64,000 nucleotides of DNA from Bryopsis sp. KO-2023 (lineage: Eukaryota; Chlorophyta; Ulvophyceae; Bryopsidales; Bryopsidaceae), in contig BSYQ01000002.1 of the NCBI GenBank assembly GCA_030272585.1, positions 4,712,001-4,776,000 on the forward strand, written 5' to 3'. The number at the start of each line of letters is the position of its first letter. Positions within the stretch are counted from its first letter, which is position 1. Below, in pieces: positions 1 to 64,000 of the stretch. The translations under genes were made by a program, and so were the position numbers. Under the pieces are notes generated by a model that did not search any database, was not told where the DNA came from, and saw only the letters and a program-made list of their open reading frames with translations.

Positions 1-25
1 CACTAAAACCTACAGGGGCCTAACA
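1..25 (+). repeat. 3' end of the 5' LTR of element 1
   Basis: These 25 bases, ending CCTAACA, repeat exactly at 9702-9726, the end of the 3' LTR. The rest of the LTR lies off the window. Confidence 0.9.
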
Positions 26-27
26 AC

Positions 28-45
28 TGGTTTCGGAGCCGAAGC
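28..45 (+). promoter_or_regulatory. primer-binding site of element 1
   Basis: TGGTTTCGGAGCC begins two bases after the LTR end. The usual plant-type initiator-Met tRNA primer site is TGGTATCAGAGC, so this is a near match with two differences. It begins with TGG, the complement of the tRNA CCA end. The priming tRNA is inferred, not proven. Confidence 0.6.
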
Positions 46-522
46 ACCCTTCCTGCAAGTCGAGTCTACTTAGTGGAAGAGATCGACAGGAGATTTTGCA
101 GTCGAGGTGCAAAAGATCAGGGTCGGCTAGGTCGAAGAAGGTTTCCCCTCGTGTCTGGAACCTACTTCGTGTTGCTGCGCACCAACCAAACGCTGGACGA
201 ACGAGAACGCACGTTGCTGCGCTCGATCATCCCTCCCAAAATCACAGGATCTATAGATCCTTGGACGCTACGACCACAGCACGGCGTAGTAGTACTTCCG
301 TTTGTCGGAGAGTTGTCGGCACGCGGTTACCGCAGAGCGGACAAAACGAGTCTGCCAGCGGACGTTTCTGCGGACGAATACGTTTCCGCCAGAAATTACG
401 TGCCAGAAACCGCTGCCAGAAACCGCTGACAAAGAGTGACCAATTAGTCACGTGGATTACCCGCCAACGGAATCCACCAAACGGACACGTGATTCTACCG
501 CCGACGAATCAAGACATCCACC
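46..522 (+). other. 5' leader of element 1
   Basis: This stretch lies between the primer-binding site and the gag ATG. Short open frames run on both strands, but none shows family features or continues into gag. It is read as untranslated leader, probably with the packaging signal. Confidence 0.6.
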
Positions 523-3489
523 ATGAGCGGACACGACGAGCAGCTATACCTGGAATACGGTATCGAAGACAATCAGCAAGAGCGCGACGCCCCAGATGGC
601 CCGCCGCTATATCCGCTGATCGTCGCCCAGGAATTACCTGCTGTCGGACTGCCGATACAGGCAGAAATGGACCAGCCTTTACAGGCATACGGTGTCCCCG
701 CGCACCCGGACATGGTGGAGGAAGCAGGCGATGAGGAAGCGGACATTGGCCCGGAGTTTGATGAGGAGATGGAAGAAGAGCCAGGAGTCTTCATCAATCA
801 ACAAACGCAGCACCTGCAACAGAGCCAAGTAAACGTGCATAACCAGACCCTGCACGTGCACAACGATGGCCTGCAGGAGCGCGACCTCCATGAATCGCAA
901 GAGCGGTTATACAGCCAATTGTCCGAGGAGGCTGCCCAGCGGACAGCCCAGGTCGCCGAGCACCTTGATAGTCGGATGGAGGGAGCTTGTTCAAGCATGG
1001 CTTCCCAAGTACATGATGTGTTGGACTCTACTCTACAGTCCCGCCATCACCAGATCGAAGGACAGCTCAGTGAGAGGTTGGATGAGCGGATACAAGATCT
1101 GGATGCTGCAGCCAAGGGGAGGCTCAGCCAAATGGAAGCTGGCTTGGCGAATATCCGTGATGTCGCCCAGAAAGAGGTGGACGAAGCCAAAGAGGCTCAG
1201 CGGATATTGGCTGAACAAGTGGCTGACACGGACGAAAAAAGGAAGAAACTCGAAGAAGAGTATGACCGGCAATATAACGACGCCCTTTGGGGGTTGGATA
1301 CGGTTCAACAAGAACTGAGAGAGACCCAGGCAGAACTGGATGCGGGTCAAGATAAACAGTTCAAGGAAATCGCTCATGTTAAGTATGATCTCAAAGAGAC
1401 GCAAGAAAAAGCGGAAAGTTTTCAGATACAGCATCATGCGGAAGTAGCCTATTTGTTAAAGGAGGCAGCGGCTGCGAAAGAAGCGGCGGCTAGATTACAA
1501 GCGGAAATGGAGGAGTTGAAAAGAAGTCAAAGTCGGTCTTCAAGGAGAAGCAGATCGAGAAGCTCAACAAGGAGCAGAGAGCCGCGGGAAATGCTACAAG
1601 AAATGCTACAAGATCCGGAAACAGCGCAAGAGCTAAAGAAGGTGTTTGAGGATGTAGCGGACACAAAGTTCACGTCGAATTTTGAGTTTTGGCGGAAGAA
1701 AGATGCTGCAGCAGTTGCCACACAAATGGCATCCGCTGCTCAACAAACACCTCTTGTGGCTGCTATGGCGGGAGCGGGAACCAGAACGGTGGCACAACCA
1801 CCAAGCTTGGCCGAAGTACAAGTTCCATTCGGTCAACCGCCCCAAACCTCATCCGGCTTTGCCCCGGATTCGGTAGGTTTCCCGCCATTACCACCAGTAT
1901 TCCCGCGGGCAAATAGACCGATTACCCGACCTGCATCACCCCCAGTCATTATTCCTGGAGTGGGGCGAGGCAGTGCAATCAGCGGACAGGGAAATGTACC
2001 TAGGCCGATCGTGAGGCCTAGCGCTGTGTTTGGACAAACACCAAATACAAGACCACCAGCGGTATTACAGCCAGTACAACCGCCACAGCGTACGCAGGCT
2101 TCTCCCGTGGTACAAACTGTTCCGCTGACAACTCCAACAACCACGTCACCCGAGCCACCTAGAACATTACCCATGCCACCACCAGTTTCTCAGCCAGTGT
2201 TATCACATCCATCAATGATTTCACCACCCGGCTATTATGCCATGGGAGCATCATACATTCGGCCTTCTATCTTAGGTCACTCCGTGAATGTATACGGAGC
2301 TCCATCATCCGGAAACCCCTATGTTGGATGGGGATCCTATCCGCGTATTCCTCAACGCGCAGGCGGAGGAGGCGGAGGAGGCGGAGGTGGAGATGATGAT
2401 GGTTCCGGTGATGGAAGTGGCGGAGGCCCATCGGACAGAAGTGGCCGTGGGTCTGCACCTGGACCACATATTGGTGGAGGAGGAGAAGGACCATCTAGGA
2501 ACCCAGGAGGCGGTCCTGGAGATGGTGGTGGTGGAGGTGGCGGAGGAGGCGGACCTCCTGGTCCCCCAGGTGGGGTCCCAGATTTTATGGGCTATGCACG
2601 TCCAGAAAATCGTTTGCTTCACATTCCCAATGCGGTCAAATTCCCGATGCCGAAACCGTATACTGGCGCTGGAGATCGCTGGATTCGGGATTGGCAGGCA
2701 GAACTCACCAACTTCTGTAAAGTTTATGATTTGGATGAGTCTGTTTGGCTTAAAGTATTCCGCACAAATCTCTCTGGTTCAGCCGCCACATGGCGGAATA
2801 TGCAAGAGATGCGGATTCGGGAAGGAGTTCGTCCGATGTTCCAGGACTGGGTACAACTTGTGGAAGAGTTAGCTATTGCTTTTGAACCTACAAGAATGTC
2901 CGATGTTTCGCGTAGGAAGCTGCGGAAACTTCAACAAACAGGGACTGTTCGTTCCTACATTAACGCATTTCGGGATCTCATACTCAGAATTCCGAATATG
3001 ACGGAGGAGGAGCAGTACTTGACGTTTGTTGACGGACTACGGCCCCAGATCCGACATCAAGTTGTTACAATGGTGACAGAAGGAGTGGAAGCGGCGATAG
3101 TCACTGCCGAAAGAATCGATTCGTTGGGAGGCCAATCTCAAAACAACCGCGGACGTGGTCGCGGACGAGGGCGATGGAACTGGAATTGGAAAAACAAGCC
3201 CAAAGCTGATCAGAACCAGCAAATGCAAGGTCAGCAACCGCAACCACCACCTCCACCCCAAGATCAAAATCAGCAAATGGGAGGAGGCAACAGAGGTGGC
3301 GGCGGCCGTGGCCGCGGAAGAGGCGGAAGACGAGGTGGCGGACGAAATCGAGGTGGTGGCGGAAGGCAGCAACAAGGCGGAGCTAGAGGCGGAGGCGCAT
3401 GTTACATCTGCGGTGAAGTGGGTCATGGCTTTGGAAAATGTCCTAAAGGCCCAACTTTTCAAAAATGGCTAAAAGATCACGCCGCATAG
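523..3489 (+). CDS. gag: Gag polyprotein with long coiled-coil N-terminus, element 1
   Basis: This 988-residue structural protein should form the virus-like particle and package element RNA. The ATG sits in a strong context (CCACCATGA). In order: an acidic N-terminus; a long charged coiled coil (about 115-345); an RS-rich stretch (about 336-356); a Pro/Gln-rich linker; two poly-Gly tracts (about 613-683); the retrotransposon Gag domain (about 715-850); an RGG/GRG-rich basic region (about 874-958); and one CCHC zinc knuckle, CYICGEVGHGFGKC (about 960-973). Most Ty3/gypsy Gags are a few hundred residues long, so roughly 700 N-terminal residues are extra. The RS and RGG parts suggest RNA binding, by inference. 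It overlaps pol by 25 bases in the -1 frame. Confidence 0.9.
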   Translation: MSGHDEQLYLEYGIEDNQQERDAPDGPPLYPLIVAQELPAVGLPIQAEMDQPLQAYGVPAHPDMVEEAGDEEADIGPEFDEEMEEEPGVFINQQTQHLQQSQVNVHNQTLHVHNDGLQERDLHESQERLYSQLSEEAAQRTAQVAEHLDSRMEGACSSMASQVHDVLDSTLQSRHHQIEGQLSERLDERIQDLDAAAKGRLSQMEAGLANIRDVAQKEVDEAKEAQRILAEQVADTDEKRKKLEEEYDRQYNDALWGLDTVQQELRETQAELDAGQDKQFKEIAHVKYDLKETQEKAESFQIQHHAEVAYLLKEAAAAKEAAARLQAEMEELKRSQSRSSRRSRSRSSTRSREPREMLQEMLQDPETAQELKKVFEDVADTKFTSNFEFWRKKDAAAVATQMASAAQQTPLVAAMAGAGTRTVAQPPSLAEVQVPFGQPPQTSSGFAPDSVGFPPLPPVFPRANRPITRPASPPVIIPGVGRGSAISGQGNVPRPIVRPSAVFGQTPNTRPPAVLQPVQPPQRTQASPVVQTVPLTTPTTTSPEPPRTLPMPPPVSQPVLSHPSMISPPGYYAMGASYIRPSILGHSVNVYGAPSSGNPYVGWGSYPRIPQRAGGGGGGGGGGDDDGSGDGSGGGPSDRSGRGSAPGPHIGGGGEGPSRNPGGGPGDGGGGGGGGGGPPGPPGGVPDFMGYARPENRLLHIPNAVKFPMPKPYTGAGDRWIRDWQAELTNFCKVYDLDESVWLKVFRTNLSGSAATWRNMQEMRIREGVRPMFQDWVQLVEELAIAFEPTRMSDVSRRKLRKLQQTGTVRSYINAFRDLILRIPNMTEEEQYLTFVDGLRPQIRHQVVTMVTEGVEAAIVTAERIDSLGGQSQNNRGRGRGRGRWNWNWKNKPKADQNQQMQGQQPQPPPPPQDQNQQMGGGNRGGGGRGRGRGGRRGGGRNRGGGGRQQQGGARGGGACYICGEVGHGFGKCPKGPTFQKWLKDHAA

Positions 3490-6400
3490 AGGAGACTTCA
3501 CTCCATGCGGCCAGAAGAAAAAGAGCCAGACGCCGAAGATATAGACATCGCAGACGTCAGAAGCTCCGGGAGTCACGAGCAAGAGAACGAGAGGGGAATA
3601 AAAAGACCGAGAAAGAGTCAAAAAGGAATCCCGCCCAGAGGGCTGAAAATCCGCTGATGAGTACAAAACTTGGTGACAAAGAGCGGATGGATGATTCAAG
3701 TACGGTCATCCTAAGCACTTCCGGCAGAGAGTTGGCGGAAAGTGTTGGTTCAGTACATGAAGATTCTGGAAGTTCCTCCGGAGATAGCAACCTGGAATCT
3801 ATCCCGCCTTGTGGAGAGAAACAGGCTTCGGAAGGAAGTGTAAAAAGTTTAGACCGGACCAGCCCAAGGGTTCCGTCTGACGCCGATGCAAGGGGGGCAT
3901 CGGACAGAAAGAAACAACCAGGGGTTGAAGGTGGGGATTACCTTCAAGACAGTTTTAACCCGCTGGTAAATAATCACCACCTTAAGTTCATGGGATATGA
4001 GCTTAAGGGGCGGATAGGGGGAGTTTCAATCTCCGCTTATTTGGACTGTGGAGCTACGGAAAATTATGTAGCGCAGAAACTTGTGGATCGTTTGGGGTTA
4101 GAGTTCTCCTCGTGTAATAAGACCGTTTCATTAGCCAACGGGTCTGTTTGCAATGTGGACAAACGATGCGGAAACATCAATATGCAGTTGGGCGGATACA
4201 AAACCCAGTTTTCTGCGGATGTTTTTCCTCATCTCACATATGACATCGTGTTAGGGTTACCGTGGCTCATCGCCAATAACCCGTCCATAGACTTTGCACA
4301 GGGAACTATCAACATTCGCCAAGGTCAAGGTTGGATAACAGTACCGGTAAAGGAAAGACCGACTGATTATCTTCAACTTGCGAATGAAACCACACCTCTC
4401 ATCACCCACAAGAAGATATTCCGCTACATCAAGAAGCAAACTGAAGCCACAGATAGTTTGGCTTACTTGGTGGTGGTGCGTGAATCTGACCCCACGGATA
4501 GCAATCACTTGATGCAATATCCGTATGAGGGGGTAACCGTTGATAGCCTTCAAACTTCAGCGGGCACCAACACACCACAAGAGACGGAGGTACCGAAGTT
4601 GCTGCATGATCAGATGCACCCGGATATCCGCTCTGTGGTGGAGGAATATAGCCACATTTTTCCAAAAGATCTCCCGCCTGGCATACCTCCCGTCCGCAAG
4701 GGTCATGAATTTAAGATCGACCTTGAGGATGAGAGTATGAGCCCAATCCACCGTCCCCTGTACAAACTTTCTCCGGCTGAATTGGATGAAGTTCGGACAC
4801 AAGTGGATTATCTCCTCGAGCAACGGAAGATTAGGCCGTCAGAGAGTCCCTGGGGAGCTCCCATACTCTTTGTCCCTAAGAAAGACGGCGGACTGCGGAT
4901 GTGTGTTGATTACAGATGGATCAACCACTACACCATTAAAAACCGCTATCCACTTCCGCTCCCCGAAGAGTTAATGGACCGGCTCGCTAAAGCAAAGATC
5001 TACACCAAGATCGACCTCCGCTCGGGCTACTGGCAATTTCCAGTCCGGCCAAAGGATACCCCAAAAACTGCATTCCGCACACGATACGGGCATTTCGAGT
5101 TCCTCGTTTGTCCCTTCGGAATGTCCAACTGTCCGGCCCAGTTTCAAACTATGGTGCAGGATTTGTTGGGGGAGTTTTTGGACCACTTTGTGGTTGTGTT
5201 CATTGACGACATTCTGGTGTTTTCCAATTCAGTGGAAGAACATGTCGATCATTTGAAACAGGTATTCGAGCGGTTACACAAACACAAGCTCTACGCGAAA
5301 GCGAGCAAGTGTGAAGTGGGGGTCAGCGAGACCGATTATCTGGGATATCATTTGTCAGGGAAAGGCCTGCAACCAATGAGTGATAAAGTGCGGGCTATTC
5401 AAGAATGGAAGGAGTTGAGCTCAGTTGGGGATGTGCGAAGTTTTCTGGGCATGGTATCTTACTATCGTAAGTTTATACCAGAGTTTGCGCGGATTGCAGG
5501 ACCCTTACATGATCTGATCAAAAAGAATCATGTGTGGACATGGGGGCCTATTCAGCGCGAAGCCTTCAGCAAACTCAAGCAAAAGATCACCCGCACCCCC
5601 ATACTTCTCCTACCCGATCCGCTTCTTAGGTACACCGTAATAACGGACGCATCAGGAACTGCATATGGAGCAGTTCTGTGTCAGGACCATGGAAAGGGGC
5701 TACAGCCAATAGCCTACCTTTCAAGACGACTAAAACCAGCTGAGACACGATATTCCGCATATGAGCGGGAGCTGGGGGCTGTAGCATATGCGCTCAGCCA
5801 ATGGCGGCATTACCTCGAAGGAGCGCCTGGGGAGGTTACGGTTATGACAGACCATCAGCCGATAACCCACTTCATGACCCAAGCTAAAATGTCGCGGACA
5901 CAATCCCGATGGTATACGTCAGGGTATTTTGATTCCATCGATCCAAAAATCGTCTATGTGCCTGGTAAAGCCAATGTACTGGCGGATGCGTTATCCCGAA
6001 GCCTTCCTGATTCACAGGATCAAATTCATGCTTTGTCCGCCTGGGTGGTGGATGAAGCGGATGCATGGAAGACCGCTATTGCGGCAGATCAAAAACTGCA
6101 AGCGGAAGTCGCGAAAATCCAAGAGGGTAAACCCACGAAACTTTCGTTCGAGGATGGCTGGTTGTACTATCAAGCAACTCCCACCTCAGACAAAGTACTA
6201 GTGGTTCCAAATGGATACCGGAAAAAGGTTATGGGGGAGTTCCATGATGTTCCGAGCGCTGGACACGCAGGTGCCGCCCGGACATCGGATGTGCTACAGC
6301 GATACTACTGGTGGAAAGGAGTTGGAAAGGATGTCCAAGCATACGTGCGGACATGCCCTGTCTGTCAGCGGACAAAAGCTGATACGACGAAGCAGAAAGG

Positions 6401-7574
6401 GCTTCTGCATCCACTCCCAATACCGACAACAAAGTGGGAACAGATCACCACTGACCTCGTGACTGATTTACCAAAGTCACGTGGGTTCACCGCCATCGCG
6501 GTATTTGTTGATCGGTTAACCAAGTACGTTCGCTTCGCACCCTGCACTAAGGAAATAACCGCCCCGGAATATGCTAAGTTGTTTGTGGACAAAATATACA
6601 AACACTATGGCCTCCCCAAAGTGATAATTTCCGATCGAGACCCCAGATTCACAAGTTCCTTCTGGCGGTCTTTATTTTCACTTCTGGGAACCCAACTCCG
6701 AATGAGCACAGCCTACCACCCACAAACAGATGGGCAGTCAGAGGTTACTATTCGGGTGTTGGAAGACTTTTTGCGGCCTTATGTGGAGCGGTATCCAGAC
6801 CGCTGGGTTGATTTCTTGGCGACAGCGGAATTTGCTGCCAACAACTCCCGCAATGTGTCAACCGGCTATGCCCCAGCACACTTGTTGTATGGGCAGCATA
6901 TGGGACAAATTACCGTGCAGAAAAAGTTAACGGCGAAAGAAGAGTCCGAAATGGCAACCGAAATGGTGAAACGAATGGACGAGCAACTGCAGCAGGCAAA
7001 GCAGCAGTATGCAACCGCACAAGAGCGGATGTGTGTCCAAGCGAACAAACGGCGGCGGGAAGTAATCTTCAAAGAAGGGGATGAAGTTTTGGTGCGGAGT
7101 ACATTTATTCCGCTGCAATCCTTGCAAAAGATCCCACCAAAAATCCGCCGGAGGTTTGTCGGGCCATTCAAAGTGAACAAAGCGATATCCACAGTCGCTT
7201 ATCGCCTGCAACTACCACCCCATTGGACTATTCATTCTACCTTCCATGTCTCCAAGCTGAAGGCATACAACCGCTTGTCAAAAGATGATGAGCGGGAGGT
7301 GGAACCTCCCGAAGGGGAGTTGGTGGATGGCGCCATTGAATATGAGGTCGAGCGTATTCTGCGGGATCGAGGCACACCCAACCGTCGGGAGTACTTGATT
7401 CTGTGGAAGGGCTATGATTTGATGGAAGCCACCTGGGAGCCAGAAGCCCACCTGGCCAATGCCAGCGATATCTTGGCAGAGTATCTCAGAAACCGCACGC
7501 GCTTGCCGACCAAAGAGGAAATCCGCTCTAAGCGGAAAGAAAGGCGGACAAGGCGGCGGAAACAACCTCTTTAG
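3465..7574 (+). CDS. pol: Pol polyprotein (protease, RT, RNase H, integrase, chromodomain), element 1
   Basis: This 1369-residue polyprotein copies and integrates the element. Visible landmarks: aspartic protease with the unusual active-site triplet DCG (about 193) where DTG/DSG is usual; reverse transcriptase with FIDDIL (about 579); RNase H with TDASG (about 727); integrase zinc-binding HHCC ending CPVC (about 965); the integrase acidic triad in TTDLVTDLP, ISDRD and DGQSE (about 995, 1056, 1090); and a C-terminal chromodomain with LILWKGYDLMEATWEP (about 1292-1332) that in chromoviruses steers insertion to marked chromatin. Its ATG lies within the end of gag in a good context (AAAAATGG), 25 bases before the gag stop. 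I see no canonical slippery heptamer in the gag frame, so restart at the overlapping ATG is as likely as frameshifting. No internal stops. Confidence 0.95.
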   Translation: MAKRSRRIEETSLHAARRKRARRRRYRHRRRQKLRESRAREREGNKKTEKESKRNPAQRAENPLMSTKLGDKERMDDSSTVILSTSGRELAESVGSVHEDSGSSSGDSNLESIPPCGEKQASEGSVKSLDRTSPRVPSDADARGASDRKKQPGVEGGDYLQDSFNPLVNNHHLKFMGYELKGRIGGVSISAYLDCGATENYVAQKLVDRLGLEFSSCNKTVSLANGSVCNVDKRCGNINMQLGGYKTQFSADVFPHLTYDIVLGLPWLIANNPSIDFAQGTINIRQGQGWITVPVKERPTDYLQLANETTPLITHKKIFRYIKKQTEATDSLAYLVVVRESDPTDSNHLMQYPYEGVTVDSLQTSAGTNTPQETEVPKLLHDQMHPDIRSVVEEYSHIFPKDLPPGIPPVRKGHEFKIDLEDESMSPIHRPLYKLSPAELDEVRTQVDYLLEQRKIRPSESPWGAPILFVPKKDGGLRMCVDYRWINHYTIKNRYPLPLPEELMDRLAKAKIYTKIDLRSGYWQFPVRPKDTPKTAFRTRYGHFEFLVCPFGMSNCPAQFQTMVQDLLGEFLDHFVVVFIDDILVFSNSVEEHVDHLKQVFERLHKHKLYAKASKCEVGVSETDYLGYHLSGKGLQPMSDKVRAIQEWKELSSVGDVRSFLGMVSYYRKFIPEFARIAGPLHDLIKKNHVWTWGPIQREAFSKLKQKITRTPILLLPDPLLRYTVITDASGTAYGAVLCQDHGKGLQPIAYLSRRLKPAETRYSAYERELGAVAYALSQWRHYLEGAPGEVTVMTDHQPITHFMTQAKMSRTQSRWYTSGYFDSIDPKIVYVPGKANVLADALSRSLPDSQDQIHALSAWVVDEADAWKTAIAADQKLQAEVAKIQEGKPTKLSFEDGWLYYQATPTSDKVLVVPNGYRKKVMGEFHDVPSAGHAGAARTSDVLQRYYWWKGVGKDVQAYVRTCPVCQRTKADTTKQKGLLHPLPIPTTKWEQITTDLVTDLPKSRGFTAIAVFVDRLTKYVRFAPCTKEITAPEYAKLFVDKIYKHYGLPKVIISDRDPRFTSSFWRSLFSLLGTQLRMSTAYHPQTDGQSEVTIRVLEDFLRPYVERYPDRWVDFLATAEFAANNSRNVSTGYAPAHLLYGQHMGQITVQKKLTAKEESEMATEMVKRMDEQLQQAKQQYATAQERMCVQANKRRREVIFKEGDEVLVRSTFIPLQSLQKIPPKIRRRFVGPFKVNKAISTVAYRLQLPPHWTIHSTFHVSKLKAYNRLSKDDEREVEPPEGELVDGAIEYEVERILRDRGTPNRREYLILWKGYDLMEATWEPEAHLANASDILAEYLRNRTRLPTKEEIRSKRKERRTRRRKQPL

Positions 7575-7895
7575 ATGATACAGGTTGATATGGGGAAGGG
7601 AACGATGGTTGATGTGTTGGTATCAGTTCACCCATAATCAAATACATCTAAGAGCGAGCTACAGAGAGCTGAGTCAAGATAGCGAGGGTAATATCAAAGC
7701 GGGCTAGAACCTTGGATGAGACGACACTCAATAGAGGAAGTCTTCCATCAGTGACAAGTGAGTGACTCTATCACTTGTATAAACTAGCTAGGCTGCAACC
7801 CTCCAGCCCTATTTCGTCAAAAGTTTACGCCGAGCGCACTGAACCTTCAGAAGCAACCGCCACCAGAGCAAAACATTAAACGCATTTGCATAAAA
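7575..7895 (+). other. spacer between pol and third ORF of element 1
   Basis: These 321 bases carry no credible ORF. They could hold a splice acceptor or promoter for the downstream ORF, but I see no clear signal. Confidence 0.5.
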
Positions 7896-9407
7896 ATGTC
7901 TGGAACATCCGAGCATTTGGAGCGACTCCGTCAGCAGAGGGATGAGTGGAAAACAAAGGCAGAGGCCTTGGAAACGGAGCTCGCGGAAGCCTTAGAATCT
8001 GGAACTGAGGCGGTGGAATCACATGCAAATGTGGCGGCGGATTACGAAAAATTACACAAGAAGCTTCAGGAGGGTGTGACAAAAAGAGATGAGCAGGAGG
8101 CGGAAATCTGTGAGCTGGCGGCGGAACTCCGGGAAGCAAAAGAGGAAAGGGCGGCGGAAAAAACTAAGCTGGAGGCGGATTGGACCAATCGATACCGGGC
8201 TCTTCAACAGCAGTTGAGTGATGCTCAAGTGAAAGCCCGCGGTGCGGAAGCGGAACTCAAGACTATCAAAAGAGAGTTATCCGCGCAAGAGGAAGAAAAT
8301 TCCGCAAAGGATCAAGTAATTTCCGCGCGGAATCAAGAAATTTCCGCGAAAGCCAAGGAAATTACCCAGCTGACCACCGATCTGGCCCTCTCCCGGAAAA
8401 CAGCCACCAAAGCTCAGGCGGATACCGAATGGTATCACAAGGAGAATAAGCAGCTCATCAGTGAGGCGGAGAAACGCTACCGCAACCTCGTCACGGTCCA
8501 AAAAGAGTTGGCGGCCACAAAAGCAGCTCTCGCCAGGGCGGAAAAGGGAGACGACTTCTGCAGCAGCACGACCGCCCGGGTGTTGATGTCAGAACTCGTC
8601 GCGTCCAAAGTTGAGGTCAACCGGCTTCGGGCCAACCTCATGGACATTCCGCAGTCACTCGCGAGTTTCTCACACGGACTCGTGGGAGTACGGCTGGATA
8701 CCGCGAAGGCGCAGGCGCAGTTGGTGCGAGACGGCCGGATAAAAGATCAGGTCGATATGCATAAGGTCAAGGAGATCACCATCACGAACGTGGACCTTAC
8801 GAAGGCGCACAATTTGGACCAAGTGAACGACTGGTTGAGCCGGATAGACGGGGCAGCGGAGAATATCTCAAAGCAATTGGCGAAACCACCCCAGAGTTCC
8901 CTTGACGATGACGACAACGAAGACGTCATAGCGGAAGAACCGACAGGTTCAAAACCACCGCTGAGCGCGGAGGACACACAAACAAAAGCACTCGTCAAAG
9001 CAGCAATGCTCAAAGCACTCGCGGAGGCGGATGCGGAGAAAAAGAAAGCAGCCGCGGAGAAAAAGGCGGCCGCGGAAAAACAAAAAGCGGACGCGGAGAA
9101 AACACACGCGGAGAAAAAGGCGGCTGCGGAAAAACAAAAGGCGGACGCGGGAAAAACACACGCGGACGCGGGAAAACAAAAGAAGGCGGACGCGGAGAAA
9201 AAGACAACCGCCGAAACCAAGAAAGGGGAGCCGTCGACTCAGGCGGATGCGGAAAAAGTGAAGGAAGCGGAAAAAAAGGGCGCGGAGAAAAGCACCAAGC
9301 GGGGGAAGAAACGCACACGCGCGAAGGACGCGAAAGAGCTGCGTGCAGCGCTCAAGAAGATTAAAGGCACGCACGATCCAGCACTCGCGGGCTCGGAGAC
9401 AGAGTGA
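7896..9407 (+). CDS. additional coiled-coil ORF downstream of pol, element 1
   Basis: This 503-residue highly charged protein has no recognised enzymatic domain. Residues about 1-215 are heptad-like and rich in Glu, Lys and Ala. A less charged middle (about 220-330) follows. A Lys/Ala/Glu low-complexity tail (about 365-470) repeats AEKKAAAEKQKADAEK-like units, and a basic RGKKRTRAK patch lies near the C-terminus. There is no signal peptide or membrane segment, so it is not an envelope protein although it occupies the env position. GCGGA-rich codon use matches gag and pol, which argues that it belongs to the element and is not a captured neighbour. Its coiled coil echoes that of the long Gag, so a Gag-interacting or RNA-binding role is possible but unproven. 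Confidence 0.75.
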   Translation: MSGTSEHLERLRQQRDEWKTKAEALETELAEALESGTEAVESHANVAADYEKLHKKLQEGVTKRDEQEAEICELAAELREAKEERAAEKTKLEADWTNRYRALQQQLSDAQVKARGAEAELKTIKRELSAQEEENSAKDQVISARNQEISAKAKEITQLTTDLALSRKTATKAQADTEWYHKENKQLISEAEKRYRNLVTVQKELAATKAALARAEKGDDFCSSTTARVLMSELVASKVEVNRLRANLMDIPQSLASFSHGLVGVRLDTAKAQAQLVRDGRIKDQVDMHKVKEITITNVDLTKAHNLDQVNDWLSRIDGAAENISKQLAKPPQSSLDDDDNEDVIAEEPTGSKPPLSAEDTQTKALVKAAMLKALAEADAEKKKAAAEKKAAAEKQKADAEKTHAEKKAAAEKQKADAGKTHADAGKQKKADAEKKTTAETKKGEPSTQADAEKVKEAEKKGAEKSTKRGKKRTRAKDAKELRAALKKIKGTHDPALAGSETE

Positions 9408-9527
9408 GCGAGAGCGGAGCCAGAGCCAGAGAGTCAGAGCCGGACAGAGACAGTTTTTCCTTGGGGGTTTTCTTTTCTTTTCTTTTCTTTTTCTTTCTTT
9501 TTGGGTTCTTCTACGGGTGTGGACACC

Positions 9528-9551
9528 CTTTGGGGGGGGGGGGGGGAGTAG
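9528..9551 (+). other. polypurine tract of element 1
   Basis: A run of about 15 G followed by AG lies directly before the 3' LTR, where plus-strand DNA synthesis is primed. A nearly pure G tract is unusual. A polypyrimidine stretch at 9448-9512 precedes it. Confidence 0.6.
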
Positions 9552-9552
9552 T

Positions 9553-9726
9553 TGATACGTTGTCGCACTCATTTTGCAGTACGAGTGTGTAGTACGGGTT
9601 AGTACGGGTTCTAGGGGGTTAAGTTCAGAGAGACCACCTTGTAAAATTAATTCTCTGGTTTGTAGTGTGTGTGACCCCAGTCTCAGACTCAGCAACGACT
9701 TCACTAAAACCTACAGGGGCCTAACA
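9553..9726 (+). repeat. 3' LTR of element 1 (174 bp)
   Basis: The LTR starts TGATACG and ends CTAACA, giving TG...CA ends. Its last 25 bases equal bases 1-25. At 174 bp it is short for a Ty3/gypsy element. Element 2 has the same TGATAC start, so the two share LTR edge sequence. Confidence 0.8.
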
Positions 9727-9728
9727 GG

Positions 9729-10394
9729 TTATCCTGTTTTCAGTCACATCTCCAGGGAGATGCACTTAGCTGGTTAAACTTGATGGACATACAGATCATG
9801 AATCAGGAAAAGGCAGAGTATGCTAGCTGGCAAGAGTTCACTCAAGAACTAAGGAATGTTTTTGAGCCAGTCTCCCTAATAGAGACTGCCAGAAAACAGT
9901 TAAGAACTCTAAGGCAGACTGGAACTGCCTTGGGCTACATCAGACTCTTCAGAAAGCTGATGTTTAGACTCCCTAACCTACCTCAAGAAGAAAGGTATGC
10001 TGCCTTTGTGGATGGGCTAGCAGATAGGAATATGCAAGCACAGGTTATGACCCTGTGTGATGGAGATCTGGATAAGGCCATCCTCACAGTCCAAAGACTC
10101 TCTGCAACTATAGGCAGTAGAGGTGGCACTACTAGTAGTTTTAGAGGCAGAGGTAGAGGGAGAGGAAGATTTGGACAGAGAAATACACAGATGTCAGCAA
10201 TGATGTCTGCTGCAACATCACCACTGCCTCCTGCAGCAAATTCAGTTAAGGCTGTGCAGCAGAGAGGTCAGATGGGATCTAGGCCCTCAAGGGGAGGATC
10301 CTTTAAGTGTTTTCTATGTGGAAGCACAGAGCATGGGGTGAGACAGTGTCCCAAACTGTCCCAAGCTCAGAAAGCCCTGAAGAAGGGAAACTAA
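9729..10394 (+). pseudogene. gag: Gag C-terminal part of element 2, interrupted by element 1
   Basis: The open frame enters from the insertion point and reads a Gag core (QGDALSWL, then a FEP...RQTGT...GYIRLF segment parallel to the Gag domain of element 1). An RG-rich stretch (GRGRGRGRF) follows, then a CCHC knuckle CFLCGSTEHGVRQC, and a TAA stop. No ATG precedes the core here; a TTG occupies 9780. The N-terminal part is presumably upstream of element 1, so the gene is broken by insertion, not by decay. Confidence 0.85.
10385..10391 (+). promoter_or_regulatory. -1 ribosomal frameshift slippery heptamer GGGAAAC
   Basis: The gag codons here read G GGA AAC followed at once by the TAA stop (10392-10394), fitting the X XXY YYZ rule exactly. 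Slipping back one base gives GGG AAA CTA, which is the pol frame (10385 is in phase with the 1289-residue pol frame). GGGAAAC is an established retroviral-type slippery sequence. Downstream structure was not computed. Confidence 0.8.
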
Positions 10395-13300
10395 AAGAGG
10401 AGGCTAGTGTTGGGTCAGCTAAGCCTCCAGATGATATTGAAATGAAAGAACCCACTACAAAAACACCAGCCTCACTAAATGATGGTGTTCAAGAGACACC
10501 TGTGGTTGCAGCCCCTATTGCAACAGAACAGGAAGCATACACACTGGATGGGGTCACTCCAGGAGTGTTAATTCAAAAGAAAAAGCAGTCTCAAAAGAGA
10601 GTGGATAAACAAACAGAGGCCACTGTGAGTTTACCCACTAGAGTGGAAGGAAATGTTGAGGGAAAGGAACCAGTTCAGACTGCAGTAGCTCAGGCTACAG
10701 CAGCATATAGAGGATATGAACTGGCAGGATTTATTGGTGCAAAGAAAGCTACAGCATACATTGATACAGGATCCACTGCTAATTATATTAGCATGGATGC
10801 AGTCAAGGAACTGGGACTGCAATACAAACCACAAGAAACTCCTGTTAAGTTTCTAGATGGTACAGAAAGGAAATCAGTGGGGAGATGTTTTGGCATCCCA
10901 TTTGTCTGTGGAAAGATCCAGCTCTCATTTGATGCTGATGTCTTTCCAGACAGTAATCACCCAATCCTGCTGGGATTGCCCTGGCTCATACACTACAATC
11001 CCAAAGTGGATTTTAAGTCAGGAATAATCACAGTCAACAAGGGCAAAAAGAGTGTAAAATTACCACTCTCAGTGATGCCTGAATATCAGCTCAAACCCAC
11101 TGGAGCTACAGAACTTTCCTTTTGTTCTAGTGGCAGAATCAAAAGACAGATAGAAAAAGGGGAAATCAAACACATCATCATGGTGGTGATTAGGCCAGAG
11201 GATGAATCAAAGACTGGAGTAGAAACAATCCCAGAACAAAGGGAAGGGGATGATCTACAGAAAATCCTGCAGGAGGATATGGATCCCAGGATTAAAGAAG
11301 TACTGACTCAGTACAGAAAAGTGTTTGCAAAGGATTTGCCTAAGGGTGTACCTCCTGTCAGACTGGGTCATGAATTCAGGATTGATCTGGAGGAGGGTAC
11401 AGAACCCATGTATAGACCCCTATACAAACTGTCTCCTCTTGAGTTAGATGAGGTTAAAAGACAGTTAGATTACCTGTTGGAGATGGATTTCATAGAACCA
11501 TCACAGTCACCCTTTGGGGCACCAATCCTGTTTGTCCCTAAGAAAGATGGAGGGCTCAGGATGTGCCTGGATTACAGATGGCTCAACAAGAAAACCATCA
11601 AAAACAGATACCCTCTGCCCTTACCAGAGGAGATGATAGACAGGGTACATGGGGCAAAATATTTCACTAAGATTGACCTGAGATCAGGCTACTGGCAGAT
11701 GCCTCTAAGGGAAGAGGACAGGCCTAAGACTGCCTTTAGAAGCAGATTTGGACACTATCAGTTCAAAGTGCTTTCATTTGGACTTACTAATGCTCCAGCA
11801 CAATATATGAACATGGTGAATGACATATTCAAGGATATGTTGGATTTATTTGTGCTGATCTTCATTGATGACCTTCTGATCTATTCCAGAAGCATCTCTG
11901 AGCATGTAGAACATCTGGCAGCAGTCTTAGCCAGGCTGCAGAAGTATAGTTTATTTGCAAAAGCCACCAAAAGTGAAATCTGTGTGAAGGAAACAGATTT
12001 CTGTGGGTTCTGGCTAAGTGAAAAGGGGATCTCAGCAATGGATGTGAAAGTTAAGGCAATCAGGGATTGGAAGCCCTTAAAGACAGTTACAGATGTCAGG
12101 AGTTTTCTGGGGATGGTTTCCTTCTATAGGAGATTCATCCCAGACTTTGCAAAGATAGCAGGCCCTCTGCATGACTTAACTAAAAAGGATGTCATGTGGG
12201 AATGGGGATCTGCTCAGGAGAAATCTTTCCAGACTTTGAAAAATGCATTGATGAGGAAACCAGTGCTGATCCATCCTAATCCAGTGAAAGATTACACTGT
12301 TATTAGTGATGCATCTGGGGAGGCAACTGGTGGAGTCCTCTGTCAGGATCATGGCTCTGGATTACAGCCCATAGCCTTTTGCAGTAGAAGATTATCAAAG
12401 TCAGAACAGAACTACTCAGTCTATGAAAGGGAATTACTAGGGATAGCCTACTGTTTGATGCAGTGGAGGCATTATTTAGAAGGCTGCCCAGGACTGGTTA
12501 CAGTCTTTACTGATCACCAGCCATTAACAAACTTCATGGATCAGAAGATGATGTCAAGACCCCAAGCCAGGTGGCTCAGGGCAGGACATTTCCTCAGCAT
12601 CAAACCAAAGATTCAGTACATCCAGGGAAAACTGAATCTGGTTGCTGATGCACTATCAAGAAGTCTTCCAGCAGAGCAGGAAGTGAAAGTAATAAGTTCC
12701 TTACAGCCTAGCACAGAAGAGATTACACTCTGGGAACAAGCAACACTGGCAGATGTTGAAATCAAAGACATCTACAATCAAATACTGGATGGAGAGAGAA
12801 TTCCAGGATATGGAATCAATGAATCAGGGTTATTGATTTATCAAACTCAGGATGGACTTATGAAATTATGGGTTCCTCAGGAACTGAGAATGAAAGTCCT
12901 TACTGAAGGACATGATAATCAGATTTCAGGACATCTGGGGATAGAGAGAACTCTGGAGCTGATGTCCAGGAAATACTACTGGAATGATATGAAAAAGGAT
13001 GTCCAGGAATATGTCAGGACATGTGAGGTTTGCCAGCAAATGAAGCCTGAGTTGAGAGCTCAGAAAGGCTTGCTGCAACCTATTCCAGTAGCTGATAGGA
13101 AATGGGATCAGATCACCACTGATCTAGTGACTGATTTACCCCCTGTGGATGGGTTTGATTCAATTGCAGTGTTTGTTGATAGATTGACTAAGATGGTAAA
13201 GTTTATACCCTGCAGCAAAACAATAGATGCACCAGGGTATGCAAGGATATTCTTTGATTACATCTTCAGGAATCATGGGATTCCCAGTGTGATAATCAGT

Positions 13301-14176
13301 GATAGAGATACTAGATTTGCTAGTAAATTTTGGCAGGAGCTAATGAGATGTGTGGGCACTAAAGTGAGAATGTCCACAGCCTTCCATCCTCAAACAGATG
13401 GACAAAGTGAAGTCAGCATTAGAACACTAGAAAATTTCCTTAGACCCTATGTGGAAGAGCATCCAGAGACATGGATGCAGGGATTAGGGATGGCTGAATT
13501 TGCAGCCAATAATGCTGTCCACACATCTACAGGATACAGCCCCTTCTACTTAATGTATGGGGTACATCCTCAGCTGCCAGGAGATCTACTGGCTGGAAAA
13601 GCTCAAGCTGAAGCAGAATCAGTGCAAGAGATGATATCTCATATGCAGGAAATCATCAATGATGCCAAGGACAGATATAAAACAGCCCAAGAGAAGATGA
13701 GGCAGCAAGCAAATAAAAGGAGAAGGGATGTACAGTTTCAAGTGGGAGAAAAGGTGTTGCTCTCCACAAAGACATTGAATTTATCAGTCTTGAAACATAT
13801 TCCAGTAAAAATCAGAAGAAGATATATAGGACCTTTTGTTATTGCTGCTGCAGTGGGATCTGTGGCATATAGATTGGTGTTACCAGATGGATGGAAATTA
13901 CATCCTGTATTTCATGTATCAAAGTTGAGAAAACTTCAGGAAAGCTCTAAGTTTCCTAGGGAGGTAATGGCACCTCCAGCAGAATTAGATTCTGAGGGAG
14001 AAGAGGAATTTGAAGTTGAGGCTGTAGTAAGACATAAGTTTTCAGGAAGAAAAAGGAGATTTTTAGTAGTCTGGAAGGGGTATCCACTTAGTGAAGCAAC
14101 CTGGGAACCCCAAGACAATTTATTGAATGCATCAGAGATCCTAGCTGATTATAAGAGGAGAGCTGGGATCAGGTAG
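10385..14176 (+). CDS. pol: Pol polyprotein (protease, RT, RNase H, integrase, chromodomain), element 2
   Basis: An open frame of about 1260 residues from the frameshift site encodes the full replication and integration set. Landmarks: protease DTG (about 126); RT with FIDDLLIYS (about 492); RNase H TDASG-equivalent SDASG; integrase zinc finger ending CEVC; core motifs TTDLVTDLP, ISDRD and DGQSE; and a chromodomain with FLVVWKGYPLSEATWEP (about 1207-1247). The order and many blocks match element 1, so they are related families. Arginine is written only with AGA/AGG and no codon or codon junction forms CG. That is striking in an intact frame of this length. Confidence 0.95.
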   Translation, partial: GKLKEEASVGSAKPPDDIEMKEPTTKTPASLNDGVQETPVVAAPIATEQEAYTLDGVTPGVLIQKKKQSQKRVDKQTEATVSLPTRVEGNVEGKEPVQTAVAQATAAYRGYELAGFIGAKKATAYIDTGSTANYISMDAVKELGLQYKPQETPVKFLDGTERKSVGRCFGIPFVCGKIQLSFDADVFPDSNHPILLGLPWLIHYNPKVDFKSGIITVNKGKKSVKLPLSVMPEYQLKPTGATELSFCSSGRIKRQIEKGEIKHIIMVVIRPEDESKTGVETIPEQREGDDLQKILQEDMDPRIKEVLTQYRKVFAKDLPKGVPPVRLGHEFRIDLEEGTEPMYRPLYKLSPLELDEVKRQLDYLLEMDFIEPSQSPFGAPILFVPKKDGGLRMCLDYRWLNKKTIKNRYPLPLPEEMIDRVHGAKYFTKIDLRSGYWQMPLREEDRPKTAFRSRFGHYQFKVLSFGLTNAPAQYMNMVNDIFKDMLDLFVLIFIDDLLIYSRSISEHVEHLAAVLARLQKYSLFAKATKSEICVKETDFCGFWLSEKGISAMDVKVKAIRDWKPLKTVTDVRSFLGMVSFYRRFIPDFAKIAGPLHDLTKKDVMWEWGSAQEKSFQTLKNALMRKPVLIHPNPVKDYTVISDASGEATGGVLCQDHGSGLQPIAFCSRRLSKSEQNYSVYERELLGIAYCLMQWRHYLEGCPGLVTVFTDHQPLTNFMDQKMMSRPQARWLRAGHFLSIKPKIQYIQGKLNLVADALSRSLPAEQEVKVISSLQPSTEEITLWEQATLADVEIKDIYNQILDGERIPGYGINESGLLIYQTQDGLMKLWVPQELRMKVLTEGHDNQISGHLGIERTLELMSRKYYWNDMKKDVQEYVRTCEVCQQMKPELRAQKGLLQPIPVADRKWDQITTDLVTDLPPVDGFDSIAVFVDRLTKMVKFIPCSKTIDAPGYARIFFDYIFRNHGIPSVIISDRDTRFASKFWQELMRCVGTKVRMSTAFHPQTDGQSEVSIRTLENFLRPYVEEHPETWMQGLGMAEFAANNAVHTSTGYSPFYLMYGVHPQLPGDLLAGKAQAEAESVQEMISHMQEIINDAKDRYKTAQEKMRQQANKRRRDVQFQVGEKVLLSTKTLNLSVLKHIPVKIRRRYIGPFVIAAAVGSVAYRLVLPDGWKLHPVFHVSKLRKLQESSKFPREVMAPPAELDSEGEEEFEVEAVVRHKFSGRKRRFLVVWKGYPLSEATWEPQDNLLNASEILADYKRRAGIR

Positions 14177-14432
14177 AAGTTAGATGCACTTTTTATTCTG
14201 TGGCTGATGGATCAGGAATCCCAGAGGCTAGGGGATGGGTTGCATAAGGGCAGTGAAGTGTTTTCTGAACTTCTGTGGGTTAAGGATTTTATGGGGATCT
14301 AATTATCCCATCAGAAGGGCAGCAAGCTTGGGATTTGCAGCACCCTAGTTCAGAGTTACTTTTACAGAATCAAAAGGATGCATGTGATGGATACTTGGTG
14401 AGGGCACCAACTGCCCCCAGGGGGGAGGCAAT
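14177..14432 (+). other. 3' untranslated region and polypurine tract of element 2
   Basis: There is no ORF. The final CCCCCAGGGGGGAGGCAA (14414-14431) holds the polypurine tract directly before the LTR. It is CpG-free like the coding region. Confidence 0.7.
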
Positions 14433-14945
14433 TGATACCAGCTGCTGACGTCCAGGGACGTCAGACGTCAAAGGCGTCATGCATCTGACGTCTGTGAAGC
14501 GTCAGATGCATCCCCGGTGAATGACAGCATCCTCCCAAGGAGGTACTACTGAACTACAGCGAGGAAACCATCGCAAGAGCACAGAGTCAAGACAATGGTT
14601 CGATCAATCAGATTGGGACTTGCGAGACTGAGGTCCTGGGTTCGAGTCTGAGTGGGAACGTGCTTCGGTTTGGGCCTGTGTGTGAGTGTGTGAGTGAGTC
14701 AGGAGTAGAACTGGCGGCTGTGAGTCAGGGTAGTGGGAGTGTTACGGGTGGTTAGTCACCCTCGGGAAAGTCGAACTGGGAGTTAAAGGATGGGACGCTT
14801 GATGTAACCTTGCTTTTCAGTGATCTGTTTGTGTGACCCCGAGTCTGTGACCCGTGCGATTTTGTGTGACCGTTCCGCCGCCGCCTCACTCTTTCCCGAG
14901 ATAGGAGACGTCGCTCGCGGACGTCAGTCCTCCCGAGCGATAACA
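14433..14945 (+). repeat. 3' LTR of element 2 (about 513 bp)
   Basis: It starts TGATACCAGC after the polypurine tract and probably ends at CGATAACA, giving TG...CA ends like element 1. The end is inferred because the 5' LTR is out of view. It is CpG-rich (about 34), in sharp contrast to the internal region. It contains a tRNA-like GGTTCGAGTC at 14639-14648 that I do not consider a tRNA. Confidence 0.7.
14444..14512 (+). promoter_or_regulatory. cluster of TGACGTC (CRE/bZIP-like) motifs in the LTR
   Basis: Within about 70 bases there are several GACGTC or GCGTC words, some as TGACGTC, with TGCATCTGACG and CGTCAGATGCA forming a dyad. Another GACGTCAGTC lies at 14930. TGACGTCA is the classic bZIP/CREB site. 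A role as promoter or enhancer of element 2 is inferred. Confidence 0.45.
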
Positions 14946-15099
14946 ATTTTTTTCCCACTTCAGTGGATTTTTTTTGCCCTTTTTGTACTCTCTCTTTGTA
15001 GTGAACAAAAATCTCTTCGGTAGATTTGTTTTTTAAAAGAACCCTTCCAAAAATGGTAATTTTTAAATTCGTTTTTGTATTCTGTTTTTTTTCTTTTTT

Positions 15100-15480
15100 T
15101 TTCTGGGGTGGATTTCGGTGTCCTCAAAAAGACCTTTACCATGGTGGTTCCCAGAAAGTTCAATCCATAGGGAGGTTTGGGGTGTTATTGTTTGGAGGGG
15201 GGGGAAGGGGAAATGACTATACTTTTTTTGTATCAGAAATCTGTGAGTTGGGTTTTGTTGGGTGGATTTTTGTGTTTGTGTTTTCTGGCAACATGGTGGG
15301 GTGTAACAGGCTTCATATGGAATTTTTTTCAGGTTCTGGTGGATAATAGGCAATTCCTAGACACTAGTGTATTGTTCCTCTCACTCCTTTTTGAGACTTT
15401 GGTTGATTTGTATTTCGAATCAGCTGCACAGTTTGAGAGAGGGAAAAAGAGTGAGAGACGAATGGGTCAGTCCGAGGAAA
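15100..15480 (-). repeat. dispersed repeat R1, copy 1 (minus)
   Basis: Its reverse complement matches 39216-39480 by eye. Shared landmarks are CTGACCCATTAGTCTCTCAC, the ATTCGAAATACAAA segment, CCACCAGAACCTGAAA, the CTGCCAGAAAACAC segment and GATTTCTGATA. No ORF is credible. Confidence 0.65.
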
Positions 15481-16001
15481 GAGGAAACCTTGGCCAGTAG
15501 GATAGTATGAAGTCACTTCCCTTGGGGGTTCGTTTGCGCCAGATGTAGCTTTATTTACCCAGCACCAATCATCGTTTATTTTCAGCAGCATCAATGTGTC
15601 CAACTCAAACTTGCCATCAAATCACCCTCAGAGCATGTTTAATTTGAAAAAAAAAGAGATACCCCAATGCACTTTATGTTTGTTTTGAAGGTTTTGTAAA
15701 GAGCACTGTATTTAGTAGGGCTTATTTGGGTGTTAAGTCGTGTGTCCTTGCGGCCAATTTTTTTTGCGCCTAGCTGCCTCTTCCTCCCTTCTCTCGATTC
15801 CTAACTGTCGTCACGACAGTGTCGTGCACTTTCCCCAAAAACTTTTTTTGTCTTAAGATGTGTTTTAGTGAACAAGATTTCCCAACCAAGAGCTGCCTAA
15901 TGACTTGTGTCAAATATTCTTAATTTTTGTTCCTCTTTTTAAATGCACCTCCCAATCAATGAACGTATGATTTTACAAAATTGTATCAAAGTAGAGAATG
16001 C
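15481..16001. other. intergenic
   Basis: Nothing is recognised beyond AT-rich noncoding DNA downstream of the F-box/WD40 gene A. Confidence 0.5.
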
Positions 16002-17054
16002 TCACAACCCCTTAGAAAAGTCCCACTCCAAAATTTCCCCATTGCCACCAACAACCACCATCTTTTCACCTTCAAACCATGCCACTGGCACATGGTTTTC
16101 TTCAACATGGTCCCTATCGTACGAACAATCAAAACCTCACACACACACACACTCGCCCTTGGTCGTATCCCATATTTTCATCGTACCATCATAAGATCCC
16201 GTGAACATCCGACCTTCTTTGACAACGACAGAGTTCACAACATCTGTGTGACCTCGAAAAGTTTGCACGTGCTGGCCGCTTTCAAAGTCCCACGAGCGAA
16301 TGTTGCCATCAAAAGCTCCACAAAAGATCAGCCCATCAGAAACACTCATAGAGCATACTCCCTCTTCCCCACGAATCATTCGAAGGCAAGCATTATCGAC
16401 TAAGTTCCATATTCGTACAGTCTCGTCGCTTGACCCACTGATCAAGAGGTTGCCTGGTTTGAACAAGAGGCAAGTAACATCATTTTTGTGACCTTGAAGC
16501 GATCCAACCTGCTCCCATACCCCTTTCCTCCAAATTTGAAGTTTCCCATGATAACCCCCAACGGCCACGTTGTCGCCAAGGTCCGCAATCGATGAGATAA
16601 GGGTATAGAAAATCGAGACGCAAAAAAGCTTTTTCCAGGTGGAGATATCCCATCCACAAAGATCACCTATGATGTTCCCGGTCACAAGCATCCTATCCAT
16701 AAAAGAGAGACTATACACCAAGACGATCTTCTCACTGTCAAAAATAAACTCTTTTCGATCCAAATCAAACACCTTGAAGTTTTCATAACCACTCAGAACA
16801 ATCAAATTTTTCATCTTGGCACTCCGAAACGTGGTAGAATGATTTTGAGTGTGAACAGTGGGCTCTATTGCTTCATGCAACCAAGCACGCTCCAAATCGA
16901 TTTTCCTTTTCAAGGACGATTCCTTCTTTGTAACTTCTCGCCAAGATGTGGCCACACAAGAGCATCTAGCGAGTGATACAACAGGAATCCTTCCAAGAAT
17001 GTCGACCAAGACATGCCACGGCAAGTTCCATTCGACCCGTTTGCGGCCGCTCAT
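16002..17054 (-). pseudogene. F-box/WD40 gene A, C-terminus frameshifted by a (GT)n run
   Basis: The start is the ATG at 17054-17052. The N-terminal F-box (LPWHVLVDILGRIPVVSLA...CVATSWREV) would bind SKP1. WD40 repeats follow, with GH...WD cores such as GSSDETVRIWN and GSYDGTMKIWD, and would form a substrate-binding propeller of an SCF ubiquitin ligase. The open frame is 305 residues and stops at 16137 inside a (TG)n run (16139-16152). The homologous end VVGG...ILEWDFSKGL is still present in another frame down to 16002, as comparison with gene C shows. A change in dinucleotide repeat number has therefore cut off about 45 residues. It appears intronless. It could still make a shortened protein; I call it a pseudogene with moderate confidence. 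Confidence 0.75.
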
Positions 17055-18060
17055 GGTAGCGTCCTTAATTCGAAGAAACGGTCAATCATTTAGTCAATGA
17101 CCGCTGCGCTATGTAAAAAACAATGCTCTCCAAAGCAAGAATTACTTGCAGAGCGCGTAAGTCTTTTCAAGAAAAAAAACGATCGGTGGCCCACAGACTG
17201 TGGGGACACCCAGCACCAGCAAGGGCAAAACAAGGCAATGTTCCCCCTCCTTCCCCGCGTTGCTGATTCAAAAGTAGGACGACTAAAGCCGGGCGGGAAA
17301 AAGCAAGAAAAAAGTTGGTCGAACTTTCTTAATGAGACCACTGAAACCAAACTTCCCAGTAGTAACCCGCTTTGCACTTGTCAAACCGTCCGCTCCGCTA
17401 AAATTGAGAACAGCGTAGGCGAAAAACCTACGCCTAAGAGATAACGCCGAGCAAACCCACCTGTGTGAGTGAGGTAGTCCGATATCAAAAAAGTTTCCGG
17501 TAGAAGGAGGGACTCGATTGTCAAAAAAAGCTGTTTGTGGGCTGCGATCGCACCTTTTTTGAACTGCGGCGGCGGTGTTGTCGGATTGATCGACGTTGAT
17601 GATTCGACAAGTCGACAGAGGGTCAGGGTCAATCTCTTCTCCAGTGAGTGGAAGAGTGACGACCCTTTTTCCCTCTTCTGTCAATTGACCCTTTTTCCTT
17701 AGAGTGAGATGGATGGCGTCGAGAGAAACCAGAGGTACATCGGCCTGGTGTCGGCTTTTTTTTTTCCACGCGCGTGCGTTGGGGGGGTTCTGAGTCAGAA
17801 CTTCTGACTCTAGCGCAAGCGCGAATCTTTCTACTGACGGGATGTCGGTATTACATCCTGCCACTCCTTTTCGAGGCGATTAGGACGAAGCCATCCAAGG
17901 GTTGCCGGATTTGGAGTGCGACCGTTTGCTGCAGATCCAGTATGGCAGAGCTGCTGTTGCTCCCTGAAGGCGCTCGTGGAGGGACTTACCAGCTGGCTGG
18001 AAATATGATGAACCTGGGGTGCGACGTTTGAACGAAAGCTTGTCGCAAAAAAGGGTATTG
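17055..18060 (-). repeat. upstream segment of gene A, duplicated inverted at about 34.0-34.8 kb
   Basis: The reverse complement matches the DNA upstream of gene C in order, including TTGTCGAATCATC, AATCCGACAACACCGCCGCC, GGAAACGTTTTTGATATCAG and the hairpin at 17413-17433 (GCGTAGG, seven-base loop, CCTACGC; also at 34409-34429). A 193-residue minus-strand frame (17864-17283) crosses it but does not hold in the other copy. I treat it as promoter and 5' flank carried with the gene. Confidence 0.6.
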
Positions 18061-18079
18061 GGACCTGACCTTGAATGTC

Positions 18080-19065
18080 GGTCATGGAAGCATTTTTGTT
18101 TGTAGTGAAAATGTTGGTGGAGGCTGCTGCTGACCATCCCTGTTCTGGAGATGATGAGGGGTGCAATGCATTGATGTATGTATCAGGTAATTTCTTTTTT
18201 GGCACTAAGAGGCAGAAACCCAATTTACACCTGAATAAAATAATTTACTTGTTGAGTTTCTCTTTCAATATTCTTCTTTTCCCTCATTAGGACGAGATAC
18301 GCACTCGCAAACTGCCTGTGGAAAATCTTGTGGAAAATCGAAAAGTGATAGAAAAGAAAACCCATTTGTGCGGCCTGGGTTGTCCCACCATAAACTCTAC
18401 CTGCCAAGAAATCAGCCTTTCTGTTGAGGAATATTGATTTTTTAATGGAACACCTCACTCTTTTGCCCCTGCCCTTTTCCCAAATCATGGAATTCTCGCC
18501 TGCAAACCCTGAACCTGAGATCGATTTGAATTTTGTTTCGAAAATCATAAAAACTCAGATAGTGGGGAGCTGGACATGTTCTTTCAGTTCTTGATGTTTT
18601 TTTTCGGATTGCAAAGAAAGGAAAAGAAAGAAGAAAACAGCTCGACTCTCTGATGCTGCGGGCTGTCCTTAGCGTGGAACAGCAACAACATGAGCCCCGT
18701 CTCGATGGAAATCAGAAATTCCCAGAGGGCTTGATAGGTCAGGTTAGTTTCCACCCACCCATTCGCTTAGAAAAGAAAAAGAAAAGAAAAGTCAGCCCTC
18801 TAAAGGGAAGGCTTCCTTTTGGATGGGGGGAAATAAGGAGAAAAACAGTTGCAGAAAAATGTTGCCCATGACTTTTTTTTTTGTGGGTCAGCGACCCACA
18901 AATTATCAACATCTGCACCTGCAATAGAAAAGTCTTCGAATATATTTTTCAACTCTATTGCTCAAGATTCTGCATTGGGTTGTGGACAGGGGCCGTCACA
19001 TCGGATCGATTTTCACCATTCTGGATGCTATGATCCAGAACAAGGTGAGGGAAAAAGGAAGCTTC
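18080..19065 (-). repeat. dispersed repeat R2, copy 1 (minus)
   Basis: The reverse complement matches 33130-33990 and in part 44220-44880. Landmarks are GTGGGTCAGCGACCCAC (a palindrome), GGGTGGG...AACTAACCTGA, GGGGCTC and TGTTGGTGGAGGC. Its junctions with neighbouring repeats were not resolved. No coding sequence is seen. Confidence 0.6.
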
Positions 19066-20165
19066 AGAATTAGTAGAAAAGAAGCTTCGTTCATATTTTT
19101 AGAAAAAAAGGATAAAGGGATTCCTAGTGGGCAAGACTTTTTTCCTTCTCGAAATTCATTTCTTTTTTAAATTCATGCTTGCAAGCTACTTTCACTTCTT
19201 TGTGTTCCAGTGGACCCTTAAACAAAATAAAGATGACTAAAAGGAATCCTTGAAAATAAAAAGGAGCCCAAATATATCAGAGTCGCTGGAACTTTTTTTG
19301 TGTCTGATACAGTCGATTGGCTTTAATTGAAACACACACACATGGACAATGATGTGGTTTTTTTTTAAATCCATCACATGTGGAACCCTTCCCTTTCTTT
19401 CTTTCTTTCTTTTTTTTTTTCTTTCCTTTTCTTTCTTTCTGGATGTAGCTTTTGACATCCAGAAGACTGATTCTGCCAACCTCTCCCCCCCTTGAAAAGA
19501 AAATTAAGAAGAACACAAAGAAATCAGCGATGGTTGAATTTCTGGACTCTAGAAAAACCCAAGAAATTTAAAGAAATGGATGGACCACCATGCACCTGGT
19601 ATCCCAAATGAAGACGGAGAAAAATGAAGCTAAAATTTTTTTTCCTAATGGCCTTAGGGTTCAAATGCCAATAGCTGCTTCCCCCTTCTCAGAAAAGAAA
19701 TGTTGAAAAGGGACCTCAGCAGTGGATCAAGAGTTGAAGCTAGGAGCAGCAAGCTTGATTGTATTTTTTCCGTCACTCCCCTTTCAGAATCTGAATGATT
19801 TCGTATTTTCAGTCAGTGGCAAAGCTGGGGGGAGAGAAAAAGAGTGAGAGACTAATGGGTTGGTCACAGAATGCAACACGAAGTGAGACAGCAAAGGGGG
19901 GAGTTGTTTTGGTTTAAAATTCAGACTTGTGAATAAGAAACATGGAAAATCCTTTCTTCTGTAGAGACAAAAAACAGGAAACAAAATTGGTTGCAACTTT
20001 TTTTGTAGAAAGTTGAAGAGTTGATAGGTTGTACAATAATAATCTCATTGCGGACTTATCGAAAGTGGGAGAAAAAACTGTTGTGTGGAGTTGGAGAGTT
20101 GTACAAAAAAAACAATCGAATTTCTGTGAAGTGGGAGACAAAAATGTTGGCTGGCAGAATAGAGT
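19066..20165 (-). repeat. remainder of the left duplication arm, with R1 copy 2
   Basis: The reverse complement follows 32130-33130 in the same order. At 19780-20160 it carries R1 sequence (GGCAGAATAGAGTGAGA, GAAAGTGGGAGAAAAA, GAGTGAGAGACTAATGGG). A polypyrimidine run lies at 19391-19440. No gene. Confidence 0.6.
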
Positions 20166-20173
20166 GAGAAACC

Positions 20174-21840
20174 AAATCATCACCACCCTGAACCACCTCA
20201 ACCTCAGCACCTCTAGACACCCTGTAAAAAATCCAGCCCAAAATCATCACCACCCTGAACCACCTCAGCCTCAGAACCTCTAGACAACCAGTACAAAAAA
20301 ACCAAGCCCAAAATCATCACCACCCTGAACCACCTCAACCTCAGCACCTCTAGACACCCTGTAAAAAATCCAGCCCAAAATCATCACCACCCTGAACCAC
20401 CTCAGCCTCAGAACCTCTAGACAACCAGTACAAAAAAACCAAGCCCAAAATCATCACCACCCTGAACCACCTCAACCTCAGCACCTCTAGACACCCTGTA
20501 AAAAATCCAGCCCAAAATCATCACCACCCTGAACCACCTCAGCCTCAGAACCTCTAGACAACCAGTACAAAAAAACCAAGCCCAAAATCATCACCACCCT
20601 GAACCACCTCAACCTCAGCACCTCTAGACACCCTGTAAAAAATCCAGCCCAAAATCATCACCACCCTGAACCACCTCAGCCTCAGAACCTCTAGACAACC
20701 AGTACAAAAAAACCAAGCCCAAAATCATCACCACCCTGAACCACCTCAGCCTCAGAACCTCTAGACAACCAGTACAAAAAAACCAAGCCCAAAATCATCA
20801 CCACCCTGAACCACCTCAACCTCAGCACCTCTAGACACCCTGTAAAAAATCAAGCCCAAAATCGTCACCACCCTGAACCACCTCAACCTCAGCACCTCTA
20901 GACAACCAGTACAAAAAAACCAAGCCCAAAATCGTCACCACCCTGAACCACCTCAACCTCAGCACCTCTAGACACCCTGTAAAAAATCAAGCCCAAAATC
21001 ATCACCACCCTGAACCACCTCAGCCTCAGAACCTCTAGACAACCAGTACAAAAAAACCAAGCCCAAAATCATCACCACCCTGAACCACCTCAACCTCAGC
21101 ACCTCTAGACACCCTGTAGAAAATCAAGCCCAAAATCATCACCACCCTGAACCACCTCAGCCTCAGAACCTCTAGACAACCAGTACAAAAAAATCAAGCC
21201 CAAAATCGTCACCACCCTGAACCACCTCAACCTCAGCACCTCTAGACAACCAGTACAAAAAAACCAAGCCCAAAATCGTCACCACCCTGAACCACCTCAA
21301 CCTCAGCACCTCTAGACACCCTGTAAAAAATCAAGCCCAAAATCATCACCACCCTGAACCACCTCAGCCTCAGAACCTCTAGACAACCAGTACAAAAAAA
21401 CCAAGCCCAAAATCATCACCACCCTGAACCACCTCAACCTCAGCACCTCTAGACACCCTGTAAAAAATCAAGCCCAAAATCATCACCACCCTGAACCACC
21501 TCAGCCTCAGAACCTCTAGACAACCAGTACAAAAAAACCAAGCCCAAAATCATCACCACCCTGAACCACCTCAACCTCAGCACCTCTAGACAACCAGTAC
21601 AAAAAAATCAAGCCCAAAATCGTCACCACCCTGAACCACCTCAACCTCAGCACCTCTAGACAACCAGTACAAAAAAACCAAGCCCAAAATCATCACCACC
21701 CTGAACCACCTCAACCTCAGCACCTCTAGACAACCAGTACAAAAAAATCAAGCCCAAAATCATCACCACCCTGAACCACCTCAACCTCAGCACCTCTAGA
21801 CAACCAGTACAAAAAAACCAAGCCCAAAATCATCACCACC
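20174..21840. repeat. minisatellite, left array (about 24 units of 67/70 bp)
   Basis: Units start AAAATCATCACCACCCTGAA and end AAGCCC or CAGCCC. Two unit types (67 and 70 bp), differing at CTCAACCTCAGCACC against CTCAGCCTCAGAACC and at the CCCTGT or CCAGTAC tail, alternate for much of the array, giving a higher-order period of about 137 bp. Later units carry an ATCGTC variant. The same sequence in reverse complement forms the array at 37.4-39.0 kb. Confidence 0.95.
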
Positions 21841-22150
21841 AGCCCAGCCAGCCCCCAACCAGCCCACAACCGGCCCAACCGGCCCAACCAGCCCAACCAG
21901 CCCAAACAGCCCAGACAGTCCAAACTGCCCAAACTTGTGAACGCAACAAAGCCGTATTTGTTTCACGAACGAAAGGTTTCTTGTATTTTGCAATTTTGTC
22001 TCCGAACGTCGATTGCAACAGAATAAAAACACCAGTTCCAACGGGAAAACAAAACCAAAACCAAAACCAGAACTTGTGAACGCAACTAAGGCGTATTTGT
22101 TTTCCGAACGAAACGTTTCTTGTATTTTTGTGGTAGAAAGGAATTCAGTC
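21841..22150. repeat. left minisatellite flank, inverted copy of 37.08-37.38 kb
   Basis: It contains a CCAGCCCAACCAGCC-type degenerate repeat, then ACAAATACGGCTTTG-like, AACACCAGTTCCAAC and AAACCAAAACC sequences. These appear reverse-complemented at 37090-37340. The flank and the minisatellite were therefore copied together. Confidence 0.7.
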
Positions 22151-22199
22151 GGTGTTTCTTTCCTGTCGTCGACCCAAACTGCAAACCTGCCGAAACAAC

Positions 22200-22424
22200 G
22201 CGAGAGGCATGCCGAGAAGAAACAGAATCCTGACGTACCGCACCAAGACATACAAGAAGATCCTAACCGCGCGCGACTCCGCCACCGCCGCCGCCGCCGT
22301 CGACGGGCTTGGCGGGACTTTTCGCGCTTTGGTCGATTACGCCCGCTTCGACTCCGGTGAAGACGGAAGCGAACGTCAAAAAGGGAATCGAGGAAAAAAA
22401 AGAATCCCCTGGCGTGCACGTTAG
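22200..22424 (+). CDS. hypothetical GC-rich ORF
   Basis: A GC-rich frame from an ATG near 22209 reads basic and Ala/Arg-rich (RTKTYKKIL, then ATAAAAVDGLGGTF) and stops at 22422-22424. Its composition stands out from the AT-rich surroundings, which hints at coding use, for instance as a first exon. I recognise no family and it may be chance. Confidence 0.2.
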   Translation, partial: ARGMPRRNRILTYRTKTYKKILTARDSATAAAAVDGLGGTFRALVDYARFDSGEDGSERQKGNRGKKRIPWRAR

Positions 22425-23086
22425 GCTTTACGAACTTGAAAAGTTGTTTCGCGTTACCCCCCCCCCTCCTTTTTTTAGGAATTGGAGGGGGGAATCAGGA
22501 AATTTTGTAAAATAGGCCGAAGTAATCGATTTCTTAAGTTTTGAAAGCGGCCCGAGTTTTCTTATATTGTGAGGATGCTAAATATGCCTTCTTTTCGGCC
22601 AATTACCCTCGGGGTGCTTCTGTGGGGGGACCATCCTAAATTTCTGTCAGACCCGCACGCTTTGGTTGGCATGGAAAGCCTTACTACGAAATGAGTCACT
22701 CCAAAAACGATCATTCCGAACGTACGAGCATTGTACCGCGACATTTCTGCGTCAAACCTACCCACTTTCCTTGCAGCCCTGCAAATTCGAACGACATATG
22801 AAAGTGGTTCTTTTCCACGTTCAGGACTGCGAGCATAAGTCTCTCCAGCGTCCTTTAACGTTGAGATTTTGTTATTTTATAAGGGATTGAAGGACTCTCT
22901 TGTTGAAACTTTCGATATTGTGGTCTTTTTGGAAATAGTCAGCAGTTCCTTGGATATTTTTAAGGAAATTAATCCGTTTTGACTCATTTTACAAAAACAT
23001 CCGTTTTACACCCTCCCCCCCCCCCCTTCAAAAAAATAGGATCGTTATGTAACGCGAAACAACTTATCAAATTCGTAAAGCCTTAC
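22421..23086. mobile_element. terminal-inverted-repeat element, about 665 bp, noncoding
   Basis: The left end reads TTAGGCTTTACGAACTTGAA and GTTGTTTCGCGTTAC, then a C run. The right end reads GTAACGCGAAACAAC and TTCGTAAAGCC after a C run. The arms are about 40-90 bp and imperfect. The interior has no ORF. It resembles a MITE, but no target-site duplication was confirmed. Confidence 0.5.
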
Positions 23087-23113
23087 ATATCGAATTGGTT
23101 TTGGAATGGATCG

Positions 23114-23203
23114 TGGAGGACAGATTCTGATTGGGTCCGTAGAGTGGATGGATCGTCGCGAGTAGAATTGCCATTTGGCGGGGGTTCGAATCCCTCTCTC
23201 CAC
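23114..23203 (+). other. tRNA-like sequence, probably a pseudo-tRNA or SINE head
   Basis: GGGGGTTCGAATCCC gives a good T-arm with a B box. The bases TCTCTCCA after it can pair with TGGAGGA at 23114-23120 as an acceptor stem. The D arm and anticodon arm do not fold convincingly by eye. A T run follows, as in Pol III terminators. Confidence 0.3.
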
Positions 23204-23206
23204 ACT

Positions 23207-25260
23207 CTTTTTTTTACTCTGAAGTTGGCTGAAGTCCTCTGGTAAAACTGAAACCCGTGGAACTGGCCCTTGTGGTGTCGACTGTTTGTGTCTGTCCTTA
23301 GGTCAGTGTTTCGAGTTCCCTGCACTCTTTTCTTTTTTTGAACACCTCTATTTTATGTCCCTCACTTCGATTGACCGCTCTTTCTGACGACTTTTGAAAA
23401 ATTTGTTCACACCTTCCACTATTCTTCTTTGATTTGCTACTGGGGGAGTTGGGGGGAAATTCCGGTGTTGAACACAATCGGACAGTTGAATTCGAATGAG
23501 AATTTGTGTTGGGATGCTACCCTGTGGTCTAATTTTTGCTGATGAGTGCAAAAGTCGTGAGGAGCTACAGTGTTTTTAGCTTTACTTTCGGGGTAGCAAA
23601 AAGAAAAAGGTCTCAAGCAGTTTTTCTACGAAACAAAGGGCCCTGTCAATTTTCTGAATTGACTTCAAAGCTTTTTTTCTTTTCTCTCACAATGGGGCCT
23701 GCCACAATGTCAAGAATGATTAATCATTTTGCACACGTGTGAAGCCTCGACAATCGAATATTTATGTCTTTTTGGATATCCGATTTTCCATCTGATGTTG
23801 TTTTTCAGGGGAAATCCACCAACAATCAAGCAGGCCTTGGTGCAGCCAGAATTGGGGACCTCACAGCCATCAAGGTAATAAAACTGGTCAACACATGTTT
23901 TGTCTATCTTGTCGGATTTGGGATATTAAGTTCTTTTTTCTTGCGACTGCAGGTGCTCTCACAGACCTTGGATTTGATGTGAATTAATATCCCCCTTCAA
24001 GGTGCTCTCAGGAACCCCTCTCTGCCTGAAGCAACAAAGAAAGAGTTCAGAGGGCTCCTTCCTCGATAAGGTTTGTGTTCTCACCAAGAAAAAGCAGTAT
24101 ATTGTGTAAAAAGCAATATGCTGCTTTTTATGGCCCCCATATGTTACATAGACACCTTCAAAGCGATTGCATGGCCTCTGACATCCCAACCTCTCCAAAC
24201 AAGAGTTGTTGTAACTAGGAATCCAGAGTTCCTGCAATCAGAAACTCAGACAGTCCTTGGGGTGCGAACAAGCTAATGCAGAATTTATGCCATTAGTGCT
24301 CCAATAATTCGGTGTCATGCAGAATTTGGAATTGACACCGCGTGCTCAACCAACTCCTATAAGTTTTGAGGATAAGATGAAATCCTAGCCCATTGACTGT
24401 CGCATTTTTCTCTCAACTGTTCTCAGCAACCCCTCTTTAAAGACGTTTTCTATTCTTTTTTCTCTTATTCGGTACTCTGTTGTGTACTTTTTTGCCTCTT
24501 TTGTTGTTAGTATTTCTTTAGATGTTCTTGACGACTGGAGTGTCTTTCCAGGAAAGAGCCAACAGTTGTTTTATTTTTCTAGGATCAACTATTTTTATAT
24601 ATGCCATATATACAGTGTACATATATATTCGCTGATGTAATGGTGAGATTTCCAGAGAAATGTAGTGGCTAGTGCAGGCTTTAGTCAATCCAAAGGAAGG
24701 GATCGCCTGTAGGGATTCTTAAACACAGAATCCCGTTGGGGAAATCTTTTTTGACTAGCCCCAAACATGTCTTCTAAGAGAAATCCATCCAGCAACATGC
24801 CATCATGTCTGCACTCGTATCTTTTTTTCATCTCTTGTTTCTCTTGTGGATCACAAAGCACCAATGGCTGAAGATCTGGAGTTCGACCACCCCTCCTGTT
24901 GCTGGGCTCATAGCAAATGAATTTCTCGAAAGAAAAACGATGATCAAACCGTCATATTGTCAATAAGAATGCCCCCATTCCCCCAAAAAAGAAACATTTT
25001 TAATTGGAACCCTGGCACCAGAAGTAGCAACCCCTCATAGCGTGGACTGATGCAAGAACGAGTCACAGATATCCATCTGGTCGTCACCTGTGCACTTCCC
25101 CCTGACTTCTCTCAGATTTCTTGCGTTGCATTTGATCGGGTGCAGAGGACATCTTCGCTTTTGTCCTTTGGCCATTTAGTCTCGCGAGACAAGGGTGTCA
25201 GTCGTCCCCCACCTGACTTTTTGGAGCGCGTGCCTTGTTATCAGTAAACATGATAAGTTT
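23207..25260. other. intergenic, decayed repeats
   Basis: No gene is recognised. A short repeat (GAAGTCCTCTGGT, about 23222-23245) recurs at 39870, 41815 and 43225. An AT-rich stretch with TATATATA lies near 24590-24640. Confidence 0.45.
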
Positions 25261-25263
25261 TAC

Positions 25264-26309
25264 ATGCCCACCGAGATTCTGCGAGGGGTGTTTTCCTATC
25301 TTCCAGCCAAGTCTTTGACTAGAGCTTCTTGCGTTGCCAAGAGTTGGAACTGCGTGACTGGGGAGCTGAATCTGAGAGAGAAAGTTAAGCTGGAAAAGGC
25401 TTGGCGCTGTGGAGAGTTCGAACGCCGGGGAGTGTCGTTCGGAGCAGTGAATGAGACAGAATGGCACACGTTCACGCGTTCAACACAAAAAGGAAACCTG
25501 CTCCTTTTGAACTCCCCTGCTTTGATTGTCGCACTAGATTAGAGAGTGTTTGTTTCAGAGGATTCTATGCCTCCGGCCTCAACACACCGATATGTTTAAT
25601 GGATGAGGGCGTTCTTTGTGCTCCCGATGATGGCACCGTTCTAGTAACAAACGTGCAAGCTTTCCAAACGGAAAGCCTCACAGTGATCACTTCTTTTCAA
25701 GTTGATTTCAATATATATGAGTTTGCGGATGTTGGGGAATACGTTGCAATATGTGGTCAGTATGGGTTCTTGGGTTTGTGGGAGAAAAATGAATACACGT
25801 GTGCGGAAGTACTTGACGAAGGGGATCTTGACAACCGCAAATACAATCCGGAAAAGGATCTTCTATGCATGGCTTTCTGCAAGGAAATTAGAATGTTGGT
25901 GTGTGGATCCAGAGGGGGAACTCTGGTGGTCTGGAATCTGAAAAAATCTACATTGGTGAAAGTGATGAAAGGTCACTCAAAATCTGTCCTGGCGGTCGAA
26001 ATGAACGAGAGGTTTATACTCAGTAGCTCTTTGGACCAGACCGTCAGAATATGGAATCGGACTAGCGGGGAGTGTATGCGAATTTTAGAGAACAGGAAGG
26101 ATAATAGCTGGCGCGTGGCGCTATGTGGAGATATGTTTGCACGCCAATCAGGGAATAATGTACAGATATGGAATATCGATGAAAATCTATGCATTCGACA
26201 GTTTGATGGTGGACTCAATATCATAGGGATGCATCTCATGGCACAGGCGCTCACGGTTGTGTTGCTTGATGGGGAAATAGTGACTTGGGATTTAGTCCTG
26301 CCAAAGTGA
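25264..26309 (+). pseudogene. F-box/WD40 gene B, split by a frameshift
   Basis: From the ATG at 25264, an F-box reads PTEILRGVFSYLPAKSLTRA...CVAKSWN, followed by a linker ending at a TAG (25540-25542). The rest of the protein continues in another frame that is open from 25461, with WD40 cores GSRGGTLVVWN, SSSLDQTVRIWN and a final IVTWDL. Position-by-position homology with genes A and C passes from the first frame to the second near 25530-25545. A single-base-type frameshift there separates F-box from propeller. An unrecognised small intron is the alternative. It is more diverged from A and C than they are from each other. Confidence 0.75.
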
Positions 26310-27437
26310 TAGAGATTTCTGGAGGACCTTGCTCATTCGGTTGGTTGCATCCTTGATTTTTATTCAATGCTTCTTTGTAAGGCTCTTTATTTTGTGGTTG
26401 AGCGTTTACTTCAGACTCTTCGAATCTACAATATCGGTGGGCTCATTTCCTCCGATGCTACAGGCTCTAGCCTGGTATGTCTTGTAAAATTTTTGGTTGG
26501 TGGGCTCATTTGAAGTATGCAGACTCGTTGGACGAGTTGATTGAACAAGCAAGATGAGAAACGGAGCTGGCTGTGGGGCATCAAGTGCAGTGCTCTGCTC
26601 CGTATGTACCTTCCGTTCGATTTGGGGAAACCTCTCACCGTCACAACCTCGTGATTATCTTGATTACCGTATCCACATACTCCTCGTCTCCGAAACCTCT
26701 GCTTCTATCCCAGAGATGCATGTAGTTAGAAGGTGATTCCTTCTTGCTTCAAAAATGAAGGGAAAAAAAAAAGTTGAGAACTTCCAGCATATCACCTTCC
26801 ATTCAGACATTGTTTCTCCTGGAAATGGCCAAAGCATAGCCCAAACCACAGCAATGAAATAACCTGTATGGTAAAGATCAGACATCCAAAAAAGGCATGT
26901 AAAAAAAAGTCTTCACTTCTAATTATTTTTAAATTGAGGATTACACAAAGGAAATGTAGCTCTCAACTGTTTGATGGCAAAAAGGGCAACCCCCTCCAAA
27001 AAAAAACTCCTTGCTGGTTTCTTTTTCCTGACACAATGCAGAAAGAAAATGCATCCTTTAATCTCTGCGTTTTTCTTCATTCAATTATTAGTTTTTTCAT
27101 TCACCCCAGTTCCCACTGATGCTCATACTTGTTATAAATACAATTATCATTGCCTGTCACAACCGCCATAATAAATAGCATTCTGTTTTGAGAATGTGCA
27201 GAAGTGAAATATCCTCGTTAAGGTTAAGCAGAAATCGGTTTTTTTATGGTTCTTTTTCCCTTCAGACCACTGGAACAAAGAAGGCAGGTCTGTCGTGCAA
27301 ACTTCAGGGCTGGTCTGTCATACAAACTTGAAAAGGTTAAGAAAGCCGACACTGGGGTTGAAGATGGATTCGAACCCGTTTCCAAGGGGTGGTCTGTTTT
27401 GGCGCCTTCTCTGAGGGGTCAATGGTGGAGTAGATGC
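26310..27437. other. intergenic
   Basis: No gene is recognised. Short frames on both strands lack any family signature. Confidence 0.45.
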
Positions 27438-27448
27438 TGTGCTAGACA
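27438..27448. repeat. target-site duplication, 5' copy (TGTGCTAGACA)
   Basis: This is an exact 11-base match to 31986-31996, flanking the LINE. Confidence 0.85.
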
Positions 27449-27640
27449 CATGTTTTTGTATTTCTGTTTTTTTTTTCCGCAACGATTCCGTCTGATTGCA
27501 CCACTGATTCGGAACCTCTCTCCTGTTTGGTTGCTCCGCACGCTTTGTGTGAGGGTCCCTCTCTTTCTGCGCCGGCTTCACCCGTCCCTCTGTGGGTTAG
27601 GGAGTGTCATTCTTTCGTTTCTCCTTCGTCTGTTGTTTGT

Positions 27641-28594
27641 ATGAAAACTCCTCGGGGTCGTTCCGGCGGGGACGATAGGGTTCCGCTTGGTGCAACCGCT
27701 GATCAGATGAAAAAGAAGAAGAAGGAAAGCGTTACGAATTATAATGCCCTGTTGGCGAACTTGCAATATGCCCCGTTGCGTTCTGGACCCAATACCTCCC
27801 CGCCTGATGGGGAAGGTGCGTTCCCGCAGCGTATGGAGGTCGATAGTGGTGCTGGTGTTGGCGGTTTGAGGGATAAATTTTTGGACAGCGTCCGGCAGTT
27901 TTTTCCGGATCGGGAAGGGGTGGATTCATTGGCAGCGACTTTGTTGGATGCCCTGGATTCTACTATCCGCCACCATTTGTCAAAAACAGAGGACTTGATA
28001 ACCCGGTTCTCACATCGTCTCCGTGTCCTGGAGGAGCAAGTTTCTAATTTGGAGGGGATCAATGACAGGCTGGAACAGCAACTCAAGAAAACCAATGTTG
28101 TCCTCCGTTGGTTGCCCGAGTCGCCAACGGAGTCCGAAGCCTCTTTGGGATCGTCTTTACAAGCGTTTTTCGACTCCTTATCTTCAGATGCCCCCAAAGT
28201 AGTGAAGGCTTATCGGATGGGAGCTCGAGCTGACGGATACAAGCGCCCCGTTTTGATTCAGTTTCAAAGCGAAGAGATGAAGATCGCGGCGTTGCGTCTT
28301 CGTCGTGCTAAACGTGATGTCCAAGCGTCAGACAGTACCAAGCCACCGGGGAATCGTCGCCTTCCAGAGGACTTTTGGAAGGTTGATTGGTTTGCAGATT
28401 TAACTACGTCGCAACAAAATCGCAGGAAACAATCCCTCGATGTTTATCGGCGTGCTCGAGAAGCTGGTCTTACGGTTCGTTGGCGTTTTGGATATCGTCT
28501 TCAATTTTCTGGTGAAGGCGATACATGGAAAGATTGGTCTCCTGGGGATACATGGCATACCTCACTTTTTCCCACTTCTTTTTCTTCTCGCTAG
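27641..28594 (+). CDS. LINE ORF1 protein (coiled coil plus RRM-like domain)
   Basis: The frame is open from 27527, but the codon there is TTG. The first ATG in frame is 27641, giving 317 residues. A coiled coil (about 120-155, LEEQVSNLEGINDRLEQQL) precedes a domain like the L1 ORF1p RNA-recognition fold (VVLRWLPES...KAYRMG...RPVLIQF, about 152-223). Such proteins trimerise, bind LINE RNA and act as nucleic-acid chaperones. It ends at TAG (28592-28594) and ORF2 continues in the same frame. Confidence 0.8.
   Translation: MKTPRGRSGGDDRVPLGATADQMKKKKKESVTNYNALLANLQYAPLRSGPNTSPPDGEGAFPQRMEVDSGAGVGGLRDKFLDSVRQFFPDREGVDSLAATLLDALDSTIRHHLSKTEDLITRFSHRLRVLEEQVSNLEGINDRLEQQLKKTNVVLRWLPESPTESEASLGSSLQAFFDSLSSDAPKVVKAYRMGARADGYKRPVLIQFQSEEMKIAALRLRRAKRDVQASDSTKPPGNRRLPEDFWKVDWFADLTTSQQNRRKQSLDVYRRAREAGLTVRWRFGYRLQFSGEGDTWKDWSPGDTWHTSLFPTSFSSR
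28592..28594 (+). promoter_or_regulatory. in-frame amber codon between LINE ORF1 and ORF2
   Basis: The ORF1 frame reads TCT CGC TAG GAT TCA and then stays open into the endonuclease. No in-frame ATG lies between this TAG and the first endonuclease motif (VCWNCRG). ORF2 must therefore be made by readthrough, by restart at a non-AUG codon, or from a lost start. Confidence 0.6.
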
Positions 28595-31500
28595 GATTCA
28601 AGCCATCATCCTCTGTTAAATTTGGTATGTTGGAACTGTCGTGGTTTTGTATCTTATAAGGAGCCATATTTGTTGCAGTTGATTTCTAATAATCATTTTG
28701 TTGCGCTGTCTGATATTGGGAATTTAGCTTCTCTACCATGTTTTGGTAATACACGTTTTTTTGGGATTGAGCGCTCTATTTCGGATCGAGGTGGAGGTGT
28801 AGGAGTGTACATTAAGCGATCGAAAGGTTTGAAAGTTTCTATGGATTCCACTTATTCTTCTCACTGGTTGATAGTTTTGAAGTGTATTTTTTATTCTTTT
28901 CATTTTTCGGTTTTGGCCATTTATGTCCCTCCAAGCTCGTCACCTTTTTGGGACATTTCTCTGTGGGACAGATTTCAGGAGGTTTTGACTGCTGTGTCAA
29001 GCAGTGCTCCAGTTATTTTAATAGGGGACTTTAATTCGAGGATTGGCAAGGGAAACAGGTTTTACGGTGATTCTCTGGACTCATCGGTTTTTGTTCCCAA
29101 TAGGCAGAATCGGGACACATGTATCAACCGGAACGGACGCCTATTGCTTCAATTGTGTGAGTCCTTCCAGTTGGTAGTTTTGAATGGGCGAGCTAGAGGT
29201 GATCAATCTGGAGGTTTTACTTTTGAAAATAATAGGGGGGATAAATCTACTATTGATTTTGTTATTGTTTCGCGTTCTATTTGGGGGTTATTGCCGACCC
29301 TGTTTATCCCCACATTGGTTCCTTTTGAATCGGATCATCGACCGGTTAGGGTTTCTTTGTCGAATGTCCCGGTGGGCAGGGTTCGTTCTCAAAAGCCGAG
29401 GTGTTTTTGGAATGTGGCAATGTCGGGGTTTTTTCGTACTTCTTTTTCACGCCACACCCCTTCTTTACTAAGGGTGTTTTCGTCTTCCATGGATCTCGAT
29501 AGTATGGCGGATCAAATTCTTGCTGCCATTCGTTCTTCTATCCCAGCGTTTGCTTGGAAGATGCCTTCTCAAAGAATTTTTTCTCGATTTCAATGGTTCG
29601 ATTCGGAATGTTATTCTCTTCGTGCGCGGGTTTGGCGGGCATATAGATCGGACAAGCATGGGTCTGAGTATAAACAGTTGAGGTCAAATTATCAAAAATT
29701 GTGTTCAGGGAAAAAATCTGATTTTCAGAAGACATACGGGGATCGTTTATTAGGCCTATATCATAGTGATCGTAAGGCGTTTTTTTCCCATTTTCGACCA
29801 AAGTCTTTGGTTGAACCGGACTGGGTTTCTATGGACGATTGGGTCAGTTTTTATTCCTCTTTGTTTTCCCCTAAGGACCATGACTCCTCATGGTCTCTTA
29901 GTTCTTTTTTTGAGCATACTTCGGTGCAGGATACCAGTATTTTGGAGCATGCCATTACATTGGAGGAAGTGTTGGGGGCAATTATGCGGTTACGACGTCA
30001 TGCAGCTCCAGGACTGGATGAGTTACCAACGGCCCTCTTTAAAGATGCCAAGGATTGTCTCATTGGGATTTTGGCAGGTTTTTACCAGGTGTGTGGGGAT
30101 CGTAAGCAATTCCCCAGGGGCTGGTTAACAGGGATTCTACGGCCTTTTTACAAGGGTAAGGGTAATCGTGCTGTCCCTGAATTTTACAGGCCCATAGTCC
30201 TGACGTCTCCTCTATATAAGATTTTTTCTTATATATTATTGGGTCGCATGGAGGTTGTAGATTGTCGTGTCGGTTTACGTTCAGATTTGCAGGCGGGATT
30301 TCATGTAGATTTTTCTCCAAATGATCATCTTTTTCTTTTTTGGTTGTTTTGGTTTCATTCTAAGGACCAGCGTCTGCCCTTTTTTATTTTATGGTTGGAT
30401 TTTCGAAAGGCGTACGATTCGGTGCAACATAGGCGTTTGTGGGAGACTCTTTATTGTTTTCGTTTTTCAAAAGCCTATGTGGAGATGTGGCAGTATTTAT
30501 ACGAACATTCTTCTTTCGTTATAAAGGCATCAGTAGGGACTTCGGTACCGATACCTCTTCGGGCCGGGGTGTTACAAGGTTGTCCAGCAAGTCCTTCTTT
30601 ATATAGTCTGTATCAGGAGCCACTCCAAGATTTATTGAACTCGAGGATTGCTGCTCCTTCCTTGGGTGGGGAGACCATTCCATGTATGATGTTTGCAGAT
30701 GATACGGGGATACCAGGACATTGTTGGTCTGGGGTAAAGGAAGTGTTGCAGGTTTTGATTGAATGGGAACAATATTCGGGAATTGGTTTAAATTTTTCCA
30801 AAACGATTCTGATGGTTTTTTTTCAGCAGCTTATGTCTTCTTCTTTTCATTTTCATGAGCATTCTATACCAATTTCAGAGGACCATACATATTTAGGAAT
30901 TCGGTTATCATCAAGTTCTCATCATCCTTTTTTGTCGCATATTGATTATGTTTTAGCACAGTGTCGGAAAGCAATGGGGTTTGTTTTGTCGCGTCTTTTT
31001 GCTCTGAAAATTGAGGATCCAAAAGTAGCATACAATCTTTTTAAGGTGTATGTTTTGGGCAGTATAGGATATGGGTTTCCTATTTGGGGTCCATTCCTAA
31101 CAGTTTCTCAGTGGCGTTTGTTGGAAGCAATTCATCTCCAGTTTATGAGAAGTATCCTCCGTTTGCCTCGATATACGCCAAAGGAGGTTCTGTACGGGGA
31201 ATTAGGGTGTTATCCATTAGAATTAGCACTTTGGTCGCAATTGTGCCGATATTGGAACAAGTTGGTTGGGTTATCAGTTGATCGATTGCATGGAAGATTG
31301 TTTTGTTGGGGTTTTGATCAATATCACGCATCTCGATCTTCTTGGTTTGGGCGTATTTTGGGTTTTTTCAGACGGTTTTGGCCGGAGAAGATATTTTCTT
31401 CTACGACTTTGGTGGACATTTCGGAATTTCAGCGTCGTTATAAAGCTATGCATGCTGAACATGTTTTCGGTTCATCTGCATCTCGAGTTATATCTTGGTA

Positions 31501-31855
31501 TCGGCATATTAAGTTTTCCCTCAGATTTGAACGGTATTTGACAACTTTAAAACCAACTTCTCTTCGGGTTTTCTTTACTCGTTTTCGTTGTGGTATTCAT
31601 TTCTTGGAAGTGGAAGTGGGACGATATAATGGTGTACCAAGGGAAAACAGGATTTGTCGGTTGTGTCGGTCCGCGGTGGAAGATGAACGGCATTTTCTTT
31701 TTGAATGTCCTTTTTATTCTTCCTTTCGTTCTTTGCATTCAGATGTTTTTCGATGGGCTAATCCCAAGGATCTTTTTAGTAGGGTGCCATCGGGCAAATT
31801 AGCTTTAATTATCAGCAAAATGGCTTCAATACGTTCAGCAGGTTTACAATCCTAA
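28595..31855 (+). CDS. LINE ORF2 (AP endonuclease, reverse transcriptase, zinc knuckle)
   Basis: The frame is about 1086 residues. The endonuclease shows VCWNCRGF near the N-terminus, GDFNSRIG and SDHRPV, the catalytic signatures of APE-type nicking enzymes. Reverse transcriptase shows YRPIVLTSPLYKIF, LDFRKAYDSV, GVLQGCPASPSLYSL and the catalytic FADD (about 30694). A C-terminal CRLCRSAVEDERHFLFEC zinc knuckle is typical of L1-like ORF2. The protein nicks the target and copies its own RNA onto it. There are no internal stops, so the element may be active or recently active. The start at 28622 sometimes assumed is a TTG. Confidence 0.92.
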   Translation, partial: DSSHHPLLNLVCWNCRGFVSYKEPYLLQLISNNHFVALSDIGNLASLPCFGNTRFFGIERSISDRGGGVGVYIKRSKGLKVSMDSTYSSHWLIVLKCIFYSFHFSVLAIYVPPSSSPFWDISLWDRFQEVLTAVSSSAPVILIGDFNSRIGKGNRFYGDSLDSSVFVPNRQNRDTCINRNGRLLLQLCESFQLVVLNGRARGDQSGGFTFENNRGDKSTIDFVIVSRSIWGLLPTLFIPTLVPFESDHRPVRVSLSNVPVGRVRSQKPRCFWNVAMSGFFRTSFSRHTPSLLRVFSSSMDLDSMADQILAAIRSSIPAFAWKMPSQRIFSRFQWFDSECYSLRARVWRAYRSDKHGSEYKQLRSNYQKLCSGKKSDFQKTYGDRLLGLYHSDRKAFFSHFRPKSLVEPDWVSMDDWVSFYSSLFSPKDHDSSWSLSSFFEHTSVQDTSILEHAITLEEVLGAIMRLRRHAAPGLDELPTALFKDAKDCLIGILAGFYQVCGDRKQFPRGWLTGILRPFYKGKGNRAVPEFYRPIVLTSPLYKIFSYILLGRMEVVDCRVGLRSDLQAGFHVDFSPNDHLFLFWLFWFHSKDQRLPFFILWLDFRKAYDSVQHRRLWETLYCFRFSKAYVEMWQYLYEHSSFVIKASVGTSVPIPLRAGVLQGCPASPSLYSLYQEPLQDLLNSRIAAPSLGGETIPCMMFADDTGIPGHCWSGVKEVLQVLIEWEQYSGIGLNFSKTILMVFFQQLMSSSFHFHEHSIPISEDHTYLGIRLSSSSHHPFLSHIDYVLAQCRKAMGFVLSRLFALKIEDPKVAYNLFKVYVLGSIGYGFPIWGPFLTVSQWRLLEAIHLQFMRSILRLPRYTPKEVLYGELGCYPLELALWSQLCRYWNKLVGLSVDRLHGRLFCWGFDQYHASRSSWFGRILGFFRRFWPEKIFSSTTLVDISEFQRRYKAMHAEHVFGSSASRVISWYRHIKFSLRFERYLTTLKPTSLRVFFTRFRCGIHFLEVEVGRYNGVPRENRICRLCRSAVEDERHFLFECPFYSSFRSLHSDVFRWANPKDLFSRVPSGKLALIISKMASIRSAGLQS

Positions 31856-31899
31856 GGTTTTTGTTTTGTTTTTGTTTTTTTTTTTTTGTTTTTTCTCTT

Positions 31900-31985
31900 T
31901 CTTTTCTTTCCTTTTTGTCTTTGTTCCAGCATCATAGAGGGTGATGGCTCTCTTTTGCTGTGGGTTGTAATTATGATTATGATTA
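31900..31985 (+). other. LINE 3' end: conserved hairpin-like tail plus ATTATG repeat
   Basis: It contains TTGTTCCAGCATCATAGAGG, then GTGATGGCTCTCTTTTGCTG and TGGGTT. Very similar sequence stands alone at about 48433 and 50392. Some LINE reverse transcriptases recognise a 3' stem-loop, and AGAG pairs with CTCT here. Confidence 0.65.
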
Positions 31986-31996
31986 TGTGCTAGACA
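31986..31996. repeat. target-site duplication, 3' copy (TGTGCTAGACA)
   Basis: This is an exact match to 27438-27448. Confidence 0.85.
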
Positions 31997-32129
31997 ATGC
32001 TCCAGAAATTGCATGGAACAATTTTATGGTTTCGACTGAGAGTTATAATTTGATTTGATTCCACGAGTGAGAGGGGATTTGGCCCAGGAGGTTTTCACTG
32101 CAGTCAGCTCTGTTGCACACACTCATGTC

Positions 32130-34800
32130 ACACTCTTTTTTTTCTCACTCTATCCTGCCAACGAACCGTTTTTTCCCCCCACTTTCCAAATATCCGCTGG
32201 TAGTTTTTCTATTGTACCACCTGTCAACCCTCCAACTTCCCACAAAAATCTTTCAATCATTTTTTGACACTTGTTTCTCGTCTCTTTTGAAGAAAGAATT
32301 CTCCACTTCTTTTTCAATGTTCCACAATCCCCCCCTCACTGTCTCACTTTTTTTTTCTTTCTGTGACTGACCCATTACTCTCTAACTCTTTCCCTTCCCC
32401 CAAACTTTGCCACTGAATCGAGATACAAAATCAATCAAAATCTTAAAGGAGAGTGACAGAAGCATTACAATCAACTTTGCTGCTGCTCATCTGCCCCAAT
32501 TTTTGACCCCGTTCTAAGGTTTCTTTTCGACCTTTTTCTGAGGAGGGGAAAGCATTCATTGGCATTTTAGCCTTATGCCCAGCAAAAGTCGTCTTTTCAA
32601 CTTTTTTTTTTCTCCATCTATATTGGGCTGGCAGGAGCATGATGGTCCATCCTTTTAAAAAAAGCCACGACCACAAGAAAACCCTTTTGGGGGGGGGGGA
32701 GGTTGGCAGAATCAGGCTTCTGGATGTCAGCCTACATGGGGAAGAAAGAAAAGGGTTACACATGCGGGGGAAGTAAGAAACAACATCACTGTCCATGTGT
32801 GTGTTTTAATTAAAACTGGAAAAAGACAAATGTGTAACTGACTGCATTAGGCACAAAACACTCCAGCGACTCTGGTGCATTTGGCTTTTCCTTTTGTTTT
32901 GAAAGGTTCCTTTTAGTCTTTTTGTTTCAGGGTCCAACCGAAACATGCACAATGAAATCCCTTGCAGGGAAAAGTAATCCAGAAAAAACTGGATTTTGAG
33001 GGGGAAAAAAGGCACCCCCACAAGAAATCCCTCCATGTTTCTTTCCCAAAATATAAAAAAACTTTATTTTTTTTCATTTTTCTTGAATTCATTTTTCCAT
33101 CACCTTGTTTTGAATAAAGGCATCCACATTAGCTAAAAACCGATCCGATGTGACGATCCCTGTCCACAGCCCAATGCAGAATCGTAATCAATTTTGATTG
33201 AAAAAGAGTGTGTTAAAAAATTTCTAATGCAGGACCAGCTGTTGATATTTTGTGGGTCAGTGACCCACCAAAAAAAAGAGTCATTGGCAATACTTATCCC
33301 CAATTTTTTTTTGTCCCTATTCTCCCCCAACTCAAAGGAATTCCTCCCTTTAGAGGGCTGGATTATCCACTGCCACTCTTTTTTCTCTTCTTCCTCTTTT
33401 TTCTTTCTGTCTCTTGTTTTCTTTTCAAATCTTCAGCAGATGGGTGGGCGAAAACTAACCTGATCTATAAAGCCCTCCGGTTATTCCTGCAGTCCTTTTG
33501 ATACGGGGCTCCTGTTGCTGCTCGTTAAATTGGAGAGTCCAGTTGATTTCTGCTTTTCGTTTGCCGCAATCCACCCCCTTGTCAATAATCAGAAAACCAC
33601 CTCCAAGTTTTTGCCACCTGAGTTTTTTTTAGCATTCTAAAAACGAAATTCAAATCCATCACCAACAAATCGACATTGGTTGGAAATACACATGCACATT
33701 CAATGATTCAGACAAGAGATGAGGAGAAAACTGAAATGTTCAATTTCAAAATTGATTTTCCACAATGCTTGGTTTCTTGGGAAGTAGGATTTATGATGGG
33801 ACGATTGGTCAGGTCAATCCAGGCCACACCAACTTTTTTTCCATTTCAGAGAGGTCTTTCTCTCTGGTTTCTTCATAAAAGAAAGCAAAATACCGCTCTC
33901 CGGGTGTATCATATTTTTGACCGGCTGGCAAGCTTCACCACAAGCGCCTTGAGGGGGCGCTGCTCTGTCAGACTGGGTCTGCAGCCTTAAAAAAAAAAAA
34001 AAAAGATAAAAAAAAAGATAAAGATAAAGGTTCGTGGGCACTAGAGCCAGAACCCCTTAACGCGCGCGTGAAAAAAAAACCTACACCAAGCCGCTGGACC
34101 TATGTTTTTTCTCGACGCCAATCAGCCCACTCGAAAGAAAATCTCAAGAAAGGGGGGTCTATTGAAAGGAAAGAAAATTTGCATAGTCACTCTTCCACTC
34201 ACTGAATAAAAAATTGACCTCGACCCTCTGTCGACTTGTCGAATCATCAGCGTCGATCAATCCGACAACACCGCCGCCGCAGTTGAACAGAGCTGTTATC
34301 TCAACCCCAAAACAGCTTTCACGGACAATCGAATACCTCCCTCTACCGGAAACGTTTTTGATATCAGATTACTTCACGCAGGTGGGTTTGCTCGGCGTTA
34401 CCTCTTAGGCGTAGGTTTTTCGCCTACGCTGTTCTCAGTTACAGCGGAGCGGACGGTTCGACAAGTGCAGAGTGGGTTACTAGGACTGCAAGTTTGGTCT
34501 TAGTGGTCTTATTAAGAACGTTCGACCAACGTTTTTCTTCTTTTTTCCTGCCCGGCTTTAGCCGTCCTCCTTCTGAATTTTCGGCAACATGGGGGAGGGG
34601 GGTGAACATGGCATTGTTTCGGCTTTGTTGGTGCTTTCGGCTTTGCTGGTGCTGGGTGTCCCCACAGCTCGTTTTTTTGTTGAAAAGACGTTCGCTCTCG
34701 TCAGGGCGATAAAGTTCTGGCTTTGGAAAGCCTCGTTTTTTAGGGAGCATAAAAAGTATTGGTTGATCGACTGATTATCTGTTCGAATTGAAGGGGGCTG
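32130..34800 (+). repeat. right duplication arm (R1 copy 3, R2 copy 2, gene C flank)
   Basis: The order of matching blocks is the reverse complement of 20165 to 17060: R1 (32130-32520), GGATGGTCCATC-type block, GGTTGGCAGAATC and CATCCAGAAGCC-type block (32690-32750), CACATCGGATCG-type block (about 33150), R2 (33200-33990), then the gene flank with the same hairpin. Blocks are diverged by many substitutions and indels, so the duplication is not recent. Confidence 0.65.
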
Positions 34801-34805
34801 CAACC

Positions 34806-35852
34806 ATGAGCGACTTTATTCGGGTCGAATGGTACTTGCCTAGGGAGATCCTGATCGATATTCTGCAGAGAATTCCTGCTCGATCGCTTGCTAGATGCTC
34901 TTGTGTGGCCAAATGTTGGCGAGAAGTTACATAGGAGCAGTCAGACTTGAAAAGAAAAATCGACTTGGAGCGTGCGTGGTTGGATGAACCAATCGAGCCC
35001 ACTATTCACAATGAACAGAGTTTTTTTTTCGTGGAGTGTTGTGCCAAGATCAAGGATCTCATTGCCTTAGGTGGTGATGACGGATTCAAGGTGTTCACTT
35101 TCGATCGAAAAGAATTTGTTTTTGAATGTACGGAGATTCGCCATGTGAATTGTCTTTCTTTCATGGATGGGATCCTTGTAATCGGCCATATCAATGGTGA
35201 CTTGTGTGGATGGGATATATCCACATGGAAAAAGCTTTTTTGCGTCTCAATTCTCGATTCGTATATCTTATCGATTGCAGACCTTGGTGACATCGTGGCT
35301 ATTGGGGGCGAAGATGGGGATCTTCAAATTTGGAAAAAAGGGGTGTGGGAGTTGGGGAGATCCCTTCAAGGTCACGAAGATGATGTTACATGTCTCTTGC
35401 CCCAACCAGGCGATCTCTTGATCAGTGGGTCACGGGATAAGACTGTTCGAATATGGAACTTAGTTGACAATACTTGCCTTAAAGTGTTGTGTAGCCTCAC
35501 AGCGATGTCCCTTTGTGTTTCTGATGGACTCTTGTTTTGTGGATCGTATAATGGTATAATTCACTTGTGGGAGTTTGAAAGCGGCAAATACGTGCAAGCT
35601 TTTCGAGGTCACAAAAGACATGTGACCTCCTTGTTTGTTGAAGGGGGTCGAATGCTCTCAGCATCTTGTGATGGAACGACAAAAATATGGGATACAACAA
35701 AGGAGGAGTGTGTGCGGAGTTTTGATTGTTTGCAATATCTGGAAAAAGACGTCTTTCAAAAGTTGAATCTGATATGGGTTGATGATGGAAAGCTGGTGGT
35801 CGTTGGCAGTCCTGCGGAGATTTTGGAGTGGGATTTTTCGAAGGGGTTGTAA
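34806..35852 (+). pseudogene. F-box/WD40 gene C, F-box ended by an in-frame TAG
   Basis: From the ATG at 34806 the frame reads an F-box (LPREILIDILQRIPARSLA...CVAKCWREVT) and hits TAG at 34932-34934 (codon 43). The corresponding position in gene A is a lysine codon (AAG). The same frame stays open to 35852, with WD40 cores GSRDKTVRIWN, CGSYNGIIHLWE and SASCDGTTKIWD and the end ILEWDFSKGL. A protein from the internal ATG at 34947 would have the propeller (301 residues) but no F-box, so it could not dock to SKP1. One nonsense codon is the only lesion I see. Closest relative in the window is gene A, in inverted orientation. Confidence 0.8.
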
Positions 35853-37080
35853 GCAATACCTACTAGGCATCTTGTTGTTTTATACTGTTTCGTTATTTTA
35901 CCCGTTCAATGATTGGAGGTGCAATTTTAAAGAGGACCGCTCTTACGAATTTGTCTTACCTTTTTTCAATAATCAATTTTCTCATCTTTGCTTGTTTTTC
36001 TTTTTTATAATCTCAAATCTCTATGAATTAAGAGAACACAAGTAGTTCAATTTCCCCATTCCTTAACACCTTTCTGAAAAATTGTGGTAAGGTGTTATAC
36101 CCTCTTTCCCGCACGAAGAGAAAGAATGGAGTTAACAGAAAAAACGCACACACTGTCACTGCCCTGTGAGTTTGGGCAGCACGTATCGGAAACCAGTTCC
36201 CTGTTGACGACACAAAACCCGTCTCGAATTTAACGGGCGTTCCACTCCTCTTCTGAGGTCAATCAACTTAGTTGGCGGCGCTCAAAACATCACATTCACT
36301 CAGGAAGTTCACGTAGCCAGCAAAATCGGCGAAAGGATAAAAAAAAACTCGCTGGGGAATTGTGTCCCAAAACCTTTTGAAGGCAAACTTGACTTCAAAT
36401 TTCTTCTTTAAAGATAGGAAGGCAGTGATTTAGAATAGGAATCAGGGATCTCCGCGACTGGGAAAAACCAGTCCCCAAAAGAGCCCCCAAAACGCGAACT
36501 CGCATCAAGACCTGTACTTTTGAGGTGGAGCCCTTGGGGATTTTCACAGCACACCAGGAGCGAAAAGATAGAGACAGGAGCTCAATTCAGATCCTTTCCT
36601 TGCTAGTGGTGACACAGTTTGGGGGGGAGTGAGTCACGAGGTCTTTGTATCGTCGACTCTGATCAGAAGTCCTGGCCTGAAAAATATTCCAAACCCACCA
36701 ATCGTACTCCCATTATAACATGGGTAGGAGAAGAAAAGAGTGATCTTATAGAACCCACAAGCCTAAATTTCAATTTCAGTGTGGGAAGGAAAGAGAGTGA
36801 CCTTCCAAAAAACCCCAACCCCGATCTCAATCTCCCAGTCCTTGCAAAAAGAGGGAAAAAGAATGACCAATCGGAACGATTGATACAGTCACTCTCTCAC
36901 AGAAGGAGAAAAGAGTGATCTTCTAATCACGTGATCTCGCGCATCGGCAAGGAAAGAAACGGTGGGGTTGATGGGTCCCATCAATCGGACAGAAATTTCA
37001 ACATCAAGAGTTTCTGTCATTTCTCCGCCGGTCGCACCGCGCGTCATAAATATTCACGCAAGCAATTTTACTTCCACAAG
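35853..37080. other. intergenic
   Basis: No gene is seen. GAAAAGAGTGATCTT-like short repeats occur at 36735-36920. Confidence 0.45.
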
Positions 37081-37383
37081 TTCCACGAGTTACACAAGTT
37101 GACAAGCGCTACGTTTCGTTTCGTTTCGTTTTGTTCCGTTTTGGTTTTGGTTTTGGTTTTGGTTTTGGTTTCCTGTTGGAACTGGTGTTTTTATTCTGTT
37201 GGGATCGACGTTCGGGGACAAATGTCCACGACTGAATTCCCTCTACCACAAAAATACAAGAAAAGTTTCGTTCAGAAAACAAATACGGCTTTGTTGCGTT
37301 CACAAGTTTTGGCTGTTTCGGGCTGTTCGAGTTGTTTGGGCTGTTTGGGCAGCTTGCGCTGGTTGTGGGCTGTGGTTTGGAGT
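37081..37383. repeat. right minisatellite flank, inverted copy of 21.84-22.15 kb
   Basis: It carries a CGTTT run, a (GGTTTT)n run at 37141-37170, AACTGGTGTTTTTATTCTGT, GATCGACGTTCG and CAAATACGGC. These are the reverse complement of the left flank. Confidence 0.7.
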
Positions 37384-38990
37384 TTTTCCTGGTTGTCTTC
37401 AGGTGCTGAGGTTGAGGAGTTTCAGGGTGGTGATGATTTTGGGCTTTGGAGGGTTTTTTCTGGTTGTCTAGAGGTGCTGAGGTTGAGGTGTTTCATGGTG
37501 GTGATGATTTTGGGCTTTGGAGGGTTTTTTCTGGTTGTCTAGAGGTGCTGAGGTTGAGGTGTTTCAGGGTGGTGATGATTTTGGGCTTTGGAGGTTTTTT
37601 CTGGTTGTCTAGAGGTGCTGAGGCTGAGGAGTTTCAGGGTGGTGATGATTTTGGGCTTTGGAGGGTTTTTTCTGGTTGTCTAGAGGTGCTGAGGCTGAGG
37701 AGTTTCAGGGTGGTGATGATTTTGGGCTTTGGAGGTCTTTTCTGGTTGTCTTGAGGTGCTGAGGTTGAGGAGTTTCAGGGTGGTGATGATTTTGGGCTTT
37801 GGAGGTCTTTTCTGGTTGTCTAGAGGTGCTGAGGTTGAGGAGTTTCAGGGTGGTGATGATTTTGGGCTTTGGAGGTTTTTTCTGGTTGTCTAGAGGTGCT
37901 GAGGCTGAGGAGTTTCAGGGTGGTGATGATTTTGGGCTTTGGAGGTCTTTTCTGGTTGTCTTGAGGTGCTGAGGTTGAGGAGTTTCAGGGTGGTGATGAT
38001 TTTGGGCTTTGGAGGTTTTTTTCTGGGTGTCTTGAGGTGCTGAGGTTGAGGTGTTTCAGGGTGGTGATGATTTTGGGCTTTGGAGGGTTTTTTCTGGTTG
38101 TCTAGAGGTGCTGAGGTTGAGGTGTTTCAGGGTGGTGATGATTTTGGGCTTTGGAGGTTTTTTCTGGTTGTCTAGAGGTGCTGAGGCTGAGGAGTTTCAG
38201 GGTGGTGATGATTTTGGGCTTTGGAGGTTTTTTCTGGTTGTCTAGAGGTGCTGATGTTGAGGAGTTTCAGGGTGGTGATGATTTTGGGCTTTGGAGGTTT
38301 TTTTCTGGTTGTCTAGAGGTGCTGATGTTGAGGAGTTTCAGGGTGGTGATGATTTTGGGCTTTGGAGGTTTTTTTCTGGTTGTCTAGAGGTGCTGAGGTT
38401 GAGGAGTTTCAGGGTGGTGATGATTTTGGGCTTTGGAGGTTTTTTTCTGGTTGTCTAGAGGTGCTGAGGTTGAGGAGTTTCAGGGTGGTGATGATTTTGG
38501 GCTTTGGAGGTTTTTTTCTGGTTGTCTAGAGGTGCTGAGGTTGAGGAGTTTCAGGGTGGTGATGATTTTGGGCTTTGGAGGTTTTTTTCTGGTTGTCTAG
38601 AGGTGCTGAGGTTGAGGAGTTTCAGGGTGGTGATGATTTTGGGCTTTGGAGGTTTTTTTCTGGTTGTCTAGAGGTGCTGAGGTTGAGGAGTTTCAGGGTG
38701 GTGATGATTTTGGGCTTTGGAGGTTTTTTTCTGGTTGTCTAGAGGTGCTGAGGTTGAGGAGTTTCAGGGTGGTGATGATTTTGGGCTTTGGAGGTTTTTT
38801 TCTGGTTGTCTAGAGGTGCTGAGGTTGAGGAGTTTCAGGGTGGTGATGATTTTGGGCTTTGGAGGTTTTTTTCTGGTTGTCTAGAGGTGCTGAGGTTGAG
38901 GAGTTTCAGGGTGGTGATGATTTTGGGCTTTGGAGGTTTTTTTCTGGTTGTCTAGAGGTGCTGAGGTTGAGGAGTTTTAGGTGATGATTA
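37384..38990. repeat. minisatellite, right array (about 22 units of about 70 bp)
   Basis: Units read GGTGCTGAGGTTGAGGAGTT, then TCAGGGTGGTGATGATTTTG, GGCTTTGGAGG, a T run and TCTGGTTGTCTAGA. They are the reverse complement of the left array units with a GGAGG insertion type. Units after about 38350 are almost identical, suggesting recent homogenisation. The unit contains no CpG. Frames through it are by-products of the repeat, not genes. Confidence 0.95.
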
Positions 38991-39850
38991 TGTTTCTGAC
39001 TCTATTCTGCCAGTCAACATTTGTTTCTCCCACTTTCCAAAAATTCACTTTTTTTTTGTACAGCTCTCCAACTTCCCACAAAATTATTTCAACCAATTTC
39101 TGATACATTTGGTTTTTCTCTATGGAGTAAATCCTCCATATTTTTTTTTTCACAGGTCACAGTATTTTGGACCAATACAGTCTCCCCCTCTTGTGTTCTT
39201 ATTCTTTTTTCTTTCACTGGCTGACCCATTAGTCTCTCACTCTTTTTTTCCCTCCCTCAAATTTTGCCACTGATTCGAAATACAAAATTAGCTGAAATCT
39301 CATAGTGACAGAAACACTACAATACTATGATCTAAAATTGCCTATCATCCACCAGAACCTGAAATCAATTCTCGAAAAGGCCCTTTTAAGTTAACCCCAC
39401 CATGCTGCCAGAAAACACCCCAAAAAAAAGTGAACAACACAACCCAGCCCGTAGATTTCTGATAAATCAGATTCACTCCCCCCCAAATACAGACTCACAG
39501 ACACAAGCAAATACCCCTCATCTCCGTAATTATTGAATCATCTGGGCAAACCACTATCATGGTGAGAGTGTTTATCAAGGCCCATTAGTCCCTGACTCTT
39601 TTTGTCCTATCTTCTTTGCAGAACTGCTCTAAAAAACAGAATCAGAATCTTATAATAAGGAGGAACAGAAATAAAACTCTACTACTGACTAAAAGTTATC
39701 CATTGTCCACTTAGAACCTGAAATAAAATCTCAATAAAATCTCTTCTGAAACCCCATTCATGCTGCCAGAAAGCACAAATGAAAAATTATGCTGAACAGA
39801 ATCAACCCCACAGATTTCTGATACAACAGACCCCCCCCCCACACACACAC
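38980..39850 (+). repeat. dispersed repeat R1, copies 4 and 5
   Basis: 38980-39540 is the longest R1 copy. A second, shorter one (39600-39850) repeats CCACTTAGAACCTGAAA, ATGCTGCCAGAAAGCAC, CCCACAGATTTCTGATA and a C run. They lie head to tail. Confidence 0.6.
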
Positions 39851-39864
39851 AGGGCCACGGGTTG

Positions 39865-39945
39865 CAGTTTTACCAGAGGACTTCAGACCACTTCAGAGAC
39901 TTCAGTCAGAAAATCGCTTCGTTGAGAGGATTTACTCTGCAAAAA
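39865..39945 (+). repeat. short dispersed repeat R3, copy 1
   Basis: CAGAGGACTTCAGACCACTT, then CAGTCAGAAAATCGCTTCGT. Inverted or direct copies lie at 41790-41855 (minus), 43225-43270 (plus) and in part 23215-23245 (minus). Confidence 0.6.
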
Positions 39946-40487
39946 TTCCACTGGGACGACTGCAGCACACACGGAAAACGCTCTGGAGTGCAACCAAGAC
40001 CAGAAAATGGTCTTCAGGAATCCCAAAGGATGAAGAGAAGAAACTAGCAGAGTGGACCCAAAATCGTCAACCTGGAAAACCAAATTTAACTGTTGTGTCA
40101 CCGATGGGCCAGTAAGAGCTAGCCTCGCGCTTGTGCTTGTTCTCAGCGTTTCAAGATTTCAAGTCTGAGGGAGCCCTGCCTGTTTTTTTTTTTCCTTTTT
40201 CAAGCAGGGTTGTTAGTTTCCTTGCGGGGCTAAAATCCCAGCGTCAAAAGACGTGGCACCCCAAAGAGAAGGAAGAGCCTCTTCAGGGACGTGGGTTTGC
40301 TTCAGGTAGCTCTTTCTCGGTGGTGAATCAGGCCTAGTTGATTTTTTTAAGGTGGTAGCAAGTGGCTTTTCGGGAACGAAAGTGTGGAAGCTTTGGTTTG
40401 CTGGCTTGCATGCATGTTTATGGGATGTCACCACACGTGGCTGGTCAGGGTGGCCAAAGGGGATGTGGAATGCCCCTCGAAAGGGAC

Positions 40488-40612
40488 GTCAGGGACGTCA
40501 GTCAGACTGACCGTTGGGTGCAGCCAAAACCAGCTTTTCCAAGCTGATCGGAAAAGTAGATGGGTGGTGATTGGGTGGTCTCTGGTTGGAGCTGCACCCA
40601 CAGTCTGACTGA
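40488..40612. repeat. hairpin-forming inverted repeat
   Basis: GTCAGTCAGACTGACCG and GGGTGCAGCCAAAACCAG on the left pair with CTGGTTGGAGCTGCACCC and CAGTCTGACTGATCC on the right. The arms are about 38 bases and the loop about 45. It is noncoding. Confidence 0.5.
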
Positions 40613-40854
40613 TCCTGAGGAATGGGTGGATGGGTTGGCTGTGGGGTTTTTCGCTTTTGTTGGGAGCCAAGTGGGTTGGTGCAACTTATAACATAACCAT
40701 CAACATCCAGGATCCAACAAAACACGCCGAAAACAACAGCAGTTTTTCCCCAACATGCATGAAAATCCCCCCAAAAAAAGTGAAAGTAGAATCCAAAACG
40801 AAAACAAAACCCCGCTGAAACCGCCGGCAGCTACGACCTCTCTGGCGCATGACA

Positions 40855-40937
40855 ATTCGAGAGTGAAGGTTCGAACCCGGGACCTGGTGGCCAGGGATCC
40901 TCTAGCAGATCCCCTTGACCAGCGGGCCGAACGATGA
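40855..40937 (-). other. tRNA-derived sequence (SINE head or pseudo-tRNA)
   Basis: On the minus strand GGCCCGCTGGTCAAGG resembles a Pol III A box and, about 40 bases on, GGGTTCGAACC is a perfect B box. The anticodon stem does not close normally (CCTGG-CCA-CCAGG), so it is not a working tRNA. Confidence 0.35.
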
Positions 40938-41187
40938 TATGCAGCGATGTCGCACTCAAGTACCCCCCCAAGGATGATTCACCCAACCGCCAGAAACTCG
41001 AGCGGTGCGAGCGACCAAAGCCACCAGAGAGTCAGGTGGGTGAGAGTGTGGGGGACAGGAAAACGCTTTCCTGTTCTGGAGAAGCTCGGTCGAGTTCTCA
41101 CGGTTTGGGTAAACCTCAAACTTCGAGCTGCGTTCTGTTCACAGTTGCTGCAAATTTCCAGGTCTGTCATTAATCAATGGGGGCCTG

Positions 41188-41374
41188 GGCATAGGCGTAG
41201 CCATGGGGGGTTGGGGGGGGCCAGGCCCCCCCAAGAGTCGGCCGCTAAGAAATTTGCGGACTGGGTGTCTACATGTGAACTTTACTTTGTTTTTGAAAAT
41301 GACCTTCCCCCCTTCGTTTTGCCCCCCCCCCCCCCCCCCCCCCCAGTTTATTTTTCTGGCTACGCCTATGGGCC
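41188..41374. mobile_element. short G/C-rich terminal-inverted-repeat element (187 bp)
   Basis: The left end CATAGGCGTAGCCA and right end TGGCTACGCCTATG are perfect inverted repeats. Next to them lie a G-rich block on the left and a long C run (about 22) on the right. There is no ORF. It looks like a MITE. A single end of the same kind is at 47321. Confidence 0.65.
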
Positions 41375-41789
41375 TTGGGCTGCAAGAGGGCGAGAACCTG
41401 AAGGTCAGAGACTCAAATATCCCCTAAACTGACGCTAAACTGATACTCCTGCCTCCTGCGTTCGGACCTGGTAGGTACCTGGCCGTGATTCTGTCCGTCG
41501 CTCCCTCTTTCGGACATCGTGTCAAAGCTCCTCGATATAGTTTTTCGTTCATTTCAAAAACCTCCTGGTGGATTGCAGACGCTAACGACGACACTCGTGT
41601 GAGGCTTCCGAGTGCAGGTTTTGATTTTCCGCCAAGGACGTCACTCGATGCAGATAGAATCCGCGTCCAGTCGTCACTGGATCGACAGGGACGTCCAGAA
41701 ACGCTCGAGTTCGGACACTCTTGGCGTCACTGTGGTGGAGAAAGATATTTCAACGTGCTCTCTGGTCGTCGGCTGCAGAAAAAACTGCC

Positions 41790-41855
41790 CTCGACGAAGC
41801 GATTTTCTGACTGAAGTTTCTGTTCTTGTCTGAAGTCCTCTGGTTTTTCTGTGAA
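41790..41855 (-). repeat. short dispersed repeat R3, copy 2 (minus)
   Basis: CGACGAAGCGATTTTCTGAC and TGAAGTCCTCTGG are the reverse complement of 39865-39945. Confidence 0.6.
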
Positions 41856-41859
41856 CAGG

Positions 41860-43220
41860 TTTCCTTTGACTGCCTTGGGTTTCCGGTACTTTCAAATAGC
41901 AATGCCCAGCTGAAACCGCCTGCAGTGATTGTCGAACTAGCTTTCCTTTTCTTTGCTTGTCCTTCGGAGCATACTTTCTTTTTCTGCTGCCTTGTGCTGT
42001 TATAACACTGTCTGATGAGTTTTCTCCCTTGAATCGAAAACAGTGCTTGTTTCGAAATCCTCTCTTCGGAAACTTCAACCTTCCTCAACACTGAATTGTT
42101 TCTTTGCTCTCAATAATGATGACCTGAAGAACAGAGATGCCAAAGCTAGTGATGCACCCCTTCTCATTCAACCTTTGACAGCTCAATAAACCTCCATTCC
42201 TTCCCCATATCAGGTAAGATGTAATCATTGTTGGTGTTCAGTGGGAAAGAATCAGAAATATGATTTGTAGCATATAAATGCATTATATAATGATACTGTC
42301 CCCAAATGGGAGGTCCCCAAGGTGATGTTTGCTTGTTTGTTGAAAAGTCCCCTAGGCAAAAAAAAAAACATGATTGAAACCCAGTCATCCGCCAACGAAC
42401 CGTTGGAATATCGCTGCAATGCATGGCTGTTGCTTCGAGCCCACATCAAAGGAGCTATTCTCTGTTACTGCAAAAAGTGATGAGCGATCGGTCTACTGGA
42501 ACCGTAAAATCCACGCATAGGAATGTGATGGGGGTCCTAATCTTTGCAATCGCATCTACCCCTACTTCGAGGCGAGTTGAAGTAGAGGTCGGTTTCCTTT
42601 ATCTTTTCTTATTCCCTTCTTCTTTTTCCTTCATCCTGATACCCCTGGCTCTGTTGACGTCCAGCGGGGTGTTCTGATAGAGTCCCGCCAACCTTCAGAC
42701 AAAAACTATGTGATTCACCAATGAGCTTCCCTTATCTACAAAACTCTCGCAGCAAAGCTCTGAGCGGGTACGTTTGCCTCGGCTAATCGTTTGGATGGGC
42801 TTAATCAGTTCTATGAGGATGACGGCCTATCTGAAACCTCGGTGAGACGATCGTTTTCGCAAAAAAAGAGGTTCCAAAAAGCAAAAAAGAGAAAGAAGCA
42901 ACAGCGCTCTGAGAGAGTCTATCGATACTGAAGAGGATTCTTGAAATAAGAGCCCTTGTCGATTCTGACAGACAAGCACCAGACACTACAAGCTGAGGAG
43001 CTAACATCCATTGAGAAAGACATACAGCAAAATCAACACCAAAACGCCCACTGCCTGAAGTTTCCTTCTATCTCTTAAAAACAGCCCTGCAGAGCAGCAA
43101 AGACAAATTGAACTCACTGGAGGCAGATTCAATTGTCTTTCAACAATCGGAAGCACTTCAACAACAATGAGACAATGGAAAACCCGTTCACAGAGGAAAT
43201 AGAGGAGTTCAAACAAACAC
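41860..43220. other. intergenic
   Basis: No gene is recognised. Several short frames have no family features. Confidence 0.4.
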
Positions 43221-43224
43221 AGAA

Positions 43225-43275
43225 ACTTCAGTCAGAAAATCGCTTCGTCGAGGGAATTTAATTCTGCAGCCGGCG
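43225..43275 (+). repeat. short dispersed repeat R3, copy 3
   Basis: ACTTCAGTCAGAAAATCGCT followed by TCGTCGAGG matches copies 1 and 2. Confidence 0.6.
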
Positions 43276-43469
43276 ACCAGAGAGACCGCCAATACACCTC
43301 ACTCCCACATATTCGAACCAACAGTGTTTAAACTCGGCCGTTTCTGTACGTTCCCACTATTCCAGCGACGACTGACGTATTGGTGAGAAGCGGCGAAAAG
43401 AAACTTCAAAAACGGTGATTCCTGTTGTGCATCACACTACGGGAAAAACCGTGCTGTGTGATGTCTTTA

Positions 43470-43770
43470 AGAGTGTCTAAAATTTATTCGTCGTCCACCA
43501 GAACCTGAAATATCTTATCAAAAAGGCTTCCCTCAAGTGACACAGAAACAAAACTGATTCCTAAGATTCTCAAGATTTTCTCAAGTAACCTACATCAGGC
43601 TGCCAGCGCCCCTCCCCCAAAAAAAAGTCGTTCCCAACAGAACCCAGCCTAAAGATTTCTGATGAAACAGATTTAATACCCCTCACACACACAGTCATAC
43701 CCCAAACCTCCCTATGCATTGAATTTTCTGGGCAAATTAGCAAGACTGCACTCCGAAAAAATAAACAGAT
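43470..43770 (+). repeat. dispersed repeat R1, copy 6
   Basis: CCACCAGAACCTGAAATATC, CAGGCTGCCAGCGCC, CAACAGAACCCAGCC, AAGATTTCTGATGAAACAGA and TGAATTTTCTGGGCAAATTA match 39350-39550 in order. Confidence 0.6.
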
Positions 43771-44219
43771 CAAACCAAAAAACATGAGTAAAAAAAAGAA
43801 CTGAAGAAGGGTGTCGATATTTTTTGGAAAGGGAAAGAAACAAACACTGAACTGTCAGCCTGAAAATCTAACCTGGAAACCTGGAATTGGCTTCGGTCGT
43901 GTTTTACACGGATCCTCTTAAAAAAACATACATATATTCCACGTCATTGCCTGTAGTTGTGTTTAGGTCAAGGTTAAATTTCTGGGAATTCAAGAGAGCA
44001 ACCCCTAACAATTCAATCGGCCAGTCTGACCTTTGGGTCGATAAAATCAAAGTGCCTTCTTTTAATAGAGAGGCATTGACAGAAGAAACTGATGCTTTTA
44101 TTTTCTGTTTTTTTCGTTGTGGAGGCAGGCCCCACAACACTTTCGAAAAGCGATTTTTCCACCCCTCTCTATAACCAATGAGGAAAAAAGCTAATCCTGG
44201 CATGTCTAGCTCATCCACT

Positions 44220-44990
44220 AGCAGTATTTTTTTCTTTTTCTTCTTCAGCAGATGAGTGGGTGACAGTCATCCTGACCTAGCAAGCCTTCAGGTTATTCTT
44301 GCATTCTTGGATTCCTTTTGAGACAGGGCTCCTGTTGCTTCCCAAACCATGGCAGGCATTTTTGTTCATTTGCAGTCCACCCCCCAATCGTCAAGAACTA
44401 GAACAACATGTCCAGGTCTCCGCAACTTCAATAAGTTGGAAAAGGGAAGAAGGGGGGGGAATAAGGTGTTCCATTGAAAAATCTATTTTCCACTTTGGCA
44501 AAGCTGATTCATTGGGAGGTAGAATCTATGGTGCCTTTTCTTTTTCAAGTCAATCCAGGCTATACCAGTCTATTACCAACCTCACAGTGTTTGTTTCTCT
44601 TCGATTTCGCAAGTTAAGAAATTTGGCAGCAGGTCTCAATGGTCAGTTTGTGAGGGGGGCTCTTGTCCTAATGAAGAAAAAGGGAAAAAAAGGAACAAGA
44701 TTTATTTTTGCCCAAACAATCATTCCATTCAGGTGCAGAGTTGCATTTTGTTTTCATTCCGAATTGCTTACCTGATGCATATACATCAATGCATTGCACC
44801 CCTTCCATCTCCAGAACAGGAGGGACGGTCAGACACGGCCTCCACCAACATTCTCACCACATGTGGAAATGCTGGTTGGCTGGCTCATTTTTCCCACATG
44901 GAGATGTTGGCTTCCTGGCTGGCTGGCTGGCTTTCACTACATGTTAATGAAAATGCTGGTTGGCTGGCTGGTTTCCAGCACCCCAAACAT
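44220..44990 (+). repeat. dispersed repeat R2, copy 3, with a GCTGGTTGGCTGG direct repeat
   Basis: CTTCAGCAGATGAGTGGGTG, AGGGCTCCTGTTGCT, CAATCCAGGC and CATCAATGCATTGCACCCC match the other R2 copies in order. From 44868 a repeat of AATGCTGGTTGGCTGGCT and neighbouring CTGGCTGG units follows. Confidence 0.6.
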
Positions 44991-46140
44991 GCTATAATTC
45001 GAGGTTAAGAATTCAAGAAGGAAATTTTCATCATCAGGCAGGCGGCGCTCGACATAAAAGTGTCACAGAAAGAAGATACTGAAAAAGGGGTGTTGAATTT
45101 CTTGAAAGACAAATAAAAAATTGAAAAATCAATGTTGAATAGAACCAAAAAAACTAAATAAACCAAGTTGAATAAATAACGTTTTAAGAACAGCACTGAC
45201 CCCTGTGCCATTACACCTTGAACTTTATTCCGGAATCTCTGGGAAAAAAAAGGTTGAAAAAATAAAAAAAAGTTATCAACTCGAACAGAAAACCACAGAC
45301 TTTTCTCTTTTATTTTTTAAAAGAAAAGATATGGTTAAGAAGAAAGAGACGAACAGTAGAAAAAAAAAGAAAACTTTTTATCAAAGAAACACAAGGGATT
45401 CGAACCCCTACTGTCGTCCACAAGTTTATCTCAAATATAATCAAATTCTAAAAATAGTTTTTAAAATGCAGGTCAGTTGCTTGAGCCTGTGGGCACGAAC
45501 AGTTGATATGACTCTTTATTTTCACACAAAATAAATCATTCTTTCAGAATTGAACTAGAAAAAAAAAGAAGAAAAGAACACTGGTGAGGAGTAAAGGTTT
45601 TCTTATTCATTCTTTTTAATCTTGAAAGAAAACACCACTGATAAGAAACATTCTCACAGCATCTTTCATCATTCAGAGGTTTTTTTTTTATTTGCTTTTT
45701 TTTGGGGGGAGGGGGGGTTATTTCCAATATTTTTTCATTTCCTTTCTTACCTTCATGCCTGAATTTATCATCCTGAGAAAGAAGCCTGTTTCTGTTGTGA
45801 AAAAAAAAAAAAGGATTCAGAGTTGTCTCATCTTTAATTTTCCAGCTGTTTCAAGTTTTGATTAATTTATTTGTTTTCAGAAAGGCCTGGACTCTTTTGC
45901 CAGTTGAGAGCCTTGGGGTTCCCTTTTCAAAATTATTTAACCCCGCCCCCCTTGAAAAAACACTCTCCAAATTTCCACAAAGACATCCACAGGCCGCTTC
46001 TTCGCCAGGAAAACAAAAAAAAAGGAACAAGTCCTATCAAATATTTTGCCCCAGTCCTCCCTGAGAAACGAGAAAGAAAAAAGAAACATGCCAACATATC
46101 CACGGCGTACCCAAGTTTTTTTTTCTACAACGAGTCATCC
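44991..46140. other. AT-rich intergenic DNA
   Basis: No gene. A minus-strand GGGGTTCGAATCCC (about 45394-45407) is tRNA-like but lacks the rest of a tRNA. Confidence 0.4.
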
Positions 46141-46800
46141 CTGTCACAGAAAATCTGCCGTCCGACCCTTGTCTCATAAAACTGCCGGACTTGTTGAAAC
46201 TCTTGTTGTCGAGATAGGCACGGCGTCACCTTTGGCTTCGAGTTTGACGGCGACTTCTTGATTTGTGAGTGTCGTCGAAAGCGCTTTCCAGTCGAAACAC
46301 TGCCACGACCATTGCGTCCACCGAGCAGTTATGTTCCCCGAGCCTCACCACCACAACTCGATCATGACAACCATCCTAGGCGTGGTCGCTCGAGCACAAG
46401 AAAATGCTTTTTGAGAGTCGTTCGGGGATACGTCGGCTCGCTGTTGAGGCAATACCACATTCAAAGTTGCGAAAAGTTGCGAGCTGCAGCGGCTGTCCTG
46501 GTCCGACCCTTGAACAGATCCCAAAACGATCACTGATCACCCCCCAGATCCCAAAGCACTGTGATCCAAACAGAAAACAATTTCGCGGCTGGCGGCGCCA
46601 CAGTCCGCCACAGCTGCCAGCGTGGCGAGCTCCCAGCCACTCATTCCACCGACGTGTCAGTTGCAGAACTGACATTTGCTTTTGAAGCCTCAACCGAGTT
46701 TTGGTGCGAACCCTCAAACCGACCCATTCAAATGCGTATGTTGGTTAGCTCGAGTCACCGTGCATCTGAGGATGGCCGGGCCTACCAGTGATGATGCATG
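46141..46800 (-). other. GC-rich block, possibly decayed or unresolved exons
   Basis: GC content is well above that of the neighbours. One minus-strand frame includes EVAVKLEAK, faintly like a protein-kinase VAIK strand, but no further kinase motif follows. I cannot assign a gene. Confidence 0.2.
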
Positions 46801-47320
46801 GGTGACTAAGAGCGGGACCCCTCAGATCAAGTTGGAGAGGGGGGCAGGGAGAGGGGGGGGACCCAGCCACAATTTTTTTTTGTTTTTGTTTTTTTTTCAA
46901 CTTTTTTGACGGTTACTACTTAGTAGCTGTTTCGATGTTTTTGACCTTGGTTGGTCGTCGCTTAGACTTTGGTGGTGCAAGTTTTTCCCTTTTCGTTTTC
47001 GAGGTTTGCCTGTTGTTTTTGTTTCGCTTGTGTGCGCAAGGAACGGACTTCGGAGCTGTTTTTCGACCACCCATTCACACTCTGCTCCATTCCCCGCTGG
47101 GTGCTCAGGTAATACAACGCGTGTTCTGTCAACAATCACGTTTTTCCGTGTTATACCACTGCCAGTGGATTCTGGTGGCTGCTTCTGCAGGGGTTTCTCC
47201 AAAATTTCGAACAAAAAGGAGCTTGGTTGAGAAATCAAACGAAATTTGGGTTGGGAAATTCGGAGGCAACTGGAGCCGACAAGCAAGTAAACGATGACTT
47301 TGTGCAAAGCCGCTCGAGTG

Positions 47321-47345
47321 CATAGGCGTAGCTAGGGGGGGGGGG
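47321..47345. mobile_element. single end of the CATAGGCGTAGC element
   Basis: CATAGGCGTAGCTAGGG followed by a G run matches the left end of the element at 41188. The expected right end is absent or degraded near 47455 (CTGGCTGCC). Confidence 0.45.
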
Positions 47346-47459
47346 GGGGCAAAAAGAAGTGGTAGTCGAGAAAAGAAAAAGAATCTCTATCACAGAAACG
47401 CACTTTCCAACAGGCGTTTTGTAGAATTCTTTTTTTGGCCACCCCAAGTTTGTGACTCT

Positions 47460-48430
47460 GGCTGCCAGACCGCCCTAGGAGGTGGTGTTCTTATCAAATC
47501 CAATGCTTTCCTGGATGAAGATGCATCTCATTGACTGTGTGTTCCTGTGGATGTCTAGGAGAAAGCCCATAAGCTACATTCTGAGGGATATGGGTAAATG
47601 GGATGTCTTTCAGTGCAAGAGCCGCCTACAACTGAAACTTAGTGAAAGACGATGCTTCCGTGATTTCAGGAGCCACCAGCATTGTGTTTCATAAAGCTTA
47701 GGGAGGGAACTGGTCCAATTGGAGAATCAGAGTTCATGAAAGAAGGTGAGCTGTTGAAATCATTGACTGATGAGAGTTCAGGGAGAAACTCATTTGTGGA
47801 GAAACCAAGCCAATCGAATCAACAGAGGAAAAAAATCAGCATTGTGGCTGGGGAGAGACATGGATATGTTTTGGAGCACACAAAGGGAAGGCATTGCCTC
47901 TAACTGTGTTGAGAAACAACTTCTGCCCAACTGGTAAGCGGTTTCTAGTATGTGGTGCTCTTTTGGGGCAAATGTGTTGCAGTTGATGTACGAAAAAAAG
48001 CCTCTGTTTTCTCAAACAAGTGATAAGATACAAAGATTCGTTAAGGTGCTCAGATGTGGTTCTGTGAGAAAACTGTGAGAATTGGGTGACCCACTGGTCC
48101 AAATACAACGGTAAACGAGTTACTGTTTACTGCCAAACACAAACAACCCCCCTGGCAGCGAACAACAACACGCCGACTGCCCCAATCACCACCCACCTCG
48201 CCCTCCACTTGCCACCCGTCCCCAGTTCCGCCTCTCCAAACTCCAGATTGCCCCCAGCAATATTCACTTCAACAAACGTCAGAATATGTCAGCGCTTTCC
48301 AAACCAACCAACCAGAAATCTTACAAGACAAGCCAAGCCAAAGCCTGCAGTTTCAAGGGAATACAAAGGCAAACTCTAATTAGGACAGAAGAAGGGAAAA
48401 AACCCTTATAAAGTTTTTTTCCCCTTTTTT
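47460..48430. other. intergenic
   Basis: No gene recognised. Confidence 0.4.
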
Positions 48431-48432
48431 TG

Positions 48433-48500
48433 TCCTTGTTCCAGCAACATGGATGGTGATGGCTCTCTCTTGCTGTGGGTTTTATTTTTTGATTGATTGC
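48433..48500 (+). repeat. LINE 3'-tail fragment 1
   Basis: TTGTTCCAGCAACATGGATG, then GTGATGGCTCTCTCTTGCTG and TGGGTT repeat the 3' end of the LINE (31920-31965). It is a 5'-truncated LINE or a SINE sharing that tail. Confidence 0.65.
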
Positions 48501-48755
48501 AGAAGAAGAATCGGTCAGGAAACAAGTTTCGTCATTCTGAGTCTTCTTAAATCTTCTTAATATGTCGAACAAAACAAACAAACAGCTTGATGGCTTTCCT
48601 ATTTTGGTTTTGTCCTGTATTTTTCAATTTCATATAATTTTTATTACAACAGTTTCCTACTACCTCATGACAGGTTTTCTTTCCCTCTCCCCCCTTTTTT
48701 TGCCTGATCCATTTTTCATCGATTTAAAATATACTGGGGGGGGATCCAAAAAGAG

Positions 48756-49756
48756 CTACTCTTGCTCGGACTTGGGTTGCGTCTTTTCCACCTCAATCCA
48801 TTCCAGAGCAGAGCTTCTAAAAAGAAGGCCCAGCCCTTCCTTTTCCAAAAAAACGTTGTCGTCGCTCCTCTCCTCGTTAGTTTTCACTGACACTCGCTTC
48901 CAATGACCTGCAGAGGGTGTTCTGGAGAGTGGTTCCGACAACGTGCACTGTGGTCCATCAGCGCCGCCAGGGTCAGCCATTGCTTTCAAAATCTCGATAT
49001 CCTTCCACGCGCCTTGAGAGACGATGTTCCCCTGTCGGTATACCTGGAAGTATGGGATTTTCGTTATGCCCATCTCCCCACAAAAGCGTCCCACATCTGG
49101 ACCACGGACGTCCACCACCAGATATGTGACGTTGGGGTTTTGTCGAGCCACTTGAACGAGTCTGGGGAAGAGGCGAAGGCATGATTGGCACGAGGGGGAT
49201 TTGAAATGAACCAGGGTTGTTTTGTCGCCCCTGGATGCGTTCGACAGACGCCACTCCAGTTCGGACGCACTGTCAGTCTGAATAATGTTCCGAGGGTCTT
49301 TTGCTGATCTGAAAGGGAAAAAAAAAACAAGGGGTTGAAAACACAAGAAGCCATTTATCGCTGTGAATCATAAAAAGATGAGCAAGGGGTTTGTACACTT
49401 CACGAATGCCCATCATGCGAAATATATACAACTCATAGAAGGAGCTCACCCGCCCGACAGGCACGCAGTCCGTTCAGCGAGGTCTTTCGCCCGGCGCTCT
49501 TGCCTGTCGGCAGCACGATCACTTGTGTTAGAAAAAGAAAAAAAAAACACCAATAGCTTCGCTTTGTTTTCTGGGCAGTTTGTGAAAAACAACAACACAG
49601 ACCTTGCTTCGGCGTCTCGTCTTCTGCGAAGGGCGTCGGGATGCGGGCAGTGGTGCTTGTCTTTGATGGAGGGCAGCCGCATGGTGCGTGCTGTGCTGCG
49701 TTGCGTCCTCGACAAGAGCGGAACGCATTTCTGGAGCGAAATAAGGTGGTAACCAT
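48756..49756 (-). CDS. ACHT-like thioredoxin, multi-exon, probably plastid-targeted
   Basis: The last exon (49309 to 48756, stop TAG) follows a strong 3' splice site (T-rich tract ending CCCTTTCAG). It encodes a thioredoxin fold: LVHFKSPSCQSCLRLFPRLV with active-site Cys-Gln-Ser-Cys in place of CGPC, VTYLVVDV, and IPYFQVYRQG carrying the cis-proline. The spacing and the SPSC-x-x-C start resemble the atypical Cys-His-rich (ACHT) chloroplast thioredoxins. A C-terminal extension of about 90 residues follows. Upstream, an ATG at 49756 opens an Arg/Ser/Ala-rich segment (VTTLFRSRNAFRSCRGRNAA) like a transit peptide. Candidate introns begin GTCTGTG (about 49600) and GTGAGCTCC (about 49450). The exon joins I tried do not all keep phase, so the upstream structure is unresolved. 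It would reduce disulphides, by family. Confidence 0.65.
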
Positions 49757-50391
49757 GCATCGACGACCTGTTTGGCGAACTTGCTTGAAGGCTTCTCATT
49801 TTTCTGTTTCTCAAGAAAGATTCGTGTGTGAAAAAGCCTGAAGCAGGAGCGTCGTTCTTCTTTAAATAGTAGAAAGAACTGTATTGCTCCGTCCCGCCTG
49901 ACGCTCGTGGATAGAAGCAGTTGGTACTGCGTTTGATGTATTCGACGCCAGCGCTTTTAAGCCCCAGAAACAGCCTGACCAAAGCTGCTGAAGAAGCGAG
50001 AACTTTATTTTTGGGGGGCTGATAATGCATTTGGGTAGACAAAGTCAGCATCAGTCTTGAGGTCGCGGGTGCTCTGGTGGCGGGTGTTGTGCTTGACCTC
50101 GTTGTGTTTGCGCCAGCCTCGCAGTTTTCAGCTACAGACTTACTCCACGTCTGCCCCAGGCGTTCGGGGTTAAAGACAGGAACCGAGGGAGGCTCTTGCG
50201 CGCAGGGAGTCTTGATCGACGAAACACTGTTTGAACGGTAAACCACCCTTGCTTTTTCGCTTTTTACGCTGGCGACGGGGTTTTCCCCAGTTGAAGAAGG
50301 ATTCTTGTTATTATCGTTGTGGGATTCATCACGCCACCCTCTCTTTCGTTGCAAAGCTGTGGCTGTGTTTGTGTTTGAAGGCTGCTCTTCT

Positions 50392-50460
50392 TTTGGATCT
50401 TTTCCAGCATCGCCGAGAGTGAACGCTCTCTTTTTCTGTGGGTTAAAATTTTTGATTTAT
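50392..50460 (+). repeat. LINE 3'-tail fragment 2
   Basis: TTTTCCAGCATCGCCGAGAG, then TGAACGCTCTCTTTTTCTGTG and GGTT resemble the LINE tail, with GAGAG...CTCTC able to pair. Confidence 0.55.
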
Positions 50461-50671
50461 TAATCCACTGCAGGAAGTGATGTCTAGACAGACAGGTAAC
50501 AGGCGGCTTGAGTTCTGGCGTTGTTCTCGGTTTTGGTCGGCTTCAACGTTTTGCGCTCATCTTCGCAGCCGCCCGCGATCGTTCGAGTTTGCTTGAGAGG
50601 AAGGTTTAGGCGTGGTGACGGTTGGGGGTGCGAGAGTTACCATGGCGTGTGGGTTGTGCAATCCTTTTCCC

Positions 50672-50704
<33 letters not shown>

Positions 50705-53480
50705 GTACTCAGGCAGGGTGAGTGAGAAGAGTGCTGTTGGCTGATTGCTTAAAATAATTTAAAAGTCCACTTAAATCAAGCGCACTTTAGAACAACGAAT
50801 CAATTCTTGATCTTTTTTTTGTTTTTCGCATTTTCGAAGGGTTTGGGGTTCGTGCACTGTGACAGGCATTCAGGCCCACAGGCGCTCCATATTCGGTCAA
50901 GGGTAAATCCAGCGGTTTACCCAAACTCCAACGGTCCGTGCACTATTCTCCAACAACAGCCAAACAGTGAATAGATGTATTGCAATGACTTTCACAGGGA
51001 AAGGGTTAAGCTCCGGACCGGAGATGACCGCCCAAAAGAGCTTAAAACTCTAACAAAGGGGTGCTGCTTTACAAAAGCCAAACCCTGAATCGCGGAGGAT
51101 CTGTGTGGGGTTTTTTGCCTCGCAAGCTTAATTCGTGAGGTTTTTTTTTTTAACAACGATGTAATATGTGAACAGCAGTATCGCTCCAATTTTCGACATT
51201 CAAAGTGGCGGCGGGTGAGCTGCGCAGGGCGAAGGAGCCCCCCACCCTGCGTTCTGTACTATCACAGTGGCCTCCTGGCTTATAACGATCTCGACCCCCC
51301 AAACGAGGTTCGAAGCTGAAAATGAACAGCACCTCAATAGATATCGCTGTTCGTTGCTGAAAGCGTCGGCCTTTCGCAGTTCACGGTGCATAATCGACGC
51401 AGGAAAAACGACCTTGTGTTTTTTTGCGCTTTCTTTTCAGCGCATCTCTGCTTGAGAAGGAAAGGGTGGTCGGTGGAGTTTTCGTTTCCCCAAACAGCAA
51501 AAGCTGACAACCAAATAGGGTGTCGAGTGCGTCATGGCTGTTGCATCCAGTGGCGACTGCGTCTGTGAACAACATTGACCTATTACCAGGTAATAGGAGT
51601 GTGTGTGTTAGGGGGGGGGGGGGGTGGCGGAGGCGCAGCAGTATAGCGAATTAGGGGGAGTCGATCGCGTGATATTGCGAGATTGCGATTAAAACACCGC
51701 TGGGTTTTGAAGCGGCAGCGTTCGTGGTGGACGAAGGCCAGAAAAACAGGGTCGACCCAAAAAAACGAAAAACCCTTGTGTGTCGAGCTGGTTCGTCTCG
51801 TTTTCGTTCCCATCCACGTGCGCAATAACTGTTTTTAGAATATCACTTTTTTTGGAAATTTGGTAAGCGCGTTTTGCCGTCAAAACCTGTCACACCATTC
51901 TGTGGCTCCTTCTTTGACCCCCCTAGGTTTTCTCCGTCTTTTTTTTTTCATTTTCGCACAGGGCGCTGACCGGCCAAAAGGAATGAAAGCCCGTGCTCCG
52001 CTGCCACCTCCCCCTTGGTCTTTCCGCTGTTTTGATCGTGCTGCGCATCAGGTAACGGACGTCAATTCATTCGGAAACAATTTATTAACCCCAGCAGAAA
52101 AAGATGGAAAGAAAAGGGGTGTGTCCGATCAGAGGTCGACAGAAAAGAATTGAAAGAATTTCGACGGGAAAGGAAAGGCCGTCCACAGCTGGTTTGTTTT
52201 TTTTGTTCCCACTGTTTTTCTATTCCTGTTTTTGAGAATTTTCTGTTCACTGTTTTTCTTCTTATTATATATATTTTTTTTATTTCTTTTTGCAACTCAG
52301 GTCGAAAAAAAAGAAGATTTCTGTAGGAACAAGGGGCCTGTTTTTTTGCTGGAGAATGAATGGTGAGAAAAACAAAAAATAATCTTTTTATTATTCATAT
52401 TGTTAATATTACACTTTTTTTGGGGGGGGTGGGGAAGGGGGGAAAGGAAAATTCTCGATTTTGGCAAGAGAAAAAAAAACAGAATTCAAGAAAAATGTAT
52501 CCACGGATGAAACGTTTAATATATAGAAGTCAAAGAGGAAAATATAGAAAGGGCAGAACTAAAAATAGATTTCTGTTGGGTTTTTGTTAATAGAGGGAAA
52601 GTGGAAAAGGACACTTTTTTTCTTTCCTATTTTCAGCCTGGGCAGTACCCAAAAATGAAAAAAACCCAGAAAAAAAGGTGAGAAATATTCGTTTTTTTCT
52701 CCACAGCGAAACATAGTTTATGAACTGATGGAAGAATATTTGACCTCCCCCCCCCCCCAAAAAAAGAAAACAGACAAGTAACAAGAAAACAGGAGAAACG
52801 AATTCAACTGAAAATATATATACGTTAATATATACGTTTCGTAGAAGACTTTTTCTCTCTTTATTTGTTCAATTTTCTGTGGAGTTCCCTTTTTCCCCCT
52901 TTGTATTCAGGAATTTTTTTTCCTGTCCTCCAGCTTTGATAACTTGTTTTTTCAATTTTACGTTTTTTTTTTTTCATTTTTAGTTTTCAGGTGTACTTTT
53001 TTTTTGTCCTCCACATGTCGGTGGGTTTCTTCTTCAACCTTCAAAAAAATCTTCTTCTCTTCTTTAGTTTTCTGCTGATTTTGAAAATAAGTTTTGTCTT
53101 TTTTTATTTTTCCCTCAATTTTCTGTGGGTGGTTTTTCCCTTCACATTTCATAAGTCGCTTGTTTTTCTGGATATAAAAACTCTATAGATTAAAAAAATA
53201 CTTATTCTTTTTTTCCCTCTTCCTTTCTCTTCTTCCTTATTTTTTCGGTGATTTATTATCGTATGAATTTCTTTTTTTGCTTTTTTTTTTGCAGAGCTTC
53301 TAATGTTGACCCACAAAAGAGGTGACAATTTCAAAAACAACGATTGCTTTTTTCCCCTTCATTCTTCAATTCCTAAAGAAAAGAAAAACTCTCGTTTGAG
53401 AAACGAATATACCTTCTTTTTCACCCTCTCCTTTCATACCACGAATGTTTTTTCCCCCTTTTTTTTATGGCTTCCTGTAT
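50461..53480. other. homopolymer-rich intergenic DNA
   Basis: A 30-base A run lies at about 50673-50702. G and C runs lie at 51610 and 52748. From about 52190 to 53480 the plus strand is strongly T-rich with A-rich interruptions. No gene is credible. Confidence 0.6.
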
Positions 53481-56400
53481 TCCTAGGGGGAATTAGGTAA
53501 TTCAAACCAAAGCCATGAAACTTGGACACGATAAAAAAATCCCTGAAGTAAAATTGGCCAAAACAAGAACTTATAAACTTATTGGTTATGAATCGTGCCC
53601 TTGCCTAAACCTTATCCCTATATCTCTGTATAAAAACTTATTGGCAATGTGAATTATCTGCAAGTCTGGCCAACACCTCAACAACTAGAGTGTTGCCCCC
53701 CCCCCTCTTCTTAAAGAAAAAAAAGCCTTCTAAGGAGTGGTTCTTATTCGTAAAAGAAGGGGTAGATCAAAATGGGCAAGTCCAAGGTTGCTTTTAACTA
53801 TTAATCGGCAAAGCTGTGAAATATTATTAGTAATGATGTTTTGACATTACACACAACGTCGAGGTTAAAAGACAGAAAAACAACTTTTTTGTCTCAATCC
53901 AATTCTCTGTTTCGCTTGAGTTGGACGTTGTGTATGCCATGAGAGGTTTCCGTGAAAGAAAACAATCATAAAATTATAATCAAATATCAAAGGTAAATAG
54001 GTCCAAGGTTCCATGGAGCTTTGGAGCATCCTCGTTGATTTCTAGACTAATCCTTTCAAGAGGTTCTTTGCAATGAATCGGTACAACCCTTTGTAGTGGG
54101 CTCTTCTTATTAAGGAGGAAAAATATCTAGCTATAGGCTTGTGGAGATTAGAGGAGGAATCGAATCCATAGTGCCCACCAACCCTAGCGGAACTGTAGGG
54201 TGTTCGATAACGTTTTGTTATAGAAGCATATTTAGCATATGAATATCCAAGCAAAATGGATCACTTCACGTACCTAGCATCATTCTAGATGACTTCTGGT
54301 CTTTTGTTAATTTAATAATATATTTCTCAATATTTCTTCCCGGATTTCTTGTATTCCTAAAGGCTTTTTCTTTTTGTGAGCAATTAATATTATGAATAGG
54401 AAATGTGCTTTTCACCACGACGTACTTTGCTCCACATTAGGGAGTGATCTTGAGTGTTAATGCTGTTGTACTGAATCTACTTCGGTTGCATCATCAATAT
54501 CGTCAAAGACCGTGGGGTCTACCTCTGATCTGATGTGCTCTATGGTATTAAATAAGTCTTGCTTGACAACCAAATTAAAAAAGCCAAAGGTTCCCGTTAA
54601 TTGATTCCTTTTGTATCATGGTAGAATCGGTAGAGTATTTTCGACTTTTCGTTCTCTTTGAAGAAACGAGTTGTTTTCGAGCATCACGATTCACTTGCGC
54701 GCTGTGAGACTGGGTAATATGACGTGAAGAATGGACGACCAATTTCTTAATTTTTGCACAATCCATCACACGGAAATGCACGGCACGGAAATGCTATCGG
54801 TCTGTTCAGTCCTACCGGTCCATTTAGCGTGCAGCTCACAGCAATGATGATCAACTTTCAACAACTATCTAAGCTTACATATGCAACCAATATGCAACGG
54901 TATTTTTGAGAATCTTAGTTAAAGGCTATTGTTAACGCTAGTGTGGGATTTGTTATCTACAACTTATAACTGATACCTCTTTCGGTTTCGAGCGATCTTT
55001 TTCTAAGAAGCGTTTAATATCCGTTTAAGAAGCGTTTAAGTTTTCTAGAAAAACTCCACAATTTTGATACATATGAGTGCGCATCCGCTCTGTTTTATTT
55101 TGACGGCAAATAGAACCCTGAAAAATATACGCGAACAACTCAAAAAAGGAGTGAAAAGAAAAGAAAAAAATACCGACAAGATGTGTATCTTCGAAAGACG
55201 AAAATTTTTGCACGTGTCTTAAATCGAATTGCGACAAAAAAAATCAAAAAAGTATGAGAAAAAATTTGAGTATCTTTTCCAGTGTGTATTATTTTGATTT
55301 ATTGGAATCAGAATAAGATTTTGTTTGCGTACTTCGTAGCGCTCCACCCACGCGTTTGCTTGTCCCACCCCATCCCTCAAAACAAGGATGGAGAAAGCGG
55401 AAGTCATCACAACAACGTCGGGTTGCAAGAGTGAGACCCTATGACGCTATATCACCCAGAACAGGTGGATCCTTAACTTTTTTTTTCCTTTACGAATCAA
55501 ACTTTTCTGTTAATTTTCTAGACTTTGAATCCTTAATTCAATAGCTTCTGAAAAGCTCTATCCTCCTTGGAATCTAGAAGCCTTAGGACTGCTTTATCCA
55601 TAATATTGTTCAAGAGTTTTGTCGGAAGCGCATTCCTAACTCTTAATTTTAGCATTTTTCGTCCCAAAACACCTTGACTTCCTGGCATTTATGTGGCACA
55701 TTCTTCTAGCGAATCGAATTGGACAAATGGAAAGAGTTGCGTGCGAAAAACAATAGTCCCAGGTGCCGCACATCTCTTTTGTTTTCATTGTCTTCTCTCG
55801 TGAAAAAAGAAAACCAACCGGCGGTTCAAATCCTTGGGTCGCGTTCGTCCTTTTTGACCTTGTGTTGTTGGGTGTTTCTTTGTATTCCCGTGGTTTTCAT
55901 TTTCGGCAGTTCTTTGTCACGAGGCTCTCTTACTAGGTCCCCTCGCACGTGCCAGTGCCACGACTGCTCCCTCAGGCGCCGTTTAGCGAAGAGCCGCTCG
56001 CTTAAACTCATTATTTTCTCGCGTAAACGATTCTCTCTTTTGGTGACGGTTATGTCTCTACGTTACGCGTATAAGTTATCGATAATTTTCTTACCATATT
56101 TCTATTGTTTACTTCGAAGAATCAAACGTTGCAATACGTAAGTGATAACTCCTTTATTCAACTACTTAATCACGAGGGACTTGCCTTACTCATTGGTTTA
56201 AGCTTCGAAAAACAACCAATGTTAATGATTCGAACATCGATTCTAATGATGTGTCCTTCAAGTAGTGATCCGTATACGTTGCACAAACTTCTTTGCATCT
56301 GTCATAACATAATCTTACATCCCCATAATAGTATCCTCAATTTCAAGTGCAGCGGATCTCATTAAATGCCAAAAACAGTTTGTCCGGTAGGCAGCGGGTT

Positions 56401-58990
56401 GGATAGTCGCCAGTCGCGTTGCAAACATGGCAATCATTTCTATGTATTCGACGAGGTGGTAAGACAATAGTTGTTCTACTTCAAAAGTAGTCTTGGACTA
56501 CTAGTCCCAAGTTCGGGTACAGGGAGAGCCCAATATTCTACTTTTCTATAATCTCACTCTCCGACTCAAAGAGGAGTGAATGGCCAACCCAACACTGAGC
56601 AATAAATTTCTGGCAATTTTCTGGCGCACAAAAAGAGCATACATGAAAAGAAACTCGGTTGGATCCCCAAATTAGCATAGCATTCGATTTTAGAAGCATT
56701 ACGGCCCGTTCCCGTTCCCGTTCCGTGACCCGTTATCACAGAAACCCGTTGCGACGGCACACACCTCAGAGCACGTTAACGCCTTTGTTGCTGATCCTAA
56801 AGGAGTGCCTCATTTATGCACGAATCATGTTGATCGTCCAGCTGAAGTTGTTCAATTTGGACATTGGATTGACTTGGGCTCTACAGCGCGGGGTGGTCGG
56901 CTGTTGAATCAATTGGGCGATCGGTCTTTAGTCTTGAAAACACAATGCAAAACTGAAAAAGATTCTTATCATCTTAATTAAATGAAGCCATTCGTTGTGG
57001 CTCACCCGTATCTTTTATTGCAATCTAAAAGATTCGACCTCATGCTTGAAGTAGCTTGCATCCCCTTTGTGTTGTCGAAGTCTTTCATTGTGCATATGAA
57101 AAGATTTCCGGTCATGATTAGCTTATCTATATATCTTTTATGGTTTGGGCGATAACATGATGCGAGCAAAATCGGCTTTTCTCTTTATAGATGAATGATA
57201 AGGCTTTTTTCTTAAACTTGCTTCGAATAAAACACGTCCATTATAACCATTACCATTGGAGTTCTTCTTGCAAAATGTTGATTTTCTTGATGTTAAAAAA
57301 AATCCTTCATTGAGTAACATTAACGATGTGTACAAAGATGTTGATGATATTGGTGTTCTTGATATCTTTCGCAATCAGTTCTCTTGTGATACGTTTCAAA
57401 GTCGAAAAGAATGCATCCTCAACCTACAATACCAAGTTCAATTTCAGTTTTTATGAATAGCTCGAAGAACTTGAGTCAAAACATAGGGTGAAGCAGGGAT
57501 GTCGTCCCTAGTAATATTAAAAGATTTCGCTCCAGACGTCGAACGACAACTCAATGCACTCATGTTGATGATTCTTCTCCTGCCCGGAAGTTGCCTTCGA
57601 GTCGGGAAGCAACCTCATTCGTCATGGTCTGATGCTCGTCTTTCTCGCGGGCTTCTCTTCCCTCTTTCATGCCATAGTATCACGTTGTTTGTGTGTATTT
57701 CACTCGCTACTCCAGTCTCAGTCTTTCAAAGTTCGTAAAAAAGCGTTTCGTTGTAGCTACGAAAGCAAACGCTCGTCCTTAGCGTCAAAATACTGGTCCA
57801 CGAGGATTAGCATACGTTCCAATAGATTCGACGTTATCCTCAACATGCCCACAGATATTCCCTTCAATAGCAGAAAACACGGAAACAACTTCACCATTAA
57901 AAACCCGGACTGCCGTGATAACTCTGCCGTGTGTTCATACATAAACCATAGATATCATAATTATCACTCCGACATTTGTGAAACACAATAATGAAATGTA
58001 AGCAAAGTATATCAACCTTACAACCCGTGCATGTGGATCCATGTTGCTTCTAGATATTCACCAAGGTTCGTTGGCGCCGCTTATGCCACAAATCAACCCG
58101 TCCCGTCCTGCTCCACAAACAAGTGCCACTTCGCCCAAATCCACCTCAATTACTGCCTTCGTCGGACCACGGGTGATCGATCACTACCTATCACCATCCA
58201 TGATATGATGGTGTCCCGCCAAGAAAATTAGGTGTATATTCTTATAGAGATCCATATATACATTGTCGACATGCTAAAAGCAAAGTTAGGGCACGACGGG
58301 CACACATTTTTAGCGCACGTACACCACGTGATGATTTCGCAGAATGAAACGCCATTAGCTCCTCACGTGGAAAAGGCATAGAATGCGATCAAGTTGGCTA
58401 ATGCAACAATTCTCACTAAGCCTTCTTAAGTCGTTCTTGCATCTGGTTTTTCAAAAATTGATTTTGACTCACCGGGACTCAAAATAACATGACTCCTTAA
58501 TAAGCGACAATTGAGTTGAGAATTCCTTTTTCTGGCTTCCGCGGATCGTGCGTCATTGGATGTGATAAGAAAACTTCTTTCTCTCTTCATGTTTCGGAGG
58601 AAAGAAAAAAGTTGCCTTCAACTATGGCCTCCGCTCTGAAGAAAAAAGTAGATTAAACAAAGGGGAACTGTATAAATTGAGATATCAGTAAGCGTGAGGT
58701 TGCTCTTGCATATTTTTGGTTTTGAGTCATCATGCTACAAATGCAGATTCTGCTTCAACACGATATTTTTCTGTTACTTTCGTGTTGCACCGAACCGAAT
58801 CGATATCAAATGTGCTACTTTTCCTTATTCGCAATAATTTAAACAGTCTTGAGCCCTGAATTTTCCACTCAAGCTTCCTTGTCAATCCACCAGTAGCTTG
58901 AAAAGTTCCAAATATACACTCGTGTTCTGAATTCCTCTTGTGTGCAAGGGGTGGAGGAAGGCTGTTAGGCTCGAATGCTTTTAATGCTGA
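53481..58990. other. AT-rich DNA of different texture, no recognised gene
   Basis: Long homopolymers, frequent before this point, nearly vanish. Frames such as 54254-54042 (minus) and 57256-57456 (plus) look faintly protein-like, but I recognise no family. TTCCCGTTCCCGTTCC occurs at 56707. Confidence 0.45.
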
Positions 58991-58993
58991 TGA

Positions 58994-59037
58994 CAGAATT
59001 GACCCGGCAGAATTGATCCGACAGAATTGACCCTACA
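58994..59037. repeat. three tandem CAGAATTGAYCC units
   Basis: GACAGAATTGACCC, GGCAGAATTGATCC and GACAGAATTGACCC follow one another just outside the foldback element. Confidence 0.7.
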
Positions 59038-59051
59038 AAACTAATAGCCCA

Positions 59052-60107
59052 ACAGAGTTGTGCGCCAGGCCGAATATCCTTAACGACAACGGAACGGCAA
59101 CGGCAACGGCAATTAACGGCCGTTAATTGCCGTGAAAACCGTTGCCGTACCGTTGTCGGACAACGGTTTAACGGCCGTTAACGGTGGCATAACGGCCCGT
59201 TGCAACGGCCACCGTTAAAGGCGCTTTTTGTGTTTTGGCATCCCGTACTACAATTATTACTAATACATGTTCCACCCCGTCCCGTTCGTTCCCCGCTCGT
59301 TTCGCGAGTGAGGAAGGAAGTGAAGGCGTTTAGAAATAGAATAAAACGAATCTATGTGTTCTCCCGAGCACGTCGCACTTTGTCGCGTGCGAAACGAGTG
59401 AGAAACGAGGGAGAAAAACCAGTTTCTTTTTTTTCCACAGAAACTGGCGTATCTCCTTCGTTTCTCACCCGTTTTGCGCGCGACAAAGTGCTAAGTGCTC
59501 ACAAACGTATCGCCCATACTTCTGTCCGTTTGTTTTTGCAGTCGAAATATCCAGGAAGTGGTTCCGACGTGTATTTAAAATGCATGAATTTGGTGAGTCC
59601 TCGGAATCACCCTCTGGATACTTCGACTGAAAAAACCAACGAACAGAAGTATGGGCGATACGTTTGTGAGCACTCAGCACTTTGTCGCGCGCAAAACGGG
59701 TGAGAAACGAGGGAGATACGCCAGTTTCTGTGGAAAAAAAAGAAACTGGTTTTTCTCCCTCGTTTCTCACTCGTTTCGCACGCGACAAAGTGCGACGTGC
59801 TCGGGAAACGTTCTTCGTTTTATTTTGTTGTTTTTTTCACAGAGTTTCACCTGCCTTGCGTTCGAAACAAGCGAGGAGAGAATAAGATGGTCGGATTCCA
59901 TATTAATAATGCTTCTAATTTAGTAACACTTGCCGTTGTTGTTTTCAACAACGGAAGACGCCGTTGCAACGGCTCTGTGACCGTTAACGGCGTTTTAACG
60001 GCCATTAACGGTCACAGGGAACCGCTGACGGTAACGGTACGGCAACGGCCCGTTATCGTTAACGGCGCCGTTATTCACGGCGCCGTTGCAACGGCGCACA
60101 ACTCTGT
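59052..60107. mobile_element. large foldback element (about 1.06 kb)
   Basis: The ends are perfect inverted repeats ACAGAGTTGTGCGCC (59052-59066 and 60093-60107). Inside them each arm holds an AACGGC/GCCGTT-rich block, a diverged stretch, and a well-matched inner arm (about 59366-59570 and 59605-59813). The inner arm includes GACAAAGTGC and GAGAAACGAGGGAGA. The central loop is only about 30 bases. The same peptide frame appears on both strands because the arms mirror each other, so these frames are not genes. Confidence 0.8.
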
Positions 60108-60119
60108 AGCCCAATTGAG

Positions 60120-60605
60120 TCTAACTCAGCTAAGCAAACAAGGGTTTGTTTGCAACCGCGATTTTGAAAATCATCTGAATGACTTTAGCGTTCCACCAAC
60201 TATAGGCCTTGACTTGCAAGAGAATTGCTTTTGTTGCTGCACTACCTTAACAACTGGCATGTGGCTGGTGGGTCAACCAATCGATTCTGGTTCGGAGCTC
60301 GTTTCATTTCTAAGTAGACTAAAGCTGCCGGACTTGTAAACGTTGACGATGTTAGAGGTAACAAAGTGTCTTGTGTCAAAGTAGGGGAAATTATTCCAAT
60401 GCCATTCGAGTGCTTAGCTTCTACATATCGTTCCGATTAGTGTGACATGTCCACAAGTGTGAAATTCTTTATGAAGAAGGCCAAGACTATCTAGAGTTAT
60501 GTTTGTTGCGTTTTTTTAAAGACTCCAATATGCAAGGGGCATTATCTAGTGTTGGATAGTATTGTCACCGAGACATAATTGAAGAGTATTCGATAGAAAA
60601 AGACA
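60120..60605 (+). other. intergenic, possible short coding remnant
   Basis: A frame open to 60339 reads FENHLNDFSVPPTIGLDLQ and similar, but no family is recognised. Confidence 0.2.
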
Positions 60606-60611
60606 GGGCTC

Positions 60612-60762
60612 CTCGTTTACTCCATTCCCTTCCCTTTCATATTCCCTTTTATATTTTATATTCCCTTCGTTTATTCCCTTCCCTTCCTAATTTTATCCCC
60701 TTCCCTCCCCTTTTTTATTCCCTTTAATATTTTATATTCCCTCCGTTTATTCCCCCTACCAG
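60612..60762. repeat. TTTATTCCC-type short repeat tract
   Basis: Repeated ATTCCCTT and TATTTTATATTCCC units occur, with a 25-30 base segment occurring twice (CGTTTATTCCC). Confidence 0.7.
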
Positions 60763-62027
60763 ATTTGTAATACTATCGAAGAGGTTGTATCGCTCTCACC
60801 GCGCCATACTTCCGGGTCTCTAGGTTTCCGAAGAACGTTGTGATACAAGCGATACTTCAAATACAATTGATAGGTCAACAACAAATAGTTGTCATCGATC
60901 AAATGAGGCGTTGCAAACTGACTGAAACGTCTACGCATGTAATCGGTAACTCCCACTTTTTTCTCCGACACATCGCCCTTGCCGTCGGAAAACAAATATG
61001 GCAATAAAGCCATCTCTTCCGATGGAAAGTCTTCGTTGTTGTCAACAAAACGGACACGTTCTGATTCTAACATGTCGCGTTGATCAACTTCACCCACCAC
61101 ATCTTCCCCCTCTTCCATCACATCGTTAGCAGTAGGAAGAATCATCTGAGGTTCATATTCCAAGGCTACCACTCTTGTTTTGCGTGCAAACGCAGCAATA
61201 TGTTCCACTGCTAAACGGCGTATAGTAGAAACTCGAACACGACTAGTTTTTTCGTATGCGGTGGCATAACTAGGGGCATGTCGATTTGTGATGCGTAACT
61301 CATGGATGATATGTTCAACTTGTCCTTTTTCACGAGTTGACCAAGGCAGTCGATTCAATGCCAAGGGCCTTAGAATTCGAGTCAATGGCTTGATCTGCAC
61401 ATTGTTGTTGGTTTGTGGAAAAAACGTGGTCAGGCTAAACAATGATGTGCCTTCGATATACAACAACGCCAAAAACAATCGATGAACGGGTGGAAGCTCC
61501 AGTGTCTCTCGCCATAAGTTGATGTCACCCGTTGGAGCAAGACATAGCGGGGGTAATCTATTCTTGCATCTCATGCACACGACATATCGATTCGATTCAT
61601 CAATTTTTTTGGCACCAACTTTAGCATGTGGACAAAGCTTGAAGAACGGAAGGGCATCAAGGTGATCAATCTCAACAGCCTCCACCACATCCCAGACTCT
61701 GTCCGATCGAATATGAGGATGATAATACCGTGCAGTGTTGCATTTAACGCAAACGACCATATTCTTGATCGCACGATCACCATATCTATCCGTCATTTTC
61801 TTGTATGCTTTAGCAATCGCATCGTTCAACACCGGAGTGTCTCGTTCTGGAGCATGTGTGGGACCGCATTTGCTACACTTCGAACGATGTCAAACATGGA
61901 TAGGTTCAAGTATGTTCGTGTCTGGTGAAGGTGAACGTTGTGCATGTTCTTCGTCGTGTGTAAGACCTTGCACATCTTGTTGCAAGACGTCATCCAAAAT
62001 GGACGATGGTCCTTCTCTACCCGCCAT
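60756..62027 (-). pseudogene. Helitron-like polyprotein N-terminal fragment, interrupted by TGA
   Basis: From the ATG at 62027, a frame of 45 codons meets TGA (61892-61890). The same frame then runs open for about 380 codons to 60756. It contains Cys pairs (CSKC, CVKC, CMRC) and near the end MALLPYLFSDGKG followed by DYMRRRF and LYLKYRLYHNVL. That resembles the start of the Helitron-like N domain, where LFPYLFPxGxG is common, and the preceding Cys-rich region of Helitron-type proteins. Rep and helicase parts are absent: the frame ends in the TATTCCC tract. It is therefore a truncated, probably dead remnant. Family assignment rests on motif memory only. Confidence 0.45.
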
Positions 62028-62247
62028 TCTAAGCAACAAGTAAAACACAAACATCACAATATCCAAGACCAATTAATAAAACCACCACTTAAAGAAACGA
62101 GGTCGTAAACAAATAAACTAACCACCCTCATGAACAACGAGAACCCCCCCCAAAAAAAATAAAAATAAATCAAGTCCACTTTTGCTCCCTCTTCCTAATA
62201 CCAATGATGTCTCCTAAAATCTTGCCATCCTTTACGTTTCCCCCCAT

Positions 62248-62630
62248 CTATCCAACTCGATGCGACAGGCACATCACGAGTAGGGATTTCGTCACATTAG
62301 TTGATTCAGCCCTCGCTTTTTCTGTCTCGGTGAAACGATCTATTTGAGTATCTGTGTACCGAGTTTTATTGACATATACCAATGACCTCTGTCCGGACGA
62401 TCCCATAAAGTTTACTTTCACGAAAAGGCAATCGTCGACAGCAAATCTGAAGCAACGTAACCGACGTCGACTCTCTTTGGCATCAAAATTGAATTCCTAA
62501 ATAACAGCAACCGGCAAAAAGAATCTGTTTTTGGTTCCCCGCGGATTGACTACAAAGCCCATAGGCTCATCCAAATCATCTTGAACTTTTTCTAGTTTAA
62601 CAGCTTCCCCCAACCAGTCATGGGCTGCAC
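62248..62630 (-). pseudogene. coding-like fragment with in-frame TAG
   Basis: The minus-strand frame reads LEKVQDDLDEPMGFVVNPRG and on to VAVI, then TAG (62499-62497). It continues in the same frame with EFNFDAKESRRRLRCFRFAV and further to a stop at 62248. The mix of residues looks like real protein. No family is recognised. Its upstream side runs straight into the foldback repeat at 62619, as if that had inserted into it. Confidence 0.35.
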
Positions 62631-62993
62631 AGGACAGGGTTCTGTGCAGGTTCTGTGCACCCTGTGCTGTCCTGTCCTGTGCAGCGGAATTGCACAGGCC
62701 AGAACAGCACAGACTGTCTGTTCTGTGCACAGGGTCAGACCTGTGGTGCACAGGTGCACAGACCTGCACAGCACAGCACAGACCTGCACAAAATCTGCAC
62801 AGAACTGCACAGAATCTGCACAGATTTTGCACAGAATCTGCACAGAACTGCACAGAAACTGCACAGAAACTGCACAGACCCTGTCTGTGCTGTGCTGTAC
62901 AGGTCTGTGCACCTGTGCAGCACAGGTCTGACCCTGTGCACAGAACAGACAGTCTGTGCTGTCCTGTCCTGTGCACAGAGGTCTCAGCCCATG
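62619..62993. mobile_element. foldback repeat built of TGCACAG units
   Basis: The ends CATGGGCTG and CAGCCCATG are inverted. The arms (about 100 bases, for instance CAGACTGTCTGTTCTGTGCA on the left against TGCACAGAACAGACAGTCTG on the right) match almost fully. The centre is a tandem run of CTGCACAGAA and CTGCACAGAT units. Long frames on both strands are by-products. Confidence 0.85.
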
Positions 62994-63549
62994 TCTGCCC
63001 CCAACATCAACGTTTTTGCCAAGTTTGAAGGAATTCTAACCCTTTCTTATGATAACTCTTTTGAAACTCGTAGTCGGTGGCATCATCGATCCCGACCCAA
63101 AAGCATACATTAAACAAGTCTGTAGCAAAGAAAAAAGAGTAGCAAAAAAAAAGAGTGAAAAATAATTATTGCTTCTATTGTAATAGTCCACAATCAACGG
63201 TGTCATATCCAACCCCTTGAGAGTTGGAGGTGCTTGAGGTCGCCACATATTTTTCTTTATTTCCCTAAGCTATACATGTTTTGGGAAACCGATTGTGTCA
63301 AAATTGTAAAAGAAACCCACAAAAGTAATATACAAATAGCCGAGCTTTGATTGATTTGATACCACATAAATAGCCTAATTGAGGTATGGTCGTAATCGTC
63401 TTTGGTCGTCGAGTGTTTTCGAGTGAGAAAGTCTTGAGATCTGACTGGACTTCAGTGACTTCGAAAAAGGAGACACGCTTTAAGTCTCTTTTAAGACATT
63501 GTTGACTCTCGACAGATTATTGTTTTGTTGATAAAGAAAAATTAGCTAG
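62994..63549. other. AT-rich intergenic
   Basis: Nothing recognised. Confidence 0.4.
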
Positions 63550-63823
63550 TCAGCTGAAGAGGGATAAGCTGTCTTGTTTATTTATTATTATTATTATTTC
63601 ACGCTCAGAAGTGGTGCTGAGTGTTATAGTGACTGCATTGCTGACTTTTCGTATGGCACCTGAAGTAACTAATATTTCAAAGATATCAGTGTATCTTCCA
63701 TTTGTTACTTTTGCGTACTCTTCTATTTTATCAACTATGTGGCCGCTCTGCCGAAAGTTTTCCAACACTTGCATGTAATAATTGCGATGTTTCACCACTT
63801 GATCAACCATCAATCCCCTCAAA
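63550..63823 (-). CDS. hypothetical exon
   Basis: A minus-strand frame reads VVKHRNYYMQVLENFRQSGH and then IVDKIEEYAKVTNGRYTDIF, an ordinary globular or helical composition. TTTCCACAG just upstream could be a 3' splice site. I recognise no family. The Ile run at the end is the (AAT)n microsatellite. Confidence 0.3.
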
Positions 63824-64000
63824 TCCCTGTGGAAATCTTGTCATCCCCCTTATAACAAAATGACACAGCGGAAGAAACAATTTCCCTACCCTGCTACGGA
63901 AAGGGGTAGGTCATTACTTACTGGAAAAAATGACTCTAGTATGACCCTAGCATGATCGTTGATTAGGACAGTGCCACGAGAGTCTCTCCGTGGGAATCAA

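Follow-up and report, generated by a model that had tools for sequence, protein, structure and literature searches.

It is an open question whether transposons evolve escape from DNA methylation through their base composition, and a nested pair of retrotransposons in Bryopsis sp. KO-2023 brings this question to the fore. The initial annotation of the locus reported that about 4.7 kb of the outer element lacked CpG altogether, directly beside a CpG-rich LTR, and proposed that long-term selection to evade methylation had produced this state. The host is a green alga (Bryopsidales, Ulvophyceae) with a genome of 91 Mb in 28 contigs, and the window, by which we mean the whole stretch of 64,000 nucleotides that was analysed, lies on contig BSYQ01000002.1 (positions 4,712,001 to 4,776,000). 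Here, we describe the elements and their CpG content, the other copies and relatives in the same genome, and the explanations that might account for an almost CpG-free coding region.

Architecture of the nested elements

The inner element (element 1) interrupts the gag gene of the outer one (element 2), and part of both lies upstream of the window in a fetched locus, L009. Positions below are those of the window unless L009 is named.

1..9726, + strand: element 1, a CpG-containing chromovirus inside the gag of element 2, with target duplicate GGTTA
L009:9852 to window position 25 (5' LTR) and 9553-9726 (3' LTR), + strand: LTRs of element 1
L009:7285-7797, which is C2:4709285-4709797 on the window's contig: 5' LTR of element 2, 513 bp, outside the window
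9727..14432, + strand: body of element 2 to the right of the insertion, with gag remainder, pol, 3' UTR and polypurine stretch, 0 CpG, delimited by the insertion and LTR borders
9727..10394, + strand: gag remainder of element 2 (Retrotrans_gag, capsid; ORF 9708-10394; PF03732, E 1.2e-12)
10307..14176, + strand: pol of element 2 (protease, RT, RNase H, integrase, chromodomain), an open frame of 1,289 codons that overlaps gag in -1
14177..14432, + strand: 3' UTR of element 2, CpG-free by count
14433..14945, + strand: 3' LTR of element 2, 513 bp, 34 CpGs, TG...CA ends, then target duplicate ATTTT

Judged from its sequence, element 2 is a chromovirus (Ty3/Gypsy) that has been split by element 1. 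Its Pfam domains follow the Ty3 order (gag capsid, protease, RT, RNase H, integrase) across 9708-10394 and 10307-14176, a chromodomain (PF00385, residues 1235-1285, E 5.3e-13) lies at the C-terminus of the integrase, and paired LTRs with TG...CA ends are present together with the 5-bp target duplication ATTTT. The two LTRs differ at 1 position in 516, and TGGTTTCGGAGCC, 4 nt behind the 5' LTR, is a candidate tRNA primer binding site. The PR-RT-RH-INT-chromodomain order, the TG...CA LTRs and the 5-bp duplication are thus features held in common with chromoviruses at large, from which the family of element 2 departs by a body nearly devoid of CpG next to its CpG-rich LTR and leader.

Absence of CpG from the body of element 2

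The stretch from 9727 to 14447 contains no CpG in 4,721 nt, where 218.6 would be expected from composition, and the reported absence over this span is therefore borne out. The CpG-free run is bounded by CpGs at 9696 and 14449; it also takes in the final 29 nt of the LTR of element 1, and element 2 proper resumes at 9727. The runner-up CpG-free runs in the window are a tandem array of about 1.9 kb and a stretch of about 0.75 kb. Counting likewise gave the 34 CpGs that had been estimated for the 513-bp LTR, and the pol of element 1, described in the initial annotation as full of CpG, contains 214 (observed/expected, o/e, 0.84). The TpG/CpA comparison proposed there yielded o/e values of 1.28 for TpG and 1.41 for CpA over the CpG-free span, with GpC near normal at 0.93.

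Arginine was said always to be encoded by AGA or AGG. This is so for 74 of 74 codons in pol but not in gag, where full copies of the family keep two CGA codons. When the pol protein was recoded at random with the codon usage of element 1, 166-239 CpGs resulted (1,000 trials), and reshuffling of element 2's own synonymous codons gave 45-77, against an observed count of 0. A preference for AGR codons was ruled out as the sole cause, as codon junctions are also CpG-free and the untranslated 3' UTR (14177-14433) has 0 CpG vs 12.9 expected. Because codon junctions and 3' UTR are CpG-free and the leader and 5' part of gag are CpG-rich, position and not coding decides where CpG is found.

A CpG-rich zone from the LTR into gag

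The CpG-rich part, which the initial annotation equated with the LTR, is indeed rich there but extends further, to take in the 5' leader and the opening 52 nt of gag, both of which lie ahead of the window in L009. Sixty-eight CpGs lie ahead of the gag ATG (element nt ~985) and 8 more in those 52 nt, making 76, and downstream of them only isolated CpGs occur. In the 5 other full elements, the 5.1 kb that precede the 3' LTR contain 0 CpG. Among the isolated CpGs are the CGA arginine codons of gag, kept at nt 328 in 6/6 and at nt 1186 in 5/6 full elements; element 2 carries one CGA gag codon at nt 1033 instead of nt 1186.

Some of the LTR's CpGs fall within six GACGTC motifs, which we take to resemble bZIP/CRE sites. 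LTR, leader and start of gag would together form an unmethylated CpG-island-like promoter, for which we infer both factor binding at the GACGTC motifs and the position of the transcription start. At each cycle, the parent's 3' LTR is the template for the U3 of the new element, and yet the CpGs are kept, so that the 3' LTR would have to be shielded or its CpGs needed.

Copies of the family in the genome

When the genome was searched at the DNA level for 1.4 kb of pol, 436 first-look candidates came up, of which 40 were scored (93-100% identity) and the best 30, window copy included, were read; 4 of the 29 other copies align only in part. Copies with normal CpG content were looked for and none was found among these closest 30 of the 40 scored. 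All 30 have at most two body CpGs, and together they hold 17 against 5,839 expected (o/e 0.0029, again for the closest 30 of 40). Over the aligned stretch, 16 of the other 29 are without CpG and 13 have one or two. Complete absence of CpG, as first described, thus applies to the span from 9727 to 14447 but overstates the case for the whole coding region, where gag keeps two, and for the family, given those 13 copies.

In 27 of the 30 copies, the aligned part of pol is open: none of the other 29 has an in-frame stop in aligned pol, and 3/29 carry frameshifting indels. The window copy, with 1,289 codons, is fully open, as had been read initially. It had also been argued that decay would have made stop codons; this argument is not decisive alone, since damaged copies would leave no offspring. 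Apart from the window copy, whose gag is split by element 1, a single full element of the six has a shortened gag (330 of 748 aa). By protein search with RT, 78 places were listed at 97-100% aa identity, two of them partial, without internal stops and with an open-frame length that varies among the listed places. The two LTRs of a copy differ by 0-1 nt in 15/15 pairs read; the family transposed recently and these copies are recent. One gag CpG, at 10219 and hence outside pol, is common to 5 close copies.

Exclusion of CpG as copies diverge

How the family stays CpG-poor can be followed in the differences among its copies. When the 29 copies are pooled against the window copy, a comparison in which related rows are not independent, T>C before G is seen at 1/9,208 sites vs 499/19,587 before other bases, and A>G after C at 8/10,050 sites vs 916/28,772 elsewhere. 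For a branch analysis of pol, five rows lying 0-2 nt from another over the shared part were removed, which left 25 rows, and a partial row was retained for one near-identical group. Among shared synonymous changes in these rows, CpG-creating ones number 0 of 623 possible and others 268 of 1,877; one further change at a CpG-creating site leaves no CpG in its carriers. Shared amino-acid changes amount to 47/8,482.

CpG-creating changes in pol were found at 8/115 on tips and 0/390 on deeper branches together with the most divergent copy, L036 (Fisher 6e-6), and the 5 synonymous ones on tips compare with an estimated ~18 expected. CpGs therefore arise in single copies, are below expectation already at the tips, and do not last. 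The synonymous depletion at tips fits fast mutational loss as well as it fits selection.

Related families and host DNA

Relatives in the same genome show that CpG loss is graded, with the family of element 2, a half-depleted sister and CpG-normal outgroups side by side. The sister family (L052) has a pol that is 74% identical to that of element 2 in amino acids, and its RT was found at five places at 87-89% aa identity, with no stops inside the listed stretches. It resembles element 2 in a CpG-poor pol and in stretches richer in CpG near either end of the locus read, in which LTRs were not identified, and differs in that its pol retains 60 CpGs (o/e 0.32). The pol of two more distant families (L053, L054) has o/e values of 0.84 and 0.87. 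Twenty further RT stretches comprised three of the sister family (L071-L073; 0.35-0.39), three of a family C (0.38-0.44) and 14 others (0.76-1.25), none of them at 0. As to whether related families are also CpG-null, a test proposed initially, none of these is, though the sister is depleted. Family C (RT L059, L061, L062) shares the depletion but is not CpG-null and, judged by residues, belongs to another RT lineage; one of its copies (L093) has a CpG cluster downstream of pol in what is a putative LTR only.

Thirty-three AGR codons of element 2 correspond to CGN in L053. These differences go beyond single deaminations, though the distance between L053 and element 2 is large. In this genome, long open frames are found in many copies of families whose RT has an o/e of 0.76-1.25, so that CpG in the body is no general bar to spread here. 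A CpG-null bias in ordinary host DNA was looked for and not seen: other host DNA in or near the window has o/e values of 0.66-1.15 in the stretches measured. Among 120 listed of 5,313 matches, a protein search found none near: the full query is matched at no more than 56% aa identity, and 79% of it at 58-60%. No relatives were found in the viral and prokaryote contigs in which they were looked for, and a protein search with one host ORF gave no match either.

Selection, mutation and other explanations

Six full elements carry the two-part CpG map, pol is mostly open, transposition was recent and no pol CpG is shared between copies. The explanation to which we give close to even chances is that purifying selection on copies keeps the body almost CpG-free, with CpG methylation as the likely agent and the promoter in a CpG-island-like state. 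The body would begin near codon 18 of gag and run as far as the 3' LTR, and a copy gaining a CpG there would leave few or no descendants: a host DNMT1-type enzyme would methylate body CpGs and such copies would be silenced, while LTR, leader and start of gag would keep their 76 CpGs as an unmethylated island-like promoter. Selection is preferred because no CpGs are shared at synonymous sites and CpG hypermutability elsewhere is weak, and on the best reading it acts on CpG about as strongly as on protein. It is surprising, and counts against this explanation, that a single CpG gained in 5 kb should be selected against so strongly; the CpG at 10219 common to 5 close copies and the families that combine an RT o/e of 0.76-1.25 with long open frames also count against it. 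As proposed initially, long-term selection to evade methylation stands as regards a long-term, maintained state (pol open in 27/30, no spread of CpGs, graded relatives, other host DNA not CpG-null in the stretches measured), whereas its methylation step is one that we infer. More tentatively, the family may be methylation-proof, with methylable CpGs outside the promoter island excluded but for two gag codons, a body invisible to the methyltransferase and a promoter held open as an island, hence two opposite CpG compartments; as part of this reading, it is possible that a silent CpG-creating change in pol is tolerated no better than an amino-acid change.

Mutation alone, which we consider rather unlikely, would have methylated body CpGs deaminate too fast to last, with selection keeping only the protein and with LTR and leader spared as unmethylated. 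The excess of TpG and CpA and the shortfall of new CpGs at tips favour it, as does a mild CpG transition excess in old repeats of the window and flanks (84/277 vs 438/2,983, about 2-fold), a count pooled over 22 listed pairs that are partly redundant, a few being listed twice, and that include a gene family, a tandem array and two stretches of element 1 vs element 2. By our estimate, however, an o/e of 0.003 would require CpG loss ~100-fold or more above background. Among the C/G columns of the 30 LTRs, 7/68 at CpG vary vs 10/213 elsewhere; within the 15 LTR pairs, 4 of 8 differences are at CpG, three of these 4 being a single change that recurs in three duplicated copies; and in six other TE groups the ratio of CpG to other transitions is at most 4.0 in 45/48 pairs and 4.2-8.6 in the remaining 3, which have one or two CpG changes each. 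With hypermutability this weak elsewhere, the usual decay of 5mC does not seem enough. Passage through CpG would also give an excess of A>T before G and of T>A after C. Among shared changes this two-step signature is present over all sites (8/455 vs 9/982 and 8/266 vs 9/790) but missing at four-fold sites (5/93 vs 7/117 and 7/96 vs 3/35), and it was rejected. The two gag CGA codons persist, moreover, and extreme CpG mutability should have erased them. Hypermutation restricted to the body is likewise less preferred than selection. RIP and methylation-driven repeat decay share with this family the loss of CpG and the excess of TpG and CpA, from which it is set apart by a pol open in 27/30 copies, the CpGs kept in the LTR, other high-copy families that keep CpG, and a green algal host; RIP-like hypermutation, which should raise C-to-T changes in all duplicated DNA including LTRs and other repeats, was not borne out, as LTR CpGs are kept and other multi-copy families are without strong CpG transition excess.

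Two further explanations are improbable. CpG might be avoided at the RNA level or through a CpG-binding protein unrelated to methylation, e.g. a sensor that degrades CpG-bearing transcripts; the avoided zone does match the 3' UTR and the greater part of the coding region, but the RNA also contains the CpG-rich leader and whatever of the 3' LTR is transcribed, and we know of no CpG-transcript sensor in algae. Given the same low probability is a purge in another host followed by recent invasion of this alga, where CpGs would no longer be excluded. The recency of the copies (LTR pairs 0-1 nt apart in 15 pairs) and the confinement of pol CpGs to tips would suit such an origin, against which stand the sister family with its milder bias in the same genome (RT 87-89% aa identical) and the lack of a near protein relative among the 120 listed of 5,313 matches.

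Methylation machinery and significance

A search of the genome for DNA methyltransferases gave six exon-type matches at two loci, a fragment from the first matching DNMT1 (E 3e-40) and a fragment from the second Dnmt2 (E 1e-14), and by these matches a DNMT1-type gene is present in the host. A search for TET/JBP gave no match in the genome, the controls likewise being without match. An algal precedent comes from Chlorella, in which CG methylation falls near transcription starts and fills gene bodies (PMC9861306).

The signal at this locus is a clean one, i.e. a multi-copy, mostly open family with a body o/e of 0.003 and a CpG-rich promoter, in which CpGs arise and do not spread. A literature search on CpG-free or CpG-depleted retrotransposons, with subscription papers outside its scope, showed no matching title or abstract start among the matches listed. 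The family represents a natural CpG-free sequence under strong constraint and could serve to test how much silencing one CpG can cause. As Bryopsis sp. KO-2023 is maintained in long-term culture (PMC12509668), methylation is directly readable in the cultured alga. Finally, the window also contains an F-box/WD40 ORF that is 61-75% identical to five Bryopsis sp. KO-2023 proteins.

Copies of element 2 and related proteins

Three copies of element 2, the chromovirus with an almost CpG-free body, lie together on another contig of the same genome (G000:C5:6064850-6104050; loci L016-L018, L042 and L089-L092). Because their bodies are identical where read, and because one private difference is common to their LTR pairs, these copies suggest a duplication of the locus. 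Among the protein-search matches, two chromovirus proteins (P0018 and P0023) are filed under Marinobacter and Parasphingorhabdus MAGs and carry tags ending in 2KO; they are probably algal sequences that were binned with culture bacteria, for which MAGs are on record.

Other features of the window

Coding sequences of the window include:

28595-31855, LINE-type ORF with endonuclease and reverse transcriptase
16137-17081, 25455-26309 and 34935-35852, F-box/WD40 and WD40 gene copies

Across the kilobases spanned by the LINE-type ORF, the observed/expected CpG ratio is 0.75-1.01. The F-box/WD40 and WD40 copies belong to what seems to be an expanded host family.

Element 1, the CpG-containing chromovirus inserted in the gag of element 2, carries a 539-aa ORF (7788-9407) between pol and the 3' LTR; this ORF contains an internal repeat, and a Pfam search with it returned no match.

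A tandem array at 20089-21971, in which the spacing alternates between 70 and 67 bp, displays a strong GC skew. A related array, inverted relative to this one, occupies 37.4-39.0 kb. A CpG-free stretch of 1.9 kb (37357-39276) is situated within a tandem array with a unit of ~70 bp. Finally, two long imperfect palindromes are present, at 59358-59809 and 62691-62975, which match their own reverse complements at ~92% and ~82%, respectively.
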